Of a DNA stretch of 64,000 nt, positions 1 to 64,000 are shown piece after piece; positions within the stretch are counted from its first letter, which is position 1, and each line of letters opens with the position of its first letter. Source of the DNA: an uncultured Chthonomonas sp. GTDB taxonomy: Bacteria > Armatimonadota > Chthonomonadetes > Chthonomonadales > Chthonomonadaceae. Made by a program: the position numbers and the translations under genes. The notes beneath the pieces are model-generated. The model was not told the origin of the DNA. It saw only the letters and a program-made list of their open reading frames with translations, and searched no databases. The DNA is taken from NCBI GenBank assembly GCA_903859705.1, contig CAIONQ010000024.1:1-64000 (forward strand), in the 5' to 3' direction.

Positions 1-121
1 CCAGTTCGGAAAGGTTACCTGGCTGGCGGCGCTTTCGCCGCCTTGCTTCATTATCCAATTCGGAATCATACAACTCGGAGAAAACATCTGTTTCGTCATC
101 CATAGAGAGTTCTCGCTCCAT
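1..121 (-). CDS. Partial hypothetical protein (N-terminal 40 residues)
   Basis: An open frame runs from an ATG at 119-121 off the left edge of the window. The visible start is acidic (MERELSMDDETDVFSELYDS) and then turns strongly basic (ARRRKRRQPG). No signal peptide is visible and I do not recognise the family. It lies just downstream of the GH99-like gene on the same strand, 171 bases apart, and may share its transcript. A start at the second Met (MDDETD) is equally possible. The call is weak because most of the gene is outside the window. Confidence 0.4.
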   Translation of the reverse strand, partial: MERELSMDDETDVFSELYDSELDNEARRRKRRQPGNLSEL

Positions 122-292
122 AGCCCCGGTTAAAATTCGATATGCAGACACTGTATGTCAGTCTTCTATCGAATCATAACCGGCAATGGTAAATAGCGCA
201 ACTGTGGCTCCTGATTGTGGCTGGCCACTGTCTCCTAATTTGGTTCCAATGGATATGTTGATGTTGCATGTGGATATTTCATAATGATTGCT

Positions 293-2551
293 CTATCTGC
301 CTGGCGTTTGAAGCGTGGCACGGTAGTTAAACCTATCGTCCGGTGCGGCATCGCCATTCAGAGTAAAGTCTGTCCAGTCTCCCTTTGCATAGCAGTTATC
401 GGCCCATTTGAAGTCGATTGTTGCAGGCAGGTGCTTTAAACCAAGAAGAGATCTGGGAACGGCAATCTGCAGTTCGTTGCCTTTCACCTGGAATTTTGCC
501 TCCCCGACTGCCTGCCACTCATACTTGCCATCGATGCAACGTTCCACGCTTACCGTATTGGAATTGCGCTTGCGATTGATCACAAAGTCATAACCGAGCC
601 AGCCCGTTTTGTAGTTAGCATCCGTGTTGATGTAGAGCAGCATCCAATCGGGATCGGTTGTGGGAGATAAAGGTGCCGCAGTGCGCACGTAAAAGTAGAC
701 ATTCTTAGAGTCGAAGGTTACTTTGGAAGCCACAATATCGTTACGCCCCGTTGTATTAACGTATGGCCCGGCATGGCCCACACCGGGGACATTGCGGTGC
801 GCGGTATCGGCGATATAATCCCGATATTCTGGCTGAACGGATTTCCAGGCCGCGAAACTGCCATTCATGCGTATGGTTTTGGAAGTGACTGCAGGCAGTG
901 TGCGCGCCCCTTTGTACTTGCGTGCATTTGCCACAAGCTGGTAATAGTAGTCATCCCCATGCCCGCCGCGCATCGGCTCGATATCCCGGCTAAACTCCTG
1001 GTTAAACTCATCTACAAAGATGGGAGGGGGCGCTTTATAACTGGACCACTCGGAGTAGAAACCGGCGGTCCACTCATTCCATCCCGTTACAAAAACGAAA
1101 GGCGGTTGCACTTCAAGGGCCCGGTTCCACTGTTCGGTAAAGTTAAATCCCTGTCTTACCGCATCCGGGCCAGTATCCAGCACGCCGTTGTGGTAGCTGC
1201 GGCCATAGGCACCCGGGAAGCTCATAGGTGCCAGATGTGTGGCAGAGTTGTAGTTTTGGGCAACGCCCACCGTAATCTGCTCCACTTCGCCGCCTGGGCT
1301 AAGTTGAGGCGCCTGCGGATAGTTTTGAAGCCAGGCCCACCCACCGCGCGGCGGTTTCTGGATATCATATGGTGCAATGGGTGTGCGGAAGGTGAAGAAA
1401 TTGCGGATAGTCTTAGCACGTTCGGCCGCTTCTGTTGGCCCTACCTGCTTTAGCGTTGGTTCAACAACCTGTGCATCAGTACTTCCTGAATAACGCACGC
1501 GCACCGTTCTGGCCCCGGGTACAGGCGCTCCGGTTTGAAGAGCGCCCGAGGGCGACCCACCGGAGAGGCCCCACCAGCCGATATGCCCGACGGGCTGCGA
1601 AATCTCGAGATAGTAATTGCCAGCTGGAAGCTCGGCATTGGACTCAAGAAGCAGACTGGCGTTATCTTTAACGTTGGTGAACGTTTTTGTAAGCAGGCGT
1701 TTGCCGCCTGGCTTACCGGCATAAAGGCTAAGGGTCATCCCTGAATCGGTGGTTCCCCATGTTGGAAAATCGCCACCGACTGCGGTAAACGGCTTCTCTG
1801 CTCGCCAGTTCTGACCCAACGTTTGGCCCGAGTTTAGCTCAAAGGGCTGGCGAGTTGAGGGAAGCTGCATTGCGGCGGCATCTGCGTAGGATGGGTAAGC
1901 CATAACGAGGGGCTTGCCCTCCCACAGGAACCAGAGATCCTTATACAGTCCCGGGGCGTACAGCGTATCGTAAATCTCGCAGAGCGTAGAGGTTCCCATC
2001 CCATTCGGGTTGCCAAACGGACACAAGAACGCTATTTGAGGTGTTTGGAGCCCCTCCTGTCGCATCGACTCCCATACGCGGCAGAGTTGATTGCGTGCCC
2101 TATCGTAGGTAACCTGGTTTGAGTTATCAAAGATGATTACATCCACACCAGCGTTCACCAGCATTTGAGCGTGTTTGCGCAATACCCAATCATCATCGCT
2201 AACGTAGTAGCCGAAGAGCGGTTCGGACCAGTAATGCGATTCGTTCAACGGACCCCAGGCTGGATTATTGATGTCCTTAATTGCTTCCGGGTGTTCCTTT
2301 AGAATTATTGAGTTATCGTATGGGCCATTGCCGCCGCGGTCAAAGGTGAGAAAGTAGAACATCCCGAGAGTTTTGTTGGTGCGCGGTGGGCCCACCAGTT
2401 TGCTGTTGGGTAACGCGCGCATCAGCGCATCGGTGGCTACCCACGTATCCGGGTAAACATCCCATTTAGGTGCGGAATGGCTTTGCGCCGGGCTGCACCG
2501 CCCAACAAGTGCAAGGGCGGCGGTTAACAAAAGGGCTCGGTAGTTCATCAT
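293..2551 (-). CDS. Secreted GH99/GH71-like glycosidase with C-terminal CBM9-like domain
   Basis: This 752-residue protein is probably an exported glycan-acting hydrolase. The N-terminus is a signal peptide (residues 1-24; ALALVGRCS is close to a lipobox but not canonical). The catalytic region resembles the endo-mannanase/GH99-like TIM barrel of glycan hydrolases: it begins MFYFLTFD, has DVIIFDNSNQ at the end of an early strand, and VTGWNEWTAG around residue 490, the typical late-barrel NEW motif. Residues about 255-360 form an inserted beta-rich, discoidin-like segment. Residues about 575-745 resemble the CBM9-like domain found on bacterial xylanases and outer-membrane glycan proteins (SFAAWKSV, then VYFYVRTAAP, then WMLLYINTDANYKTGW). 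Substrate is not predictable. A second ATG follows immediately, so the start could be three bases later. Confidence 0.75.
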   Translation of the reverse strand: MMNYRALLLTAALALVGRCSPAQSHSAPKWDVYPDTWVATDALMRALPNSKLVGPPRTNKTLGMFYFLTFDRGGNGPYDNSIILKEHPEAIKDINNPAWGPLNESHYWSEPLFGYYVSDDDWVLRKHAQMLVNAGVDVIIFDNSNQVTYDRARNQLCRVWESMRQEGLQTPQIAFLCPFGNPNGMGTSTLCEIYDTLYAPGLYKDLWFLWEGKPLVMAYPSYADAAAMQLPSTRQPFELNSGQTLGQNWRAEKPFTAVGGDFPTWGTTDSGMTLSLYAGKPGGKRLLTKTFTNVKDNASLLLESNAELPAGNYYLEISQPVGHIGWWGLSGGSPSGALQTGAPVPGARTVRVRYSGSTDAQVVEPTLKQVGPTEAAERAKTIRNFFTFRTPIAPYDIQKPPRGGWAWLQNYPQAPQLSPGGEVEQITVGVAQNYNSATHLAPMSFPGAYGRSYHNGVLDTGPDAVRQGFNFTEQWNRALEVQPPFVFVTGWNEWTAGFYSEWSSYKAPPPIFVDEFNQEFSRDIEPMRGGHGDDYYYQLVANARKYKGARTLPAVTSKTIRMNGSFAAWKSVQPEYRDYIADTAHRNVPGVGHAGPYVNTTGRNDIVASKVTFDSKNVYFYVRTAAPLSPTTDPDWMLLYINTDANYKTGWLGYDFVINRKRNSNTVSVERCIDGKYEWQAVGEAKFQVKGNELQIAVPRSLLGLKHLPATIDFKWADNCYAKGDWTDFTLNGDAAPDDRFNYRATLQTPGR

Positions 2552-2813
2552 GGCAATCTTCTCGTGGCATATTTACCGCCTGGCAGATGTGTTGTATGAA
2601 TGAGTGCCAGAACGGATATTGTTTTGTAATGCAAACTTCGGCAACTATGCCGGAATATACTTCACACATGTGATTTGGATGCTGAACTTCTCAACAGATT
2701 GTGGTACTAATAGATCTTGACAGCAAGGAGACTGGGAAGCTGAGTGGCTCCCCGTGTGGGTAGAGATAGAGATAGTGAGTAGCGCGATGGGTTCCTCACA
2801 CTCAACTCAGATA

Positions 2814-3146
2814 TTATCTTCTGGTTGAGACGCTGTCTCCAATTTTGATTCGGTTACCATTGATAGAGTGGACGATAGCCGTGTTTGGGCAAACATTAAG
2901 CACCTCTAACCAGCAGTTTCTGTCATTAAGAGGAATTAGTTCCATGCCTGGCAGTAATCCGCTCTGCGTCCCGGCATCTACAACAAATGTGTCTGCACCT
3001 TTAATTGATATCAGTTTGCAATTTACTGGCCTATCCTGCGGATAAGCAAGCCATGCAACCGGGAGATCTGGCTTTCCTCGGCCTAGTTTTTGTATGGTAG
3101 TTCTCTTTGCAGAACCCTTAGTGAATCGCCCTTTTGCAGTAAGCAC
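2814..3146 (-). CDS. C-terminal part of a TGA-interrupted gene (beta-rich domain)
   Basis: This 110-residue frame starts with GTG at 3146 if translated independently. It is in the same reading frame as the TPR-like frame at 3222-3623, and the 72 bases between them are open and protein-like (GSGARLRLHYSAGGPFERV). Only one TGA, at 3222-3224, separates the two. The visible protein is beta-rich, with VDAGTQSGLLPGMELIPL resembling the small barrel of FlgT-C-like domains, but I cannot assign a family. No start with a good ribosome site exists between the TGA and 3146. The likely reading is one gene of about 270 residues broken by a nonsense codon. Confidence 0.45.
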   Translation of the reverse strand: MLTAKGRFTKGSAKRTTIQKLGRGKPDLPVAWLAYPQDRPVNCKLISIKGADTFVVDAGTQSGLLPGMELIPLNDRNCWLEVLNVCPNTAIVHSINGNRIKIGDSVSTRR

Positions 3147-3221
3147 GATCGATACTCGCTCAAATGGTCCACCTGCACTGTAGTGGAGCCGTAAACGTGC
3201 ACCGGAACCTACATCGCGAGG

Positions 3222-3623
3222 TCATTTTTCTCGATTTCGGCGCAGGACCTTAGTTATTACCGCTTTCCAGAAACGCGGGCTTAACAGATTATTTGGCCGC
3301 ACCAGTTGGGAACGCATGTGTGGAGGAAGCTGCCGCACAAGCGTTGGAACGGCACTCCTTTTGCCATCACGAAGCGCGAATGCGATGGCCAAGAGCTTAA
3401 GATTGCTACTTTCGGGGTATTTTCGCGATGCTTTCTGCAGGAGGTTTCGAGATTGCTGCGTGTGGCCGCACTGGTCCAATGCTTGAATCGCGACACCGCA
3501 AATGAGGGATCGGAACACCAGAAAAATTCGCTCGTCAATAGTGTAGATATGCTTTGTGGCATAGCTACCCAATCCGTTCTGCTGAAAGTCAAGATTACTG
3601 TGCCGAAAGGACAATGTTGTCAT
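3222..3623 (-). CDS. TPR-like N-terminal part of a TGA-interrupted gene
   Basis: The 133 residues from the ATG at 3621-3623 carry a helical repeat resembling a tetratricopeptide motif (ALDQCGHTQQSRNLLQKASR, then SSNLKLLAIAFALRDG). The frame could be extended upstream to 3662. The frame ends at TGA (3222-3224), after which the same frame stays open through the 2814-3146 region. The ATG of this gene and the ATG of the divergent PEP-CTERM gene overlap in the four bases CATG at 3621-3624, so the two 5' ends would have to be transcribed through each other. That arrangement suggests this gene is no longer well expressed, or that its true start lies inside the frame. Confidence 0.4.
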   Translation of the reverse strand: MTTLSFRHSNLDFQQNGLGSYATKHIYTIDERIFLVFRSLICGVAIQALDQCGHTQQSRNLLQKASRKYPESSNLKLLAIAFALRDGKRSAVPTLVRQLPPHMRSQLVRPNNLLSPRFWKAVITKVLRRNREK

Positions 3624-4569
3624 GCGCTTCTCGAAGATCTTGCTCACCCTGTGCGTTGCCAACCTGGCTGGATTAGCGTTCCTAGCACCAGCTGCTTCTG
3701 CCGAAGATCTCTATGCCACTTCGATCTCTGGCAGCAAGATTAACAAAGTAAACACAAACACCCTCGGTGTTACTACTCTGCTCAACACACCGAGCGCTGC
3801 CGACAGCCTCATATTCGATGGTTCAGGACGGATTATCTATACTCAGCTGTATACGGGTGAATTGCGGCGTTTCGACCCGGTATCTAGTACAGACACCTTG
3901 ATTGCGACGGGATTTAATGAACCAGCAGATCTCACTCTGGAGCCCGGCGGACATAGCGTGCTTGTGAGCGAATACCTTGGCGGCAAAATTGACCGGGTAA
4001 ATCTGAATACCAATGTGGTGACTACCCTGCTAACGCCTGGCCTCACGCCAGAAGGTTTGACCTATGATGCTTCAGGGCGCTTGTTTGCTAATCTTGGCAA
4101 TCGTTTCGGTGGTCCAAACGGAAAGTTTGTCGCGCAAATTGATCCGGTCACGGGTGCGATACTCGCCACCAGCGCCGGACTGGATAGCCTTGATGGGTTG
4201 ACTTATGACCCGTATACAGGAAAGCTCTTTGCTGCATCGCTCTTTGGCAACGGAGTTTATGAGATTGATCCTAACAACCTGACCTCGGTTACGTCCCACT
4301 TCTTTGGCCAACTGAATACGCCGGACGGCATCACTTCCGATGGAATAGGCAACATTTGGATCGCCAATGCAGGAGATGCCCACATCTATCAATACAATAT
4401 CGGGGCAAACACACTAACGCAGAATGCGTTTGTATCGGGCTTAGATGATTTAGCTCCCGCATCGGGTCTTGGGTCTTTCCAATCCACTCCCGAACCTGGA
4501 TCGGTTGTGCTGCTGATGGCGGCAGGGCTTGTAGCTGGCGGGATCTGGCGCCGCCGCAGATCTCATTAA
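3622..4569 (+). CDS. PEP-CTERM protein with NHL/SMP-30-like beta-propeller
   Basis: This 315-residue exported protein begins with a signal peptide (MRFSKILLTLCVANLAGLAF to ASA, about 27 residues). It continues with repeated propeller blades of the type GKIDRVNLNTN, GLTPEGLTYDASGRLF, LNTPDGITSDGIGNIW. It ends with a PEP-CTERM sorting tail: TPEPGS, a hydrophobic stretch (VVLLMAAGLVAGG) and RRRRSH. Exosortase-type enzymes are known to process such tails; none is encoded in this window. The start is fixed by AAAGGA ending 10 bases before the ATG. A G+C-rich hairpin at 4664-4699 may terminate it. Role is unknown; a surface or matrix protein is likely. Confidence 0.8.
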   Translation: MRFSKILLTLCVANLAGLAFLAPAASAEDLYATSISGSKINKVNTNTLGVTTLLNTPSAADSLIFDGSGRIIYTQLYTGELRRFDPVSSTDTLIATGFNEPADLTLEPGGHSVLVSEYLGGKIDRVNLNTNVVTTLLTPGLTPEGLTYDASGRLFANLGNRFGGPNGKFVAQIDPVTGAILATSAGLDSLDGLTYDPYTGKLFAASLFGNGVYEIDPNNLTSVTSHFFGQLNTPDGITSDGIGNIWIANAGDAHIYQYNIGANTLTQNAFVSGLDDLAPASGLGSFQSTPEPGSVVLLMAAGLVAGGIWRRRRSH

Positions 4570-4663
4570 CAGACCTTATTGTGAGATATGCGCTGCTAAC
4601 GGTTTGAAGCTGGTAATTGCCAGTTTCACATGGCTGCTTAATGTGGTTTGGGCGTGATGCAAT

Positions 4664-4699
4664 TGGCCCCGCCAATCCAACAAAGGGTTGGTGGGGCCA
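4664..4699 (+). terminator. Hairpin downstream of PEP-CTERM gene
   Basis: A 15-bp stem (4664-4678 with 4685-4699, two G-T wobbles) with a 6-base loop lies between two convergent genes. Only a weak T-rich stretch (GTACTGTTTAT) follows on the + strand. It may serve as a terminator for the gene ending at 4569. Confidence 0.45.
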
Positions 4700-4849
4700 G
4701 TACTGTTTATCCTATGAACTGGCACTCGGTACAGGTTACAGGGCATCCTATATCAACGAAGTGCGATGCCTGCTCATGTGCTGCGGGCATGGGAGTAGTT
4801 TTGGGCATTATTATGTTTCTAAACTTGACGTTGGTTACGCTTGCAGCGC

Positions 4850-5623
4850 TTAGAGTGATAGCCTCTGGATCCAAATATTGCGGAAGCGAACTGGATTGTG
4901 ATGCCCCTGCAGCAGAATAGGTCTCGGCTCTGGGCCTTCTTTCTGCCCAGCCCCGGTCTTCGCGGTGATGGAATAGTCATCGTGTATCAGGACGCCGTTT
5001 TGATACGCAGTAATGCGGGCGTTCTCGACCTTTTTGCCTCCAACGAAACGGGCAGCCCGAAACACAACGTCATAAGTCTGCCACTCACCTGCCTTCTTGC
5101 ACACAAGGCGATCCGGCTTTTTCTGGCGATAGATGCTGCCACAGTCGCTGGCTTTATAGTCTTTTTCAGAAATACCATACGAATTGAGAATCTGAACCTC
5201 GTAGCGCTGTTGAATATACACTCCCGAGTTGCCGTCTGCCTCGTGATCCTTCGAGTCTTTCACTTCGTTGATGTTGAACTCAACATGCATCCGCAAATCC
5301 TGATAGCTGTCGGTAGTGATGACATTGTCCCATAGCGGCGAAGCGGTTAGTACTCCATGCTCAAACACCCATTTTGTGGGTTCATTGCTGTCCGTAACAA
5401 GGTTATAGCCATCTGGACCAACAACCACAACCGCATCTCTGGGGCGCGCGTTTTTGCGAATATCGATAATGCCCCGGGTAGTCCCGGCATTGCCATCTGT
5501 GGTGGAGCGCTGCAGGTTCTCAACAGATGAATCTGGTTCCCCGAAAGAACGCACTGGGCCGGTTAAGAAGACAAACGCTGCCGCAGTAAGCAGCGTCTTC
5601 AGCCACAGTCTGATGAATATCAT
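4850..5623 (-). CDS. Secreted DUF1080 / 3-keto-disaccharide hydrolase family protein
   Basis: This 257-residue protein has a signal peptide (MIFIRLWLKTLLTAAAFVFL). A concanavalin-like DUF1080 domain follows from about residue 70: DLRMHVEFNINEV, GNSGVYIQQRYEVQILNSYG, CGSIYRQKKPD, and EWQTYDVVFRAARF. These are the signature strands of the family annotated as 3-keto-disaccharide hydrolases, common in Planctomycetes, Verrucomicrobia and Armatimonadota. The start has AAAGGAA 6 bases upstream. It lies downstream of the GH78-like gene on the same strand, 71 bases apart, so the two may act on the same plant or microbial glycan. A paralog is at 41888-42643. Confidence 0.85.
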   Translation of the reverse strand: MIFIRLWLKTLLTAAAFVFLTGPVRSFGEPDSSVENLQRSTTDGNAGTTRGIIDIRKNARPRDAVVVVGPDGYNLVTDSNEPTKWVFEHGVLTASPLWDNVITTDSYQDLRMHVEFNINEVKDSKDHEADGNSGVYIQQRYEVQILNSYGISEKDYKASDCGSIYRQKKPDRLVCKKAGEWQTYDVVFRAARFVGGKKVENARITAYQNGVLIHDDYSITAKTGAGQKEGPEPRPILLQGHHNPVRFRNIWIQRLSL

Positions 5624-5694
5624 TTCGTTCCTTTCGATCCGCAGTGACTAAGATGGGGCGATCCTGAGGTCAGGATGTCTTATTTGTGCCTGTT

Positions 5695-7515
5695 TTACTT
5701 TACTTCTATTGTCGCTCGTCCGACAACATCTTTATCCAGTATCCAGATCGCTCCGTTTGTGCCCTTGACCCTGTGAGCTTGCACTGACCTGCCGCCAACC
5801 CGAATTTCTCGCGAATTATCGCTGGCTGGCAGCTCAATATGCGCCTGTACTCCCACGGGTAGACTTACCGACATTTTAAAGCTGGCCGCATGGGACCACC
5901 GTACCGTAATTGGGCCATGTATTGTTGGAACCTTGCCATCGGCGAACTGCAAACCACTGGTACAGGGGCGGATCACAACTCGGCTATAGCCCGGCGAAAG
6001 AGGCTGAACGCCGAGTACAAACCGGGGCAGGAGGTTGGCTGGCGCTGCACCCCAAGCATGGTTCCAATCCTGGTTGGGTTTGTATTTCTGGTCCCATGCT
6101 TCCCACGTTATCGTTGTGCCGCTTTCAACCATATGACGCCAGCTTCGGTCGGTTGATGCTGTCATAAGCGCTAATGCTTCCGCCCCAGCACCGCTCTGGA
6201 AGAGCCCTTCCAGAAGGTACTGTGCAGCATAGACGGAGCAGGACATACCACGCTTAATGACATAATCCGTAACGCTTGTACAATGTTCAGCAGGCACCAG
6301 CCCGAACGCCAGGGCAAATAGATTGGCGTGCTGCGAAGCGTGATCCGTGCCTTCGCCATCCAGATATACTCCGCGGCTGCGGTCGAACAGCTTCTCCTGA
6401 AAAGCCAACCGTGCAGCATGCTCAAGCTCTCGATAGTGCGCCGCATCGTCGTCCTTTTTAAGTGCTGCTGCCATCTCCGCCATCAGACCCAGCGCACGCA
6501 GATGAAAAGCGTTGACTACGGTGTTTACGGACTTAAAGACATATCCGTCGCGCTCAGTCGTTGGCCAGTCGACGATATCATCGTGCCGGATCTGCGGCTC
6601 CGAGCTGACGATCAGACCATCTGTGCGAGCCTGACTGAGCTTCAGTTTAGTCTTCAGCCCCTCATATCTGCGAGCCAAGCATGCCATTTCACCTGTTCGC
6701 ATCCAATCTGCGTGAGCAATAAAGATCATATGCGAAGCCCACTCTGTAGGCCAGGTAGGGTGCTGCATGAGGTGGTCGAACGTGTCCCGAGCCATCTGCA
6801 GATCGCTATCCGTATAGTACTGGCTCAGTTGGTTCAGATACGCGTCTGCTTCATATGGAATGCGCTCTCTGTCGCCATCAACATAAATCCCGGCAAAACT
6901 GGTAGCCTTGATGGAGTAGCGGCACAGCTCCCAAATGCGATCGAGCATTGGATTGGAGGAGTGAAAAGAGGCCGCTGCATCATCCCAGGTCGCTAAGAAC
7001 GCCGCCTGGCGCATCACATTATCCCTGGTGAGGTCTCCTGGCCACCCCTCAATCTCTACCCAGCGGAACGGCAGAACCACGCCCCACTCTGCCGGAGTGA
7101 GTATGGCTTCAGGCTGTTTTGTGTTTCTGGAATCGGCCTTTTGCGCCACAACGATCGGGTTGGTACCATCCAGGATAGCCTCAGCTTGCGCGTATCGGAC
7201 GGTGCCTGGTGGCGTTCGATTTATACGGCCGTTAACAAGCGACTCGCCGAAACGAACTGTGATCCGTTGTGTCCCACCAGGCGGCCCACAAATACGCAGG
7301 TTGCCAAATGCAGCCCTTCCGAAATCCAGTAGGAATACCCCTGGCGCAAGCCTGGCAGTGCGTATGGGGGCCTGCCGAACCAGGTGCACTGGGGCAGCAA
7401 AAGCGTTAATCCCTACCAGGGCGAGCGCTGCCACGCATGCGAATACATGGCAGCCCAACTTAATTGATAACCTTAGGCAGTTAGTCACCTGGGATTTCGG
7501 CGTGCTGATAGACAC
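5695..7515 (-). CDS. GH78-like alpha-L-rhamnosidase, secreted
   Basis: From a GTG at 7513-7515 (GGAG six bases upstream) this is a 606-residue protein whose signal peptide reads LGCHVFACVAALALVGINAFAA. The frame is open up to 7590, but that part overlaps the upstream oxidoreductase gene, so the GTG is preferred. An N-terminal beta domain (GRAAFGNLRI, ITVRFGESLVNG) precedes an (alpha/alpha)6 barrel with VDGDRERIPYEAD, the position of the GH78 acidic catalytic motif. Late in the barrel it has TTITWEAWDQ and DWNHAWGAAPANLLPRFVLG. The end, LSPGYSRVVIRP, is the usual GH78 C-terminal strand. It would release terminal rhamnose outside the cytoplasm. Confidence 0.8.
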   Translation of the reverse strand: MSISTPKSQVTNCLRLSIKLGCHVFACVAALALVGINAFAAPVHLVRQAPIRTARLAPGVFLLDFGRAAFGNLRICGPPGGTQRITVRFGESLVNGRINRTPPGTVRYAQAEAILDGTNPIVVAQKADSRNTKQPEAILTPAEWGVVLPFRWVEIEGWPGDLTRDNVMRQAAFLATWDDAAASFHSSNPMLDRIWELCRYSIKATSFAGIYVDGDRERIPYEADAYLNQLSQYYTDSDLQMARDTFDHLMQHPTWPTEWASHMIFIAHADWMRTGEMACLARRYEGLKTKLKLSQARTDGLIVSSEPQIRHDDIVDWPTTERDGYVFKSVNTVVNAFHLRALGLMAEMAAALKKDDDAAHYRELEHAARLAFQEKLFDRSRGVYLDGEGTDHASQHANLFALAFGLVPAEHCTSVTDYVIKRGMSCSVYAAQYLLEGLFQSGAGAEALALMTASTDRSWRHMVESGTTITWEAWDQKYKPNQDWNHAWGAAPANLLPRFVLGVQPLSPGYSRVVIRPCTSGLQFADGKVPTIHGPITVRWSHAASFKMSVSLPVGVQAHIELPASDNSREIRVGGRSVQAHRVKGTNGAIWILDKDVVGRATIEVK

Positions 7516-7537
7516 GTTTATCTCCGAATTTTCAGCT

Positions 7538-8608
7538 TTACGATGCAGCCAATGTCGGATAGTCCGTGAATCCGATTTCTGTCCCACCATAAAACGTTGC
7601 AGGGTTTGCTTCGTTCAGTTGTGCGCCAGACTTCAGCCGTTCGGGCAGATCGGGATTTGCAAGGAATGGCACTCCGAAAGCAGTTGCGTCGGTAAGTCCT
7701 GCCTCCAGGTCAGCTTCCGCTGTCGCTCCCGAATATGCTCCGTTGGTAATTATGCTGTGGCCATACACATCTCTGAAGGTCTTGAGAGCATCCGGCTCAT
7801 TGACTCCAGTAACGAACGCAAAATGGACGAATGCCAGATTGAGTGCCTTCAGCGATTGCAGGATAGTCACAAAATTGTTTAACGGATCCGAATCAGACAT
7901 ATCATCAAACGCGCCGAATGGTGAGAGGCGAATACCAACCCGATCGGCTCCCCAAACGTCAATGACAGCGCCGAGAACTTCCAGCGCAAACCGCTGCCGA
8001 TTCTCAATCGAACCGCCGTATTCGTCTGTTCGACGATTAACGCCATCTCGAAGGAACTGATCGATCAGATATCCATTCGCACCGTGAAGTTCAACCCCAT
8101 CAAATCCGGCAGCCTTCGCACACTCCGCGCCTATTTTGTAGTCTGCCACTACCTGCTTAATCTCAGCAATTGTTAGTTCGCGCGGTGTCTCGGCCTGCAC
8201 CTTTTCAAATGCAGCGGTGAAAACTTCCAGGTTGGGGGCAACAGCACTGGACGAAACCGGCTGGCCGCCGACGAGGGATGAGTGGGCAATCCGACCGGTG
8301 TGCCACAACTGACACAAAATCTTCCCGCCTGCATCATGAACGCTTTTAGTGATCTTGCTCCAAGCTTCAACCTGCTTCTCTGTCCAGATACCGGGAATGA
8401 CGGGATAGCCGCTGCCCTGCTTGCTGATAGCAGTAGCTTCGCTTATTAGCAAGCCACCGCTTGCACGCTGCGAATAATAGTCGGCAACATACTCGAAAGG
8501 GACACCATCCGGCGTCGCACGATTGCGGGTCATGGGTGCCAGAACGATACGATTTGCGAGATGGAACGCGCCGAGGCTCACAGGTGAAAACAAATGCTCG
8601 TAAGTCAT
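7538..8608 (-). CDS. Old yellow enzyme family NADH:flavin oxidoreductase
   Basis: This FMN-dependent ene-reductase has 356 residues, typical for the family. The ATG at 8606-8608 has GAGGA about 9 bases upstream. Visible landmarks are NRIVLAPMTRNRA near the N-terminus, QLWHTGRIAHSS near residue 100, ELHGANGYLIDQFL near residue 183 (the His/Asn pair that binds the substrate carbonyl), and TDEYGGSIENRQRFALEVL. The C-terminal phosphate-binding region of FMN (PFLANPDLPERLKSGAQLN) is complete. The family reduces alkenes conjugated to carbonyl or nitro groups; the physiological substrate cannot be told from sequence. The gene is 23 bases upstream of the rhamnosidase start. Confidence 0.9.
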   Translation of the reverse strand: MTYEHLFSPVSLGAFHLANRIVLAPMTRNRATPDGVPFEYVADYYSQRASGGLLISEATAISKQGSGYPVIPGIWTEKQVEAWSKITKSVHDAGGKILCQLWHTGRIAHSSLVGGQPVSSSAVAPNLEVFTAAFEKVQAETPRELTIAEIKQVVADYKIGAECAKAAGFDGVELHGANGYLIDQFLRDGVNRRTDEYGGSIENRQRFALEVLGAVIDVWGADRVGIRLSPFGAFDDMSDSDPLNNFVTILQSLKALNLAFVHFAFVTGVNEPDALKTFRDVYGHSIITNGAYSGATAEADLEAGLTDATAFGVPFLANPDLPERLKSGAQLNEANPATFYGGTEIGFTDYPTLAAS

Positions 8609-8951
8609 CAATATATCCTCGATTAGTTTGGGGCTGTTGTGTTCTGCACTCTGACTTTAACAGTGCCGCATAGGAACTGTGGCGGTGATGCGAACTGAAC
8701 TACAAGCCACAGCCTTTCTACGCGTGAAAGAGCTTTATTGTTTTTATTCTGCAGTTGTCGGTCTGTAATTTTTGTAGTCGTTTAACTTTGAGACCAACTC
8801 AAGCTACTGCATTTGCCCTGGATAACGGTTAAGCCCAAAAGCAGATGCGCTGTCTGTTAATCCCACGATTCCCACACCGTGCGAGTGACGAGCGGTGAAT
8901 GTGTGGCATGAAGCGGGCGGGCGCGCACTCTGTGCAAACTGGCGACTTTTT
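8609..8951. other. Intergenic region between oxidoreductase and island
   Basis: About 340 bases without a supportable gene. It must carry the promoter of the oxidoreductase on the minus strand, but I see no convincing -35/-10 pair. Composition shifts towards A+T around 8730-8790. Confidence 0.4.
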
Positions 8952-8967
8952 GTCTAATCGCCTGTGG

Positions 8968-9142
8968 GCGATGGAGCTGAGGGGATTCAAACCGGGTCCA
9001 CTGCCGCCGCGCGAAGAATGAGCGATGAAGGTGCGGTAGGGCAGACCAGGGTTCCCACGCGTTGCGGAGCGGGTTCCCTACGCGTTGCGGAGCAACTAAA
9101 GCGTAGGGCGAAAGAGTGGGACGAGATGCGAACGAGGCGCTC
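8968..9142 (-). pseudogene. Broken tRNA-Ala copy (distal att-like site)
   Basis: Bases 8968-8988 repeat the acceptor/T-arm end of the tRNA-Ala gene at 13487-13559. Bases 9125-9142 repeat 18 bases of its anticodon arm (GATGCGAACGAGGCGCTC). In the intact tRNA these blocks lie close together; here they are separated by about 136 bases of unrelated sequence, and the remaining arms cannot be found. It is therefore a tRNA remnant split by an insertion, not a functional tRNA. Confidence 0.6.
9051..9093. repeat. Tandem 20/21-base direct repeat inside the tRNA remnant
   Basis: GTTCCCACGCGTTGCGGAGC at 9051-9070 is repeated at 9073-9093 with one extra T. The pair lies in the sequence that splits the tRNA remnant. 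A related word (CTAAAGCGTAGGGCG) follows at once, partly complementary to the repeat, so a hairpin is possible. Confidence 0.6.
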
Positions 9143-9355
9143 GGTTTTGAGCTTAATCAAAACGAATTCGTGCTCAAACCGTTGTCTTTACTTTCCACTT
9201 TTCTGAGAAACTATGCGCACAGTGATTTGAGCGTCTTTATTATAACTTCGACAGACGTGCATCTACGTTGGCCGTACGCTCCGCGAATTGATATTATCCG
9301 GCATTTTACGGCCTCTATTTGACCAGCGGCAATAATCTGGCCAATATGGCAGGAT

Positions 9356-9839
9356 ATGTGCAGGCAGTCCTCAAACCCATATCAGACTTCGTTTGGCCAC
9401 GAACTTGAGACCGTCAAATTACCGAGTATTGGCCTCGATGCAGATGCAGTGATGGAGGCGTCGCTTACTGTCGTGGTACCGCAGCATGTACCTGTCTATA
9501 CGGTTGCCCTCCGTCGCAGCGATGTTGCATCCCTGGAACCAGTGATCCCAAATCACCAAGTTCAGTTGGCGATTTCGAAGCCCGGCAGATGCGGCGATCC
9601 TTGTGCGCGACAGACTTCAAGATGCAGACCGCGAACACTTCATGGTTCTGATGCTGGACACGAAAAACAGAGTGATCGGCGTCAACACGGTCTCCATCGG
9701 AATTCTGGATTCAGCGCTGGTGCATCCGCGCGAAGTGTTTAAGCCCGCAATTCTCTGTAATGCATCCTCAGTCATCCTGGCTCACAACCACCCATCCGGA
9801 GACCCCATGCCGTCTCAGGAGGACCGGCGCGCAATGTAA
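9356..9839 (+). pseudogene. RadC/JAB-domain remnant
   Basis: Two frames together give a RadC-like protein. The first, about 9356-9570, contains VPVYTVALRR and VASLEPVIPN. The second, from about 9570, contains PADAAILVRDRLQDADREHF, VLMLDTKNRVIGVNTVSIG, LVHPREVFKPAILCNASS and HNHPSGDPMPS, the metal-binding HxHPSGD motif of JAB/RadC. The frame changes near 9560-9570. A stop at 9837-9839 then truncates the C-terminus after EDRRAM, although related-looking sequence (ASDCQLVGP) follows. Full RadC-like proteins are about 150-230 residues and are common on plasmids, phages and islands. This copy is non-functional and marks the mobile origin of the region. Confidence 0.7.
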
Positions 9840-10155
9840 GGGATAGTTCTGGCATGCCGGTCTCGCGGCGCAGAAGTACCTGAATATACAAACGGTGGCG
9901 ACGACAACTTCATCCCAGCAAGCGACTGCCAGCTTGTCGGTCCGGAGCATCCTACCCGTCGCCCCAATCGTGCCACGTTTGCAATAGATTCGGCACGTGC
10001 CACTTTGGTATAATGCTTTAATAATTGGGCACTTAGCCCCACTAGCGAAATGCTAGACGAGGGCCCACCGGCAACACTCAAAGGCTGGGTCATCCTGACA
10101 AAGCGCAACACGGCTGTAACGGAGTAGTAGAGTCTTATACTATTGAGTTAATTGG

Positions 10156-11004
10156 ATGAGCATTTCGGCACAACAAGATATCAAAGGAGCATTAGCAGTG
10201 GCCGCCTTTCCCCTCGATAAGTCGCTACAGGCGAGCATTTTAGTGGATGACCTGGTAATAGTAGTTCTGCAGTATTTTCAGCAAGTATACAGTACGAATC
10301 GCAACGTTGCTTACCCTATGCAAAAGCTTAATATACTCTCAGCTCTAACCGGCGACAATGACGCCGGTTTCGAGAACAGCACGTTCAACCAGAACTTTGA
10401 TTTTACGTTGATTGAACTAAACCAAAAGCGACTCATCGCTAAGTCGCCGTCATCGACCGACACATATGTTCTCACAGGCGCCGGTATAGCATACGACACG
10501 GCGAAACCAATACTTGAGCTAACCGGTGTCGACGAGTTCCTAGCGTCGGTTGAGCGTAACGCCGGAGTTCTAGATGCTGTCGCACGCGATTATCTTCGTG
10601 AGAGCTTCCTGGCAGCGAAGAGCAATCTCTGGAAGTCCAGCGTCTTTATGCTTGGAGCAGCGGCAGAGCGACTCATTTATGTACTTGCTGAACATGTCAA
10701 TGCGATCCTCACGCCAGGTCCTGAGACAAACAAGTTCAACTCCGACGCCCTCGCGAAAACGCAGAAGGACTGGGTCGTCAGGCAGATTCCCCAACTCAAG
10801 AAGCAGTTTGCCGGTAGCGTGACGTGCTTCCGAGAACTCGAGGACACTTTGAACACTCTATTTGCGATCTACAGGCGTCAGCGGAATGAGGTAGGTCATC
10901 CTAATCCCACTGTTTTCGTACCTCAACCTGCGCGCGAAAAAGCCTTACTAATGAGTTTCGAATTGTCTGCAAAGGCTGTAAACGATGTGCTGAATATCAC
11001 CTAG
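10156..11004 (+). CDS. HEPN-type protein with RX4H motif, likely defence-related
   Basis: This 282-residue cytoplasmic protein is not a family I can name. Its C-terminal half is helical. FAIYRRQRNEVGHP, around residue 245, contains R-N-E-V-G-H, an RX4H motif with the polar residue after Arg that is typical of HEPN ribonucleases. A preceding helix, NLWKSSVFMLGAAAERLIYVL, would pack against it as in HEPN bundles. The N-terminal part (LVIVVLQYF to YVLTGAGIAYD) could be a winged helix. HEPN proteins often act as RNases in toxin-antitoxin or abortive infection systems; that role here is inference from motif and island location. An alternative GTG start at 10198 has AGGAG eight bases upstream and may be the true start (268 residues). 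Confidence 0.7.
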   Translation: MSISAQQDIKGALAVAAFPLDKSLQASILVDDLVIVVLQYFQQVYSTNRNVAYPMQKLNILSALTGDNDAGFENSTFNQNFDFTLIELNQKRLIAKSPSSTDTYVLTGAGIAYDTAKPILELTGVDEFLASVERNAGVLDAVARDYLRESFLAAKSNLWKSSVFMLGAAAERLIYVLAEHVNAILTPGPETNKFNSDALAKTQKDWVVRQIPQLKKQFAGSVTCFRELEDTLNTLFAIYRRQRNEVGHPNPTVFVPQPAREKALLMSFELSAKAVNDVLNIT

Positions 11005-11179
11005 TATTCTGAGTACCGCAGTTTATTCAATCCTATCTACCAGAACAGCATCATGAATTCCAACAACGGACAGCCGGTCGTGAAATAGCCTTGGCACATA
11101 CATATTGACAGTAAAGAAAATCGGGGGATGTGCCTAACAAAAGCCTTAGTTGTCGACTCGGACTGCGTGCGAGTTCAGA

Positions 11180-11731
11180 TTATTTCAGCAAATCAAGCAA
11201 TCGGTTGACATAAGCGTGGGCGGAAGCAGAGAGATCATCGTACTCGTCTTTTGTCTCCTCCGCCCGCTTTCCGTACAGGAAGAACGCGGCCCGCGACGGT
11301 CCAATGCTATCAATCGTTTTGTAGGCTTGCTTTAGGAACTCAATAGCCTCCTTAGCGTCTTTGTCGTCCAGCATCGGTTGGAGTTCGGCGACTACCGAGT
11401 CCACTCCGCCGTCCAGGTTAACCAGAACATAATGCAGATCGAAAGCGTCTTTGGGTTTCTCGCGCTGGTGGATCGCCCGCGCCTTCAGTACGACGAATGA
11501 CGCAGGACCGCAGACCCAGATATACCGCTCTGCCCGTTCCCCGCGAATCGTTTGGCCCGAGATCAATATCCTTCGTCTGTCGCGCTCTACTAGCTGGAGA
11601 CCGTCCGCGATCAGGGCGGCGAAGTCCTTCTCAAGGTTCTGGACTCGTGTTCCAGGCGGTTGTTCAGGGCTGCGCGGAATCAGGAAATCGACCGTCACGA
11701 TGGCGCCTAGCGACGGGTCAGTACGCCTCAT
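11180..11731 (-). pseudogene. AbiEii-like nucleotidyltransferase, C-terminal part (frameshifted)
   Basis: The 183-residue frame matches the second half of AbiEii-type nucleotidyl transferase toxins as I know the family: VTVDFLIPRSPEQ, the DR..ISGQTI..ERAERYIWVCGPASFVVLKA block, KDAFDLHYVLVN and the helical tail. It is one base out of frame with 11718-11960, which encodes the start of the same protein. The stretch of about 25-30 residues that normally links the two halves is largely missing. The toxin gene therefore carries a frame-disrupting internal deletion. It lies immediately downstream of the AbiEi-like gene. Confidence 0.65.
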
Positions 11732-11960
11732 CGGTTAATACGGAAAGCTGTAGCCCCAGGTCCAGATCGGCGGTGCCCGGATGGGCTTCAACGCCTTCTG
11801 GCAGACAATCAGCCGGAACTAACAGAGAAGGCACGAGCCCGCCGATAAGTGTTAATTGCTCCATCCAATCGCCAAGTATAGAAGCGATGTGAAGCATCGC
11901 CTGTCGGACTCGTTCGTACGTCTCCGGCGAGTAATCCAGAATTGTCTTGCGTTCGTCCAT
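11718..11960 (-). pseudogene. AbiEii-like nucleotidyltransferase, N-terminal part
   Basis: These 80 residues contain LTLIGGLVPSLLV and HPGTADLDLGLQLSVL, the GG...D.D nucleotidyltransferase signature of AbiEii-type toxins. The frame stops with TGA directly after LTDEAY, where family members continue into RLRxxGF. The ATG at 11958-11960 overlaps the TAA stop of the AbiEi-like gene by one base (TAATG), showing translational coupling in the original operon. The product alone would keep two of the three expected metal-binding acidic residues and is probably inactive. Confidence 0.65.
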
Positions 11961-13015
11961 TAGGGCTCACCTTTCTGATCGATCGCCGGCCATGATAGGT
12001 GTGTTCGCCTGAGCTCGGCCCGCGCCTCCTCAGCACGCTCTGAGTGCGCCTTCAAATCTACGTAGACCTGCGCGGCGCTCACACAGGGAATGTCCTCACG
12101 ATCTGTCTGCCCGGCGAAAACGCCGGCATCATCCGGAACAACGAGCCAGGTGTTGCTTCCACGCGTCCCCTCGTGGAAGCCAACTGCCGATAGTAAGTCC
12201 TCGCTCGGGCGGGCTGACAGGTAAAGCGTTACCGTGCGAAACGCAGCGAATGGCTCCCACAGCCATGCACCTGCGAGCCCTGTTGCTGCGTGCTTCACAT
12301 CATGACTGGTCAGAGCTTCCGAGAGTTCTCGTAGTAGACCGACACCATCGCGGGCCGCCACGTGGCCGCGAATTATCGTGTGAAGGTTGAAATCGTATGT
12401 TGCGAACCAGGCATTAAGGAGCGCAGTGGGGTCCTTGACGTGGTATCGCAATCCTTTTCCTTCGCTTTCATGTGTAATAAAGCCAGCTTCCACGTACCTG
12501 GGCAACAGGCGGCTGAGATAGCCCTTGGTTAGGCCCGTAGCTCCGGCAAGCTCAGTCTGCAGCCACGATCTTTCTGGGTCGATGAGGAAAGTTCGCGCGG
12601 CGCGCGTACCTCGTGGCGCGAACAGAGACTGCGGTTGCCCGGGTCGCTTGAATTTGTTGGGTTCTCCTTGTATGCGGATTCGCAGTGATGGCGCGTCAAT
12701 CTCCGCGTTTCCTGACAGATCGAGCCAAGACATGTTCGCTACTCTACACAACTCCCGTCCTGATGTTCCCATGTAAGGTACGACAAGTAGCGGAACTGCC
12801 TTTTGCGTGGGGAGTACCGACAATTGGCGTAGAGCAGAGCTTATCTGCTCCCCATTGGCTGCGGCTATGTACTCGACAACGAACAAGTTTCCGCCAGCTC
12901 TTAGCGTCGCATCGTAGGGTTCGTGCTTTGGGTCTGCATGCCAGTCTTCTATTGCGAGCCCGGTGATACGTTGGAACTCGGTTCGCAAGAGGTCAAGTGC
13001 TGTTTTCTCATTCAT
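11960..13015 (-). CDS. AbiEi-like antitoxin/regulator with N-terminal nuclease-like fold
   Basis: From the ATG at 13013-13015 this is a 351-residue protein; an alternative GTG at 13042 lies inside a palindrome. Residues about 10-90 (YDATLRAGGNLFVVEYIAAA, then ISSALRQL) look like a PD-(D/E)xK-type core in which the usual Lys is replaced. LDLSGNAEI follows. A winged helix-turn-helix lies at about residues 145-200 (ERSWLQTELAGATGLTKGYL, LLPRYVEAGFI), then an AbiEi-type C-terminal domain. In known AbiE systems this antitoxin represses its own promoter and counteracts the AbiEii nucleotidyltransferase. The paired toxin here is broken, which would leave an orphan repressor. Confidence 0.7.
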   Translation of the reverse strand: MNEKTALDLLRTEFQRITGLAIEDWHADPKHEPYDATLRAGGNLFVVEYIAAANGEQISSALRQLSVLPTQKAVPLLVVPYMGTSGRELCRVANMSWLDLSGNAEIDAPSLRIRIQGEPNKFKRPGQPQSLFAPRGTRAARTFLIDPERSWLQTELAGATGLTKGYLSRLLPRYVEAGFITHESEGKGLRYHVKDPTALLNAWFATYDFNLHTIIRGHVAARDGVGLLRELSEALTSHDVKHAATGLAGAWLWEPFAAFRTVTLYLSARPSEDLLSAVGFHEGTRGSNTWLVVPDDAGVFAGQTDREDIPCVSAAQVYVDLKAHSERAEEARAELRRTHLSWPAIDQKGEP

Positions 13016-13024
13016 GTTTCTAAT

Positions 13025-13060
13025 ATACCCCATGTTTCGCACGTGCGAAACATGGGGTAT
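13025..13060. promoter_or_regulatory. 36-bp perfect palindrome, likely AbiEi operator
   Basis: Every base of 13025-13042 is complementary to 13043-13060, with centre CAC|GTG and arms containing ATACCCC and GTTTCGC. It lies just upstream of the preferred AbiEi-like start (13015) and covers the alternative GTG start. AbiEi antitoxins are known to bind inverted repeats in their own promoter, so autoregulation is the natural inference. Confidence 0.7.
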
Positions 13061-13399
13061 TCACGAAACTGATTGCAGTATCTGACGTCCCATCTGCGAT
13101 ATTTCGCTTGCCACCATTGAGGTGTTGCGTCACATTGGCGAACAGCACACGCGACAAACGGTCTTAGCCTTCAACGCCGCTAAAACACTCTCAACTCAGG
13201 CGTATTTACATCCGGCGTATACGTTCAGTTATTTGCAATTTAAGAATGAACGAAGCGCTCCCGCATGTATCCTGTTTCGTCGAACGAAGGTTACAGAATG
13301 GAGACCTGGGCGAACTATTGCGCTCAGTTTGAGCTCACTAGGTATGAGTTAGCACTGGGCAAAGGAAGCGCTACCGCGCGTTTGGGCTGATAAAATTGA
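13061..13399. other. Gene-free stretch between AbiEi-like promoter and tRNA terminator
   Basis: About 340 bases with no protein-like frame on either strand. It should contain the AbiEi-like promoter near its left end. I see no repeat or RNA structure in it. Confidence 0.4.
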
Positions 13400-13441
13400 G
13401 CACGCGCAAAACAGGCCCACCCCGGCCTGTTTTGCGCGTGC
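13400..13441 (-). terminator. 18-bp perfect hairpin behind tRNA-Ala
   Basis: Arms 13400-13417 and 13424-13441 pair over all 18 bases (GCACGCGCAAAACAGGCC) around a 6-base loop. On the minus strand a short run (CAATTTTATC) follows, so it can terminate the tRNA transcript. It lies on the island side of the att-like repeat, so it may have arrived with the element. Confidence 0.6.
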
Positions 13442-13465
13442 GGTGGACCTGTATGTTATCTAGCA

Positions 13466-13503
13466 GTCTAATCGCGTGGGGCGCGATGGAGCTGAGGGGA
13501 TTC
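13466..13503. repeat. Proximal att-like direct repeat at tRNA-Ala
   Basis: Bases 13466-13475 and 13483-13503 are identical to 8952-8961 and 8968-8988. The larger block is the 3' end of the tRNA gene plus four flanking bases. The spacing between the two blocks differs by one base from the distal copy. Confidence 0.65.
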
Positions 13504-13559
13504 GAACCCCTGACCTCCTCGATGCGAACGAGGCGCTCTCCCAACTGAGCCACAGCCCC
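13487..13559 (-). tRNA. tRNA-Ala (anticodon CGC)
   Basis: The 73-base gene folds into a full cloverleaf: acceptor GGGGCTG with CAGCTCC (one G-U), D arm GCTCAGTTGGGAGAGC, anticodon stem CCTCG/CGAGG with loop TTCGCAT, and T arm AGGGG-TTCGAAT-CCCCT. The anticodon CGC reads GCG alanine codons. CCA is not encoded. A consensus promoter lies about 27 bases upstream and a strong hairpin downstream. The 3' end is duplicated at 8968-8988, so it served as an integration target. Confidence 0.95.
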
Positions 13560-13585
13560 AGAAATGGTTCGTTAAAACCTCGTGC

Positions 13586-13614
13586 AGTATACTCTGATTT
13601 GACCGTTGCGTCAA
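13586..13614 (-). promoter_or_regulatory. Sigma70-type promoter of tRNA-Ala
   Basis: On the minus strand, TTGACG and TATACT are separated by 17 bases, and the -10 ends 26 bases before the tRNA. The -35 overlaps the stop codon of the desaturase-family gene. Confidence 0.75.
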
Positions 13615-14468
13615 GATGAAACAGTGTCTGTCTCGCCCTGTGGCATCGGCCCGGTACCGGGGCCAGCACCAATTATTGGATCTGCCAGCTGCCGCAGAAG
13701 GCCGGGTGCAATGGGTTCCTGTATTCCATATTCACTGGGCCATGTATCCGGCAGGTAGAACGACCCGAATGCGATATCCAACCATGGCAAGGTGCTTGCA
13801 TAGTTGCGATTAATGGGTCCGGATTTAACGTGGTGCCAGTGGTGGAAGTGCGGAGTGGATACGAGCTTTTCTAAGAATCCAAATTTTACTTTGATATTGG
13901 AATGTACGAAAAAACCCCAGGTGGTGCCAACGATTACGGTTACAATTGCAATAACCTGATTTGCTCCCAGCTTTCCAGGTAACGATAGCCCGAATAGCGC
14001 CTGTAGGGCAATTCCACAGAACCTGCTGAATATCATATCGATTGGATGTGCCCGCGTGTTTACAAGGAAATCAATATCTTCTGCGCTGTGATGTACCGCA
14101 TGGAAGCGCCACAGAAAAGGCACCTCGTGGCTCGATCTGTGAGCCCAGTAGTAACCTGTTTCCCCCAGCACAAACGCCAGTATTGCCTTTGCAGGCAACG
14201 GCAGTTCCCCTATCATCTCCCCAACAATACCTGGCATATACCGCCGAAGCACTGTTATAAGGAGCGCATTCAGCACGCTGAGCACAGTTAACGGGACAAT
14301 ACTGGAGAGGTAATAATACACCGCATCCTGAAGCATGCCCCGCCGCATGCCACGATGAGGATGCACTGCACAGATACGCTCCAATGGAATGAACACTGCC
14401 GAAAGGGCCATCAACCAGATTGTGAGGTTGCGAACCTCAAGAAAAAAATAGTGCTGATTAGGTGTCAA
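13611..14468 (-). CDS. Sterol desaturase / fatty acid hydroxylase family membrane protein
   Basis: This 285-residue integral membrane protein carries the three histidine clusters of the di-iron FA-hydroxylase superfamily: HRSSHE near residue 110, HAVHHSAED near 122, and FHHWHH near 204. Four or more membrane helices are visible, including IWLMALSAVFIPL and VIAIVTVIVGTTWGFF. Such enzymes hydroxylate or desaturate lipids or sterol-like molecules using oxygen; the substrate is unknown. The start is TTG with GGGAG upstream. A third alkane of evidence, the strict spacing of the His clusters, supports an active enzyme. Its end overlaps the tRNA promoter. Confidence 0.85.
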   Translation of the reverse strand: MTPNQHYFFLEVRNLTIWLMALSAVFIPLERICAVHPHRGMRRGMLQDAVYYYLSSIVPLTVLSVLNALLITVLRRYMPGIVGEMIGELPLPAKAILAFVLGETGYYWAHRSSHEVPFLWRFHAVHHSAEDIDFLVNTRAHPIDMIFSRFCGIALQALFGLSLPGKLGANQVIAIVTVIVGTTWGFFVHSNIKVKFGFLEKLVSTPHFHHWHHVKSGPINRNYASTLPWLDIAFGSFYLPDTWPSEYGIQEPIAPGLLRQLADPIIGAGPGTGPMPQGETDTVSS

Positions 14469-14549
14469 CCCGGAGGCTCCCTTTACTTGACTGGCGGTCC
14501 ATCGGCAACCGATCTATTCCCCACCCTTTCAATAATACCCATTAAAATA

Positions 14550-14578
14550 CAGACTGCCGGCGGAAACTCCACCGGCAG
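14550..14578 (-). terminator. Terminator of first tandem PEP-CTERM gene
   Basis: An 11-bp stem (14554-14564 with 14568-14578, one mismatch) is followed on the minus strand by TCTGTATTTTAA. It lies about 38 bases past the stop of the gene at 14616-15383. Confidence 0.65.
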
Positions 14579-14615
14579 CCATATACATACTTGCCTGTTG
14601 TACTTGCATGCTGCC

Positions 14616-15383
14616 CTACGGGCGAGAGCGCCTGCGCCGTAATACCGTTCCAAAGCCAGCAACCGCTGCTGCAGCAAGGGCCATCGCTCCGGGTTCGGGC
14701 GTAATGGTAACGGGTGGAGCTGTGTATTCAAACATGCTAACGCCATCCAGTAGTGCAAATGGAGGTACGCCATCTGGTGTGCCAATGGCGAGGAATGAGA
14801 GCGTTTCCGAAGCGGCCGAGGCTGTGTACACAAACGATTGCTGCCGCCAGCCAGAGAAGCCGCCCGTAGGGTTGCTAACTATAGAAGTGAGTTGAGCATC
14901 ACTGCCGAGTGACACCTGAAACTGCTCGGTATTGTCGCCGGGTAAATCGTACTGTTGAGCGCCCGCCCAGTAGAAACTTACCTGGTAGGTTCGCCCCACA
15001 GTTAGCCCGCTGACAACCTGCTCTATGGCCCCAACCTCAAAGGCACCATCGGCGCCCACAAAGTTGCCCCCGGAAGGGCTGGCCGCCGTTAAGCCGTTGT
15101 TAGACCCATTTGCAGGGCCCCAGAGGATAACAGGGCCGTGGTATTCACTGCTATAGGCACCCGTGGTATCTGCAGTACCGGCGTTAAAGATGAAGTTGTA
15201 TCCGTGGGAAACCCACCCTGTTACATTAACATAGGGGTGTGCAGCGTCAAACTGCCCCGAGCTGTGCCCGGATGTAAGCTCGAAATCGCCGTTGACAATG
15301 AGGTCTGTTTGCGCGTACGCACCGCCCGATGTAAGCATCAGGGCCGCGAACGCTGCCCCGCAAGCAAACGCCTGTTTTATCAA
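14616..15383 (-). CDS. PEP-CTERM protein, tandem paralog 1 (DUF642-like)
   Basis: This 255-residue exported protein starts with TTG at 15381-15383, 10 bases after TAGGAGA. It has a signal peptide ending SGGAYAQ. A beta-sandwich resembling DUF642/choice-of-anchor domains follows: LIVNGDFE, GNFVGADGAFEVGAIEQVV, YQVSFYWAGAQQ, FSGWRQQSFVYTA, and GTPDGVPPFALLDGVSMF. The PEP-CTERM tail is TPEPGAMALAAAAVAGFGTV plus RRRRSRP. It is about 60-70 percent similar by eye to the next two genes. A surface carbohydrate-binding role is plausible but unproven. It has its own promoter and terminator. Confidence 0.85.
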   Translation of the reverse strand: MIKQAFACGAAFAALMLTSGGAYAQTDLIVNGDFELTSGHSSGQFDAAHPYVNVTGWVSHGYNFIFNAGTADTTGAYSSEYHGPVILWGPANGSNNGLTAASPSGGNFVGADGAFEVGAIEQVVSGLTVGRTYQVSFYWAGAQQYDLPGDNTEQFQVSLGSDAQLTSIVSNPTGGFSGWRQQSFVYTASAASETLSFLAIGTPDGVPPFALLDGVSMFEYTAPPVTITPEPGAMALAAAAVAGFGTVLRRRRSRP

Positions 15384-15502
15384 AGTGTTGTATCTCCTAT
15401 GAGCGTCATGACTATAGCTGTGTTACCAGAGTTCGTTGGATTACTCAGCGTGATTGGAGGAAAGTGCCGCATTCAACCGAAGTCCGTGGTGTGCAGCGAC
15501 CA

Positions 15503-15531
15503 ATCATAAACCACAAAAATTGAATTGTCAA
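15503..15531 (-). promoter_or_regulatory. Promoter of PEP-CTERM paralog 1
   Basis: TTGACA and TATGAT on the minus strand are separated by 17 bases. A transcript from here would carry a leader of about 110 bases before the TTG start at 15383. Confidence 0.65.
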
Positions 15532-15827
15532 CTGCACATTTATAGAAGTCGTGCTTTTATGTTCTATGATAGTACTATTGCACTACATGCTTCCAAAAGA
15601 GTAGTTATAAACAATTAATAATCGTTGTTGCAGATGGATTTGCAACAATTTGCGTTTGCGTTGTATTCCAGTTTCCGGGGTGTTCATCAGGTATTACGGG
15701 AGTACAAGTACGATTTGCGGACTCGCGAAGTAGGCGAGTGCGCAGGCTGGCTCAGTAGAGGGTGGACATGGAAGTATTGTTCGGCAACGTGCTCGGCAGA
15801 GAGTTGCCATACCCTGCTCGATAACAT
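15532..15827. other. Intergenic region between PEP-CTERM paralogs 1 and 2
   Basis: About 300 bases with no credible coding frame. It is A+T-rich near 15540-15640. I see no repeat or known RNA motif. Confidence 0.4.
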
Positions 15828-15865
15828 AAAAATAGCCCGATGAGCGGAAACCGCAGACCGGGCTA
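15828..15865 (-). terminator. Terminator of PEP-CTERM paralog 2
   Basis: TAGCCCG and CGGGCTA pair, with an inner GCGG/CCGC stem, and TTTTTAT follows on the minus strand. It lies about 30 bases past the stop of the gene at 15894. Confidence 0.75.
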
Positions 15866-15893
15866 AATGTAATGTATGTAGTGCCGAGATTTC

Positions 15894-16655
15894 TTATTTT
15901 CTTGCGGCCCTGCGCCTTCGTACTACAGCGCCAGCAAACCCAACAAACCCTGCCGCTGCAAGCGCCATGGCGCCTGGCTCCGGGGTTACTTCCGAGAGAT
16001 CGTACATAGAAACGCCATCTATCAGCGCAAAAGGTGGAACACCGGAGGGCGTACCAATTGCCAGGAGGGAAAGCGTTTCTGTACCACCGGTTGCAATGTA
16101 ATCGAAGCTTTGCTCCGTCCATCCAGAGAATGCTTCGCTGGGGTTAGAGATTGTTGATGTTGTGTGAAACTGTGATCCCAGCGTTGCTTTGATCTTTTCA
16201 GTGGTATCGCCGGTGTAACCGTGCTGTTGCGCTGCAGCCCAGTAGAAGTTAAGCTGATACGTATGGCCAGCGTGCAGACCAGTAATTACTTGCGATATGG
16301 CACCCACCTGGTATGCGCCATCCATTCCCACAAAGTTGCCGCCGGTTGGGCTTGTTGCAGGCAACCCGTTGGCAGAGCCACTGTTAGGCCCCCAGAGGAT
16401 AAGCTGCTTGGTATTCTCAGAGCTGTATACGCCGGTGGTATCGGCGGAGCCAGGTGTGAACAAGAAGTTGTAGCCAGCAGAAGTCCACCCGGTTACGTTC
16501 ACATAAGGATAGTGGCTATCCCACTGACCAGAGGATTGAACAGTGGTCTGCTCAAAATCACCGTTGACGATCAGGTTAGTCTGAGCAAACACTGAGTTGC
16601 ACGAAAGAAGCATTAGCACAGGCATCGTGGCGCGTACAAGTGGCTGGAAATTCAA
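15894..16655 (-). CDS. PEP-CTERM protein, tandem paralog 2 (DUF642-like)
   Basis: The TTG at 16653-16655, 10 bases after GGGAG, gives a 253-residue protein that matches its neighbours in length. The longer open frame to 16763 adds sequence without a signal peptide character. The signal peptide ends in NSVFAQ. The domain repeats the landmarks of paralog 1: LIVNGDFEQT, GNFVGMDGAYQVGAISQVI, YQLNFYWAAAQQ, GTPSGVPPFALIDGVSMYD. The tail is TPEPGAMALAAAGFVGFAGA plus RRRRAARK. The three copies were probably made by tandem duplication. Confidence 0.85.
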   Translation of the reverse strand: MNFQPLVRATMPVLMLLSCNSVFAQTNLIVNGDFEQTTVQSSGQWDSHYPYVNVTGWTSAGYNFLFTPGSADTTGVYSSENTKQLILWGPNSGSANGLPATSPTGGNFVGMDGAYQVGAISQVITGLHAGHTYQLNFYWAAAQQHGYTGDTTEKIKATLGSQFHTTSTISNPSEAFSGWTEQSFDYIATGGTETLSLLAIGTPSGVPPFALIDGVSMYDLSEVTPEPGAMALAAAGFVGFAGAVVRRRRAARK

Positions 16656-16849
16656 GTAGTGTTTTCTCCCGCGGTAATCACCGCAAATCAGGCGGGGCAG
16701 TAAATAGTGGCATAGCGATCGCTGCAGGCGATGTCCGTAGCTTGTAACGAAAGCCAACCACACCTACTACGAGCGAGCGTACTAAATTATTGCCGGATTA
16801 TAACGTTTTTCTGGTGAGATGCATGGGAGTTGCACGATTGATGATCCTA

Positions 16850-16899
16850 TAAATACAGCAATCCCGGTGCATGGCAGTCTAGCTACTGTGCACCGGGAT
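16850..16899 (-). terminator. Terminator of PEP-CTERM paralog 3
   Basis: Perfect 11-bp arms ATCCCGGTGCA (16861-16871) and TGCACCGGGAT (16889-16899) are followed on the minus strand by TGCTGTATTTATAG. Confidence 0.75.
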
Positions 16900-16926
16900 C
16901 GTGTTTACAGGAATGAGAACCCTGAT

Positions 16927-17697
16927 TTACTTTGCTGCGAGGCGGCGGCGGCGAAGAGCCGCACCTGCAAAGCCTGCAAGGCCCGCGGCAGCCAGCGCCA
17001 TTGCGCCAGGCTCTGGAGTATCCGTGGGCGGAGGGGTGGATATATCGTAGAGAGTTACGCCATCCAACAGAGAGAACGGCGGCACGCCATTGGGAGTTCC
17101 GAGCGCGAGGAAAGCCAGCGTCTCCGAGGTAGAAGTGGCAGTGTACGTAAACGATTCTTGTTGCCAGCCAGAGAAGCCGTGGCTCGGATTGTTATACACC
17201 GACGTTAACTGTGTATCACCACCGAGGGACGCCTGCCACTGCTCTGTATTCGGCCCATCGTAACCTTGCTGCTGAGCTCCGGCCCAGTAGAATCCTAGTT
17301 GATAGGTGTGGCCAACGGTAAGGCCATTGATTGTCTGAGTAATAGACCCCTGCTGGAATGCGCCATCGGCGGCTACAAAGTTGCCACCTGTTGGGCTATT
17401 TGTTAGTCCGTTATTCACGCCATTGCCTGGCCCCCACAGCGTTAGCTCATTGTTATATTCTGAGCTGTGGGCACCTGTGGTATCCGCAGTATTAGGAGCG
17501 AAGATGAAATTGTAACCGTTGGAAATCCACCCGGTAACATTGACATATGGATGGTTAGAATCCCACTCGCCGGAGCTATGCCCGGTGGTGACTTCGAAGT
17601 CTCCGTTTTGAATCAGGTTGACCTGTGCGAATGAGGAATTTGATGCCAGCATCAATGCCCCAAGCGCCGCCCCGCAAGCGAATGCTTTTCTTAACAA
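16927..17697 (-). CDS. PEP-CTERM protein, tandem paralog 3 (DUF642-like)
   Basis: The TTG at 17695-17697 lies 9 bases after AGGAGG and gives 256 residues starting (M)LRKAFACGAALGALML, a signal peptide very like that of paralog 1. The domain has LIQNGDFEVT, GNFVAADGAFQQGSITQTI, YQLGFYWAGAQQQ, GTPNGVPPFSLLDGVTLYD. The sorting tail is TPEPGAMALAAAGLAGFAGA plus RRRRLAAK. All three paralogs use TTG starts at the same place relative to the signal peptide, so the weak start is conserved and may set expression level. Confidence 0.85.
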   Translation of the reverse strand: MLRKAFACGAALGALMLASNSSFAQVNLIQNGDFEVTTGHSSGEWDSNHPYVNVTGWISNGYNFIFAPNTADTTGAHSSEYNNELTLWGPGNGVNNGLTNSPTGGNFVAADGAFQQGSITQTINGLTVGHTYQLGFYWAGAQQQGYDGPNTEQWQASLGGDTQLTSVYNNPSHGFSGWQQESFTYTATSTSETLAFLALGTPNGVPPFSLLDGVTLYDISTPPPTDTPEPGAMALAAAGLAGFAGAALRRRRLAAK

Positions 17698-17824
17698 TAT
17701 TGTGTGCCTCCTGTGAAACAGGGACACATAGCGAATTGTGCCTCCGCAGAGATATCCGCAATGTGCCTCATTCTGCATAACCTAGCCAACACCCCTGAAG
17801 CGAATCAAAGGCGATAGGCCAATT

Positions 17825-17854
17825 AGCATAGAATCTCAAGCGGGCAATTGTCAA
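17825..17854 (-). promoter_or_regulatory. Promoter of PEP-CTERM paralog 3
   Basis: TTGACA and TATGCT on the minus strand with an 18-base spacer, about 125 bases upstream of the TTG start. Confidence 0.6.
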
Positions 17855-17911
17855 CGGCAAGGCATTCGGTTCAGGTTAAATATTATTAATTATATTAGGA
17901 ACAGTTCACTT

Positions 17912-19315
17912 TCACTGCACTTGATTACGCTGTGCCCGCAGGCGTGCTGCCACAGCTGCCCGGTGGCTGCGCATAGATACCGCCTGGCACAGCACGCCAG
18001 CAAGCATAATCGCAAAACTGGCTACAAACCCCATTCTCCAATTGGCCAGTTGCATATGCTCTGTATGGCTCAATACTAGCAACATTCTTATAGCAACCAA
18101 TGGCGCTATTGAACCACGTAGCCCAAAAAAGCTGGAGTGCACGGCCTGATACTGCCCTGCCCTGCCGGGCTCCGCAAACATTAGAGTTGCGTTGAGATAA
18201 CCAAGATCGATACCAGAGGTGGAGATGCCACCAAACCCAGCGGCAACAAACAGCCAGCCAACATGCGAGCCAAAGGCATAGCATAAGGGCATCATCAAAA
18301 GGATAACGTAGCTAACCATTATGGCCGCAAGCGAGCCAAACCTATCCATGTACCAGCCCCAGAAAAAGAGGCTAACAAGCATGCTAAGGCCGGTAACATT
18401 TTGCATACCTGCAATTTGCATGGGCGTTATATGAAACTTATCGACCTGGTAAATAGGATAATAGGTGGTGGCAACCAGGTTGCCAAAACCGCCGATAAAC
18501 ACGCTGATGGTAAACCAGCGGTACGCGCGGTTATGTATCAGGACACTGTACGTCTCTTTAAAGAACTGAGCGAATGGTGGAACAACAACATCTGTTTTAG
18601 GGGGAGGCACTTTTATATGGTTAAAGGCCCATGCCGATGCCGCACCAAACATCCCGCCTACGCAGAACATCCATCTGAAGTCAAGATGATGGCCTGCGAT
18701 GCCGTGCTGCTGAAGATAGCCGCTGATTGCGGCAGAAGAGAGCATGGCCGTAGCAAAGCAGATGCGAACATAACTCATTAATCGGCCACGGAGCTTATCC
18801 GGGTAGATATCCTGCATTACAAATGTATATGCAGGCACCGATACAGAGAATATAATTGGCGTGAGACAGATGAGCGCTATAAATGCTGAGCGGCCGAATG
18901 CCCCCTGCACAGCGAGAGGCGTAAGCATAAACATGCCACGTGCTATAAGCCAGGTAACGGTAACAAAAGGGAGGCGCGGTTTGCCCTCCATTTGCCGTGC
19001 CCACAGGGCTGCAAAAAGTACTCCGATTGCCGGTGCAGCAGTTGCCAGGCCCATTTGAATGCCACTTGCGTGCAGCTTACCCCGGGCGAGCTGAAGGGCA
19101 AAAGTCCACACCGCACCCTGATATATTCCTGCGAATATTCCTGCGCGCACGTCCCACTGCCAGTTGTTCCACACATCTTGTGGGATGAGTCGATCCAGCA
19201 AACGACGGAGGGGCCCTTGTATAGGTTGCTTTTCAGTAAGCTTTGTATCAGCTAAGCTAGAAGGCATGCGGCTGGGGGATATCCTCTCAGTTACTGCAGT
19301 ACGCGTCTGAGACAT
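17912..19315 (-). CDS. Major facilitator superfamily transporter
   Basis: This 467-residue inner-membrane protein has about 12 hydrophobic helices. Among them are PIIFSVSVPAYTFVMQ and LSMLVSLFFWGWYMDRFGSLAAIM, the latter carrying the DRFG loop motif typical of MFS proteins between helices. A basic loop (MEGKPRLPFVTVTW) sits at the usual A-motif place. The soluble N-terminus of about 50 residues (DRLIPQDVWNNWQWD) is longer than usual. No substrate can be assigned. The gene is separated from the PEP-CTERM group by about 215 bases and runs in the same direction. Its start at 19315 has no clear ribosome site. Confidence 0.8.
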   Translation of the reverse strand: MSQTRTAVTERISPSRMPSSLADTKLTEKQPIQGPLRRLLDRLIPQDVWNNWQWDVRAGIFAGIYQGAVWTFALQLARGKLHASGIQMGLATAAPAIGVLFAALWARQMEGKPRLPFVTVTWLIARGMFMLTPLAVQGAFGRSAFIALICLTPIIFSVSVPAYTFVMQDIYPDKLRGRLMSYVRICFATAMLSSAAISGYLQQHGIAGHHLDFRWMFCVGGMFGAASAWAFNHIKVPPPKTDVVVPPFAQFFKETYSVLIHNRAYRWFTISVFIGGFGNLVATTYYPIYQVDKFHITPMQIAGMQNVTGLSMLVSLFFWGWYMDRFGSLAAIMVSYVILLMMPLCYAFGSHVGWLFVAAGFGGISTSGIDLGYLNATLMFAEPGRAGQYQAVHSSFFGLRGSIAPLVAIRMLLVLSHTEHMQLANWRMGFVASFAIMLAGVLCQAVSMRSHRAAVAARLRAQRNQVQ

Positions 19316-19528
19316 TATTGTACCGCTCTGGAAAGGAACGGGGGTGCACCAGGATTGCAGCTATGGCACACAGATTGTGGGCTGTTAAATAGTTCTCAAA
19401 AGGATTGTGTCAACATATATGAACCGTCTGACCTCGGAATGTTGTATATACTTACGGGCCCACACAGGGTGGGCTGATAGCATGCGCTGTGGCATGATGC
19501 CTGCAGCCGCAAAATGGAAAACAAATCT

Positions 19529-20587
19529 ATGAAGCCGAATTACACTGCTCGAATATCTGCCGCACTGTTCCCGGCCGCAATTCTTCTGCTTTCTGGCTGC
19601 GCCCAGCGCACCGTAGTGGCGGCACCACCTATGAACAATGCCCAGTTGGCACCTGCGGTTCAGGTACAAGGACAATCTGGATCTGCGGCGCAGGTTTATG
19701 CCTGGCAGGATGTGCCCCAGGGTCAGGAGGTGCCGATTACTCGTGCAACCTTTGATCAGGGCGGATACCAGATTTTTGCTGCCAGCGGCGAAACTATTGT
19801 TGTGCCGTTTGTAAACCAGAACCTTTATGCTATGAAATTTGGCCGCTCTACACGCGGCGAGAGCTATTTTGTTAACCAGGGTGATGCCCCTACTCTTTAC
19901 CTGGCAAATGGTGGCTTTCTTGAAAATGCAGCGGCACAAAATGCCCGCTGGTACCCAATTCCTGAGAGTTATGGGTACACAAGGCCCATATATGTAACGG
20001 TGGCTCCTAGCTACAGCGAGTTTGCGGCCATGGGCTGGTACCCGGGCATGAATTACTACGGTGGCATGTGGGGATACTACCCACACAGCAGCTTTGTGTG
20101 GATGCCTGGCTTTTACATTGGTATTGGCGGATCACGATACACAACCTACACCAGTTATCACAGTTACTATATCCATACCCCTGGATACGTGCGTACTACG
20201 GTAGTTCACACGTATTACCCTGCTCGCGGAACAAATCGGTTTACAAGCAGAACCACTTTCCGCAGTGGCACTAACCGCTCGTTTAACAGTGGAACCCGCC
20301 GAACCTTTAACAGCACGTCAAGGCCATTCGGCGGCAATAGCTCCTCAAACTCTGGAAGTTTCTCCACTCGCCGCACCACCCCTTCTGGCGGTACGTTCGG
20401 CACGCGGCCATCTGGTGGATCTTTCGGAACACGCCCCGCGGGCGGCACATCTGGCACCAGGCCCTCTGGCGGTTCTTTCGGTACACGGCCTTCTGGCGGG
20501 GCCTTTAGTGGTGGTCGCTCTTCTGGTGGATCATTTGGAGGCGGTCGATCATCCGGGGGTGGCGGCAGCTTCGGTCGCCGGCGGTAA
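19529..20587 (+). CDS. Lipoprotein with glycine/serine-rich repeats
   Basis: This 352-residue lipoprotein has the lipobox LLLSGC near residue 23 (an upstream ATG at 19514 would add five residues). The middle part (about 60-230) is a soluble domain containing VPFVNQNLYAMKFGRSTRG and then a Tyr/Gly/Met-rich region (GWYPGMNYYGGMWGYYPHS). The last 120 residues are low-complexity, with a FGTRPSGGS-type unit repeated about five times and then GGRSSGGS units ending in GRRR. I do not recognise the family. It opens a set of five co-directional genes (to 23760) that also encodes a second glycine-rich protein and an M48 protease, which suggests a shared envelope function. Confidence 0.75.
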   Translation: MKPNYTARISAALFPAAILLLSGCAQRTVVAAPPMNNAQLAPAVQVQGQSGSAAQVYAWQDVPQGQEVPITRATFDQGGYQIFAASGETIVVPFVNQNLYAMKFGRSTRGESYFVNQGDAPTLYLANGGFLENAAAQNARWYPIPESYGYTRPIYVTVAPSYSEFAAMGWYPGMNYYGGMWGYYPHSSFVWMPGFYIGIGGSRYTTYTSYHSYYIHTPGYVRTTVVHTYYPARGTNRFTSRTTFRSGTNRSFNSGTRRTFNSTSRPFGGNSSSNSGSFSTRRTTPSGGTFGTRPSGGSFGTRPAGGTSGTRPSGGSFGTRPSGGAFSGGRSSGGSFGGGRSSGGGGSFGRRR

Positions 20588-20672
20588 TTTACGCAAGCAA
20601 TTTGTAACTTACATCAGGTGTGCCCATTTCTGGCGCACTTTGATCCGATTCAATTGAAGGGGTAATCACACC

Positions 20673-21119
20673 ATGAATAGCATGATTTTCCAAACAGGTG
20701 GAGATTGGGACAGCACTTCTCTGTTTAATAACGGCCAGGAAGTGATGGCGGCCCAGCTTTATGTTGAGTTGCATGCCGGCCGGGATGGCTGGGGAGACCC
20801 GGATAGGGGCGGGATATATGCCGGTGGAGATATTTCGGCATTTGTGCGCACCCAGGATAGCCCGGATGAGGAGTGGGGTATTTTCCCGGGGCGCCTGGAG
20901 CTCGATTTTCCGGGCCACACCCTCGTACTGGAGAACACGCATCCTGCATTTGATTTTGAATGTACGCGGCTTTTATATAATGGGCAGGATGTAACATCCA
21001 ATGTCGTGGACCTTGTTGTGAACATTGATGCCGATAACAACATCGTTCAGGCCTATATTACACTTTACAAACCGCACTGGCTTACGGCAGACGAAGTAGC
21101 TACGTATACGATCATATAG
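20673..21119 (+). CDS. Hypothetical protein, 148 residues
   Basis: GAAGGGG lies 10 bases before the ATG. The product is acidic, with no signal peptide or membrane helix. Notable segments are QTGGDWDSTSLFNNGQEV, HAGRDGWGDPDRGG and LLYNGQDVTSNVVDLVVNID. The repeated 'NGQ(D/E)V' phrase at both ends suggests an internal duplication of a small beta unit. Family not recognised. It lies between two genes for glycine-rich envelope proteins. Confidence 0.65.
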   Translation: MNSMIFQTGGDWDSTSLFNNGQEVMAAQLYVELHAGRDGWGDPDRGGIYAGGDISAFVRTQDSPDEEWGIFPGRLELDFPGHTLVLENTHPAFDFECTRLLYNGQDVTSNVVDLVVNIDADNNIVQAYITLYKPHWLTADEVATYTII

Positions 21120-21192
21120 GCTGGAGCAAGCAGTTAGCTTCTGCAGCAGAGGCATGCCCCCTTAGAGGGTGTGTTGCCTGGAGATTGTCGAA

Positions 21193-21825
21193 ATGAGCGA
21201 GAAGAATCGGATATCGGGCGGCGGCAGTACCGGCGTTCGCCTTGCAAAAGTGTTTGTTGTGGGGATGCTTGCTGCGTTGCTGGCATTTCCCATTGCAGAT
21301 GCCAGCGCACAACGGCGTGGTGGTGGCGGCGGTGGAGGATCATTTGGTAGATCTTCCGGAGGATTTGGTCGGTCAAGCGGAAGTTTCGGTCGATCCAACT
21401 CGGGCAGCTCGTTTGGTGGCGGCCAGGGGCGCTCAAGTAGTGGAACTGGCAGCGGGTCGTTCGGTCGATCTAACAGCAGTTCCTCCGGATCCTTTGGCAG
21501 AAGTGGAAACTTCGGATCGCGCAGCTATACAGGTTCGAGCTCCCGTTCTACCAGTACATATTCCTATGGTGGCCGCAACTACAGCGCACATTACTATGGC
21601 GGATACGGCGATTATTGGTACCACCCTGCGTGGTACTACTGGACTCCGTTTCATCCGGCGTTCTACTACAGCTCGCCTTACCTTGGTGCCGATAACGTCT
21701 ACTACCCAGGCGGGTTTAGCTTTGTCAGGCTAATTTTGGGACTTGCGGTATTCGCAGTAATTTTCTGGGTGTTTGTTAGGATCGTTTTCGGTGGAAAACG
21801 CGTACGGTATACTACATACAGCTAA
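21193..21825 (+). CDS. Glycine/serine-rich membrane protein
   Basis: The ATG at 21193 has GGAG nine bases upstream and gives 210 residues. It has a signal peptide or anchor (VFVVGMLAALLAFPIADASAQ), about 85 residues of low-complexity FGRSSGG/FGRSNSG repeats, an aromatic segment (YYGGYGDYWYHPAWYYWTPF), and a C-terminal membrane helix (LILGLAVFAVIFWVFVRIVF) ending in basic residues. The layout resembles glycine-rich TPM-domain-adjacent or surface proteins, but no family is clear. The repeats resemble those of the lipoprotein at 19529. Confidence 0.7.
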   Translation: MSEKNRISGGGSTGVRLAKVFVVGMLAALLAFPIADASAQRRGGGGGGGSFGRSSGGFGRSSGSFGRSNSGSSFGGGQGRSSSGTGSGSFGRSNSSSSGSFGRSGNFGSRSYTGSSSRSTSTYSYGGRNYSAHYYGGYGDYWYHPAWYYWTPFHPAFYYSSPYLGADNVYYPGGFSFVRLILGLAVFAVIFWVFVRIVFGGKRVRYTTYS

Positions 21826-21849
21826 AGTATGTGATAGGACGGAGAGATC

Positions 21850-22389
21850 ATGTTCGGTAAATCGAACACTAATGCACCAAAACCAGGCAATGCACAATCA
21901 CCTCAAGTTGAGCGTGCAGCAGCTGTTGAGATGGCGCGTATAGCCGGCGGCGGGTTAGTGCAGATGATTGTTACGGATACCTATCCGGTGCAGTTCTATC
22001 TGTTCTTGAACGATAAGTTGGTGCCGGATATCGATGTAGAAAGTCTCTCCGTTAATATCGTAGCACCGATAACCCAGACAGATTCGATGATAGTGCGAGC
22101 AACACTATCCAGTTACATAACCAATGTTGCAGGGGAGCGCACTCTTGAGAACAGGGAACTATTCCCCTGCACGCTGGAATTAATTGCCATGGACAGGCGT
22201 ATTGCCGTATCCTGCACTCGCCCCGACTCTACCGAGGGCCTGTGGGTGAATGTTGGGCTGCGGCCAGATGGAGATAGCCGGGAACTTCAGGGATTGAAGG
22301 AGTTTCGCCTGCTTGTGACGCATGACCTGATTGATGCACGCATCACCTGGGTTGATGGCGAGAGTGAGAGCCTGTTTCCCCAAGAGTAA
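21850..22389 (+). CDS. Hypothetical protein, 179 residues
   Basis: The ATG has GGAG about 6 bases upstream and is 24 bases after the previous stop, so it belongs to the same operon. It has no signal peptide. The body is beta-rich (GLVQMIVTDTYPVQFYLFLN, MIVRATLSSYITNV, RRIAVSCTRP) and looks like a small globular cytoplasmic protein. Family not recognised. Confidence 0.65.
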   Translation: MFGKSNTNAPKPGNAQSPQVERAAAVEMARIAGGGLVQMIVTDTYPVQFYLFLNDKLVPDIDVESLSVNIVAPITQTDSMIVRATLSSYITNVAGERTLENRELFPCTLELIAMDRRIAVSCTRPDSTEGLWVNVGLRPDGDSRELQGLKEFRLLVTHDLIDARITWVDGESESLFPQE

Positions 22390-22503
22390 CAGGTTACGAA
22401 GTTGTGCGCAGGTATGTCGGGCCAGCTACCTGCATACGCCCTCCGGCTTACCCGGCGAGGTGCCTTGAAATAGGAACTTCGGACAGAACATGGAGTCGAA
22501 CTG

Positions 22504-23760
22504 ATGACGGACATTCAGCACCGCATTTTGCGCCGCTGCCCATTGCACGCTGTAGTGATAATGGCATTCCTTGCCGGGATACAGCCAGCACATGCGCAGA
22601 CTCCGCCTGCCCCTCCACCCGCAAATCCTCAGGCTGCCGCCACTGCAAATGCCGTTAAAGACAAGATTACACCCTTAACTGAGGATAACGAAGTTAAGCT
22701 TGGCCGGCAGAATGCAGAAGAAAACGACAAACATATACAGTTTGTAACAGATGCTGCTCTTGTGCAACGCGTAAATCGCATCGGCAAAGAGATTGCAGAT
22801 GTTGCCAATACAGTAGCAATCAAACCATTGTGGGGTTACCCGCAACTAAAAAAGTTTGATTACTCTTTTAAGATTGTAAATGAGAAGGATGTAAACGCCT
22901 ACTCATTGCCCGGCGGATTTATCTACGTAAACAAGGGCCTTATAGATTATGTGAGATCGGATGACGAACTTGCCGGCGTACTTGCCCATGAGATTTCGCA
23001 TGCCGATCATCACCACATGATGAAGCTCATGAAGGAGCAAGGCAAAATACAGAACATTCTCTTGCCGGCTCTTATTGGCCTTGTTGTGGCTACTAAAGCA
23101 AGCTCCTCTGATATGGTGAATGCGCTCAACGCTGGCTACCTGTACACCATTGCCAAAACCAATACCTATGGTGTGGAAGCAGAAAAAGACGCCGATCATT
23201 CCGGCATGCTGTTAATGACGCATACCAAGTACAACCCCGTTGGGCTATACAGTTTCATGCTTCGCATGGCGGCAGATGAAGACCATAAGAACTTTGTGGA
23301 TATGGGAATTCTGCAAACTCACCCGCCGGCCGCAGAACGCGTTAATTCTGCCCGTGATTTGCTGGAAGAACTTAAAATTCCGATAGAGCTCTCGAAGGTA
23401 GATCCCACACTGCTGATCAGCATTGCAGCGGTAAAGGCAACGAAAGATGCTCCAGAAATGGTAGAGTTGAGCATCAGGGGTATACCTATTTGCCGTGTTG
23501 TTGGGATCGCACCGAAGACTGCAACAGACCGAGCAAACGACATTGCAAAGCAGCTGAACAAACGCATTGATGACGAATTTCAGGCAAACGAAGTGCGCTT
23601 CTTGAAGGACAAGAACAAAGTACTACTGCGGTATGTAACTGTGTTAATCGATGCGGATGCAACTGCACAGGGCAAAACGCTTGAGGAACTGAGCAAGACG
23701 ATGGCCACTGCCATTTTGCTAATTAATCAGAAGAAGCAGCAGGAAGCCCCACACCAGTAA
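22504..23760 (+). CDS. Secreted M48-family zinc metalloprotease
   Basis: This 418-residue protein has a signal peptide ending AHAQ near residue 32 and a proline-rich linker. The M48 peptidase domain contains LPGGFIYVNKGLIDYV, DDELAGVLAHEISHADHH (HExxH near residue 162) and the third zinc ligand in VEAEKDADHSGM near residue 226. QTHPPAAERV is also family-typical (compare BepA/YfgC and Oma1-like proteases). The last 110 residues are a separate domain after the peptidase core. Related periplasmic M48 enzymes handle outer-membrane protein quality control. Here it closes an operon of envelope proteins, so those may be substrates; that is inference. A 28-bp palindromic terminator follows. Confidence 0.85.
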   Translation: MTDIQHRILRRCPLHAVVIMAFLAGIQPAHAQTPPAPPPANPQAAATANAVKDKITPLTEDNEVKLGRQNAEENDKHIQFVTDAALVQRVNRIGKEIADVANTVAIKPLWGYPQLKKFDYSFKIVNEKDVNAYSLPGGFIYVNKGLIDYVRSDDELAGVLAHEISHADHHHMMKLMKEQGKIQNILLPALIGLVVATKASSSDMVNALNAGYLYTIAKTNTYGVEAEKDADHSGMLLMTHTKYNPVGLYSFMLRMAADEDHKNFVDMGILQTHPPAAERVNSARDLLEELKIPIELSKVDPTLLISIAAVKATKDAPEMVELSIRGIPICRVVGIAPKTATDRANDIAKQLNKRIDDEFQANEVRFLKDKNKVLLRYVTVLIDADATAQGKTLEELSKTMATAILLINQKKQQEAPHQ

Positions 23761-23787
23761 AGTGTGCACCAGCTCAGTAATTAAAAT

Positions 23788-23815
23788 AAGGGCGAGGCCA
23801 ATTGGCCTCGCCCTT
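23788..23815. terminator. Bidirectional terminator, 28-bp perfect palindrome
   Basis: AAGGGCGAGGCCAA is followed directly by its exact complement. It lies 28 bases past the M48 gene and 27 bases past the convergent galactosidase gene, with A/T tracts on both sides. Confidence 0.8.
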
Positions 23816-23841
23816 TATGCTAGCTGCTTTACTTGCAGTGG

Positions 23842-26181
23842 TTATGGCTGGAAGATGATCTTCCAGGCCACCTTGCGCCCAGTTGGAGAAGCAATATGCA
23901 CCCTAAGCAAATCGCCCTCATGCTCGCTGGTTACTGAAACGCCAGCGGCCACGTCCTCCGCCGAAACCGATGCAGCAAGTAGTGCGCGCTTTGTTGCCAC
24001 GACTCGAAGCTCATAATTATCCGCCCCAACTACTTCGCTCACTCCTGAAAGTGTGGAAGACCCAGGGTTCCAATCCTCGCCAGTGAGCTCGAGAATCCCC
24101 TGAGATACATGGCGGGACGTGCTGATAACAAACGGATGTGGTAAGGATGGCCGAATAGCCAGAACTCTGCAAGCCTCACCGGGAACGCTTAGAGCTAGTT
24201 CCCCTTTTGCGGGCGAGAGCAGACGTTTCGCCCAGAAATCGTACACGGAGTACTCACGCGCCGCCGGAATTCCCAGTTTCTTGAACGCAACACGGTACTC
24301 TGATGGCTTTTCAGACCAGTTAAACAGGCCAACAACATCTCTGCGGGTGTGGCCAGCGCGCGTGTCTGAAACGGTCCACATCCGCGGTGGCCAACTCTCA
24401 AAGATATCTACCGGGCGTGCAGTAACGCCGTGGCCTGGAATACAGCGTTTGATGAGCTCCAGGCGGTTCTCGGGCAGGCCAGGCAGCCAATCGCTCAGCG
24501 ATACCATCTGCCCTGAGAGGGCGTTCCAGGATGCAATGCACTCCGCGCTGGCGAGCGGGATTGAATCGCGAACGTACATTGGATCTGGATCACTCCACCA
24601 AATGCGCCCATTCAGGTGGTAGTTGCGAGATCCAAAATCCGGAGAAACCAGCCAGTTCTTGAAGTTGCCCCCGTTATCTGGCCCCATCCGCATAGCATCC
24701 ACCAGGCCAAATACACCGGCATAACTGCGCATGTTCTGAGGTGCACAGCAGCCAAGGATGAAAGTAGTGGGCCCGGCAGCATTCCGGATCATACGAAGCC
24801 CATCGCGAAACACTTCGATGTGCGGCTTAGTAGGAACAGAAAAATATCCATCGCCCAGGTTGTCTTCTTTCCAAGCATCGTTTACATACTGGGGATGTAC
24901 ACCAACACCCGTTGAAAGCCCATCCAGTTTGAGATAGCCATATCCCCAGGCGCTAACAGACTGCGCTATTTCACCGCGAACAAAGTCTATTGCGCCAGGC
25001 TGCGTCATATCAAGCGCCGTGCCGCCCCATGCAGTATCAAAAGGCTTGCCCTCGGCGGTCTTCACAAACCAATCTTGATGTTTGGCAAAAAACGCATCGT
25101 TGTAACTGCCGCCAAACGGTAAGATCCAGAGTCCCGGCCGAAGCCCATCGGCGGCTATCTTATCTGCTGTAGCCTTCATGCCGTCTCGATATGGGCCATT
25201 TGGATCATACTGGCTGAAGTTTTTTCGCGGGCCATTGCCATGCGGATCGCCCATTTGCCAGCCATCATCGATCTGAATTGTTCCAAGTCCGAATGGCTTC
25301 AGAGTTCTTGCCGCAAATTCGCTGAGCTCAGCCAGTGCCTTTTGATCGCTGGAACCGCCGTGCACGTTGTCGTACCAGGTGCAATAAACAATGGGCATAG
25401 CGGGCAGTTTGTGATGCAGTTTGCGTGCAACGGCATCTGCCCAGGCTTCCATACCCAGCCGAGCATCGGCAAACCAACCAATTGCGAAGAGCTCCGACTG
25501 TACAGTGGAGGCTGCAGGAACTATTAGCCGACCATATTCGAGGCGAGCCGATACCGTTGCTCTATGATCATTGCTGCCCGGGAACAGCACACCGTTACCT
25601 TTTTCATGCGTTAAAAAGCCACCCACCACGCCATCGCCCGAGTGTGCATTTGCCAGCGCAGCCCACGCATAACTACCAACGCCATCGGATGCCGGTTTCA
25701 GCCCGCCGGTTCCAAGCGATATTGCGTTTGCGGGCAATACTGGAAGAGAGGCCGTAAGCACAGGGAGTTTGTTTACTTCGCGAGCAGTGGAAGAGGAATT
25801 CTTCAGCAACAGGCTGGTTACAGCGAACGGAAGCGATGCGTACAGGGCTACTGTTTGAGAATCCCCATTGGCCGCCGTTACTTTAACGGCAGTATTCTGG
25901 CCATAATCGGCATCTGTGCCGTACAGCAGTTCCGATCTTACTATGGGGTTTTGCAGCGCAAAAACCGCATGGGCTACTGCTTTACCAGAAACAAGAAGGT
26001 CAAAGCCCGGCGCATCTGAATGCAGGTGCGTTTGAATTGAAAGGCCGCGCTGGCGTATGGTGATATCGCGCGCTGTTGGCCCCGCAGAACCAGCACCTTC
26101 AGATCCCAGTACCATTACCACACCTCCCAACCCTAAAACTATAAGCTTTGCCAGCAGCTGTATACCAGTACCGGATATCAT
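23842..26181 (-). CDS. Secreted GH36/GH27-like alpha-galactosidase
   Basis: This 779-residue exported protein has an N-terminal hydrophobic segment (LLAKLIVLGLGGVVMVLG) and a beta-sandwich up to about residue 250. A clan GH-D (beta/alpha)8 barrel follows. TIQIDDGWQMGDPHG opens the barrel, YGYLKLDGLSTG carries the K-x-D nucleophile motif near residue 420, and DAMRMGPDNGG matches the R-x-x-x-D acid/base motif near residue 500. A C-terminal beta domain follows (VVGLFNWSEKPSEYRV, EYSVYDFWAKRLL). It probably releases terminal alpha-galactosyl or related sugars outside the cytoplasm. Confidence 0.8.
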   Translation of the reverse strand: MISGTGIQLLAKLIVLGLGGVVMVLGSEGAGSAGPTARDITIRQRGLSIQTHLHSDAPGFDLLVSGKAVAHAVFALQNPIVRSELLYGTDADYGQNTAVKVTAANGDSQTVALYASLPFAVTSLLLKNSSSTAREVNKLPVLTASLPVLPANAISLGTGGLKPASDGVGSYAWAALANAHSGDGVVGGFLTHEKGNGVLFPGSNDHRATVSARLEYGRLIVPAASTVQSELFAIGWFADARLGMEAWADAVARKLHHKLPAMPIVYCTWYDNVHGGSSDQKALAELSEFAARTLKPFGLGTIQIDDGWQMGDPHGNGPRKNFSQYDPNGPYRDGMKATADKIAADGLRPGLWILPFGGSYNDAFFAKHQDWFVKTAEGKPFDTAWGGTALDMTQPGAIDFVRGEIAQSVSAWGYGYLKLDGLSTGVGVHPQYVNDAWKEDNLGDGYFSVPTKPHIEVFRDGLRMIRNAAGPTTFILGCCAPQNMRSYAGVFGLVDAMRMGPDNGGNFKNWLVSPDFGSRNYHLNGRIWWSDPDPMYVRDSIPLASAECIASWNALSGQMVSLSDWLPGLPENRLELIKRCIPGHGVTARPVDIFESWPPRMWTVSDTRAGHTRRDVVGLFNWSEKPSEYRVAFKKLGIPAAREYSVYDFWAKRLLSPAKGELALSVPGEACRVLAIRPSLPHPFVISTSRHVSQGILELTGEDWNPGSSTLSGVSEVVGADNYELRVVATKRALLAASVSAEDVAAGVSVTSEHEGDLLRVHIASPTGRKVAWKIIFQP

Positions 26182-26262
26182 AAGAAGTATCGCCTTTCAA
26201 CATATATCAGCAAATAGATTACATTTGAACGGGCGAAATTACTGCGCGGACACAGCTGCAAA

Positions 26263-27375
26263 TTACGTTTGTGATCCATTATCGAGATTAGTGTACAGTC
26301 GCAAGTTTCCAGCGATTTGGCGAGTTTTGAATGCCATGGCATGTCTTACCACTTTAGATAGGTATTGCTTCTCAGTAAAAGCACATAACGTAACTGCTGC
26401 TGACCGGATTGAAAAGTTCGCCTCACTTGATATACAGTAAACAGGCTCCCATTCTTCCGGTCGAAATTTCTGTTTGAAGCGTTCCAGTCCTGCAAAGTTA
26501 TATGGCATGTATTTGGTTTGGGCAAAGCGAAAAGCCGCTTGAACCCAGGGTGGATTGGCTGGTGTGTTAGATAGTTTTGAAGTGGACAGCGGTGAGAAAC
26601 CGAGTGTAAACATATTGGATCCCGCGCTTTGTGCAGCGGTTATAGCATGATGTACCAATAACTCTACGCTACCGTTGGGCGCAGTATGTCTCCTGGGGAA
26701 TAGTTCTGACATCCAGCCCTTGCGCGCCGGTATTGGTATCATCAATAGAAATGCTACAACCTGCTCGCCTTGCAGAGCCACAAATATCCGTTTGTCCCTT
26801 AATTCTGAAATGCCTGCTGTACCGGAAACAAAAGCCATTGGTGCCATTCGATGTCTGCTGCGCCAATCGCGATGGCACTCCCACAGCGAATTGCTGTGCA
26901 TCGCGCGTTCTGGTGTCCATTCACACACAGTTACGCCACTGTTTCGGGCCCTGCGCAGTTGCGCCTTTAGCCCACGGTTTCCATTTAGATTGTGGCACCA
27001 ACGATCTGGATTCCAGATAGGAAGTGCACCACATGCAATAGCGCTATGTGTGCCTTTTGTTACAAGTTGAGTACACAGGGGTTGCATGGCACCGAAGTAA
27101 CAAACCCGGCGTCCCATACTTGCGGAGATTTGTTCCCATTCCTGTGCTACATGCCCGAGGTGCTCAGGTCCACAGATTGGAGCGCCAGCGACTACATGTG
27201 TTCTTGCGCGTGTAACATACCCAACGGCTGCATCTCCACATGGAGCCAACCAGTGTAGTATGCCTGGGCTGTCAATCTGACAAGAGCATACATTCCAACC
27301 GTGGCGTGCAATTACTCTGCGTACTTGCTCCCTATCTGGTTGTATCAATGCTTGTTGTGATGGACCGCCTTTCAT
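26263..27375 (-). CDS. DUF2156 / LPG-synthase-C-like acyltransferase
   Basis: This 370-residue soluble protein resembles the DUF2156 GNAT-fold domain of bifunctional lysylphosphatidylglycerol synthases without the membrane part. Landmarks are LHWLAPCGDAAVGYVTRART, GAPICGPEHL, QLRRARNSGVTVCEWT, and GSVELLVHHAITAAQSAGSNMFTLGFSPLS. YNFAGLERFKQKFRPEEWEPVYCI is the most typical family stretch. Its ATG overlaps the stop of the ClC gene in ATGA, so translation is coupled. It may transfer an aminoacyl or acyl group to a lipid or peptide; the donor is unknown. Confidence 0.75.
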   Translation of the reverse strand: MKGGPSQQALIQPDREQVRRVIARHGWNVCSCQIDSPGILHWLAPCGDAAVGYVTRARTHVVAGAPICGPEHLGHVAQEWEQISASMGRRVCYFGAMQPLCTQLVTKGTHSAIACGALPIWNPDRWCHNLNGNRGLKAQLRRARNSGVTVCEWTPERAMHSNSLWECHRDWRSRHRMAPMAFVSGTAGISELRDKRIFVALQGEQVVAFLLMIPIPARKGWMSELFPRRHTAPNGSVELLVHHAITAAQSAGSNMFTLGFSPLSTSKLSNTPANPPWVQAAFRFAQTKYMPYNFAGLERFKQKFRPEEWEPVYCISSEANFSIRSAAVTLCAFTEKQYLSKVVRHAMAFKTRQIAGNLRLYTNLDNGSQT

Positions 27376-28958
27376 ATTGCAGTGTCACATCCGGCTTTTA
27401 GCGCCTCTACTCCGCCAACAACCTCGGGGGATATGAGGGCGGTTAGTTGCAGGTGACGCACCAGACGCGTCGTCGCAGTGGGCACCCAACTGTTTGCTTC
27501 TTGGTCCTCGCACTTAAGTAAAATGCACCCGGGCGGCAAGCCAAGATCCTGAACAAGGCACCCATCGAAGGGAGCACCGGGCATAACTTCCAGGTGCAAT
27601 ACAAATGGCTCAGGAGAGCTCGTTTCAATGCCGTTGTTTCGTAGGTCACGTTCGAGCAGGTTTTCATAAATCGGCATTTCGCCCAGTAATTCTGCCACTG
27701 CATAGGCGCAAAAACAGACCATAAGCAGGGGAAGCATAAGTGAGTAGCTTCCTGTCATCTCCACAATAAGCACGATGCCCGTAAGTGGTGCTCTCACAAT
27801 GGCGGTAAACATAGCAGCCATACCGGCAACAGCAAATGCAGCGGGCTGAGGTACCACGCTTGGCCATGCATTGTGTGCAGCCAATCCTACAGCGAGGCCT
27901 GTAAGTGCCCCCATGCCAAGCAATGGAGCAAATATCCCGCCAGGCGCGCCGGTTGCATAAGAGAAAACAGAGAGCCCTATTCTGGCAAGCAGCAACATAG
28001 GAATGATTGTGAAAGCCATATTTGCGGATAGCACGCGCTCTGCAAGGTGATGCCCGCCACCTATTAGGTCAGGATGAAAGTACCCGGCGATACCTGCAGC
28101 CGCACCCATAAAGGCAGCGTATGCTATTTTCGCATTCCGTGGAGTTTTTTGGAGCAGGTTTAGCCCCACAATAATCGATCGGCAGTAACCAACCCCTATA
28201 ACGCCTGTAATGGCACCAAGCAGAATAAACAGTGGAATGCTCTGCATGGGAGGTGCGACGCAGGCAGGAACATGAAAAACAGGTAATTGCCCTGAGGCAA
28301 ACCGTGCAACGATATCTGCTACCGTTGCTGCCACAAATGCCGATCCAAATACTGCCGGTCTGAAGTCTCGTTGAACCTCTTCTAAAACAAACACGAGCCC
28401 AGAAAGAGGCGCATTGAAGGCGGCCGCCAGGCCAGCACCAGCACCGGCCGCTATCAACACCATCCGGTCTGGCTCCGTAACCTTTAGCCAGCGCGAAATT
28501 GCATCTCCAACGGCGCCACCCATCTGAACGGTTGGCCCTTCCCTTCCAAGTACCAGCCCGCTGGAAAGGGAGGCAGCCCCACCAAGAAATTTGACCGCAA
28601 TTAGCGGCTTCCACCTTATAGCGCGGTATCGGTGGAGGACAGCCTCGAGGTGCGGGATACCGCTGCCAGCAGCATCTGGCGAAAACTTCACAACCAGAAA
28701 CACTGCAAGTGCGGCCAGGCACATAGAGTAGCAAACTGGAATGAGCCCGCCCGCCCCACCCATCTGGTGAGCGGTTGTGCAAATACGCAGCCTCAGGTTA
28801 TCACCACTGGCAAGCACAGCCCTAAATAGAACGGCCATGAGGCCGCTAACAAGCCCTACCAGCGCAGCACGCGGAAGGAGGCGTCGGCGCTGCTGCCGGT
28901 AGTACAGGTACTCTTGCAATTCTGATTGCGCTACAGACGTGGTTGCAGGTGATGTCAT
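27372..28958 (-). CDS. ClC-family chloride channel/antiporter
   Basis: This 528-residue membrane protein contains the three ClC selectivity motifs: GSGIPHLE near residue 98, GREGPTVQMGG near 137, and GAPGGIFAPLLGMGAL near 347 (GxFxP). The proton-glutamate of GREGP is retained, consistent with H+/Cl- exchange as well as channel activity. The C-terminal 75 residues after the last helix look like a regulatory cytoplasmic domain (FVLHLEVMPGAPFDGCLVQDL to LVRHLQLTALISPE, TrkA-C-like). Start and stop overlap the neighbouring genes by four bases each, forming an ArsR-ClC-DUF2156 operon. Confidence 0.9.
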   Translation of the reverse strand: MTSPATTSVAQSELQEYLYYRQQRRRLLPRAALVGLVSGLMAVLFRAVLASGDNLRLRICTTAHQMGGAGGLIPVCYSMCLAALAVFLVVKFSPDAAGSGIPHLEAVLHRYRAIRWKPLIAVKFLGGAASLSSGLVLGREGPTVQMGGAVGDAISRWLKVTEPDRMVLIAAGAGAGLAAAFNAPLSGLVFVLEEVQRDFRPAVFGSAFVAATVADIVARFASGQLPVFHVPACVAPPMQSIPLFILLGAITGVIGVGYCRSIIVGLNLLQKTPRNAKIAYAAFMGAAAGIAGYFHPDLIGGGHHLAERVLSANMAFTIIPMLLLARIGLSVFSYATGAPGGIFAPLLGMGALTGLAVGLAAHNAWPSVVPQPAAFAVAGMAAMFTAIVRAPLTGIVLIVEMTGSYSLMLPLLMVCFCAYAVAELLGEMPIYENLLERDLRNNGIETSSPEPFVLHLEVMPGAPFDGCLVQDLGLPPGCILLKCEDQEANSWVPTATTRLVRHLQLTALISPEVVGGVEALKAGCDTAI

Positions 28959-29311
28959 TCCGCATCAACGGCTTCCGATTGCTCAACCAACTGCACTTCA
29001 CGCTCCGCTTCTGGATCACCATACAGTGCGTGAATGGCACAAAACTCGTCAATCATGGTCAATATTCTTCCTATTCGTGGGCCCCGCACCCCGTAAACAC
29101 GCAAGTTTCCCTGTGGTTCAACAGCAAGCAGGCCAGATTTAACAAGCACCGCAAGGTTCTGAGAGGTAGCCGATTGACCAAGATCTAGCCGTTTACAGAT
29201 CTCGTTCACGCTGAGCGGCTGCTCGCACAGGAGCTCTGTAATTCTCAGGCGGGTTGGGTTAGAGAGTGATGCGAACAGCGCCGAAGCGCGCGCGATAACT
29301 GCTTGATTCAT
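28955..29311 (-). CDS. ArsR-family winged helix repressor
   Basis: This 118-residue regulator has the standard ArsR fold: ALFASLSNPTRLRITELLCEQ, then SVNEICKRLDLGQSATSQNLAVLVKSGLLAVEPQGNLRVYGV. The recognition helix is SATSQNLAVL. The metal motif ELCVCDL is not present; LCEQPLSVNEI stands in its place, so a metal sensor is unlikely. An inverted repeat overlaps its own promoter. It is the first gene of the ArsR-ClC-DUF2156 operon and probably controls it. Confidence 0.85.
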   Translation of the reverse strand: MNQAVIARASALFASLSNPTRLRITELLCEQPLSVNEICKRLDLGQSATSQNLAVLVKSGLLAVEPQGNLRVYGVRGPRIGRILTMIDEFCAIHALYGDPEAEREVQLVEQSEAVDAE

Positions 29312-29347
29312 TAGTGCTGCACCTGCCCATCAACTATTAGCAGTTTG

Positions 29348-29392
29348 TAATATTAGATACTGGTAATATATCTTACGAACAGGTCCCGGCAA
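29348..29392 (-). promoter_or_regulatory. ArsR operon promoter with overlapping inverted repeat
   Basis: On the minus strand, TTGCCG (29387-29392) and TATATT (29365-29370) are separated by 16 bases. Arms ATATTA (29350-29355) and TAATAT (29364-29369) form an inverted repeat across the -10. Binding of the repressor there would block its own transcription. Confidence 0.6.
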
Positions 29393-29633
29393 TTTGCTTC
29401 AAACATTCAACAGTGCAATATTAACACACCCGGCATACCGGTCACGATGCAGTCACGATAATTGTATCTATCATATTTTGTTAGCGTAACACAAGCATTG
29501 ATCTTGTGACGCGATTACTGCAGCCTCACAATCTGCAATCTGGATCATTCAGATTGAAGGCTTCAGCACAAAACGGCAGAAGCGCTCTGGTTGGCAGCTT
29601 TTGCAAAGATTACGTATTATGCGGAGGATCACC
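29393..29633. other. Intergenic region between ArsR operon and PEP-CTERM gene
   Basis: Divergent promoters must lie here. The + strand gene has GGAGG six bases before its ATG at 29634. AATCTG words recur around 29530-29560. No gene is seen. Confidence 0.4.
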
Positions 29634-29813
29634 ATGATCGGATCTCGTGCCAGATCTGGCGGCTATGTTGCCGCAGCCATTACTGCAGTATTATCGTTTG
29701 CTATGCCTGCTAATTCTCAGATGACCCTAACTTCTGATGGTCAGGCCCTGTTTAACCTTACCCAGTTTGCAGACGGGTTTCCCCCTTTTCCGGAGTTGGG
29801 CCGCTCGGTTTGA
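29634..29813 (+). CDS. PEP-CTERM protein, 5' part (frame-interrupted)
   Basis: The ATG at 29634 has GGAGG six bases upstream. The fragment contains a signal peptide (GYVAAAITAVLSFAMPANSQ) and TLTSDGQALFNLTQFADGFPPF, then ends at TGA (29811-29813). Sliding back one base at CCCTTTT (29783-29789) gives FPPFSGVGPLGLTATGGKV and joins the frame of 29810-30634 perfectly. The full product would be about 333 residues. See the 3' entry. Confidence 0.65.
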   Translation: MIGSRARSGGYVAAAITAVLSFAMPANSQMTLTSDGQALFNLTQFADGFPPFPELGRSV

Positions 29814-30634
29814 CCGCCACTGGTGGCAAAGTGTTCGTTTCAGACATTACGAGTGGTACACTCTCGATTTTCAATTCGGATACGGACGGCCAGCATTACA
29901 ATTCCGCTACAAATGTAAGTATGGGCGTGTTTGGCCTCGCAACTTCAGGCGGTAAAGTTTTCGCAGCGATGCCCTCAGGCGGAGGATACCGTGTTGCGCA
30001 ATTAAATTCGTCTGGAGCCGTAACAAATAGCTACTCAAACGGTGCACTTTGGTATGCACTGGCTATAAGCAATGCTCCTGGAAACTCGCTCCTGGTGGCA
30101 TCTGGTGCCAACATTTATTCTATTGCTAACGACTTGACGGATGCAAGCTTCCACCAGGTATTGGACCTGAGTGGGCACAGTGTTGATGGCCTTACCACGG
30201 CTGGTAACGTTGTTTATGTAGCAGTCGATGGCAATAGAATTGAAGGCTTTAACATATCCAACGGTTACTCAAAGGTATTTGATTCAGGATTAATGGATGA
30301 TGGCCCAGATGGGGCCACTGCTGGTTTCGGATCCCTCGCTGGTAAGCTGTTTGTCAACACAAATGGTGGCAATGTATGGGAAATTGATACAAGTACGCAG
30401 GCAAGGACCCTGATTGCATCTGGTGGATCACGTGGCGACCTGATTGGGGTTGATTATAATGACGGTTCACTATTGCTCACCCAAAGCGACTCGGTGTTGA
30501 GGCTTTCTCCGTTCAGCGGTACTTTTGCTGATCCTCAGTCCGAAACTCCAGAGCCTGGAGCCACCGCTACTCTCGCAGGGTTTGCGATAATAGGGCTGCT
30601 AGCGTACCGCAGACGCCGCACCCTTAACCCATAG
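29810..30634 (+). CDS. PEP-CTERM beta-propeller protein, 3' part
   Basis: This 274-residue frame has no credible start of its own: the nominal TTG lies inside a conserved strand. It encodes propeller-type repeats (GGKVFVSDITSGTLSIFNSD, GNVVYVAVDGNRIEGFNI, GKLFVNTNGGNVWEIDT) and ends with a PEP-CTERM tail (TPEPGATATLAGFAIIGLLA plus RRRR). The signal peptide is supplied by the 29634-29813 frame. A -1 ribosomal frameshift, a one-base deletion in the C5T4 tract, or a sequencing error would each explain the break. Organisation matches the NHL-type PEP-CTERM gene at 3622. Confidence 0.7.
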   Translation: MTATGGKVFVSDITSGTLSIFNSDTDGQHYNSATNVSMGVFGLATSGGKVFAAMPSGGGYRVAQLNSSGAVTNSYSNGALWYALAISNAPGNSLLVASGANIYSIANDLTDASFHQVLDLSGHSVDGLTTAGNVVYVAVDGNRIEGFNISNGYSKVFDSGLMDDGPDGATAGFGSLAGKLFVNTNGGNVWEIDTSTQARTLIASGGSRGDLIGVDYNDGSLLLTQSDSVLRLSPFSGTFADPQSETPEPGATATLAGFAIIGLLAYRRRRTLNP

Positions 30635-30660
30635 AGATATTCTAGTTTAGTATGCAGTTG

Positions 30661-30692
30661 TAGCCCCTGGTGAGCAAACTCACCAGGGGCTA
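30661..30692 (+). terminator. Rho-independent terminator of PEP-CTERM gene
   Basis: Perfect 14-bp arms TAGCCCCTGGTGAG and CTCACCAGGGGCTA around CAAA, followed by TTTGTCTTTCC. Confidence 0.85.
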
Positions 30693-30795
30693 TTTGTCTT
30701 TCCTCACTTAGATGGAATACAAAGAGGAGTTCTCCTGACCAGTTGGTGGTTGCACTCATCCAGCATCAATGTTATTTTAAGCCACCATAAGGCGA

Positions 30796-31158
30796 CTACC
30801 GGTGGTCATCATGGTCACGACGGTTGTCCTGATCTCTATCTCGGTCACGGCAATGCTCACGTTCCCTATCGCGGACTCTGTCCCGGTCACTAATATTATC
30901 ATGATCGCGATCGTGATCCCTGTCTCGGTAATTAGTTTCCCATTTTTGGACTACCCTGCCCTGCACATATCCATGGCTCTGTTCATGGTTTACCGGTGCA
31001 ACCCGCTCTACCCGGCTGTTCCCACGATATTGTCCACTATCATCGCCATGCCTTTCATCGGCCATTGCTGAGCTACCAGCCAGGAGCCAGCAGACGGTGG
31101 CTCCTATCGCAAATGCTGAAACACTGTTTGCGATTATGTGGTTAATTGCAGCTTTCAT
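30796..31158 (-). CDS. Secreted Arg/Asp-repeat protein
   Basis: This 120-residue exported protein has a signal peptide (residues 1-33, ending SSAMA). A hydrophilic middle follows, then a C-terminal tail made almost entirely of RD/DRDHDR/RDRER dipeptides and histidine. Such alternating-charge tails bind metals or polyanions, or remain disordered; nothing more specific can be said. The family is not recognised. The start is followed by an ordinary signal sequence and is preceded by GGGAGAT. Confidence 0.65.
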   Translation of the reverse strand: MKAAINHIIANSVSAFAIGATVCWLLAGSSAMADERHGDDSGQYRGNSRVERVAPVNHEQSHGYVQGRVVQKWETNYRDRDHDRDHDNISDRDRVRDREREHCRDRDRDQDNRRDHDDHR

Positions 31159-31505
31159 CTTCGTATCTCCCTTCAGTGATGCTGCGTATTACCGCACAGC
31201 ATTCTTCATTAACTCCGGCCAGTTTCAGGCTTGAATACAATGCTATGCGGTTATGTATGGTTCGACGCGGTGCATTGCTGATTGTTCACCCATATTAAGT
31301 ATCTGTACACACTCTCACTATATGGCTGTTAGCCGTTGCACACATGTAGTTATTGCGCCGGAACAATCAAGCATACCGTTGCGTCTGCCGTGTGAACGAC
31401 AGCCTCAATGCGTTGTATTGCGGAGTCGAAATAATCCCAAACCATTGATTACGCGGCACATTTGTATGCCCTTTGGCGAGCCGGGATCAATAAGGAATGA
31501 ACTCC
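31159..31505. other. Intergenic region upstream of efflux operon
   Basis: Divergent promoters for the RD-repeat gene and the efflux operon must lie here. No gene, repeat or clear promoter is seen. Confidence 0.35.
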
Positions 31506-33311
31506 ATGACAACACAGGTGCCCGTGTCCTCGCCGCCAACAGCAACCGTGCAGAAACAGCCCGCCCTTGCGCTGAAACACAAACCGAGGTGGAGACGATT
31601 TGCCCCTGTGGCAATTGCTCTGGTAATTATTGTTTGCGTATCAATATGGGGCTGGAAAAAATATCATCCAGTAGACAACGGGCTTTCGGGCCTTATTACG
31701 GATGTTGTGAAACGAGGCGACTTAATTGAAACCGTATCTGCAACCGGTGCGGTGAACGCTCAAACCGGAGCGCAAGTGAAAATTGGATCTCAGATAACAG
31801 GCAGAATAAAGAAGCTAAATGCCGATGTTGGCAGCATAGTTAAGGCAGGTGCCATTATTGCCGAACTGGATCTCCCAGATATTGAGGCTCAGCTTGCGCA
31901 AGCCAGGGCAAACCTTGCGGCTGCAAGGTTAAAGCAGGCGCAATTCCAGAGCGGTGTGCTTATGCAGCAAACGCAGATAAACAGTGCAATCGTTCAGGCA
32001 CGCGCCGGGCAGGTGAGTGCTGCAGCAAAACTAAACTCAGCCCAGGCGGCCGCCAATCAGCAGATTGCCCAAACGCCAACAGATATCGACCGCGCTCAGA
32101 ACGTAGTTGCAAGCGCAAACGCCGCCCTCTCTACCGCGCAATCAAACCTTACTCAAATTGAAGCTGGCATCGCTCTACAGGTTGCCAACTCCCAACAACA
32201 AGTAAACCAGGCGATTGCAACATCTCATAATTCAGATCTGGAACTCGGGCGCGAACAAGCCCTTCTGGCAAAAGGCTATGTAGCCGGAAGCATTGTGGAT
32301 CAGGCCCAGGCTACGGCCACCGTTAACAAATCACTCATACTGTCAGCACAGCAGAATCTGGCTCTGGTTACACAAAAGAATACCGCCGATCTGCAGTCTG
32401 GAAAGAACCTGGTAACGCAGGCGGCACAGGATGTGAAAACGGCTGGCTCAGCGCTTGTAGCAGCAAAGGCGGAGTCTTTTCTTGATGCTGTTAAGCTGGC
32501 CGCGGTGGGAGATGCCCGCGCAGTGGTAACGCAGGGAGATGCAAACCTGTCCATTGCCCAGGGGAATACTGCCCAAAACATTCAGAAGCAGCAGGACATT
32601 CGCCAGGCGATGGAAGCGGTTGCGGCCTCAACACAACAGGTTGCCTACGCGCAGGCGCAAGTTGATAAGACGTTCATCAAATCCCCCATCTCTGGCACCG
32701 TACTTCAGCTGGCGGCACAGCAGGGTGAAACGCTTGCAGCCGGCCTATCATCCCCTACTTTGATTGTGGTTGCCGATCTTAACAGGCTTCAAGTGGATGC
32801 CTATGTTGATGAAACAGATATCGGCAAGGTTAAGATTGGGCAGAGCGTTATTGCAACGGTGGACGCCTTTCCGACCACTCAGTTTACGGGCCGTGTTTCC
32901 AAAATAGCTTCTGGATCAACCATACAGGTGGGCGTGATCACCTACGATGTGACCATAGCAATCGACAATTTGAACCATCAGCTGAAGCCGGACATGACCG
33001 CGAGCGTCACGATACAAACCGGTAAACGAACCGCCGTGCTGCTAACGCCATCAGAGGCGGTAAAGATTGGTACAAATGGCCTAACCGTAAACGTGCTAAC
33101 AAAAACGGACGGCAGCTATACCACAACGGCTCGCACCGTTACCACCGGTGGAGAAGACGGTGTTAATACCGAGATACTTACCGGGCTGAAGGAGGGCGAA
33201 ACCATTATTCTTGCAGGAGTGGTGAAGGCCGCCCCTGATAAGAAAGCCAGTTCGGCCTTTGGTGGTGGAGGCGGGCGTGGTGGTGGCGGCAGACCTGGAG
33301 GCGGCAGATGA
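31506..33311 (+). CDS. MacA-like membrane fusion protein (HlyD family)
   Basis: The second ATG (31506) is chosen because AAGGA lies nine bases before it and abuts the first ATG. The 601-residue product has one membrane anchor near residues 30-48 (FAPVAIALVIIVCVSIWGW). A barrel/lipoyl half-motif (VSATGAVNAQTGAQVKIGSQ) precedes a very long, Ala/Gln-rich coiled coil of about 270 residues. The second lipoyl half follows (IKSPISGTVLQLAAQQGETL), then beta-barrel strands (VDETDIGKVKIGQSV). It ends in a Gly-rich tail. It would bridge an inner-membrane ABC exporter to an outer-membrane channel. Its stop overlaps the permease ATG (ATGA). The hairpin is longer than in typical MacA. Confidence 0.85.
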   Translation: MTTQVPVSSPPTATVQKQPALALKHKPRWRRFAPVAIALVIIVCVSIWGWKKYHPVDNGLSGLITDVVKRGDLIETVSATGAVNAQTGAQVKIGSQITGRIKKLNADVGSIVKAGAIIAELDLPDIEAQLAQARANLAAARLKQAQFQSGVLMQQTQINSAIVQARAGQVSAAAKLNSAQAAANQQIAQTPTDIDRAQNVVASANAALSTAQSNLTQIEAGIALQVANSQQQVNQAIATSHNSDLELGREQALLAKGYVAGSIVDQAQATATVNKSLILSAQQNLALVTQKNTADLQSGKNLVTQAAQDVKTAGSALVAAKAESFLDAVKLAAVGDARAVVTQGDANLSIAQGNTAQNIQKQQDIRQAMEAVAASTQQVAYAQAQVDKTFIKSPISGTVLQLAAQQGETLAAGLSSPTLIVVADLNRLQVDAYVDETDIGKVKIGQSVIATVDAFPTTQFTGRVSKIASGSTIQVGVITYDVTIAIDNLNHQLKPDMTASVTIQTGKRTAVLLTPSEAVKIGTNGLTVNVLTKTDGSYTTTARTVTTGGEDGVNTEILTGLKEGETIILAGVVKAAPDKKASSAFGGGGGRGGGGRPGGGR

Positions 33312-34552
33312 ATGTATTTGAAAGTTTGCAAGTGGCCCTTGGAGGGCTTACCAGCAACAAAATGCGGACTGCCCTTACGATGCTTGGCATTATCATAGGT
33401 GTTGGCGTTGTAATCATCGTTGTTGCCATAGGCCAGGGTGCCACCAAGAGCGTTACCGATTCCGTTAATGCTCTGGGAACCAATATACTTACAGTTACGC
33501 CTGCTCCATCTCATGTGCGGATAAATGCAGCCACAGTAAAAGGCAATGCCGATGTACCTAATCGGCTTACCCTGGCAGATGCTACGTTTGTATCTCGCAA
33601 CTTTAAGAAGAGCATACTGGCGGTGGCACCACAGGTACGAGGGCAGGTTCAGATTGTGCTTGGCAATACAAATGCCACAACAAGCCTCACGGGCACAACC
33701 GTTGATTACCCGTTTGTTGCAAACTCAAGCGTTAGCACCGGCAGGTTCTTCAATGGTGCCGAAACAGATGGCAGCCAGAAGGTGTGTGTGGTGGGAACAA
33801 CGGTTGCCGGCAACCTTACCGGCGACTCCACTACCAACTTAACTGGCCACTCTATCGCCATTAACCACCAGATGTTTCTGGTGGTTGGCATGCTCACATC
33901 CAAGGGAGTTGGCGGCCCCGGTGGCGATCAGGACGACATGATTGTTGCGCCTATTACCACCGCCATGCGCAGGGTACTGAACAAGCAGCTAATAAACTCC
34001 ATGACGATACGGTGCTCGGATGCAGCACATATGCTGCTTGCAACCGAACAGATATCGAACTTTCTGCGTAACCGCCACCATCTGCGTCCACCGTTCCCTG
34101 CAAATGATGACTTCAATATACGAAGCTCCACAGAGCTGATGGCACGGGTGCAGGGCATTACGGGCACAATGACATCCCTGTTAAGCGCTGTAGCAGTTAT
34201 TTCGTTGCTTGTTGGCGGCATTGGAATTATGAATATCATGCTGGTTTCCGTAACGGAACGAACGCGAGAAATCGGCATTCGAAAGGCGATAGGTGCCACC
34301 CCCGCCGATATCAGGCTCCAGTTCCTTATAGAATCCGGAATCCTATCGATGCTCGGCGGGCTCGTTGGAATATGCCTGGGAATTGGCGGCGCAATGGCGC
34401 TCGCAAAGATAAGCGGCTGGAGCACTATCGTTAGCCCGGCATCGGTGTTTGTATCGCTCGGGATATCTGCTGGCATTGGAATATTCTTCGGGCTTTACCC
34501 GGCCAGCAAAGCCGCCTCCCTCCATCCAATAGACGCGCTGCACTATGAGTAG
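33308..34552 (+). CDS. MacB-like ABC transporter permease
   Basis: This 414-residue protein has the MacB/LolCE topology: one N-terminal helix (LTMLGIIIGVGVVIIVVAIG), a large extracytoplasmic domain of about 220 residues, then three C-terminal helices (LLSAVAVISLLVGGIGIMNIML, SMLGGLVGICLGIGGAMAL, FVSLGISAGIGIFFGLYPA). VTERTREIGIRKAIGAT is the conserved cytoplasmic motif that touches the ATPase. Unlike E. coli MacB, the ATPase is a separate gene (34651). The operon order is fusion protein, permease, ATPase. Confidence 0.9.
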   Translation: MNVFESLQVALGGLTSNKMRTALTMLGIIIGVGVVIIVVAIGQGATKSVTDSVNALGTNILTVTPAPSHVRINAATVKGNADVPNRLTLADATFVSRNFKKSILAVAPQVRGQVQIVLGNTNATTSLTGTTVDYPFVANSSVSTGRFFNGAETDGSQKVCVVGTTVAGNLTGDSTTNLTGHSIAINHQMFLVVGMLTSKGVGGPGGDQDDMIVAPITTAMRRVLNKQLINSMTIRCSDAAHMLLATEQISNFLRNRHHLRPPFPANDDFNIRSSTELMARVQGITGTMTSLLSAVAVISLLVGGIGIMNIMLVSVTERTREIGIRKAIGATPADIRLQFLIESGILSMLGGLVGICLGIGGAMALAKISGWSTIVSPASVFVSLGISAGIGIFFGLYPASKAASLHPIDALHYE

Positions 34553-34601
34553 GACAAAGAAACATAGCCGCTATGCGCGTCAGATTGTCGCGCTGCACTA
34601 T
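34536..34601 (+). repeat. Short direct repeat at the permease 3' end
   Basis: The 14 bases GCGCTGCACTATGA at the end of the permease gene (about 34536-34550) occur again at about 34588-34602. The duplicated stretch lies in the 98-base gap before the ATPase gene and suggests a small local duplication. Confidence 0.5.
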
Positions 34602-34650
34602 GAATTGGCGAAACAAGAACTGCATTGATAACAAGAAACGATAACATCAA

Positions 34651-35394
34651 TTGACCACAACAGAGGTTGCAAGCGTTTTACTAAGCCTTCGGGATATACG
34701 AAAATATTACATGGTGGGCGGCCAGGAAGTGCGGGCGCTGGATGGCATCCACCTCACTGTAGATCATGGCGAGTTTGTTGCGATCATGGGTCCATCCGGA
34801 TCTGGCAAGTCTACCCTGCTAAACATCATTGGTTGCCTTGATGCGCCAACATCGGGAACGTATGAGTTGGATGGAATAGACGTATCCCGCATGGATGAGA
34901 CAGAGCAGGCACATGTGCGAAATCAGAGGATTGGGTTTGTGTTTCAGGGATACAATCTTCTGCCACGAACAACGGCGCTTAAAAATGTGGCTCTGCCGCT
35001 GCTATATGGGCACCATAAAGATCAGGTATCACTGGCGACAGCAGCGCTAGAGAAAGTGGGGCTGGGCGATAGGCTTTACCATACCACCAGTGAGCTTTCT
35101 GGAGGGCAACAGCAGCGGGTTGCGATTGCAAGGGCGCTGACGATGAATCCGCCCCTCATTCTGGCAGACGAACCAACTGGCAACCTGGCAACTCGGCAAA
35201 GCGAGGAGATAATGGCGATTTTCCAGCAGGTGAACAACGAAGGCCGGACCGTTGTTATGGTGACGCATGAGCCGGACATTGCATTATTCTGTAAGCGCAT
35301 GGTAATTGTCAGGGATGGGAAAGTGGTGGAAGACGGGCCCGTAAAGGACCGCAGAACCGCTGTGGCGGCTCTGGCCATACCTGTGGCCGGATAA
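34651..35394 (+). CDS. MacB-type ABC transporter ATP-binding protein
   Basis: This 247-residue ATPase contains Walker A GPSGSGKST, the Q loop in GFVFQGYNLL, signature LSGGQQQRVAIARAL, Walker B LILADEPTGNL and the switch His in VVMVTHEPDI. It is of the LolD/MacB family that powers tripartite export or lipoprotein release without moving the substrate through the membrane itself. The start is a TTG; no better start is available before the first strand (LLSLRDIRKYY). It pairs with the permease at 33308. Confidence 0.9.
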   Translation: MTTTEVASVLLSLRDIRKYYMVGGQEVRALDGIHLTVDHGEFVAIMGPSGSGKSTLLNIIGCLDAPTSGTYELDGIDVSRMDETEQAHVRNQRIGFVFQGYNLLPRTTALKNVALPLLYGHHKDQVSLATAALEKVGLGDRLYHTTSELSGGQQQRVAIARALTMNPPLILADEPTGNLATRQSEEIMAIFQQVNNEGRTVVMVTHEPDIALFCKRMVIVRDGKVVEDGPVKDRRTAVAALAIPVAG

Positions 35395-35506
35395 GAGGGA
35401 TTTACCGAGCCCTTTACGCCTGTATTCCGGGTGCACACAGCGAATCTGTTGCGTGTTTTCGTGCAATCCGGTTGCCTGCTGTTATTTTCAGTGTAGAATT
35501 GCTGTT

Positions 35507-35842
35507 ATGGCAATTAGAATTCATAAAGCAATCGGTGCTGTGCTTGTTGCTGTTCTGTCGCTTGGCGTAACGGCTGCCGTTGTTCATTCCACCAATCGGT
35601 TACCTCGCCTCACCGTAGTAGCACAAAACGTATATTCAGACCCAACCGTAGGCGAGGGTTTTGCAGAGTTACGATGGATATCAAATACCTCGGTGGCGTA
35701 CTTAACGCATGATGCCAAATACCACCCCTTGCTTGCGCAATTCATTCCAGCCTTGGGACAACGGTCGAGTTATAAGCAGTTACCTGCAAATATATCGAAA
35801 TATGCGCATGGTCTCCCATTGTTGTCCGAGGATGCATCTTGA
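35507..35842 (+). CDS. Propeller-like secreted protein, 5' part (TGA-interrupted)
   Basis: From the ATG at 35507 a membrane anchor or signal (IGAVLVAVLSLGVTAAVV) is followed by about 85 residues (LRWISNTSVAYLTHD). The frame stops at TGA 35840-35842 and remains open in the same frame directly afterwards until 36511. TGA replaces what is plausibly TGG (SEDAS-W-LLTRTRYD). Two paralogs, at 60846 and 62457, are intact. A possible promoter (TTGCCT, 16 bases, TAGAAT) ends seven bases before the ATG, which would give an almost leaderless mRNA. Confidence 0.6.
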   Translation: MAIRIHKAIGAVLVAVLSLGVTAAVVHSTNRLPRLTVVAQNVYSDPTVGEGFAELRWISNTSVAYLTHDAKYHPLLAQFIPALGQRSSYKQLPANISKYAHGLPLLSEDAS

Positions 35843-35920
35843 CTGCTGACGAGAACTCGTTATGATTTACTTGCATCCTACGCAAATGATGGAGAGCTGC
35901 TATGTACGTGGCCATGCCCG

Positions 35921-36511
35921 GTGAATTATGGGCCATCCACCATTCTGCTGAAACATCGCTCAGGATGGATGATGTTTAGCAATCGAACACATTTCTTATC
36001 TCTTCTGCTTCACAGCTCACCAATCCCGCAGCAGTTACCCATCGGCCCGGACGTGTACGAAATTGCCGGGCAGGATCGAGAAGGCCATGTGGTTGCGGCG
36101 GTTTTGGGCACAACCGCAACACATGGTTTTGCATGCCGTATCTATCGCATTGCTGCGGGCCAGTTGGAAGTGGTACGGGAATTCTCACTACCGGGATTAG
36201 CAGACAGAGATTATATAAACACCATTCGAACCGACCCCACCGGGAGGCGAATAATGTTTACATTGGATTCGGGAGGGAACTACACGTTTCCACGCTGGGT
36301 GCGAAGGCATGTTCAGAGCCTGGCGCAGCGGCGCTCTCCCTGGGTTCGGTCGCTCTGGACGTGTGATCTGGATGGCACCAGTCTTCACGAAATTGGCAGC
36401 ATACGCAGCGATGAAGATAGCGGAACTATTCGAAACCCAACATGGCTGCCGGATGGTAAATCAATCAGTTTCACACACAACAACTGCCTCTGGATTGTAC
36501 CGGCCCCATAA
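35921..36511 (+). CDS. Propeller-like secreted protein, 3' part
   Basis: This is the in-frame continuation of 35507-35842; the coding-like sequence starts immediately after the TGA at 35843. It has beta strands of a TolB/WD-like propeller and ends TCDLDGTSLHEIGSI, NPTWLPDGKSISFT, NNCLWIVPAP. That closing pattern matches the paralog at 60846-61871 (KQDGSGLTALGG, ASWMPDGKRFSI, TQIFVGNAF). A separate translation start at GTG 35921 is unlikely to be biologically meaningful. Confidence 0.55.
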   Translation: MNYGPSTILLKHRSGWMMFSNRTHFLSLLLHSSPIPQQLPIGPDVYEIAGQDREGHVVAAVLGTTATHGFACRIYRIAAGQLEVVREFSLPGLADRDYINTIRTDPTGRRIMFTLDSGGNYTFPRWVRRHVQSLAQRRSPWVRSLWTCDLDGTSLHEIGSIRSDEDSGTIRNPTWLPDGKSISFTHNNCLWIVPAP

Positions 36512-36783
36512 CCTCGTATAGCATCCAAAAGGATGTACGCATTGCTTAGCTGCGACCTGATACCAATTGCAATTATCTTAATTTTATAAAGTTTCATGCG
36601 AGCCCGTCGTTGCATACACGGGTGGTTGGGTACTTTTCATTTAACGTTCAAACGCCAGAGAGCGAACATCTCAGCAAATAATTCGGAGGTATGTGTGCGT
36701 GTTGTATACTATAGGGGCTCACTTTTTGTCTTACATTGGTAGTACAAGAGGAGTACAAAACCCTACATTCGGAGTTATCGGTT

Positions 36784-39477
36784 ATGCTTGCAAGCGAGAT
36801 ACGCAGAAAATATGTTGCCTTCTTTACCGAGCGCGGACACCTGAATCTGCCGAGCGCATCGCTTGCACCTGTTGATATTCTAGGCAACCCGGATAACTCC
36901 ACGCTATTTACCGGCTCAGGAATGCAGCAGTTTAAGCCTTACTTTCTGAACGCTTCACTGGCACCCAATGGCAGAATTACCACGGTTCAGAAGTGTATGC
37001 GTACGGGTGATATCGATAGTGTTGGCGACTTTTCGCACTGTACATTTTTTGAGATGCTGGGCAACTTCAGCTTCGGCGATTACTTTAAGTCCGATGTTAT
37101 CCCGTGGACGTGGGAGTTTTTGACAAAAGTGGTTGGCCTGGACGCGGATCGCCTATGCGCCACCGTTTACATCGAGGATGATGAAGCGTACCGAATATGG
37201 AGAGAAGTTATTGGCCTTCCGGTAGACCGCATCCATCGCCTTGGCGAAGACAAGAACTACTGGCCAGCGGGTGCTATAACCAATGGCCCGAACGGCCCCT
37301 GCGGCCCTTGCTCTGAGATATTCTACCGGGTTGCCCCGCTGGAGCAGATGACTTCTGATCCGGCGCTTTCTCCCACAGAGTGCTACCTGCTGGATGATTC
37401 TGCAGGGCGCTGGGTAGAGATTTGGAACAACGTTTTCACCCAGTTTGATCGCAGCGAGGATGAGAACGGAAACCCGGTGCTAACCCCCTTGCCCCGTAAA
37501 AACAATGACACGGGTGCCGGCCTGGATCGCATAGCCTATGTATCCCAGGGGAAAACCAGCGTATTCGAAACAGATCTGTTTGGCCCAACTCTTCAGCACA
37601 TCGCAAAGCTATCTGGCCACACATACACCGGTACTATGAGTGCCGTTGACTTTGCTTTTCGCGTAGTTGCCGAGCATACCCGCAGTGCCGTATTCTGCAT
37701 TGCAGATGGCATTTTGCCCGAAAAGGCCGGGCGTGGTTATGTTCTGCGCTACATCCTGCGGCGTGCCATTCGGTATGGCAAAACGGCCCTCGGATTTGAT
37801 ACGGCGTTTTTGGCCGAGGTTGCTCCAAGAATTATTGAGCAGATGGGCGACTTCTACCCGGAACTGATAGAGCGCTCCGAGCTGATTTTGAACACCCTTA
37901 AAACAGAGGAAGAAACGTTCCGCAAAACGCTGGATAACGGCATGGCGCGGCTTTCTGTGCTGCTGGAACATGAGAGCGTTCAGAAGAGCAAGGTTTTACC
38001 AGGAGCCGACGTATTCCGCCTATACGATACCTATGGCTTTCCGCCGGAAGTTACTGCCGATATTGCTGCAGAGGTTGGCATATCGTTGGATATGGCGGGG
38101 TATGAAGAGGAGATGGAGCGGCAGCGACAGCTCTCAAGTGCGGGCAATGTAAAGGAAGTGTTTGGGGACATTGGTGTGGCCGAATTGCTTTCTGATGTGG
38201 TGCAATCAACGTTCGTTGGCTACACTCATACCGAAGCAACAGCGGAGGTTACCGCCATTCTGGTTAAGGGTGCCAGGGCCGAAAAGGCAAGCGTCGGTGA
38301 TGAGGTTGTGCTCGCGCTGAACAGCACCCCGTTCTACGGGGAATCTGGTGGGCAGGTTGGCGATACCGGAGCCATCACTGCCGATGCAGGTGCCCTGCGC
38401 ATACAGGTATCCGATACACAGAAGATTGGCGGCATATTCCTGCACACGGGTACAGTACTTGCTGGCGAGATAAAGGTTGGGCAAACGGTGAATGCGCGGA
38501 TAGACGCCACACGCCGCCTAAAAATAATGCGCAACCATACAGCAACACACCTGCTACAGGCCGCCATGCGCGAAGTGCTTGGTTCGCATGTTCACCAGAA
38601 GGGGTCGCAAGTTAATGCAGAACGCCTCCGCTTCGACTTTACTCACGGGCAGCCAATATCACCCGCAGAAATCACTCGCATTGAGCAGTTGGTGAACACG
38701 GAAGCACTGCGGGATACCGATGTTGTTATCCACACCGATCTGCCAATTGCCGAGGCTAAGTCCCGCGGTGCCATGGCGCTGTTCGGTGAAAAATATGGCG
38801 ACAAAGTGCGCATGGTAGAGGTTGGAGAGTTTAGCCGCGAGCTGTGCGGCGGTTGCCACCTCAAACACACATCGCAGGTTGGCCTGTTCAAGATAGTTAG
38901 CCAAACCGGTGTTTCTGCGGGCGTTCGCCGGCTGGAAGCAGTTACAGGCGAGGCGGCCGTTGAGCATGTATTCCGGCTTGAGGAAGCAATTTTGAAGGCG
39001 GCTGAGGCGCTGAAAGCCAACCCGGCAGACCTGCCTGCGGCAGCAGAACGAGTGCGTTTGAAAACTGCTGAACTAGAAGCTCAGATCAAGAAGCTGAAGA
39101 GCGGCACCGCTCAGCAGGGCACCGAGCTAAAGCCAGTGGATGTGGAAGGGATACCAGTAGCGGTAACTACTCTGGAAGGCGCAGATGCCGAAACTGCAGC
39201 GAACTTTGCAGATAAATCTGCAGGGCAGCTGGGTTCAGCCGTTATCGTGCTTGCCACGGTGAACGATGGCAAAGTGGCATTTGTGGCCCGCATTACACCA
39301 GACCTCGTTACTCGCGGCCTGCATGCCGGAAACCTGGTTCGTGAGGTTGCCCGCATCACGGGCGGCGGCGGCGGCGGCCGGGCCGATTTTGCTCAGGCTG
39401 GCGGAAAGGATGCAGCTCGCCTGCAGGATGCCCTTGATGCTGTTGCCTCGTTGGTGAAGGCACAGCTGCATAAGTAA
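36784..39477 (+). CDS. alaS: Alanyl-tRNA synthetase
   Basis: The ATG at 36784 (CGGAG ten bases upstream) gives 897 residues, normal for AlaS. The class II catalytic core starts IRRKYVAFFTERGHLNLPSAS and includes FTGSGMQQFKPYF and CMRTGDIDSVG. The editing domain carries HTATHLLQAAMREVLG (HxxxH) with the second zinc site in CGGCHLKHTSQVG. The C-terminal C-Ala domain ends in VARITGGGGGGRADFAQAGGKD. It charges tRNA-Ala in the cytoplasm; the island-flanking tRNA-Ala(CGC) at 13487 is one substrate. The next gene starts one base inside its stop codon. Confidence 0.97.
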   Translation: MLASEIRRKYVAFFTERGHLNLPSASLAPVDILGNPDNSTLFTGSGMQQFKPYFLNASLAPNGRITTVQKCMRTGDIDSVGDFSHCTFFEMLGNFSFGDYFKSDVIPWTWEFLTKVVGLDADRLCATVYIEDDEAYRIWREVIGLPVDRIHRLGEDKNYWPAGAITNGPNGPCGPCSEIFYRVAPLEQMTSDPALSPTECYLLDDSAGRWVEIWNNVFTQFDRSEDENGNPVLTPLPRKNNDTGAGLDRIAYVSQGKTSVFETDLFGPTLQHIAKLSGHTYTGTMSAVDFAFRVVAEHTRSAVFCIADGILPEKAGRGYVLRYILRRAIRYGKTALGFDTAFLAEVAPRIIEQMGDFYPELIERSELILNTLKTEEETFRKTLDNGMARLSVLLEHESVQKSKVLPGADVFRLYDTYGFPPEVTADIAAEVGISLDMAGYEEEMERQRQLSSAGNVKEVFGDIGVAELLSDVVQSTFVGYTHTEATAEVTAILVKGARAEKASVGDEVVLALNSTPFYGESGGQVGDTGAITADAGALRIQVSDTQKIGGIFLHTGTVLAGEIKVGQTVNARIDATRRLKIMRNHTATHLLQAAMREVLGSHVHQKGSQVNAERLRFDFTHGQPISPAEITRIEQLVNTEALRDTDVVIHTDLPIAEAKSRGAMALFGEKYGDKVRMVEVGEFSRELCGGCHLKHTSQVGLFKIVSQTGVSAGVRRLEAVTGEAAVEHVFRLEEAILKAAEALKANPADLPAAAERVRLKTAELEAQIKKLKSGTAQQGTELKPVDVEGIPVAVTTLEGADAETAANFADKSAGQLGSAVIVLATVNDGKVAFVARITPDLVTRGLHAGNLVREVARITGGGGGGRADFAQAGGKDAARLQDALDAVASLVKAQLHK

Positions 39478-41786
39478 TGAAAGTGTGTACCAGATCGGGC
39501 TCAACAATGAGACTCCTGTTCTCCAGGAAGGGTGGCATTGGGTTGCCCGGTCTGGGTGCGCTTGCTCTTAGCCTTCTACTTGCAATCTGCGTTTGCTTTC
39601 AGCCCAGGGCAGATGCTCAGGCGCGCAACCAGAATAGCCTTGTACTAATACTTTGCGATGGTTTACGGTTAGAAGATCTGCAGAGCGATTCTCTGCAGGC
39701 ACTCCGAGATGTGGCATCTCGTGGCAGCCTTGGGCTCATGAACTGTGCTGTAAACGGCAAGCGCAGTGGGGTTTCGGCGATGCTTGCCATTGCGGCTGGC
39801 ACACAGCTCCCTGCCGAAGATACCGATTCTCAGGCCTACAACGATTGGGAAATACCGCAGGGGGAGAACGGCTCGGCGCGCATGGCCTACATGCGCCGCA
39901 TGGGCCCGCTAAACTCTGAAGCTCAGAAGCAATTGCCGGATCCAGAGCAGGCAGTAAAGCACCTTGGAGTTGCGAGCCTTGAGAAGCGGCGTATCTCGCG
40001 CAATACACTGGGTGCAGCACTTGCCTCGGCAGGGATTACTCGTTGGATTGGCGGATGTGCAGATACTGATAAGGCCCAGCGTGCCGCATCTCTGTTAACC
40101 GTGGATGCTCAGGGGCTTGGAGCTGGCGCATTTGGCCTGTTGAGGCATGATAACAGCGCAGCCTACGGCAAGATTGACGATCCCCTGGCGCTGATACAGG
40201 CAACCGAAGAGGCCCTCGAAACCCACCGGTTTTGTGTGGTACAGGTTGGGGACCTCAGCCGACTGGAAGCTGCCCGGTCTTACCTTTCGGATAGTCAGTT
40301 TCATATCCGCCGATCGGATGCGTTGCGCAGGTTAAATATTCTTGTTTTTGGCCTCTCCCAGCTTGCATCAACACGAGCCGACCTCGATGTGTTGTTTGTA
40401 TCTCCCCACCCGCCTGCAGATGTTCAGTATGGCCGTGCATGGAACCGGCTTACCCCAATTGCTGGGATTGGTCCGCACTTTTCGGCAGGCCTGATGACAT
40501 CCGACACAACCCGCCGCTCCGGACTGGTGGCAAACACCGATATTGCCCCAACAATTTTACAGATATTTAGCGTAGAAGATAGGCCCACTACGTTTACCGG
40601 AAGGCCGATACGAACAGAAGCGGCGGGAGGCAGTACCGGCGATTCGCGGTTGGCATATGAGGCTCGGCTGGATTTTGTTTCTCATATGAACGAGCCCGCC
40701 AAAACGGTTTTGCTGTACCCCATGGGTGTATTCTACTTTTTGGTGGTGGCCGCGGCGTTGCTGTTATGCCGTAAAGCCCCCGGGCAGGCTCACTGGCTCA
40801 CCCCCTTCCTTGTGTCTGGCTTAAACATACCGGCAGCTATGCTGCTAGCACCGGTGCTGATGCCGCCAACCATGCTGGAGTACGGGCTGAGAATACTTGC
40901 CTGGGCGGCCGGCCTAACTCTGGTTGCCTATGGCATTGGAATGTGGCGAAAGCTCTCCCCTTCTCTGGTAACTATGCTACTTACAATGGCAATACTGGCA
41001 GCGGATACGCTCACAGGTCAGCACCTGCAAAAGGATTCGCTCTTCTGCACTTACACAATTGCGGGAATGCGATTTTACGGCACTGGCAATGAATACCTCG
41101 GCATAATCCTGCCGTTCAGTATCCTTGCAGTGTTTCAATTGTTGGATGAAAAGCCAGGGTTTGTGAGAGCGGCACTGCCTACAGCAGTTGCGCTGTGGAT
41201 TGCAGTGGCTTTTTTGTGCGGATGGCCGTCTCTAGGAGCGAATGCAGGCAGCCTGATTGTTACCACAGTTGCATTTGGTGCTGGAATACTAAAGCTGCGA
41301 AAAATGCCCATAAATGGGCTTGCATTATGCTTTTTAACGGCGGCTGGCCTGGGGCTGGCCTTTGTATTTGGGGCAGCCGATGCCAGCATCAATGGGGTTC
41401 ACAGCTCTCACTCTGGTGCGGCGTTGCGCGCAGCTGGCAACGGGCGTGGAGCCGAGTATCTTGCAGAGATTGCGATGCGAAAAGCTCAGCTTAACCTTGG
41501 ATACCTGTTGACACCAGCCGTGCTACTGGGCATTGTTGCAGTGGTATTATCTGCCTGGATAGCCAATGCCGCAGCAGGTGAAAGGCTGCGCTCTGCGCTT
41601 GCACGCCGCCCCTGGAGTGTGGCAGGATTTGCCGCCATTGGCGCGGGGTGTATTGCTGCCCTTATGTTTAAAGATTCTGGCGTAGTTACGATCGATTTCA
41701 CGCTGGGAGCCATGGTGGTACTGATTGTAGACGCCATGGTAACTGATGGTGCTTCTGCGCCAATTCGCAGGGCTGGCACAGACTAA
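39477..41786 (+). CDS. Alkaline-phosphatase-superfamily domain fused to membrane domain
   Basis: The 769-residue protein begins with an ATG overlapping the alaS stop (TAATG). A second ATG at 39507 is possible. A signal or anchor (LGALALSLLLAICVCF) is followed by an extracytoplasmic domain of about 350 residues with SLVLILCDGLRLEDL (metal and nucleophile region) and NTDIAPTILQIF, the C-terminal Asp/Ile signature of phosphatase or phosphotransferase superfamily proteins. At least eight hydrophobic helices then fill residues about 410-750. The family is related to PglZ/phosphoglyceromutase-like folds, but the function is unknown. Coupling to alaS suggests constitutive expression. Confidence 0.7.
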   Translation: MKVCTRSGSTMRLLFSRKGGIGLPGLGALALSLLLAICVCFQPRADAQARNQNSLVLILCDGLRLEDLQSDSLQALRDVASRGSLGLMNCAVNGKRSGVSAMLAIAAGTQLPAEDTDSQAYNDWEIPQGENGSARMAYMRRMGPLNSEAQKQLPDPEQAVKHLGVASLEKRRISRNTLGAALASAGITRWIGGCADTDKAQRAASLLTVDAQGLGAGAFGLLRHDNSAAYGKIDDPLALIQATEEALETHRFCVVQVGDLSRLEAARSYLSDSQFHIRRSDALRRLNILVFGLSQLASTRADLDVLFVSPHPPADVQYGRAWNRLTPIAGIGPHFSAGLMTSDTTRRSGLVANTDIAPTILQIFSVEDRPTTFTGRPIRTEAAGGSTGDSRLAYEARLDFVSHMNEPAKTVLLYPMGVFYFLVVAAALLLCRKAPGQAHWLTPFLVSGLNIPAAMLLAPVLMPPTMLEYGLRILAWAAGLTLVAYGIGMWRKLSPSLVTMLLTMAILAADTLTGQHLQKDSLFCTYTIAGMRFYGTGNEYLGIILPFSILAVFQLLDEKPGFVRAALPTAVALWIAVAFLCGWPSLGANAGSLIVTTVAFGAGILKLRKMPINGLALCFLTAAGLGLAFVFGAADASINGVHSSHSGAALRAAGNGRGAEYLAEIAMRKAQLNLGYLLTPAVLLGIVAVVLSAWIANAAAGERLRSALARRPWSVAGFAAIGAGCIAALMFKDSGVVTIDFTLGAMVVLIVDAMVTDGASAPIRRAGTD

Positions 41787-41887
41787 TTCTGATTGTTACG
41801 ATGCGGATTTTGTGCACATAGAAGGTTTGCGCCCCGCATTTGATGAATAACTCGCCACCAATTCTGCACTTCAGGAGTGATCTCTTT

Positions 41888-42643
41888 ATGCGTTCTATCC
41901 AGAGCGGCGCCATTCGTCTGGCGCTCACAATGCTTGTTATGGCCGCCCCTGCCGGGCGTTTACTTGCACAGCAGGCGCTGCCGTCGTTGCCTGCCGGCAC
42001 CGTTTCTGCCGGTGCAGACGAAGATGGCAAACTGAAAGATGGCAAGCCGGCCGGTAAAGGCTGGAAATCAATATTCGATGGCAAAAGCCTAAAGGGTTGG
42101 GTTGGCGAAAAAGGATATTGGAAGGTCCAGGATGGCGCCATTTATGGCGACAAAGGCGGCAGCACCCCTCACCACCACTACCTGTTCACTACAAAAGACT
42201 ATTCCGACTTCGCGATGCACATCGACTTCAAGATGACAGGTTACAACAGTGGAGTGTGCTGCCGTATCCACCCGGTTTCATTTGATGATGTGCCTGGCTA
42301 CCAGGTAGACATGGGAGATAACTACTGGGGCTGCCTGTGGGATGAACATCATCGCCAAGTTAAGATCTCCGATTACCCGGCCGATGAAGCTGAAAAGATC
42401 CTGCATCGCGGCGACTGGAACCACTACTACTTCCGTATGGATGGCCACCACTACGTTATCTACCTGAATGGCGTAAAAACCGGCGAGGGAGACGACCCGG
42501 GTGGATTCGAGAGTGGCCCACTGGGCTTTCAGCTCTGCCATGGCAACAACACTGTGGCGCAGTTTAAGAACATCTACGTTAAGCTGTTAAAGCCAGCGCT
42601 TCCGGGCACAGCCCCGGTTCCGGTAAACCCACCCGTGCCGTAG
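41888..42643 (+). CDS. Secreted DUF1080 / 3-keto-disaccharide hydrolase family protein
   Basis: The ATG at 41888 has CAGGAG about 11 bases upstream and gives 251 residues. A signal peptide ends AGRLLAQ. DUF1080 follows from about residue 57: WKSIFDGKSLKGWVGEKGYW, FAMHIDFKMTGYNSGVCCRI, YQVDMGDNYWGCLWDEHH and WNHYYFRMDGHHYVIYLNG. It is a more canonical member than the paralog at 4850, which has the opening DGxSLxGW motif much altered. The Pro-rich tail (PGTAPVPVNPPVP) is short and disordered. Confidence 0.88.
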   Translation: MRSIQSGAIRLALTMLVMAAPAGRLLAQQALPSLPAGTVSAGADEDGKLKDGKPAGKGWKSIFDGKSLKGWVGEKGYWKVQDGAIYGDKGGSTPHHHYLFTTKDYSDFAMHIDFKMTGYNSGVCCRIHPVSFDDVPGYQVDMGDNYWGCLWDEHHRQVKISDYPADEAEKILHRGDWNHYYFRMDGHHYVIYLNGVKTGEGDDPGGFESGPLGFQLCHGNNTVAQFKNIYVKLLKPALPGTAPVPVNPPVP

Positions 42644-42661
42644 GGATTAGATTGTTCAAAG

Positions 42662-42690
42662 GCCCTCGAACTATTGTTCGGGGGCTTTTG
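42662..42690 (+). terminator. Terminator of DUF1080 gene
   Basis: GCCCTCGAAC and GTTCGGGGGC pair (one G-T) around TATT and are followed by TTTTGTGG. Confidence 0.7.
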
Positions 42691-42818
42691 TGGTTTGTGA
42701 TTGCCAGAATTCATTTTTCTTTAACAATTGGACTGTAAGCTAAACCTGCAATGAACAAGTGGAAGCGCTGCCGATGTGCAGGGCAACACACCCAACCTTA
42801 AACGTCGAGGAAATGCAC

Positions 42819-44192
42819 ATGAAGAAAAGCACGCGCAACGCAGCCGCGTATGCCGTTATTACCGCAGCAACGGCGGCTACGGTGCTGGGGGTTCAGAAGG
42901 CCCGCAGTCAGGCCTTTGGCCGTCAACAATCCGCCTACACATGTGAAGTAAAGATTACTGAGGAGAATGGCTACAGAGTAATCGCATCAAATGGAATTCC
43001 GGATCATGCAACAGGCCAATTTCCGAATGTAAATAACCCCAACACCATTTCACCTCAGAGATACAATTTCATGGTTCCGCTACACCCCAAAAAAGCGATA
43101 ACGGCAACCTATCGGCCAACATATGCAGGGGTTTTTGGCATTGCATTGAACGGTGTGCCGTTCGACCCGGGAACCGCCGAAACATGGAACGGAGACCGCA
43201 CCTGGACCTATGAAGCACTCTCCGGCTTCTTTGCCGGCAGAGGTGGCCTTGGTGTGGATGATAGCCTGGCACATGTTCAGCCGGGTGGAGCCTACCACTA
43301 TCATGGCTTACCGTATGCATTTCTGAAAAAACGCGGGTACACAACCCATCCTACCCTGGTTGGCTATGCCGCAGATGGTTACCCGATGTACGCTGATTAC
43401 GGATATGCCGATGCAGCAAAACCAGGCTCCGGCATCAAGAAACTGAAGTCCAGTTATCGCATAAAGTCTGGAAACAGGCAAGGTGGCCCTGGAGGTGTAT
43501 ACGATGGCTCCTTTGCTCAGGATTATGAGTTTGTAAAAGGGCTCGGAGATCTCGATGCTTCTAACGGCCGTACCGGAGTTACGCCAGAATATCCTAAGGG
43601 GACCTACTATTACGTTTTAACGGATACGTTTCCGTTTGTACCACGCCTGCTTGCCGGAGATTCGGACCCAAGCTTTTCCAGACGCGGGCCGGGAGGCCAG
43701 GGCGGCCCAGGTGGATTTGGTGGGCCAGGCCAGGGCGGCCCAGGCGGGTTTGGTGGGCCAGGCCAGGGTGGCCCAGGTGGATTTGGTGGGCCAGGCCAGG
43801 GCGGCCCCGGCGGGTTTGGTGGGCCAGGCCAGGGCGGCCCCGGCGGGTTTGGTGGACCAGGCCAGGGTGGCCCAGGTGGATTTGGTGGGCCAGGCCAGCA
43901 ACGCTTCGGTCCACCAATGGACTTCGTGCCTGTCGACCCTTTGAAGGCGTATCTGGGATTAACAAAGGCGCAGTCGGAAAAGCTTGATTTGTACAAGAAA
44001 GTGGTTGAGAGGCTACGCAACAGCACATTTGCCCTGCCCCAGTTCAGCAAACTCAAGCTTACGGATTTGCAAATTAAGAAAATAGCCGGCGGTGCCGAAC
44101 CGCGTTCGGTACTTACGGCTGACCAAAAATCCACGTGGGATGCCAATCAGCGCCCAGGGCAAGGTGGATCTGGTGGTGGACCGCGCCGTTAG
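42819..44192 (+). CDS. Secreted YHYH-domain protein with Gly/Pro repeats
   Basis: The ATG at 42819 has CGAGGA about seven bases upstream; two upstream ATGs are less well placed. The 457-residue product has a signal or Tat-like N-terminus (KKSTRNAAAYAVITAATAAT). The YHYH domain follows (GGAYHYHGLPYAFL, GYAADGYPMYADYGY, GTYYYVLTDTFPFVPR). Six exact GQGGPGGFGGP repeats sit at residues about 293-358. A C-terminal helical segment with FALPQFSKLKLTDLQIKKI, seen in related planctomycete-type proteins, closes it. YHYH proteins are widespread in marine and soil bacteria, and their function is unknown; the histidines suggest metal binding. Confidence 0.8.
   Translation: MKKSTRNAAAYAVITAATAATVLGVQKARSQAFGRQQSAYTCEVKITEENGYRVIASNGIPDHATGQFPNVNNPNTISPQRYNFMVPLHPKKAITATYRPTYAGVFGIALNGVPFDPGTAETWNGDRTWTYEALSGFFAGRGGLGVDDSLAHVQPGGAYHYHGLPYAFLKKRGYTTHPTLVGYAADGYPMYADYGYADAAKPGSGIKKLKSSYRIKSGNRQGGPGGVYDGSFAQDYEFVKGLGDLDASNGRTGVTPEYPKGTYYYVLTDTFPFVPRLLAGDSDPSFSRRGPGGQGGPGGFGGPGQGGPGGFGGPGQGGPGGFGGPGQGGPGGFGGPGQGGPGGFGGPGQGGPGGFGGPGQQRFGPPMDFVPVDPLKAYLGLTKAQSEKLDLYKKVVERLRNSTFALPQFSKLKLTDLQIKKIAGGAEPRSVLTADQKSTWDANQRPGQGGSGGGPRR
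43695..43892 (+). repeat. Six 33-bp in-frame tandem repeats
   Basis: Each unit encodes GQGGPGGFGGP. The units differ mostly at third positions (GGC/GGT, GGA/GGG). Copy number may vary between strains, as the units are highly similar. Confidence 0.85.
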
Positions 44193-44293
44193 CCCCGGGA
44201 ATAATGGTTAGGCGCTGCGCTAAGCGAGGGAGTTAGGGAGTTAGGCGATGCGCTTAGTTAGAAGCAAGGGAGCTCCGCCTGTTCGGTATAACG

Positions 44294-44974
44294 CTAAATG
44301 ATAATCCGCCCGTTTTTGTTGCTGCACAGTTTTGTGTGGCAACAAAACGGGCATTTTGTTGGTTGCCCACAGAATCGTTGGGCTATTTTGTAATATGTCG
44401 CTCTTTGAGCGCTCGTAATGAAGCAGAGTACACAGATGGCTCGGCAGAGCAGCCCGGGGGCTCCATTGGCGCAGCGCGTCATCCAGTCGAATGCGTCGAG
44501 CCCTTCGTCATCACGCATTTTGGGGTCCGCGCCATGATCCAACAGGGCGATGGCCTGATCGTGCCCGGCAGTTAATATGGGCACCGTTTTACCCTTGACA
44601 AGGTTGGCATTTGGGTTTACACCCACGCTGAACAGGAGATCCCGCAAATTCATATCCGATGTAAGAAGGCACCATGCCTTATCTGAATCGGGTGTTACTG
44701 CAAGCGCGCCTTTTGAAATCAATAACTGTATGCTTACAGGCGACGCCTTCATGAATGCCAGCTTAAGAATGGATGTTCCATCATCCGAGGATCTGTCCGC
44801 TGGCGAAGCCCCATGTTCCATCAGCATCCGAAAAATTCGGTCCTGTCGGGCCCGCGCGTCATCACTATCTACAGCGGGAGCGATCAACAGCTCAACCAGT
44901 GGTGAGTTTCCACGAGCCGGGCCCGTTTGTGCCTGCAGTTGATCAAATCCGGTGGCCTTAGGGTGCGACCGCAA
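44294..44974 (-). CDS. Ankyrin-repeat protein, main part (decaying)
   Basis: This 226-residue frame has ankyrin repeats (NSPLVELLIAPAVDSDD, MLMEHGASPADRSSDDGTSI, VSIQLLISKGALAV, ALLDHGADPKMRDDEGLDAFDW). It has no proper start: the N-terminal repeat (LLNAGANPNYKF) and a membrane anchor are encoded one frame away at 44958-45212, joined at CCC-TAA. The last 40 residues (CFITSAQRATYYKI onward) do not look like ankyrin and run through a terminator hairpin, so the natural stop has probably been lost too. Confidence 0.55.
   Translation of the reverse strand: MRSHPKATGFDQLQAQTGPARGNSPLVELLIAPAVDSDDARARQDRIFRMLMEHGASPADRSSDDGTSILKLAFMKASPVSIQLLISKGALAVTPDSDKAWCLLTSDMNLRDLLFSVGVNPNANLVKGKTVPILTAGHDQAIALLDHGADPKMRDDEGLDAFDWMTRCANGAPGLLCRAICVLCFITSAQRATYYKIAQRFCGQPTKCPFCCHTKLCSNKNGRIII
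44308..44352 (+). terminator. Hairpin between convergent genes
   Basis: GCCCGTTTTTGTTGC (44308-44322) pairs with GCAACAAAACGGGC (44339-44352), with one bulge, and ATTTTG follows on the + strand. It can end the YHYH transcript. It also lies inside the 3' end of the ankyrin frame. Confidence 0.65.
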
Positions 44975-45212
44975 ACTTATAGTTGGGATTTGCGCCAGCG
45001 TTCAGGAGTTGCGCTACTGTGTCTGTATCCAGCGCCTCCACGGCTTCAACAAGAAGATCTTCGTCCAGACTCGCATGTTGATCGTTGGTCACTATCAGCA
45101 TAAACGTGCTGAGGATCACGATTACTGCGAGGCAAGCGTACCGGCCCCAGAGCTTGCCTCGAGCGTCCTTTACAACAGGTTAGGCAGTAGATACAATTGG
45201 AGTTCGTTTCAT
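44958..45212 (-). pseudogene. Ankyrin-repeat protein, 5' fragment
   Basis: From an ATG at 45212 the frame meets TAA after ten codons and then encodes a membrane helix (YACLAVIVILSTFMLIVT), acidic LDEDLLVEAVEALDTD and the first ankyrin repeat (VAQLLNAGANPNYKF). It ends at TAA 44958-44960. A +1 shift at CCC-TAA joins it to the 44294-44974 frame, as PNYKFAVAP-KATGFDQL. With the early stop as well, the gene carries at least two lesions. Confidence 0.5.
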
Positions 45213-45286
45213 CGCCATTCAAAAGGGTAAAAATCAGCCATCATACACAGATCTACTCTTACCTCGTTCCCTCACCCTATTGTTCG

Positions 45287-46477
45287 CTACTTATTCAGCA
45301 AATGCGGCTGTGCACCCCAGAAATCGCAAAACTCTCTCAGTGGTTTATCGGATTTTGGCCGTGTATCGCTTGTCCGCACGGCGCGAATGAGCAGGTTTTT
45401 GGGTGTATGGGCCGTTTCAATAAACTCCATTACCTGTACCTTGTAACCAGATATTTCCAGCCACTCTGCCCGAATGGCATCGGTCAATAGAGCTGTAGCT
45501 CGCTCTTTTAAAACTCCATGTTTCAGCAGTGGCTGATTGACGCTGTTGTGAAGCTGCTTGTATAGCTCGTGCTGGCAGCAAGGCACAGCCAGTATAACGG
45601 CTGCCTGCCACCCAACCGCCTTTTGAAGAGCATCGTCTGTGGCGGTATCACATGCATGTAGGCTCACTACCATGTCTGCCGTTTCCGCCTGAAACCCGGC
45701 GATATCTCCTACTTGAAAATCCAGGTCTTCACAAGCAAGATCTGCCGCTATACGGCTGCAATCCTCTATTACATCCTGCTTGATATCGAGGCCAGTAACC
45801 CGAACATTTGCACCACGAATATGCTTTAGGAAATGATGCAGGGCAAAGGTTAGGTAGGACTTGCCGGAACCAAAATCTATAATTCTCAATGGCCGATCCG
45901 AGTTTGCAGTTGCTATAGTCTGGAGTGCCGGCCAAACATCATCCACCATTTCTAGAAATCTATTAATCTGGCGATACTTATCATACTTAGCCGCCACCAC
46001 TTTGCCATCGGTGGTCATCACGCCAAGCCGTATCAAAAAGTCTACAGGTTTGCCTTCTGGCAGAATACGGTGTTTAACTCTGTTATGTAAGGCTTCTTCG
46101 GCCGCAATCGGTGCTGTGCTTTTACGAAGCGGCACAATATTTACCAGAATATCTGTGCCCTTACGCCGAAGCAGCAGATCTGCCGTTCTGGTATGGACCA
46201 CGCCTTTATTAAATGCGCTCAGCAGCAGCTCGCACAAGACCTTGCAGGCTTCCTGGTGCTCAACATTGCGGTGTACATTACGCGCTTTCTGTTGGTATGA
46301 AAGCTGTACCAGTGCGCGTTTGCGAACAGTGACGGGCTTGAACTCAATTTTGCTGAGCCCGGGCATATCAGCCACTGCATCGCAGGCCTCCGCTGTGGGT
46401 GAGGTGAGATTTGCAGATACAAACGCCCCCTCTGTAAATGCCTGTAACAGCGCCTCTTTATCCGTATCCTGAAACAC
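45287..46477 (-). CDS. Class I SAM-dependent methyltransferase (METTL25-like)
   Basis: The GTG at 46475-46477 follows AGGAGG and avoids overlap with the divergent lipB; it gives a 396-residue protein. The N-terminal half (YQQKARNVHRNVEHQEA, KYDKYRQINRFLEMVDDVW) precedes a Rossmann methyltransferase domain. IIDFGSGKSYLTFALHHFL is motif I, VTGLDIKQDVIEDC motif II, VVSLHACDTATDDAL motif IV with its DACD-like block, and AVPCCQHELY lies where METTL25-family proteins have PCCNH. The substrate is unknown; RNA or protein is typical of the group. Confidence 0.75.
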   Translation of the reverse strand: MFQDTDKEALLQAFTEGAFVSANLTSPTAEACDAVADMPGLSKIEFKPVTVRKRALVQLSYQQKARNVHRNVEHQEACKVLCELLLSAFNKGVVHTRTADLLLRRKGTDILVNIVPLRKSTAPIAAEEALHNRVKHRILPEGKPVDFLIRLGVMTTDGKVVAAKYDKYRQINRFLEMVDDVWPALQTIATANSDRPLRIIDFGSGKSYLTFALHHFLKHIRGANVRVTGLDIKQDVIEDCSRIAADLACEDLDFQVGDIAGFQAETADMVVSLHACDTATDDALQKAVGWQAAVILAVPCCQHELYKQLHNSVNQPLLKHGVLKERATALLTDAIRAEWLEISGYKVQVMEFIETAHTPKNLLIRAVRTSDTRPKSDKPLREFCDFWGAQPHLLNK

Positions 46478-46564
46478 GCAGCCTCCTCTGGCCCCTGGCC
46501 AGACACAGTGTACCACGCGTGCCTTGTGGTGCCTGAGGTAAACTTTGCACACGGAGATATTGAG

Positions 46565-47260
46565 ATGAATGCAGATGCACCTAAATGCTGTGTGCTTAAG
46601 ATGGGAACAGTGCCATATCAGGACGCGTGGCAGCTTCAGGATGAGCTGGCAGCTAAGCGTCTAATAGACGAGATACCAGATACCCTTTTGCTGCTGCAAC
46701 ACCCCCCAACCCTTACGCTGGGAAGAGGAGCAGACAGAGATAACATTGTGGCCGAGCCAACACGGCTTGCTGCAATGGGGATAACGGTTGTAGAAAGCAA
46801 CCGCGGAGGTGACGTAACCTACCATGGCCCCGGGCAGGTAGTTGGTTACCCCATACTTCGGCTGGACAAGCCACCTTACAAGCAGGATTTGCACTGGTAT
46901 TTGCGCAGCCTTGAAGAGACACTGATTGTTGCACTTGCAGACAGTGGCATAGAGGCGGGGCGTTTCCCTGGATACACGGGTGTTTGGACGGCACCAGGAA
47001 AGCCAGAAACCCTGAAGATTGCAGCTATCGGGATACGCACCAGCCGCTGGGTTACCCAGCACGGATTTGCGCTAAACGTTACATCAAACCTGTCTCATTT
47101 TGATTTGATAGTTCCCTGCGGGATACATGATTACGGCGTAACCAGTGTTGAAGACTGGTACAGGCGTATTGGTGCGCGGCATACAGCAAATATAGAAGTG
47201 ATGCAGGGCCGAATTGTTGCTGCCTTTGAGCAAGTGTTTGGTGTGCGGTGTGAGGAATGA
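46565..47260 (+). CDS. lipB: Octanoyl-(acyl-carrier-protein) transferase LipB
   Basis: The ATG at 46565 has GGAG eight bases upstream and gives 231 residues, typical for LipB. It moves octanoyl from ACP to lipoyl domains, the first step of lipoate synthesis. LLLQHPPTLTLGRGADRDNI and SNRGGDVTYHGPGQVVGYPIL contain the conserved substrate groove. GRFPGYTGVW and KIAAIGIRTSRWVTQHGFALNV supply the catalytic Lys/Cys region; DLIVPCGIHDYGVTSVED has the Cys. lipA is not in the window. Confidence 0.95.
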   Translation: MNADAPKCCVLKMGTVPYQDAWQLQDELAAKRLIDEIPDTLLLLQHPPTLTLGRGADRDNIVAEPTRLAAMGITVVESNRGGDVTYHGPGQVVGYPILRLDKPPYKQDLHWYLRSLEETLIVALADSGIEAGRFPGYTGVWTAPGKPETLKIAAIGIRTSRWVTQHGFALNVTSNLSHFDLIVPCGIHDYGVTSVEDWYRRIGARHTANIEVMQGRIVAAFEQVFGVRCEE

Positions 47261-47322
47261 GCTCAGCAGGTGAATCTATTCGGGCAAATCACGCATGGTT
47301 GATCCGCGGGTATGCCTGCCGC

Positions 47323-47351
47323 TTGACATCGCATGGCAGTCGGGGTATATT
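47323..47351 (+). promoter_or_regulatory. Consensus sigma70 promoter of rpmB
   Basis: TTGACA and TATATT with an exact 17-base spacer. It gives a leader of about 120 bases before rpmB. GGGCGCTATGCCTG and a T-rich stretch follow, but no known leader element is recognised. Confidence 0.8.
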
Positions 47352-47475
47352 AACCGGGCGTTCGGATCAGGGCGCTATGCCTGTGCATTAAAACCTGTTC
47401 CGACAATTATTTTCAGGACATATCCGGGGTGACGGCTACGCCGCTCCTCCAGGCATATTCTTAAGGAGACGGCAC

Positions 47476-47754
47476 ATGTCGCGAATCTGTCAGGTGTCTG
47501 GTGTGGGTCCCCTCAAGGGCCACCGCCGTCGGCACCCTCATAGCGGCGCATGGAACCTGCGCGCACCAAAGAAGAACCACACCTTCCTGCCGAACCTGCA
47601 GACCGTAACGGTTAACACGCCGGAGGGCAAGGTTCGACTTAAGGTTACTACCAGTGTGATGACTTCTGAGAAGTTCCAGGACTATCTCACCGGCACCCGT
47701 CCTCTTCCCAAGGACCTGTGCAAGAAGTCTCGCCACCACCTGAAGAAGAAGTAA
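47476..47754 (+). CDS. rpmB: 50S ribosomal protein L28
   Basis: The 92-residue protein starts MSRICQVSGVGPLKGHRRRHPHSG, the L28 zinc-ribbon-like N-terminus. THTFLPNLQTVTVNTPEGKV is the conserved core and VRLKVTTSVM the C-terminal strand. AAGGAGA lies 9 bases upstream. A basic tail (CKKSRHHLKKK) is normal for a ribosomal protein. It has its own consensus promoter and terminator, so it is a single-gene transcript. Confidence 0.95.
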   Translation: MSRICQVSGVGPLKGHRRRHPHSGAWNLRAPKKNHTFLPNLQTVTVNTPEGKVRLKVTTSVMTSEKFQDYLTGTRPLPKDLCKKSRHHLKKK

Positions 47755-47778
47755 TTCTGTTTCTTCAGTAATAGAATT

Positions 47779-47817
47779 AAGAGGCCGTGAAGCTTAGCTT
47801 CACGGCCTCTTCTTTTT
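47779..47817 (+). terminator. Terminator of rpmB
   Basis: Arms AAGAGGCCGTGAAGCT and AGCTTCACGGCCTCTT are exact complements, followed by CTTTTTC. It also lies just past the convergent thioredoxin-like gene. Confidence 0.9.
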
Positions 47818-47835
47818 CATACTTGCTTGTAGACA

Positions 47836-48132
47836 CTACTCGGTGAATTGCATAAAGGCTTTTGCAGCCTCCACGAGTTCGCGCATTGAAGGCTCTATCA
47901 AAACCTGAGTTTGGGCACCGGAACCTTGAAGCACGGCTACCGGCACCCGACAGTTGCCATTCGCAACAGCGCGAACAGCGTCTTTGCCCCCAGGTTCGGT
48001 ATCAATATCCACCTCAACAAAGGGTATGCCGGCTCGCTTTAGAGCATTGCGCGCCAGTACAGAATCCAAACACCAATCTGCCATATACAGTATCACTACA
48101 AATTCGGCAGATGGTGTTCCTGCGTTCGCCAT
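47836..48132 (-). CDS. Thioredoxin/glutaredoxin-fold protein with single Cys
   Basis: This 98-residue cytoplasmic protein has a glutaredoxin-like order: VVILYMADWCLDSVLARNAL with active-site WCLDS, PFVEVDIDTEPGG, then NGNCRVPVAVLQG in place of the cis-Pro loop. The CxxC motif is reduced to CxxS, so only monothiol chemistry is possible; CRVP adds an unusual second Cys before the cis-Pro. The start lies nine bases after the stop of the zinc-ribbon gene, so the two form an operon. Confidence 0.8.
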   Translation of the reverse strand: MANAGTPSAEFVVILYMADWCLDSVLARNALKRAGIPFVEVDIDTEPGGKDAVRAVANGNCRVPVAVLQGSGAQTQVLIEPSMRELVEAAKAFMQFTE

Positions 48133-48141
48133 TCTGATAGC

Positions 48142-48930
48142 CTATCCGTGGCTGGAGCTGGAAGGCGTCCCTGCATCGCTCGGGCGAACCGATACGGTGG
48201 CTCCAAGTTCTTCAAACTGCCTGCGTAATGCCTCCGCCTTTCTCAGCGGTTCGCCCCAGGCGATTGGGATGGGTGCCGTTTCACTTGCACTCGCAAGGAT
48301 TTTGCGTGCATCCACGAGGTTCACTGTCATGATGTTCTGGATCTTCATGGCAGTGGCATTTTCGTGCCGTCGATCGAAAGCAACCAGCAGAACATCGTAC
48401 TGATGCTGCATTGCCTCATTCTGTGCATTAGATGCCACAGCCACCTTTTGCGTGATATCAGTAGACAGCTTTAGTGGCCGGTTACACCTATCGCAAACGT
48501 ACCTCTGAATGTTCATTGGCACACGGTGTTCTGTGCGGCACGCCTGGCATATAATGGTGCGCACCATTACCATGCTTCCATCTTCAAAGTGAATGGTTCG
48601 GGCACATAGCTCGCAATCGAAATCCGCAGTAGGCGTACCAAAAAAGTAGTTTGTGCCATCACAGAACGGGCACTTAAACGGCGTAGTGGGTTTTGCATCC
48701 ACATGCTGGGCTTGAAACATAGCTACCGCAACTATTGCTGCACCAAGGATGAGCCCTAACACAGCAATTAACTTGAACGTATGCACAAGATTTGCCGGAA
48801 GGACCACCTTGCCGAAATAGATAACGAGCCCGGACACCGCCATGATGCCAATGCCCCAGACAGAGGACCCGATTGAGTCGGTCCACGTCCGCTCCTTAAC
48901 ATCCTCGACCTTGACCGCCTTGTTCGACAT
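48142..48930 (-). CDS. Membrane protein with zinc ribbons and L7/L12-CTD-like domain
   Basis: The ATG at 48928-48930 follows GGGGAGG; it gives 262 residues. Two membrane helices (SVWGIGIMAVSGLVIYF, LIAVLGLILGAAIVAVAMF) are followed by zinc-binding pairs: CPFCDG, CELC, CQAC and CDRC. The C-terminal segment (MTVNLVDARKILASASETAPI, KAEALRRQFEELGATVSVR) has the pattern of the ribosomal protein L7/L12 C-terminal domain. This combination is unfamiliar. A consensus promoter precedes it. Whether it acts at membrane-bound ribosomes is speculation. Confidence 0.7.
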   Translation of the reverse strand: MSNKAVKVEDVKERTWTDSIGSSVWGIGIMAVSGLVIYFGKVVLPANLVHTFKLIAVLGLILGAAIVAVAMFQAQHVDAKPTTPFKCPFCDGTNYFFGTPTADFDCELCARTIHFEDGSMVMVRTIICQACRTEHRVPMNIQRYVCDRCNRPLKLSTDITQKVAVASNAQNEAMQHQYDVLLVAFDRRHENATAMKIQNIMTVNLVDARKILASASETAPIPIAWGEPLRKAEALRRQFEELGATVSVRPSDAGTPSSSSHG

Positions 48931-48990
48931 TCCCAAATCCTCCCCAGCCATCCAATCACAGTGCGCTCAAAGCACACCGTCCCACTGTTA

Positions 48991-49019
48991 AGTATAGTGA
49001 TGGAGGTATCCCGTGTCAA
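48991..49019 (-). promoter_or_regulatory. Consensus sigma70 promoter of zinc-ribbon operon
   Basis: On the minus strand, TTGACA and TATACT are separated by exactly 17 bases. The start codon at 48930 is about 60 bases downstream of the -10. Confidence 0.8.
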
Positions 49020-49257
49020 GCCATTGAGGCTCTGCTGGCATCAATTAGTGTTCTTTAAGTGCAGTGATCACACCCTGCCTGCGATGCCCGCCACAGGTTG
49101 CCTGTTAACATCGTTACATGAAGGCGAAATAGCGCGGGCACTCATACCATTTTCATCTTTTAAAACCATCCATATCCATACCAATCGCTGCACCAGGGCA
49201 CCACACAACGAAGCTGAGCCAGTGCAACGCATGGATTTTCGGAGGGAGGATAAAGAG

Positions 49258-49920
49258 ATGAATAACTGGATGTACGATTGCAGGAGAGCGTTTAGTGGCC
49301 GAATCCTTACCCGCCGAGAAACATTACTTACGGCGGGGCGTGCTGGCCTCAGTGCGGCTGCGCTCGGCCTTTCTGCAGTTAATGCGCGGGCACTGCCCCA
49401 CGTGCTGCATGTTACGGGACAACCGGAAATTTATGATGGTACCTATTGCATGCAGATGGATAATCAAGTTGCTCCCGATGTTGCTGCTTCCGTACCAGGT
49501 GATGCTGTTGCAGTAGAAGTATCGGTACAGGTTGATGCTCTGGACAGTGGACGGCTTATACCTCTTGCAAATGCTCAGGTTGAACTTACCGAGATTCAGA
49601 TATCAACAGCACAAGATCAGGGCAATACGCCCGAGAACCTGAGATGCTGGGCCGCTACGAATACAACCGGAAGGACACGTATCGCGGTATTTGCACCAGA
49701 CAACGGGAGAGATTTTGCGATACAGGCGACTTTAAGAGTGCGCCACTACAAGCTGGCAGAGAACCGCACAATGGAGTTTAGTGCCCCAGTAGCCTTTACT
49801 GGCTCCGAATTCCATCTCGAATCTGCTGGTTTTGATGGAAGGCTGGCAGCACGCATTTCGCGCACAGAGCATGGCTATGTATGCTCCGCACGCATAACAC
49901 TGGTACCTTTCAGTAGTTAG
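49258..49920 (+). CDS. Tat-exported hypothetical protein
   Basis: The ATG at 49258 is preceded by GGGAGGA, giving 220 residues. The N-terminus has a twin-arginine motif (LTRRETLLTAGRAG) and a hydrophobic stretch (LSAAALGLSAVNARA), so export of a folded protein is likely. The mature part is one beta-rich domain (VAVEVSVQVDAL, ANAQVELTEIQI, NTTGRTRIAVFAPDNGRDF) resembling carboxypeptidase-regulatory or intradiol-dioxygenase-like beta sandwiches. No catalytic residues are evident. Family not recognised. Confidence 0.65.
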   Translation: MNNWMYDCRRAFSGRILTRRETLLTAGRAGLSAAALGLSAVNARALPHVLHVTGQPEIYDGTYCMQMDNQVAPDVAASVPGDAVAVEVSVQVDALDSGRLIPLANAQVELTEIQISTAQDQGNTPENLRCWAATNTTGRTRIAVFAPDNGRDFAIQATLRVRHYKLAENRTMEFSAPVAFTGSEFHLESAGFDGRLAARISRTEHGYVCSARITLVPFSS

Positions 49921-49967
49921 CGTGCGTAAATCATATTGCGCCATCCGCAATTCGGCGGATTCTGGGC

Positions 49968-49996
49968 TTGCATCATCAATACACGCGTGATATAAT
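49968..49996 (+). promoter_or_regulatory. Promoter of small Cys-rich protein
   Basis: TTGCAT and TATAAT with a 17-base spacer, about 120 bases upstream of the ATG at 50116. Confidence 0.7.
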
Positions 49997-50115
49997 TGGG
50001 CAGAGATTGCCTTTCGCGTCGGCGAGACTATCGTCGGCTCGAGCGTGCGTCACCAATGTCCAGTTATGGACGTGATATGAAGCCCAATGCTTCGTGCCCA
50101 GTGGAGATAGTTACG

Positions 50116-50379
50116 ATGAATAAGATGATCGTTCGCAGCGCCGCGGTTCTCGCCCTTGCCTCTATGGTACTTCCCGCCTTCGCACAGAAGAAGGACGACA
50201 AGAAGCCGGCCGAAAACACATGCCCGGCATGCAAGATGGCCATGACTCCGAAGAAGACCGCGAAGACCACCGTGGCTGTCCAGCTGAAAAAGGGCGGCAA
50301 GGTATTCTTCTGTTGCGACCATTGTAAGATGGATCCGAAGATCCTTGTCAAGTCCAAGAGCTCCGACACCAAGATGTAG
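50116..50379 (+). CDS. Small secreted Cys-rich (TRASH/YHS-like) metal-binding protein
   Basis: The ATG at 50116 has GGAGA about nine bases upstream. The 87-residue product has a signal peptide ending AFAQ, then CPACKMAM and FFCCDHCKMDP. The arrangement CxxCKM, hydrophobic strands and FCCxHC resembles TRASH/YHS-type heavy-metal-binding domains. The lysine-rich linker (KKDDKKPAE) and tail are disordered. It would bind metals such as copper or zinc in the periplasm. It has its own promoter and strong terminator, suggesting notable expression. Confidence 0.8.
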   Translation: MNKMIVRSAAVLALASMVLPAFAQKKDDKKPAENTCPACKMAMTPKKTAKTTVAVQLKKGGKVFFCCDHCKMDPKILVKSKSSDTKM

Positions 50380-50444
50380 TTAGCCTGAATGCGCAGCGAT
50401 TAAATTCCAGCGCAATTCAAGAAACTGCTATTATATAAACAATT

Positions 50445-50481
50445 CGGATCGCCCCGCCATAAGGTGGGGCGATCCGTTTTT
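50445..50481 (+). terminator. Terminator of small Cys-rich protein gene
   Basis: Perfect 14-bp arms CGGATCGCCCCGCC and GGTGGGGCGATCCG around a 4-base loop, followed by TTTTT. Confidence 0.92.
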
Positions 50482-50493
50482 GAGCCTGTTAAT

Positions 50494-52581
50494 ATGCCTG
50501 TTACCACAAAATTTACGATAGCTCTGAAATGCGCGATGCTGCTGGCATTGTGCGGTTGTATTTGTTTGCTACCGGCTGTTAGGGCTCATTCCCAACAGGC
50601 GACGGAGGTTGGGTTCCGCCCAATGGATCCCGACGAGGAGCCTTACATATTTCGGGAACTTGGCTCGCAAGAAATTCCATCAGAGCATGCAAGGTTTCAG
50701 GATGGGCACTCGTTCATAACCTATCGGTTTCATTTTGTGCCGGGCACTGCGGTTTCCGTAGTTCTGCAAATCTCCAACCAGTATCTAGTAGAGGCATCTG
50801 CAGATGGTGAGAGTTTTACAGCACTTGCCCGATCGGACAAAAAGAACGGCCCGCCGGAGATTGCCCGGCTGGATGCCACCAGTTTCAACCCAACCGGTGG
50901 GTCTGGCCTCGTATATTTACGTATAGGGGATTCTGCACCTGCCGATGGATGGGGCGGCAAGATATGGCATGTATCGGTTAGCGGAACGATGCTGCCTGTT
51001 AGCAACAGGCAAGTACATGATGTAGTGCCGAAGTACCCACCTGCCTCAGAGCGCTTGTTCCCCACCCTGCCATCCCCGGCGCGCCGGCTGTTTCATTTCC
51101 CCGCAAAGGGCGCATCTGCTGAGGAAATGATCCTGTTCCGAACCCTGCAGGGCCTTGTTAACCGCGAGCGCAACTGCCTGGTAGTGGCAGATACCTGGAA
51201 GATGCTGCCGGCACTGCAGCACAGGGTGTGGATTAGTGGTGTAACCGAAATAATGGATGCACACGCCCTATTTACGCAGTTTCCAAAGCGTGACACAATT
51301 GTATACGACCCAGATTTGTACGGATCTGAAAACCTTGCTGTAATGATAGGTGCTCAGAAAGGGCTTGTGGTTGCCCACCCATCTTTGATTGAAAAGTACA
51401 GACTGCGGGTAAAAGAGGATCTGCGTGGCAGGTGGAAGACGACCCTGGAGGGTTACCAGGATGTTTACAAAACGTACTACGGCCGGTTTAACGACAGGGT
51501 TCTGGTACTTGCGGCTCCCGGCAAACGGAGCGGCCTTTACGATTATGCTGTGGCCATGCGTGCATTCACTTTCTGGATAACGGGCGGCACCGATGCAGAT
51601 AAGAAAGGCGCAGACAGGTGGGCAGAAGAGGCCTGGTTTGAGAAGTTGCTTACGAGGGAGTACGCAGTTAACATCCCTATTCTGGGGTACCCACAGGTAG
51701 AGCCTGAAGATGGCATTGGTGAAAACAGGGGCGTTGCTCTGTTTTCCCGCTGCGCAAAGTTCCTGATACCGGCAGATCACATGACGAGCGTGTCTGTATT
51801 CTCAGCCTATCCGGCTCAGAAAGGTGCGGTTCACATCCCCGCCCCGGCACCCGTCACGCTGGATACACACCGTGCTTACGCAGCGATGGTGCTTTCTGAT
51901 GGCGATAATCTGTGTTTGTGGAACGGCCCTACCGCCTTTATGTTTGAGTATATGAACGCCATGCGCGAGCCCCGTTCATTCCCTGTTTCGTTTACTATGG
52001 GCCCATCTATTGTGGACCTGAACCCGCTTGCTGCCAGCATAATTGATGCGAATTTGCCGGCAGGAGATACCATTGGTTGCGCCGTTTCTGGCGTAGGCTA
52101 TATGGTAATGCGCAAGTATGCCGCCAACTATGGCAAACAGCGCGATGAAGTTGTTGGGGCATTTCTAGACCTGACATCGCGCTACATGAAACATGCAGGC
52201 GAGCGGTGGAGCTGGATTATGGATTATGGTGGCCCGGGCAGTGAACGCCTGCAGCAGTATAAGCGACTGAAAAACACGGCTGCCTTAATGGGTGGGTATG
52301 GCCAGGAAACTACCAACCCACAGGAAACGGCAGAAGATGTGGGCAGCGCAGTTGCGTTTCATTCTGTTAGCCGGATGGTAGAAGGTAAAGATGTGCTGGA
52401 GGATGTGCAAAAGGTGTTGAACACGGGTACGCGCCCGTTGTTCTTACATGTGTTTATTGGCAACTGGGGCATTAATCCCCGGCAGTTTAAACAGCTGGCA
52501 GAGGCCCTACAGGCAGCTGGCGTTACAATTGTTACGCCAGAGACACTGGCAGACCTGTACCATCAATCTAAAACTCAGTGA
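50494..52581 (+). CDS. GxGYxYP-family putative glycoside hydrolase, secreted
   Basis: The ATG at 50494 is chosen because the frame upstream runs into the terminator. The 695-residue product has a signal peptide ending RAHSQ. A beta domain (residues about 35-165) is followed by a barrel with LFHFPAKGASAEEMILFRTLQGLVNR, the usual start of the GxGYxYP N-terminal domain, and AYAAMVLSDGDNLCLWNGPTA and FTMGPSIVDLNPLAAS in the C-terminal domain. GCAVSGVGYMVMRKYA replaces the namesake GxGYxYP motif with GVGYMVM. Activity is predicted only by family. It overlaps the convergent gene by seven bases. Confidence 0.8.
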   Translation: MPVTTKFTIALKCAMLLALCGCICLLPAVRAHSQQATEVGFRPMDPDEEPYIFRELGSQEIPSEHARFQDGHSFITYRFHFVPGTAVSVVLQISNQYLVEASADGESFTALARSDKKNGPPEIARLDATSFNPTGGSGLVYLRIGDSAPADGWGGKIWHVSVSGTMLPVSNRQVHDVVPKYPPASERLFPTLPSPARRLFHFPAKGASAEEMILFRTLQGLVNRERNCLVVADTWKMLPALQHRVWISGVTEIMDAHALFTQFPKRDTIVYDPDLYGSENLAVMIGAQKGLVVAHPSLIEKYRLRVKEDLRGRWKTTLEGYQDVYKTYYGRFNDRVLVLAAPGKRSGLYDYAVAMRAFTFWITGGTDADKKGADRWAEEAWFEKLLTREYAVNIPILGYPQVEPEDGIGENRGVALFSRCAKFLIPADHMTSVSVFSAYPAQKGAVHIPAPAPVTLDTHRAYAAMVLSDGDNLCLWNGPTAFMFEYMNAMREPRSFPVSFTMGPSIVDLNPLAASIIDANLPAGDTIGCAVSGVGYMVMRKYAANYGKQRDEVVGAFLDLTSRYMKHAGERWSWIMDYGGPGSERLQQYKRLKNTAALMGGYGQETTNPQETAEDVGSAVAFHSVSRMVEGKDVLEDVQKVLNTGTRPLFLHVFIGNWGINPRQFKQLAEALQAAGVTIVTPETLADLYHQSKTQ

Positions 52582-53576
52582 GGCTTGCGCTCAACGTACT
52601 TCTTGCAGAAGTCTAACACACTTCGGGTAAAGGTCCAGGGCTCCGAATCCGGAATGCTTCTTGAGGGAGCATCTACCCAGCTCTCTACCACGTATTCATC
52701 CGGGCTGCCATCAACAAAGGCATAATCGGCACCCTGGCGCATAATGCCTATATACCAGCTGGAATCATCAGCAAGAGATAGCTGCTTCATCCTATCATAA
52801 TCGGCATCCCAGTAGATAAGGCTAAACCGCACTAAGCGCTGCCTGCACTCCTGTTCCAGTTTATGCACATCTGGCCAATTACCAGGAAGAATGGAGTTGC
52901 CGATTGTGAAGTGGTTCCAATCTACATCCAGCCTTAGAAAGTCCAAACCACGAACTCCGGCAGACTTAAGGCGAGCGTTGACCCCATCTACGAATGCTAA
53001 GAGTTCTGTTCTAGAAAGAAATGGATAGGGCTCTACATCCCCTATTGAAACATCCGGGTATTTCTGGTGGACCAGTTGAACAAAACGGGCCGTTTGTTCG
53101 ATAGCATAGGCATCCGGCTTTTTAAGGCTCTGCCGTGTGCAACACAGTGGCTCATCCATGGCAAGAGCTGAAATCTTGCCACCCAGAGCTTCAAACCTAT
53201 CCCACATTTTGCTGCCGACCGCAAAAGCCTGTTCGCCTGTTGGCCCCCACTCCTTAATGGCGCCCACTTCGAGGCCAAATTTAATGCCCCATTGCTGTAA
53301 CAGTGGCAGCCATTTCCTCAGTTCGGAATCCGTAAACTGCCTATTTAGATTGTGATCCGCACAGCCGATTACCTGAATGTGCTTTCTGGTTTCTACCCAG
53401 GCCAAAGGATTTTCAAATAGCTGCCGCCACGCCTCACCGTTTGCCCTCCATGGCGGCATCATCCATACCGGACGAGCAGCATCTTTTGAAGCCTGCTGAC
53501 CTATTGCCGGTGGGAGGAAGGTTAGGACGGCAATCAGGCAGAGGGCAACGGCTCGTGAACCAGTGTGAGCACGCAT
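52575..53576 (-). CDS. Secreted TIM-barrel-like glycosidase candidate
   Basis: The ATG at 53576 has AAGGAG eight bases upstream, giving 333 residues with a signal peptide ending AIGQQ. The order of segments suggests a TIM barrel: IQVIGCADHNLNRQFTD, WGIKFGLEVGAIKEWG, GKISALAMDEPLCC, DVSIGDVEPYPFLSRTELLAFV, LDFLRLDVDWNHF, RFSLIYWDAD and SWYIGIMRQGADYAFVDG. Glu and Asp at barrel-strand ends (AMDEP, GDVEP) could be catalytic. I cannot name the GH family. The gene starts 19 bases after the dehydrogenase gene, so the two form an operon. Confidence 0.65.
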   Translation of the reverse strand: MRAHTGSRAVALCLIAVLTFLPPAIGQQASKDAARPVWMMPPWRANGEAWRQLFENPLAWVETRKHIQVIGCADHNLNRQFTDSELRKWLPLLQQWGIKFGLEVGAIKEWGPTGEQAFAVGSKMWDRFEALGGKISALAMDEPLCCTRQSLKKPDAYAIEQTARFVQLVHQKYPDVSIGDVEPYPFLSRTELLAFVDGVNARLKSAGVRGLDFLRLDVDWNHFTIGNSILPGNWPDVHKLEQECRQRLVRFSLIYWDADYDRMKQLSLADDSSWYIGIMRQGADYAFVDGSPDEYVVESWVDAPSRSIPDSEPWTFTRSVLDFCKKYVERKPH

Positions 53577-53595
53577 TGAGTGGCTCCTTATGGCA

Positions 53596-54579
53596 TTAGT
53601 CAACATTTACTGCTTGGCCGAGTTTGGCAGATCGGTAGCAGGCATCTATCACGGCCTGTTGCAGAACAGCATCCCGGGTATCATATGCCAGGGGAGTGCC
53701 CTCTACAATAGCCCTGGAGAAGTGTTCGAACTCCAGCACATAGTGGTTCACCCCGGAAAACGTTTCGGTTTCGGTACCGTTGGATGTGTGAATGTGGATC
53801 ACAGGGTTTTCACCTGGAAGAATTGCCAGTGGGCAAACGAGACTGCCCTGCGTGCCGGCAACTTCATATTCACACCTGAAGGGTAGTTCGAACCCGCAAT
53901 CAAAGCTGGCGCGCCCGCCCGGAAACTCAAGGATGGCAGAAGCAAGCATATCCACCCCGTACTCCGCATCAAAATCTGCAACTGCATAAACGCGGGTGGG
54001 CTCTGCGTCAAAAAGAAAGCGGGCTTCGCTAATGCAGTAGCACCCAACATCCATAAGTCCGCCGCCGGCAAGCTCCTTGCTTAAGCGCACATTCGGCTTG
54101 CGCTCTATGCTAAATGTAAATGCGGAGCGAACGTTTCGCAAGGTGCCTATCTTACCGCTCTTAATGAGCTCTCTCACCCTGAGGTGCATGGGATGGAAGC
54201 GCCACATAAAGGCCTCCATAACCAACACTCCTGAATCAGCCACAACGGCCTGCACTCGTTGAGCTTCGGCGATATTTGCAGCAAAGGGCTTTTCTACGAG
54301 GCTATGCTTGCCAGCCCTCGCGAGCTTAACCGTCCATTCTGGATGCATGCCATTGGGAAGTGGGTTATATACAGCTTCCACTTCTGCATCTTCAAGCAAT
54401 TCTTCATAAGAACCGTAGGCTTTTTTGAAGCCAAACTTTTCTGCAAACTCCTTCGCTTTGCTTACATCGCGGCTAGCAATAGCTGTAAGTTCTACGCCCT
54501 GCGCCTTAAGCATGGCAGGTATGGCTGTGTCTCGGGCAAAGGCTGCACAGCCTATTACTCCCCACTTTACATTTCTCAT
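53596..54579 (-). CDS. Gfo/Idh/MocA-family oxidoreductase
   Basis: The ATG at 54577-54579 gives 327 residues starting MRNVKWGVIGCAAFARDTAI, the NAD(P)-binding Rossmann fold. YNPLPNGMHPEWTVKLARAGKHSLVEKPFAAN carries the family EKP motif with catalytic Lys, and GGLMDVGCYCISEARFLF the substrate-domain GG.xxDxGxH-type block (here with Cys). DAVLQQAVIDACYRSAKLG is a typical end. It resembles 1,5-anhydrofructose or dihydrodiol dehydrogenases. Next to glycosidase-like genes, sugar oxidation is likely. Confidence 0.88.
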   Translation of the reverse strand: MRNVKWGVIGCAAFARDTAIPAMLKAQGVELTAIASRDVSKAKEFAEKFGFKKAYGSYEELLEDAEVEAVYNPLPNGMHPEWTVKLARAGKHSLVEKPFAANIAEAQRVQAVVADSGVLVMEAFMWRFHPMHLRVRELIKSGKIGTLRNVRSAFTFSIERKPNVRLSKELAGGGLMDVGCYCISEARFLFDAEPTRVYAVADFDAEYGVDMLASAILEFPGGRASFDCGFELPFRCEYEVAGTQGSLVCPLAILPGENPVIHIHTSNGTETETFSGVNHYVLEFEHFSRAIVEGTPLAYDTRDAVLQQAVIDACYRSAKLGQAVNVD

Positions 54580-54784
54580 GGCGATTATGCCTCTCTTAAA
54601 CAAACCGGAAAGCCGATAGAATGCGTCTATACTGATGTGCTGTATGCCAATTCGCAAACACCTGGTGTGGGCCCCGCAGGAGTTGGCTATTACGGCGACT
54701 AATCTTATCACAGTTTATTCGGGCATGCAACCGGAAGTCTGCCCTGCTTTTTTCGTGTTTATCCGGAGTGGAGAGTTCATCTGA

Positions 54785-55336
54785 ATGGCAAAGACAGTTA
54801 GGCGCAGTAAACCGCAGGTTGAAGGCGCATATGGCATTAAGTTCACAGAAATCATCGTAATTGCAATGGTGTTGGCAGCTATCGGGGGTGGCGTACGGTA
54901 CTACATGCTGTACAAGAAGTCTCCAACAGCGGCACTCAAAGGGTACTTTGATGCGGTGAAGTCTGGCAATGTTCAGGCACAGTACGAACTTCTGGATGAT
55001 GACGACAAGGCACAGTACATGCCTACGTCCAAGGATTATTCATCACACTTTGTTCAATCGCATGGTTACACAGAGCGCGTGGTAGATGTTACGGTGGACC
55101 CAACCCCCGTTACTCCCACGACTACAGAAGTTACCCTGAATGCTACCGTGAATATCCTCGGCAACTCCTCAGGCAAAGAGTTGTGGCAGGCAGGAACTTC
55201 CAAAGGGTTTACTGATAAGTACGTTATGCGCAAAGATAAAGCAGGCTTATGGAAGCTTGTTTTAAGCAAGAGTGGAGATGGCAACGGAAATCTGACGTTG
55301 AAGGATGCCGCCCCAACGCCAGATAGCCAGTACTAA
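54785..55336 (+). CDS. Membrane-anchored hypothetical protein, NTF2-like
   Basis: This 183-residue protein has a basic cytoplasmic N-terminus (AKTVRRSKPQ), one membrane helix (IIVIAMVLAAIGGGVRYYML) and an extracytoplasmic domain. The domain starts PTAALKGYFDAVKSGNVQAQYELLDDDDKAQY, the opening helices of NTF2/DUF4878-like folds, and continues with beta strands to VMRKDKAGLWKLVLSKSG. The next gene is 17 bases downstream, and its similar 'PESATEAVMEALQTQNWRTFY' segment suggests that both share this fold. Confidence 0.65.
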   Translation: MAKTVRRSKPQVEGAYGIKFTEIIVIAMVLAAIGGGVRYYMLYKKSPTAALKGYFDAVKSGNVQAQYELLDDDDKAQYMPTSKDYSSHFVQSHGYTERVVDVTVDPTPVTPTTTEVTLNATVNILGNSSGKELWQAGTSKGFTDKYVMRKDKAGLWKLVLSKSGDGNGNLTLKDAAPTPDSQY

Positions 55337-55353
55337 CAGATACGGAGGCCGCA

Positions 55354-56769
55354 ATGGTGAGGTGCTCGAAGTGCGCCACAGAAATCGATAATTCTAAACT
55401 TACCCACTGTCCTTTCTGCAATTCACCCCTGCCTGCTGCTAACAAGCAGGCAGGCGGCCCACCGCCCTATCCGTTTTCACAACCTCAACCACTTGCGGCG
55501 CCACCACAGCCGAAACCGCCAGTGCTGAACCCGCAGGTACCACCCCCACCTCCACAACCCGGCTTTTACACGCCACCACCGCAGCCACCCACCAATGCTG
55601 CGCCATTATTTGGCTCACCGTTGCCGGCGGCCAGGCCGGGCAGTACTCCAGCAAGGCCAACATCAGCTCCCGCAAGCCGCGGTTCCAGATACACACATAC
55701 CGATGGCAAGTTAAAGTGGGGAGCTATTGCCTCTGCTTGCTTGATGATACTTTACTATTCTGTGCGTGTTGGCGCACGCCTCGTTTCATATAACCATGGA
55801 AACGCTGGTGCCAGCAACGGTGGGTACTCTGCTTCGGCAAGTGGTTTGGATGAGAACCCATACCTCTCTAAACTCAACACCCCAGAGAGTGCAACAGAAG
55901 CGGTTATGGAGGCACTGCAAACGCAAAACTGGCGAACGTTCTACTTTGTGAGTGCCTTTTGGCCAGATGCCGCAAGAACCAATGCTGACGCAAACGTGCT
56001 TGCAACCGAGATGCAGATGTTACTGAGTACAAGCACGAACGGCCGAGATTTTCAGGCGGTTATGCGTGCGATGCACGATATTAGGGTAACAGGCGGAGGG
56101 GCCGGGGGAGATAGGTGTAATGTTGCTGTTAGCGCTGGAACCTCCTTTATGGGGCATGCCCTGAAGCTATCCGGCACGGCGCATTTAATAAAACTTTCTG
56201 GCCACTGGTATCTGAACCTGGTTGAGGAGAATGGGCGAACCACATCTTCTGCCTTTTCAGATCTGGCGGGGCTTTCCAACCTGAGATCAGAGAGTGGAAC
56301 TTTGCTGTTTCCGCAGGGTGGTAGCTTCTTTCGGCCTGGCATCCAATCTATGGGTCCACGCGGAATTGTTGGTCAACAGCCGGGCTTCCAGCAGGCCCCG
56401 CAGGGAGGACCAGGGGACACACAGGGCTCGGTGCCACCAGGGATGAACTTCCCTCGCGGTAACATGCCCGGCCAGGGCGATATGCCTATGGGAAGAATTC
56501 AGCAACCTGGAAATATGATGCAAGGCAACCCGCAGAACAACATGCCAGGAATGGGTATGCAGGGCCAGCCACCTGGCTTTCCTGGAGGGCCGATGGGGCC
56601 ACACCTTATGCCAGGCCAGCGATTTGGGCCATTTACAGGTTCGCCTGGTTCCGGAGTTCCGGGCTCACCCGGCGCTTCAGAGAGCACGCAGCCGCCCCCG
56701 CAAGAGGGGCAACAAAGTGGGCAGCAGCCGGAGAATGGCGGCCAGCCCGACCGCCGTGGCGGATTTTAA
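55354..56769 (+). CDS. Zinc-ribbon membrane protein with Pro- and Gly-rich low complexity
   Basis: This 471-residue protein opens with a zinc ribbon (MVRCSKCATEIDNSKLTHCPFC). A Pro/Gln-rich linker of about 110 residues follows, then one membrane helix (LKWGAIASACLMILYYSVRV), an extracytoplasmic domain of about 150 residues (ESATEAVMEALQTQNWRTFY to GHWYLNLVEENG) and a Gly/Pro/Met-rich tail (MPGMGMQGQPPGFPGGPMGP). The globular part looks like the NTF2-like domain of the previous gene, with which it forms an operon. Function unknown; the layout recalls bacterial stress or scaffold proteins that sense from the cytoplasmic face. Confidence 0.65.
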   Translation: MVRCSKCATEIDNSKLTHCPFCNSPLPAANKQAGGPPPYPFSQPQPLAAPPQPKPPVLNPQVPPPPPQPGFYTPPPQPPTNAAPLFGSPLPAARPGSTPARPTSAPASRGSRYTHTDGKLKWGAIASACLMILYYSVRVGARLVSYNHGNAGASNGGYSASASGLDENPYLSKLNTPESATEAVMEALQTQNWRTFYFVSAFWPDAARTNADANVLATEMQMLLSTSTNGRDFQAVMRAMHDIRVTGGGAGGDRCNVAVSAGTSFMGHALKLSGTAHLIKLSGHWYLNLVEENGRTTSSAFSDLAGLSNLRSESGTLLFPQGGSFFRPGIQSMGPRGIVGQQPGFQQAPQGGPGDTQGSVPPGMNFPRGNMPGQGDMPMGRIQQPGNMMQGNPQNNMPGMGMQGQPPGFPGGPMGPHLMPGQRFGPFTGSPGSGVPGSPGASESTQPPPQEGQQSGQQPENGGQPDRRGGF

Positions 56770-56933
56770 TACTTGAATATGTGAAAAAAGCTAGCAGCAA
56801 TGGAATAAAAACTGATATCGCCAGAAGCTTACCTTGCGATATCAGTTCAAATCTGCTACACTTTTGAATCTCTCGGTTTACGTCTGCACGCTCAACGTAA
56901 CCGGAGCCCGAGCATGCTCTGAATCGTTTAGCT

Positions 56934-57647
56934 ATGTCTGAAATCAAATCTAATTACGGCCATATTCAGGCCCGAGTGCAGGAAGTGGCGGTGCGGACAG
57001 GCAGAGACCTTGCCGATATCCTCATTGTTGCCGTATCCAAAACTCAGCCTGTGGACCGTATATTAGAGGCTTATGAGGCAGGCATTCGTGATTTCGGGGA
57101 ATCGTATGTGCAGGAAGCTATCCAGAAGATAGACGATCCTGCGCTACAACTGCCGGATATCCGATGGCACTTTATTGGGCATTTGCAGAGCAACAAGGTG
57201 CGGTTTGTTGAGCCCAGGTTCCAGCTGATACATAGCGTGGACTCTGTGCGCCTTGCCACGGAGATATCGAAGCGCGCGGCGGCTTCTGGCCGTGTAGCGC
57301 GAATACTACTGGAAGTGAAGCTGGATAGCCGGGACACACGTGCCGGCATTGAACCAGAGTGTGCTATTAAAGAGGCCCTCGGCGCCCAGGCATTGACCGG
57401 GGTTCGACTGGAAGGGCTGATGGGGATCGCACCGTACGACCCGGATTTACAGGCAGGAGCAAGAGCTGAGACAACCCGAAGAGCTTTTCATCGGTTAAAC
57501 TCACTCTTTTGCCAACTTCCGGATGCGTGCAGGCAGACGCTTTCCATGGGAATGACCGGCGATTACGAAATCGCCATCGAAGAGGGAGCCAATCTTGTAC
57601 GGATTGGCACCGCACTCTTCGGAAACCGCACATATAGCGGAACCTGA
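56934..57647 (+). CDS. yggS: YggS/PLPBP family PLP-binding protein
   Basis: This 237-residue PLP homeostasis protein carries LIVAVSKTQPVDRI with the PLP lysine, AGIRDFGESYVQEA, and IRWHFIGHLQSNKVRF. Near the C-terminus are MTGDYEIAIEEGANLVRIGTALFG and SMGM, the phosphate-binding end. Length and motifs are complete. It is 91 bases upstream of sepF; the yggS-sepF-proC arrangement is known from many bacteria. No clear ribosome site precedes the ATG at 56934. Confidence 0.93.
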   Translation: MSEIKSNYGHIQARVQEVAVRTGRDLADILIVAVSKTQPVDRILEAYEAGIRDFGESYVQEAIQKIDDPALQLPDIRWHFIGHLQSNKVRFVEPRFQLIHSVDSVRLATEISKRAAASGRVARILLEVKLDSRDTRAGIEPECAIKEALGAQALTGVRLEGLMGIAPYDPDLQAGARAETTRRAFHRLNSLFCQLPDACRQTLSMGMTGDYEIAIEEGANLVRIGTALFGNRTYSGT

Positions 57648-57738
57648 TATCGAAAGATAACAACCTACCGAGCGGGGCAAAGATCCCGCCGCTTTATGGT
57701 CAACAGGTAATACAGACCCAGAGTTCAGGAGTTGCCAG

Positions 57739-58314
57739 GTGAGCCCACAGCCAATGCGTGAATATACACAAGAATCTAATAACGGTTATTACGAAGATGA
57801 AGAACCACAGCAGGGTTTTCTGTCTCGGTTCGTAGAGAGATTTCGCAGGGGATTCCTCGGCGAGCCCAAGGACGAGGAGTTTGACGAAGTTCAGCAAGAA
57901 CCTGCCCAGCCTGAGCCAGCCCATGTTGTGCCCAACACGTCCGTTCGCCAGCCAGCCGCGGCCTCTGTACCCAATGCTCTCACGATGGACCAGGCGAAAT
58001 CTGGAAGTGTGCGCATCCGCCGAACAATTGCTAAGGAAGAAGATGTACGTGCAGCAGCCAAAGGCCTGATGAAAGGCGAGCAGCAGATTATTAATCTAGA
58101 GCGGTGCCCCAGCGTGGCTGCGGAAGAGATAATCAACTTCCTCAGTGGCGTGTGCTTCGCCCTTGAAGGTTCCAGCGAAAAAGTGGGAGATAAGGTCTTT
58201 CTGTTCGTGCCAGCCACTGTGGAGGTTTGCTACGATTCTCAAGAAGCAGGAAAGCCAGCCAGTGGCGCGGCACAACGTAAGGCCACGTTTGAGCCACGAT
58301 CAGGGACTCTATGA
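57739..58314 (+). CDS. sepF: Cell division protein SepF
   Basis: The GTG at 57739 has CAGGAG about 8 bases upstream and gives 191 residues. The N-terminal amphipathic region (MREYTQESN) is followed by an acidic linker and a Pro/Ala-rich stretch. The SepF core from residue 95 reads GSVRIRRTIAKEEDVRAAAKGLMKGEQQIINLERC, then AAEEIINFLSGVCFALEGSSEKVGDKVFLFVPATVEV. SepF anchors FtsZ to the membrane and stabilises its filaments in bacteria that often lack FtsA. The linker is longer than in Bacillus. Its stop overlaps the proC ATG in ATGA. Confidence 0.93.
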   Translation: MSPQPMREYTQESNNGYYEDEEPQQGFLSRFVERFRRGFLGEPKDEEFDEVQQEPAQPEPAHVVPNTSVRQPAAASVPNALTMDQAKSGSVRIRRTIAKEEDVRAAAKGLMKGEQQIINLERCPSVAAEEIINFLSGVCFALEGSSEKVGDKVFLFVPATVEVCYDSQEAGKPASGAAQRKATFEPRSGTL

Positions 58315-59354
58315 CGGAAAAGACAGGCATTGCACCTGTGGAAGCAGATAGGCCGCGAGAGATTGCCGCAAGTTCTGGCGTGCAGCTAACAGGTGCAGCA
58401 GGCGGATCGGGGGGTCCGGTGCCCAAGGCCCCCAGACGCGTGTTGACTGGATCTGGAGCGCCGCGTGCGCCGCGCGGCCGCGCTCGTGCACCACAACCTG
58501 AACCAGCAAAGGTCGAAAGTTCGCTTGATGGCCGGCGCATAGGTATCATTGGTGCCGGAGCGATGGGCGGTGCACTGTGCAGGGGCCTTGTTGATTCCCG
58601 GATTGTTACACCAAGCCGGGTTCTTGTTGCCGACCCTCACACGGCACATGTTCAGGAACTGGCCCGATCTCTGGGCATTGTTGCAGCCGATAGCAATATT
58701 GATGCCGCACGTAACGCAGATATTGTGCTACTTGCGGTTAAGCCCTACAATGTAGAGCCTGTGCTGCGTGAGATTGCGCCCACGCTTGTGCGAGATGAAG
58801 GCGCGCCGTTGCTAATCTGCATTGCGGCTGGTGTATCCACTGCCCGCATTGAGAGCATACTTGCCAGCCTGGCCGATGCACCCAGGGTACCTGTTATAAG
58901 GGCAATGCCTAACACACCAGCACAAGTAGGGAAAGGGGCATGCGCCTATTGCAAGGGCTCTTTCACCGATGCTTCCCATCTGCAGCAAGCCGGCGAGATC
59001 TTTCAATCTGTAGGCATTGCGGTGGAAGTTCCGGAATCGATGATGGATGCCGTTACCGCTCTCTCCGGCTCTGGCCCGGCCTACATCTATTTGATGATAG
59101 AGGCTATGGTAGATGGCGGAGTGCGTGCTGGATTGCCGCGCGATATTGCCGCCAAACTTGCATCCCAAACCGTACTTGGCGCAGCCCAGATGGTAATTGA
59201 TACCGGCAAACACCCCGCTCAACTGCGAGATATGGTTACCACACCAGCTGGCACAACCATTGAAGCGCTGGCATCGCTGGAGCATTCTGGCTTAAGAGCG
59301 GCACTTATAGATGCTATCGGCAAAGCAGCTCAACGCAGCCGCGAGCTCGGGTAG
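58311..59354 (+). CDS. proC: Pyrroline-5-carboxylate reductase with N-terminal extension
   Basis: This 347-residue enzyme reduces pyrroline-5-carboxylate to proline. The catalytic part starts at about residue 76 (GRRIGIIGAGAMGGALCRGL) and includes RAMPNTPAQVGKGACAYC, ALSGSGPAYIYLMIEAMVDGGVRAGL and TTPAGTTIEALASLEHSGLRAALI. The first 75 residues are disordered, rich in Arg, Pro, Ala and Gly (GSGAPRAPRGRARAPQPEP), and absent from usual ProC proteins of about 270 residues. The ATG overlaps the sepF stop. A start at a later internal codon would need no good ribosome site, so the extension may be real. Confidence 0.9.
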   Translation: MTEKTGIAPVEADRPREIAASSGVQLTGAAGGSGGPVPKAPRRVLTGSGAPRAPRGRARAPQPEPAKVESSLDGRRIGIIGAGAMGGALCRGLVDSRIVTPSRVLVADPHTAHVQELARSLGIVAADSNIDAARNADIVLLAVKPYNVEPVLREIAPTLVRDEGAPLLICIAAGVSTARIESILASLADAPRVPVIRAMPNTPAQVGKGACAYCKGSFTDASHLQQAGEIFQSVGIAVEVPESMMDAVTALSGSGPAYIYLMIEAMVDGGVRAGLPRDIAAKLASQTVLGAAQMVIDTGKHPAQLRDMVTTPAGTTIEALASLEHSGLRAALIDAIGKAAQRSRELG

Positions 59355-59497
59355 AGAGCAAACTTGTTCACACATGCTGCCCTTAAGGAACATGTGTCCC
59401 CCCTCCTCCGTATCCAGAATCAGCACACTTGCACCGGCGCCTCCAAGGGGCGCCGGGCCAGTTTCACAATGGAATGCTGAAAGGCCGGACATCCGCC

Positions 59498-60841
59498 ATG
59501 GCGAAATGGACCTATATTCGGGCAGTTATGGCTGCGATGCTATTTGCTGGGTATGCACGCGTACCCGCGACCTCGGCAGAAGCTCCCCCCAAGAAACCCG
59601 TTGCCCCGCCAATAGCAAGGTTTGCATTGCCTCTGAATGGTGCATGGAGTACTCGACTTGAGATACCGACGGTGCCAGCATCGTGGCAATCCGAGGCAGC
59701 TGCGGATGCTCAACTGGAAGCACAACCTTCAGAGCGTTTTTTTAAAGCGTCAGGTGCCGTGTGGTATTGGAAGCGATTTTCTATCCCAGAAGGGTGGCAG
59801 GGTAAAACAAGGATACTCCGCCTTCAGTTTGATGCCGTTGCCGAGAATGCCGAGGTGTGGCTAAATGGTACTTCCCTTGGCAAACACAGCGGCGGCGGAG
59901 TGCCTTTTGACTTTAATGTAACGAAATCCGCAAAAATTGGCGGAGAAAACCTGTTGGCACTGCGGGTTACGGCACCCATTGGCAGGGTTGGTGGCATCTA
60001 CCGTGGTGTGCGGCTTATTGCCCATGACGAGGCCTACGTGAGCTATATCTGGCCTCAAACGGACGTGTTTGGCCATGTAAATATGGAAATTCACCTGCTA
60101 AATACATCCACAATATCTGGCAGCGCAACCATTGATGTAACTCTGAGTCCGGCAGATACCCCCGTGCGCAGCCTCCAGAAATCTAACCAGGAAGTGCTGC
60201 TTACGCCCGGCAGCAACATCTCTACCTTTATAACCAGCCTCAGAAGCCGAGATCTGCACCTGTGGAACCCCGATAGCCCCAATGTGTACCTCTTGAAAGC
60301 AACCTTTCATCAGGGCAAGGATTTACTGGATGAGCTGGAACTGCCGGTAGGATTTCGCACCATTACGGTAGACCAGGCACAGTGGATGGTTAACGACAAA
60401 CCCATAGCCATCACCCCAACCCCACCCGATTACAGGCTGGCAGCTGGCACTAATGGCACCGATGATGAGCAAAAACTGCGCGAACAGCTTCAATCCCTGA
60501 AAGGGAGCGGAACTACCACACTATTCTTATCTGCTCCATCCCCCGAGTTGCTTCGGTTAGCAGACCTTGCAGGGTTGCTGGTTGTTGAATCACCAAGGCA
60601 GGGGCTCAGCAGCGCTGCTGCCCATAGTGAATTGGCTGCGCTGGTAGAGCGAGACAGGCACCACCCGTGCATTGCAGCGTGGTGGCTGAAAGAGAACTGC
60701 AGTGCAGATGAGCTGGCTTCACTTCGTAAAATGGATCCAAATAGAGTTGTGGAGGCTGGCACTGGTGCAAGCACTAAGATAGCGCTGCCCGGGAAACGCA
60801 CGTTTGAGCCCGGGCCTGCCCCGGCAGCGTTAAGGCCTTAA
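59498..60841 (+). CDS. Secreted GH2-like protein with degenerate catalytic domain
   Basis: The ATG at 59498 gives 447 residues with a signal peptide (AVMAAMLFAGYA). A GH2 sugar-binding jelly roll follows (residues about 30-170): WSTRLEIPTVPASWQS, VWYWKRFSIPEGWQ, AENAEVWLNGTSLGKHSGG, GENLLALRVTAP. An Ig-like domain follows (LWNPDSPNVYLLKATF). The TIM barrel is cut to about 130 residues, and the GH2 NE catalytic pair is replaced (AAWWLKENC). It is probably a carbohydrate-binding relict rather than a beta-galactosidase. Confidence 0.7.
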   Translation: MAKWTYIRAVMAAMLFAGYARVPATSAEAPPKKPVAPPIARFALPLNGAWSTRLEIPTVPASWQSEAAADAQLEAQPSERFFKASGAVWYWKRFSIPEGWQGKTRILRLQFDAVAENAEVWLNGTSLGKHSGGGVPFDFNVTKSAKIGGENLLALRVTAPIGRVGGIYRGVRLIAHDEAYVSYIWPQTDVFGHVNMEIHLLNTSTISGSATIDVTLSPADTPVRSLQKSNQEVLLTPGSNISTFITSLRSRDLHLWNPDSPNVYLLKATFHQGKDLLDELELPVGFRTITVDQAQWMVNDKPIAITPTPPDYRLAAGTNGTDDEQKLREQLQSLKGSGTTTLFLSAPSPELLRLADLAGLLVVESPRQGLSSAAAHSELAALVERDRHHPCIAAWWLKENCSADELASLRKMDPNRVVEAGTGASTKIALPGKRTFEPGPAPAALRP

Positions 60842-60845
60842 TGGA

Positions 60846-61871
60846 TTAGAACGCATTGCCAACAAATATCTGGGTGCCGGAACATATGGAAAATCGTTTA
60901 CCATCTGGCATCCAGGATGCAGAGATGCTGCCTGCGTACTGCATTGGCACCCCTCCGAGAGCTGTGAGGCCCGAGCCATCCTGCTTCATCCGGAAGAGTA
61001 CTGTTTGTTCGGGCGTTTTCATTCTTGCAAGGAATCCTATCTTGCGCAATGTTGGTAATTTGAATACGTTCTCACGCGGGATCGTTCCTAATAGCAACAC
61101 ATCATCATTAATGGGCGAAAACACAATTTGACGGACCATTACCCTATTGGGAAGTTTCAGCTCCACGCGCCTCGTTTCCCCTTCGTGCGTAAGGCTTCTA
61201 TATGTTAAGCAATCCAACCGTGCGGCTAAATATGCAGTCTCGAATATTACCACCTCTCCTCTGGAATTTATACCTTCTGGAAACCCGCTTTCGGTGCTGC
61301 GTACGTTAATATCTGCTTTACCCGGTTGGTGCACCCGGTAGCTGTACTCCTGCGGCCTACCTGATTGCCCTACAATCGCCTCAATCCATAGCGGCCCATT
61401 GGGTGCAATGTATAGTTCTGCCATATCTGCATCGCGGCCAACTGTTTGGCACAACTGTTTGCCTGCCATATCGTACTCGGTGAAAGTACGCGTATCACCC
61501 TTCAGGTTGCAGACAACAAAGTAGTTGCCATTTGCAGATATTGCAGGCGGCATGTTTCCGCTGTGCAACAGTGTTGCAGCTGGCTCTGGCAGGGGTTGTT
61601 CACGGGCTTTTCCGTCCCTGCCAATTTCCAGATTCAGATAACGTATTGACGTCGTTTTTCCATCCGTATACACGGATACAAGCGCTTGCGAATTTGAACG
61701 CCAGCAAACATCGATAGAGTCGTTAGCAGTTCCGGTACCCAGATATATTGGCTGCATTCGGGCGATCAGGTCTGGGTACCGGGTACGCCCCACAAGATAG
61801 GTTGCAAATCCCCATGGAATTAGCAGTCCCATGGGGATTATCAGGATTAGTATGAGCCGCTTCTTCTTCAT
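60846..61871 (-). CDS. Membrane-anchored TolB/WD-like propeller protein, paralog 2
   Basis: The ATG at 61869-61871 overlaps the stop of the GyrI-like gene (ATGA). The 341-residue product has an N-terminal anchor (KKKRLILILIIPMGLLIPWG) and repeated beta strands (ANGNYFVVCNLKGDTRTFTEYDMAG, NDDVLLLGTIPRENVFKLPTLRKIG). It ends FRMKQDGSGLTALGG, SWMPDGKRFSICSGTQIFVGNAF. The same ending is found in the interrupted gene at 35507-36511; the gene at 62457 is a third copy. Function unknown. Confidence 0.7.
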   Translation of the reverse strand: MKKKRLILILIIPMGLLIPWGFATYLVGRTRYPDLIARMQPIYLGTGTANDSIDVCWRSNSQALVSVYTDGKTTSIRYLNLEIGRDGKAREQPLPEPAATLLHSGNMPPAISANGNYFVVCNLKGDTRTFTEYDMAGKQLCQTVGRDADMAELYIAPNGPLWIEAIVGQSGRPQEYSYRVHQPGKADINVRSTESGFPEGINSRGEVVIFETAYLAARLDCLTYRSLTHEGETRRVELKLPNRVMVRQIVFSPINDDVLLLGTIPRENVFKLPTLRKIGFLARMKTPEQTVLFRMKQDGSGLTALGGVPMQYAGSISASWMPDGKRFSICSGTQIFVGNAF

Positions 61872-62335
61872 ACCGAAGATTTTGGAACTACCGGCACCCA
61901 TACGTATATAACGGCACTTCCTTTATCCGGACAGAACTCTGAACCGTAATACTCAAATTCCGGGCCGGTTGCGCGCTTGTAGCCAGATTGTTCAAACCAG
62001 CCGCCGTAGATCTTGCCAAAGGTTTCTCCAATGTTCTGGAGCGTGCTTTTGAATACCGCATAGGTTTGCTCTGGAATACTCCAGGCCACCATGCCCTCCG
62101 GCAGTGGGGCATCTCCCGAAACGGGTATAGCAGCCTGGTAATCGAAAGTGTTGGTTTGAGGATCAAAATTCCCCATTACGCCGTAGCTTACCCCCTGACC
62201 GGCGCGGTTCGTAATCTCTGCCATACGTGGAACAAACTCCTGCCACAGAGCCGGAATTTCACCGGGTCCATGGGCATATCGTTTGCGCAATCCAACTACC
62301 TTAAACGCACTGTGCTGCAGTATTGTGTACTCCAT
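61868..62335 (-). CDS. GyrI-like / AraC effector-binding domain protein
   Basis: This 155-residue single-domain protein matches the GyrI-like small-molecule-binding fold: FKVVGLRKRYAHGPGEIPALWQEFVPRM, GQGVSYGVMGNFDPQTNTFDYQAAIPV, WSIPEQTYAVFKSTLQNIGETFGKIYGGWF, and the closing GPEFEYYGSEFCP. AAGGAC lies about 7 bases upstream of the ATG. It has no DNA-binding domain, so it is a stand-alone ligand-binding member, as in the SbmC group. It is translationally coupled to the propeller-like gene. Confidence 0.85.
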   Translation of the reverse strand: MEYTILQHSAFKVVGLRKRYAHGPGEIPALWQEFVPRMAEITNRAGQGVSYGVMGNFDPQTNTFDYQAAIPVSGDAPLPEGMVAWSIPEQTYAVFKSTLQNIGETFGKIYGGWFEQSGYKRATGPEFEYYGSEFCPDKGSAVIYVWVPVVPKSSV

Positions 62336-62456
62336 CTCGAGGTCCTTTCCGTGCGGGCCAATGTTTCACTTAAGCCCTGCTTGAACTTAGCTAATATGCA
62401 TTCCCTGTGTAGAGTTTGCCCCAATAAAAGAGAGAAAAGTGGCGGCCATCGGGCAG

Positions 62457-63446
62457 TCAGGACATTGTGGTTTGCGCCTCAACAACAGATTGCACGAGTT
62501 TATCTGAAATCGCAATTCCGCCCAGATTCACAATTTCAGGGCTGTTTTGGTTAAGGCGAAACAGCAAGATTTGACCTGGTGTTGCTATTCTATCCGTAGC
62601 TGGCAGATTGCGCAAGAACGACAACCAGAACACCATTTTGGGTTGGACAAATGCAAGCATGAGGATATCTTCCGTAACCGGCGATAAGGCTACCTCCAAA
62701 AGATCGATATCAGATGGAAGGTTCGCTATTTGCTTTTGCCGAAATTTGCCGGGCTCTTTCTGAAGATCGATTATATTTGTTGTTTCAGTGATTTGTATAT
62801 CGTTGATTGCTCTGAACGGTACCAACTCATTTCGGGTATTCATGCCCTCTATATATCCATTGGCGGTGGTGTTAATGGCGATGTCTGGCTGCTGAGGTTG
62901 ATGGACATAAACTGTCCCCCTCGATTGCGCAGCCCATCCGTGGTGCATCTCCAACCACAGCGGCCCTGCAGGGGCAAACACAACCGTAACCAGATTGGCC
63001 AGGCGAGTGGATTTCTGAAGCAGGGTGTTGCCGGACATATCAGATTCAGCCATAGTTCGAATCCCACGATCCACAGTACAGGTTACAAAGTAGTCTCCAT
63101 GTGGTGATATGCTGGATTGGCAGTTACCAGATTTAACCAATGATGCAACCGGTTGGGGCAGTGGCAGTTCTGTTGTTATTCCACCTCTCTGGACGGAAAG
63201 GTGATAATAGCACTGGCTCGAAGGCGAATCGACGACCGTTTGTTTCACAAGTGCCAGGTTGCTCGATCCCCGGTAGAATTGGAGCCTTTCACCCGATGAT
63301 GCGCTGTGTTGCCACACCTGGTTGAGCCGCTTGTGCAGGTCTGGATAGGGTGGTGCAGACATGAGTTCGTGTAACACGAGACGAACGCTAAAGCCTATCA
63401 CAATTGCGATGATTATAAGTACGGTTCGAGGTAGGTTTTTCATCAT
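62457..63446 (-). CDS. Membrane-anchored TolB/WD-like propeller protein, paralog 3
   Basis: This 329-residue protein has an N-terminal anchor (LPRTVLIIIAIVIGFSVRLVL) and matches the paralog at 60846 in its order of elements: PYPDLHKRL, LPQPVASLVKSGNCQSSISPHGDYFVTCTVDRG, LWLEMHHGW and FRLNQNSPEIVNLGGIA. It lacks the final PDGK segment of the other two and so is slightly shorter. It lies upstream of the GyrI-like gene on the same strand. Confidence 0.68.
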   Translation of the reverse strand: MMKNLPRTVLIIIAIVIGFSVRLVLHELMSAPPYPDLHKRLNQVWQHSASSGERLQFYRGSSNLALVKQTVVDSPSSQCYYHLSVQRGGITTELPLPQPVASLVKSGNCQSSISPHGDYFVTCTVDRGIRTMAESDMSGNTLLQKSTRLANLVTVVFAPAGPLWLEMHHGWAAQSRGTVYVHQPQQPDIAINTTANGYIEGMNTRNELVPFRAINDIQITETTNIIDLQKEPGKFRQKQIANLPSDIDLLEVALSPVTEDILMLAFVQPKMVFWLSFLRNLPATDRIATPGQILLFRLNQNSPEIVNLGGIAISDKLVQSVVEAQTTMS

Positions 63447-63771
63447 ATTTCTGGCGTGATGGCTATCTAAGTGTGGTTACCATCACTGAGTATGTTTAGG
63501 AGCAATCCTGGAGTGCATGCAACGGATGTTCGCAGGTTTGTGCAACGGATTTTGCCGGATATTCCAGCGAGTTTTGGCCAGCGCTATTGGTTAACTAACT
63601 ATTCTGATAATACCTCCACCAGCGCACTCTCACACAACTGGCGACGTGTTATCGGTTACCCCGAATTTACAGGATCCTGTGTATATTGTGTGATAATTAA
63701 TATCAACGAACAAATGATCTGCTTAAAGTAAAGGGCGTTACGCGCGGTTTGCCAATATGGCCTCATGAAGG
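63447..63771. other. Intergenic region near the right edge
   Basis: About 325 bases. A frame on the + strand (63471-63731) exists but its translation is not protein-like. Promoters for both flanking genes must lie here; none is convincing. Confidence 0.4.
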
Positions 63772-63780
63772 GTGGCGCGA

Positions 63781-64000
63781 TTGCGACAAGGTATTTTCGG
63801 TGCACGTGCAGTTTTAATTGCAGCGCTAAGTACAACCATTATTCTGGCTGTTTCAGCAAATGCAGAGGGTGCAAAATCTCTTTCGAGAAATACGTTGCCT
63901 CCAGGTTTTGCCAGTGGCGCTGATGTAGAATCTGTTGAGTATATATTTTCTGCGTTAAAAGGCGCCAAATACCCTGCGGATGTAGAGAAGAACCTGTTAG
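63781..64000 (+). CDS. Partial secreted protein (signal peptide at right edge)
   Basis: The frame from TTG at 63781, preceded by GAAGG, encodes a signal peptide (LRQGIFGARAVLIAALSTTIILAVSANAEG) and then RNTLPPGFASGADVESVEYIFSALKG before it leaves the window. An in-frame GTG at 63772 is an alternative start. Family not recognisable from 73 residues. Confidence 0.55.
   Translation, partial: MRQGIFGARAVLIAALSTTIILAVSANAEGAKSLSRNTLPPGFASGADVESVEYIFSALKGAKYPADVEKNLL

Follow-up and report, generated by a model that had tools for sequence, protein, structure and literature searches.

What is the role of a perfect 36-bp palindrome that sits where an AbiEi-like gene begins? The initial annotation of the window (the whole 64,000-nt stretch of uncultured Chthonomonas DNA analysed here) proposed that it is an operator, and that RNA made from it would also hide the translation start. 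The palindrome itself is as described: positions 13025-13060 are their own reverse complement, with 18+18 bases and zero spacer, and the next pair outwards (13024/13061) is mismatched. The accompanying claim that such a palindrome is rarely random also holds, since the longest zero-gap arm in 30 Markov-1 windows was 11, as compared with 18 here, and analytically only ~1e-6 arms of 18 bp are expected in 64 kb. Even when as many as 3 mismatches are allowed, the 24-bp core of the palindrome has a single site in the genome (6.24 Mb).

A larger element encloses the palindrome, a point that goes beyond the initial annotation. In a repeat search, it grows to imperfect arms of 27 nt (13016-13042 and 13043-13069, 85% complementary) around a dyad at 13042/13043. 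The whole element, 13016-13069, contains four half-sites, as delimited by the repeat search, a scoring model (below) and the half-site words. Two of these lie in direct orientation on the gene strand (minus) at 18-bp phasing, h1 (TTTCG, 13064-13068) and h2 (TTTCG, 13046-13050). They are followed by two inverted half-sites on the plus strand, again 18 bp apart, h3 (TTTCG, 13035-13039) and h4 (TTTCT, 13017-13021), the latter directly before the start codon. The outer perfect pairs ATACCCC/GGGGTAT of the window element are unmirrored in the homologous loci L003, L004 and L005.

The open frame for the AbiEi-like protein spans 11960-13042 on the minus strand. The palindrome does lie at the start of this gene, as had been noted: two in-frame candidate starts, GTG 13042 and ATG 13033, fall within it, and a conserved ATG at 13015 lies nine bases outside. 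The two closest homologs, L003 and L004 (56 and 58% identity), have their common start at ATG 13015. Because they fix the start there, we rejected GTG 13042 and ATG 13033, which are probably unused. From the conserved ATG, the gene (11960-13015, minus strand) encodes 351 aa.

Homologs and predicted structure indicate a protein of three parts (mean pLDDT 92.6, pTM 0.66). In a VIA fold search with the model, residues 2-101 align with the NucS/EndoMS-type endonuclease 2vld (Z 9.6), and residues 127-207 align with winged helices of the MarR type (Z ~9-10), helix 164-176 matching their recognition helix in position. Residues 222-343 align with nucleotidyltransferases, the best among the matches listed being 8rr5, the MenT1 toxin (Z 11.0 over 118 residues at rmsd 3.2). 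Foldseek gave one match at E <=0.001 among the matches listed, again 2vld. Neither fold search has a solved AbiEi or COG4861 antitoxin among its best 50 matches listed, and phmmer found no meaningful match to the window protein in PDB sequences. We read these predicted similarities as likeness of fold, which is not the same as likeness of function. In the N-terminal nuclease-like part (protein residues 2-101, noted under 11963-13015), the family consensus is FxxExK, which we take to be PD-(D/E)XK; the window protein carries Ile in place of that Lys, at residue 50. The AbiEi_2 profile matches the window protein below the cut-off (E 0.004; 17.9 bits, cut-off 21), and reaches E <=0.001 in 17 of 36 aligned homologs. 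PF09952 and COG4861 are given together in an excerpt of PMC7251935. By sequence, the protein thus looks like a diverged AbiEi_2/COG4861-like antitoxin, nearer to this branch than to COG5340.

A promoter search of 12900-13500 found a sole promoter-like site, on the minus strand, and this match over the element is weak (1 found versus 0.5 expected in shuffles). Its -35-like hexamer, TTCGCA (13044-13049), is overlapped by h2, and its -10-like hexamer, TATATT (13022-13027), lies between h3 and h4. The A of ATG 13015, seven bases after the -10-like hexamer, is the predicted +1, so that the mRNA is probably leaderless and would start after the palindrome. This reading is strengthened by L003, L004 and L005, which carry TATAAT, TATACT and TATAGT in the -10 place, equally far from their start codons.

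The predicted +1 also bears on the proposal that the palindrome acts in mRNA as a hairpin, hiding the translation start or attenuating expression. An 18-bp perfect inverted repeat would indeed be strong if transcribed, but the predicted transcript begins past the palindrome, and neither a T-run after it nor a terminator call was found there in the search of 12900-13500. Furthermore, the four-part phasing, direct as well as inverted, with 18 bp between direct repeats, is no property of a hairpin. That part of the initial annotation is therefore unsupported; we reject an RNA hairpin over the start and consider a role of this kind quite improbable.

If the palindrome acts as DNA, its layout may recur at related genes, and the initial annotation had pointed to close homologs as the place where absence of a similar inverted repeat would count against an operator. 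Scanning genome_contigs and viral_contigs with the single protein gave no match; scanning with a three-row alignment gave 45 loci in genome_contigs and no locus in viral_contigs. The palindrome core is kept at the same place before the two closest homologs, one copy being perfect and the second carrying an indel. A strict palindrome search of homolog upstream regions missed the four-part layout, which was instead scored with a model of 6-mer half-sites (maximum 24 points; pass at >=20). The window scores 23 of 24, matched by none of 100 shuffles; counting the window, this is true of 24 out of 46 regions. With periods 12 to 25 scanned, 19 of 40 non-redundant regions in the discovery set reached at least 20 at period 18, while each other period gave 0 or 1 of 40 and random stretches gave 1 of 200 at period 18. 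Among the 33 regions scoring >=17, the start codon lies 27 to 28.5 bp downstream of the dyad in 19, and T, A and T at +15 to +17 from the dyad, in 24, 24 and 20 regions respectively, mark the -10 position.

The same period was found in other Armatimonadota homologs (12/23 at period 18, 0 or 1/23 at other periods); the count is 10/20 once three discovery-set duplicates are left out. The same-phylum loci L066, L069 and L083 share their upstream sequences with L020, L056 and L054. Plasmid loci, most of them annotated AbiEi antitoxins, passed at period 18 in 7 of 10 cases; over a wider gap range, 3 of 10 reached >=20 at other periods, two at 17 and one at 19. Predictions were written beforehand for 91 later regions, comprising the loci of four phylum-wide draws and two more. 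Period 18 passed in 48 of these, period 17 in 16 and any other in 0 to 3, leaving 43 below threshold at period 18; altogether 59 reach the threshold at either 17 or 18. When regions are grouped by how close the protein is, period-18 passes were 16/35 (>=300 bits), 31/45 (100-300 bits) and 1/11 (<100 bits). Six of the period-17 cases fall in the <100-bit class, and period 17 is apparently a variant of the layout. Six loci (L128, L129, L131, L132, L138 and L204) form a distant subfamily with 17-bp phasing and words such as TGTTCA. A fifth draw of 299 genomes yielded no new homolog. Thus, a similar inverted repeat is present before the closest homologs, and the layout is widely recurrent.

Across related genes in several bacterial phyla, the geometry is constant and the half-site words vary by lineage. 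In L068, L071 and L075 it is h1 and h2, not h3 and h4, that enclose a -10-like sequence, and the layout is therefore tied to the protein family rather than to one promoter position. One Dehalococcoidia contig carries two AbiEi-like genes ~7 kb apart (L033 and L043), each with its own half-site words, possibly an insulation of paralogs. Before a Variovorax plasmid gene (L097), two such elements stand in tandem as judged by eye, the second around the start codon.

Changing words under a constant geometry raise the question of which residues might read them. In a scan of 351 residues over 24 loci, residue 163, which adjoins recognition helix 164-176 on its N-terminal side, ranked first for association with half-site base 3. 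Where base 3 is T, the residue is G, N, S or T; where it is G, the residue is A, D, H or N; and 25 of 27 classified loci fit this rule. For base 4, the top residue in the same scan was 81, outside the helix. In later loci, the prediction written beforehand was borne out, with D, N or H at residue 163 in 6/8 TTG sites versus 1/35 others (Fisher p 3e-5, a value that ignores kinship). Ranked blindly, residue 163 was 79th of 304 in the later loci and 26th of 324 in all loci together; it is not singled out in the blind scan because subfamily differences dominate. On the tree, ~5 base and ~4 residue-163 changes suffice, with one independent pair on supported branches, and too few independent pairs mean that the tree offers no test of the link. 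Residue 163 tracks base 3 in these sequences, confounded by kinship, and we regard it as a good lead rather than proof.

We conclude that the palindrome is very probably the core of an autoregulatory operator of the AbiEi-like antitoxin gene. That the element is present, is phased, recurs in front of homologs and lies over promoter-like sequence is read directly from the DNA, and the proposal of an operator at this gene thereby gains sequence support, with the core kept in the closest homologs and the layout recurrent. From this we infer antitoxin binding, with one protomer per half-site, and repression of a leaderless start. The winged-helix part of the antitoxin would read a short half-site, here TTTCG. 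The four half-sites, centred at about -24, -6, +6 and +24 from the dyad, would occupy the promoter all the way between a point upstream of the -35 and the start codon. An inner pair bound by protein would mask the -35 and the spacer; at the outer pair, bound protein would lie on either side of the promoter and over +1. Accumulated antitoxin would then exclude RNA polymerase, silencing both the leaderless transcript of its own gene and the toxin frame downstream.

The promoter could also be under the control of an outside factor, making the element the operator of a regulator other than the encoded antitoxin. We consider this about as improbable as the hairpin: the genome holds a single site, the layout travels with the gene family across phyla while the words change, and residue 163 of the antitoxin itself is associated with base 3 of the word. 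Still less credible is a mobile or recombination-related repeat. tRNA genes are frequent insertion places, and a tRNA-Ala gene (13485-13560, minus strand, by tRNA search) is nearby. Such a repeat was nevertheless rejected, given one genomic copy and a constant position ahead of the start codon among homologs, where the element is conserved in other surroundings. Other repeats and genes of the window were noted in passing. A second strong inverted repeat follows the tRNA-Ala gene at 13400-13441 (18-bp arms, loop 6) and was called a terminator. A near-perfect one lies at 47767-47823 (28-nt arms, 82%; 16-bp perfect arms with a 1-nt spacer). At 14616-17778, three paralogs in a row share a tail of the type TPEPGAMALAAA...RRRR, which resembles a PEP-CTERM sorting signal. 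A syntenic flank, sought in five related genomes, gave one 43% identical hydroxylase, in a genome of the same genus.

The proposed autoregulatory operator would also act on a toxin gene. The AbiE (type IV toxin-antitoxin) order is kept, with the antitoxin gene followed by an AbiEii/DUF1814 nucleotidyltransferase gene. As judged from its frames and from homologs, this AbiEii-like gene (11180-11960, minus strand) is broken, lying in two frames, 11960-11718 and 11731-11180, as compared with a single frame in L003 and L004. Relative to these, the gene lacks ~27 codons just past the first catalytic motif and there is a frameshift; the sequence suggests that a deletion of ~86 bp with frameshift split the frame, though an assembly error may be the source. 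The AbiEii profile matches the second frame with E 0.0005, short of the cut-off; the L004 toxin is above the cut-off and the L003 toxin just below. The antitoxin frame and the operator element are intact beside this broken frame.

AbiE-type systems serve in phage defence and in the maintenance of mobile DNA. We think it somewhat probable that a single operator grammar is common to antitoxins of the COG4861/AbiEi_2 type: a dyad with four half-sites phased at 18 bp (or 17 bp, in a side branch), with letters rewired by lineage via few recognition-helix residues, 163 first. They would form a naturally occurring collection of autorepressors insulated from one another, in many cases on leaderless promoters, and could be predicted from sequence alone. 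A readable grammar for the COG4861 branch would allow targets and cross-talk to be predicted from sequence. It would also show a repressor family changing its word under fixed geometry, and the window presents an antitoxin and operator intact next to a broken toxin frame. The element is ordinary in kind, as an antitoxin operator, and less ordinary in form, with an 18-bp-phased four-half-site layout in several phyla with changing words.

This form can be compared with known systems. The antitoxin is like MarR-type repressors in its winged-helix fold (VIA Z ~9-10) and in an inner palindrome with half-site centres ~12 bp apart, the MarR operator geometry. It differs from them in the outer half-sites 18 bp away and in the fusion to nuclease-like and nucleotidyltransferase-like parts. 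In the open-access papers searched, we found no operator for the AbiEi_2/COG4861 branch and no such layout; the operator data found there concern COG5340 antitoxins. Excerpts of PMC3985639 and PMC7319586 describe COG5340-branch AbiEi proteins that repress their own promoters via inverted repeats. Autoregulation is not universal among AbiEi proteins, as Rv1044 showed no binding to the promoter of its own gene (excerpt of PMC7319586).

The window system is in agreement with abiE of Streptococcus agalactiae (COG5340) in several respects described in the same excerpts (PMC3985639, PMC7319586): a winged helix joined to a C-terminal domain that resembles nucleotidyltransferases, repeats that overlap the -35 and flank +1, and an antitoxin gene before the toxin gene. 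The window antitoxin has an extra N-terminal nuclease-like part. The S. agalactiae operator has two 23-bp inverted repeats 3 bp apart, each bound by one monomer, whereas the window has a contiguous inner palindrome and four short half-sites with 18-bp direct phasing; there, +1 lies 26 bp before an ATG with a ribosome site, and here a leaderless start is predicted (excerpts of PMC3985639 and PMC7319586). A likeness in number of repeats is seen in the Rv2827c promoter of M. tuberculosis (COG5340), where four antitoxin-bound repeats surround the promoter; these are 23 bp each and span ~130 bp in two pairs, in contrast to four half-sites within 54 bp in the window (excerpt of PMC7319586).

Follow-up and report, generated by a model that had tools for sequence, protein, structure and literature searches.

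What do five consecutive genes, for whose combined content no described system was found, do together? The question is raised by positions 19,529 to 23,760 of the window (the whole stretch of 64,000 nucleotides that was analysed), where a lipoprotein, an exported Gly/Ser-rich membrane protein, two small proteins predicted to be all-beta, and an M48 metalloprotease are encoded on the plus strand. The DNA comes from a relative of the Chthonomonadaceae (Armatimonadota). An earlier note, made from the sequence, had described them as an envelope operon ending in one terminator, whose two repeat proteins could interact or form a matrix processed by the protease.

Gene layout and transcription signals

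The gene number and order, the lipoprotein signal, the Gly/Ser repeats, and the M48 protease given in the earlier note were all confirmed, with intergenic gaps of 24–114 bases (85, 73, 24, and 114, in order). ORF1 (19529..20587, +) codes for a lipoprotein with the lipobox LLLSGC and repeats. It is followed by ORF2 (20673..21119, +), the hub of the module, encoding a 148-residue protein predicted to be all-beta, and by ORF3 (21193..21825, +), which is preceded by a GGAG ribosome site 9 bases 5' of its ATG at 21193. The product of ORF3 exhibits a signal-like N-terminus, a Gly/Ser/FG-rich segment, the motif WYYWTPFHPAFYY, a C-terminal membrane helix, and a basic tail. ORF4 (21850..22389, +) encodes a protein of 179 residues with a predicted disordered N-terminus and all-beta domain, and the M48 metalloprotease gene (22504..23760, +) closes the series.

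Downstream of the protease gene, a strong hairpin (23788..23815; −28.5 kcal/mol, z −5.35) is located between convergent genes. Its T-run is a better fit on the minus strand, toward the convergent gene, and the hairpin is therefore probably a two-way terminator. The promoter scan yielded scores below chance; the short gaps, together with the kept gene order, suggest that the five genes constitute an operon. The description of this putative operon as an envelope operon suits three of the five products. Hydropathy reveals neither a signal peptide nor a membrane segment in ORF2 and ORF4, so that both proteins are probably cytoplasmic.

Conservation of the module in Armatimonadota

Within Chthonomonadaceae (17 genomes), ORF2, ORF4, and an M48 protein are present in all 13 high-quality genomes. 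The genes ORF2-ORF3-ORF4-M48 are contiguous in the window and in seven other genomes (L065–L071), mostly with gaps below 140 bases, and the M48 proteins of these seven are 37–66% identical to that of the window. In these relatives, the cluster is kept and its genes are co-oriented, instead of being scattered without synteny, while the genes downstream of M48 depend on the genus (alaS, rpoB, or pilin-like genes). In two further genomes (L074 and L076), ORF4 and M48 still adjoin each other, but the contig or locus that carries them has no ORF2. There are exceptions to this arrangement: the protease is located elsewhere in G008, ORF4 is preceded by a STAS-Usp protein and a permease in genus g2, and the genome taken as Chthonomonas calidirosea holds the module genes scattered. 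This bacterium is known to scatter genes that are operonic in other organisms (PMC4959169). In the same genome, ORF3 is convergent with, and just touches, a different M48 gene of the lipoprotein type, an arrangement that may be due to chance.

The inclusion of the protease in the module, as proposed in the earlier note, holds for most of this family, where ORF4 and M48 are contiguous in 10 of the 15 genomes with both genes and separate in the remaining five. On the other hand, no M48 gene was seen in the operon in the mapped loci of other families, and relatives of the protease are widespread without the module. The protease is thus a family-level add-on that joined the module in Chthonomonadaceae only.

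Profile searches of 291 Armatimonadota genomes found ORF2 in 37, ORF4 in 27, the ORF3 C-terminus in 26, and ORF1 in 22. ORF2 is also present in 25 of the 26 genomes with ORF3, 25 of the 27 with ORF4, and 14 of the 22 with ORF1; the misses for ORF3 and ORF4 are G004 (64% complete) and G014 (73% complete). Fisher tests of co-occurrence gave values of 1e-24 and below, although the genomes are related and family counts consequently weigh more. By family, ORF2 is found in f1, f8, f9, f15, f28, and f30; ORF4 in the same families except f15; and ORF3 in f1, f15, f30, and one genome of f9. ORF2 and ORF4 are found without ORF3 in families f8, f9, and f28.

The association with Gly/Ser-rich proteins was also evident in a homology-independent composition control covering 475 ORFs of at least 120 residues at 40 loci. 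Of the 23 ORFs with a 60-residue window of at least 60% G+S, 22 are ORF1, ORF3, or an upstream partner of the module, so the link between ORF2 and a Gly/Ser-rich exported protein is far above background. This result, together with the co-occurrence, defines the core unit as ORF2 together with one exported protein rich in Gly/Ser, either ORF3 or ORF1; ORF4 is often present as well. The genome taken as Fimbriimonas ginsengisoli, for example, holds an ORF2-ORF3 pair. In L129 and L130, ORF2-ORF4 stands without a Gly/Ser-rich neighbour, and ORF1 is on another contig.

A contig scan with the ORF2 sequence alone gave no matches, whereas the ORF2 alignment retrieved 21 loci, all from Armatimonadota where the phylum is named; the scan rests on two short patterns, and absence outside this phylum is not thereby proven. 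The relatives in named genomes likewise belong to Chthonomonadaceae and other Armatimonadota. The module is a genuine conserved cluster, known so far only from this phylum.

Features of the five proteins

ORF2 and ORF4 are both modelled by AlphaFold2 as all-beta proteins, with mean pLDDT values of 91.4 and 85.0, respectively. Comparison of these models with the PDB gave best E values of 0.36 (ORF2) and 0.22 (ORF4) in Foldseek, and Z scores of at most 2.6 and 3.2 in VIA-align. This lack of a convincing match among PDB and viral folds does not in itself demonstrate a new fold. Searches of ORF1–ORF4 against Pfam, NCBIfam, PHROGs, and PADLOC returned nothing above chance, and no PDB relatives were detected by sequence for ORF2, ORF4, or the C-terminal domain of the M48 protein. 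DUF4178 was rejected as the identity of both beta proteins (profile comparison P 0.65 and 0.34; no Pfam match). ORF2 and ORF4 may be distant paralogs, as a profile comparison between them gave P 5.3e-6, although other settings yielded P 0.0017 in a different register. The model also raised the suspicion that ORF2 is internally duplicated, which profile comparison did not support.

The two Gly/Ser-rich proteins resemble each other in composition and short motifs. ORF1 comprises a conserved aromatic domain of approximately 180 residues, followed by a FG-containing tail rich in Gly/Ser/Thr/Arg that ends in GRRR; its C-terminal half is rich in G/S/T/R/F, and its repeats correspond to near-tandem DNA repeats of 27/54 bp (65–74% matching). 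The repeats of ORF3 are irregular, its Gly/Ser stretch consists of 61% G+S, and an aromatic motif is also present. Units of the type FG(R/T)xSGG had been attributed to both proteins; the literal unit occurs once, in ORF3, while the looser SFGR/SFGT plus SGG are shared by both. ORF1 is the least constant part of the module. Neither ORF1 nor five of its relatives matched a Pfam family at E≤1, and nothing was found for ORF1 by sequence in the PDB. ORF1 homologs adjoin ORF2 in L072, L127, L128, L132, L133, and L243, with one gene between them in L065; by genome and family, G008, f8, and f28 have them directly adjacent to ORF2, and in G005 a single gene intervenes. In other Chthonomonadaceae, the slot of ORF1 is occupied by an exported protein that is unrelated to it and whose N-terminus is rich in Gly or Pro. 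One of the exported proteins in this slot is weakly DUF4440-like.

The hydropathy of ORF3 indicates a signal-like N-terminus and a membrane segment near the C-terminus. If its N-terminal part is periplasmic, the tail lies in the cytoplasm, the compartment of ORF2 and ORF4. In the window, this tail ends in VRYTTYS, and (V/I)(R/K)YTxY or close variants are found in Chthonomonadaceae, in f30, and in some members of f15. Where kept, the motif always stands at the extreme C-terminus, separated from the preceding membrane helix by a linker of Gly and Arg. ORF3 lacks the tail in L138–L143, six loci that still pair it with ORF2. In the alignment, these tail-less ORF3 proteins co-occur with ORF2 proteins whose GRDxxGxPxxGGI loop is changed, but a single event would be compatible with the tree, which makes this co-variation weak evidence.

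The assignment of the fifth protein to M48 in the earlier note is borne out by its profile match (Pfam, E 1.5e-27) and by the intact zinc-site motifs of the HExxH...E type (HEISH at residue 162, EAEKD at 225), together with a signal-like N-terminus. The catalytic domain is BepA-like without TPR repeats, and its PDB relatives include 3c37 and BepA (5e-15). However, the NCBIfam model M48_BAM_BepA scored 107.8 bits, against a cut-off of 570, in a match confined to residues 58–285. The identification as BepA was consequently rejected, since the full-length score is below the curated cut-off and the rest of BepA is unmatched. The C-terminal portion of approximately 130 residues belongs to no Pfam family. 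Of 101 genomes drawn from across the phylum, 60 contain a match to a profile of this domain, and several of the matches are preceded in frame by an HExxH. In the genome of the window, a second match falls on the N-terminal, periplasmic part of an MscS-type channel (with Pfam MS_channel domains), as confirmed by profile comparison of both regions (P 1.1e-8 over 80 columns).

Possible functions and comparison with known systems

The module probably contributes to the construction or upkeep of the cell envelope. As to how, the preferred reading is a tentative one, in which the module forms a scaffold at the inner membrane. ORF3 would be anchored in this membrane, exposing its Gly/Ser/FG-rich part to the periplasm and its short basic tail to the cytoplasm. 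On the cytoplasmic side, ORF2 and ORF4 would dock, the conserved (V/I)(R/K)YTxY tail being the most likely site. Since the lipoprotein ORF1 would also present a low-complexity tail of this kind in the envelope, a weak association between ORF1 and ORF3 there is conceivable. In Chthonomonadaceae, the M48 protease could serve for turnover or checking of module proteins or other envelope proteins. Against this scaffold stand the tail-less ORF3 proteins beside ORF2 and the protease, which is separate in a third of the Chthonomonadaceae genomes with both genes and absent from the operon in other families. Moreover, the families with ORF2 and ORF4 but no ORF3 indicate that docking on the tail is not the sole role of ORF2 there. 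A bolder version, a phylum-specific envelope system of an undescribed kind in which cytosolic beta proteins of new fold control a low-complexity Gly/Ser/FG-rich layer through the ORF3 tail, while a protease with a mechanosensitive-channel domain trims it under membrane tension, is quite unlikely.

The closest rival to the scaffold assigns to ORF2 and ORF4 the role of export chaperones in the cytosol: they would maintain the solubility of the sticky, low-complexity ORF1 and ORF3 up to their export, and stay outside the finished structure. This explanation, although doubtful, accounts better for the families that have ORF1 but no ORF3, and agrees with the absence of a signal peptide in ORF2. In addition, the exported Gly/Ser-rich neighbour of ORF2 is of one or the other of two types that are not related to each other, which favours a property common to the clients over one docking tail. 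The conserved tail of ORF3, however, stays unexplained by chaperones, ORF2-ORF4 is found without a Gly/Ser-rich neighbour in L129 and L130, and neither protein resembled a known chaperone in the searches. An envelope-stress module like the partner operons of PspA (PMC11237479), acting as a damage sensor or repair system that does not use PspA directly, is unlikely. In its favour, the components of both are of similar type and correspondingly placed, the protease shares a domain with a mechanosensitive channel, and PspA and a vWA protein are encoded just upstream of an ORF2 relative in L143. Nevertheless, this adjacency occurs in that genome alone, for which reason PspA was discarded as the main explanation; ORF2 and ORF4 are unlike DUF4178, and none of the PspA partner families was detected.

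The matrix proposed in the earlier note, extracellular or periplasmic and processed by the M48 protease, fits the presence of low-complexity exported proteins rich in G/S/F/R with related short motifs and an adjacent periplasmic protease. It is nonetheless very unlikely, as the protease is absent from most of the range of the module: the repeat proteins of f8, f15, f28, and f30 keep their order with ORF2 without M48. Proteins that carry this C-terminal domain, some of them also an HExxH, are frequent where the module is missing, and the literal repeat unit is present just once. Finally, the separation of the genes in the genome taken as C. calidirosea and in genus g2 could point to chance neighbours with no common function, an extremely improbable explanation that is largely refuted by synteny: the order is kept over deep divergence while the flanking genes change, and the genes co-occur in several families.

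Armatimonadota have few cultured members and a little-studied envelope, on which a conserved module offers a handle. At least three of its protein families have no Pfam entry, and two are confidently modelled beta proteins for which the PDB offered no convincing counterpart. Workable relatives are available in C. calidirosea, with scattered genes, and F. ginsengisoli, with the ORF2-ORF3 pair, and the motif in the membrane tail of ORF3 allows a cheap and direct binding test. The domain common to the M48 protease and the MscS-type channel is a separate lead, which may extend past Armatimonadota.

Several known proteins resemble single components of the module. The lipoproteins YgiB and YjfM (DUF1190) have a layout like that of ORF1, with aromatic residues in the middle and a tail rich in Gly/Ser/Thr, but ORF1 and its relatives show no Pfam match. 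BepA shares the signal peptide and the catalytic domain with the M48 protein of the window, which has the MscS-common domain in place of the rest of BepA. The M48 lipoprotein LoiP also shares the catalytic domain; however, the protein of the window scores 51 bits where the cut-off is 365, has no lipobox, and holds an extra C-terminal domain. None of the five proteins matched PADLOC anti-phage defence models at E≤0.1. For the cluster as a whole, the literature search found no paper, in agreement with the earlier note, which knew of no system with this content. Among described systems, the PspA operons come nearest; they encode a lipoprotein, a membrane protein, and an intracellular beta-rich DUF4178 protein, besides spermine synthase and DUF350, with a metallopeptidase in the PspA-PspAA-PspAB group (PMC11237479). 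Unlike them, the operon of the window holds no PspA (the one PspA match of the genome is on contig C77), no DUF350, and no polyamine enzyme. What both share is the combination of a lipoprotein, a membrane protein, and an intracellular beta-rich protein, joined in one of the PspA groups by a membrane metallopeptidase.

Downstream flank of the protease gene

At L065 and L066, two of the loci in which ORF2, ORF3, ORF4 and the M48 protease gene are contiguous, the latter is directly followed by alaS and a phosphatase-like gene, whereas in the window both are found 13 kb from the M48 gene, with alaS at 36736. Because of this difference, the block running from an alpha-galactosidase gene to ABC-transporter genes (23842-36735) looks like an insertion or a rearrangement. 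L065, from a genome of the same genus, also holds a DUF3352 gene (9989-11911, minus strand) that separates ORF1 from ORF2.

The C-terminal domain of the M48 protease

The C-terminal domain of the M48 protease (23359-23757) matches the N-terminal, periplasmic part of an MscS-type channel encoded in the same genome (L244, 2099-3451), and no Pfam family describes this common domain.

Operon genes in other genomes

In a putative Chthonomonas calidirosea genome (L236, 4616-5991), ORF3 is convergent to, and overlaps by 4 bases, the gene of an M48 lipoprotein different from the operon protease. Genome G001 carries two ORF3 genes in tandem (L237, 1-1281). L143 (4664-8228) bears a divergent ORF2 and an ORF3-like protein lacking the tail, with genes for a vWA protein and PspA directly upstream. 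In genus g2, ORF4 adjoins a gene encoding a STAS-Usp fusion protein (L080, 2086-5572; L082; L083), preceded in L080 by an amino acid permease gene.

Other secreted proteins in the window

Three neighbouring paralogues encoding PEP-CTERM-like secreted proteins lie on the minus strand within 14616-17778 (14616-15383, 15894-16763 and 16927-17778). A further Gly-rich exported protein, distant from the ORF1-M48 operon, holds a long GGPGGFGGPGQ repeat (42759-44192).
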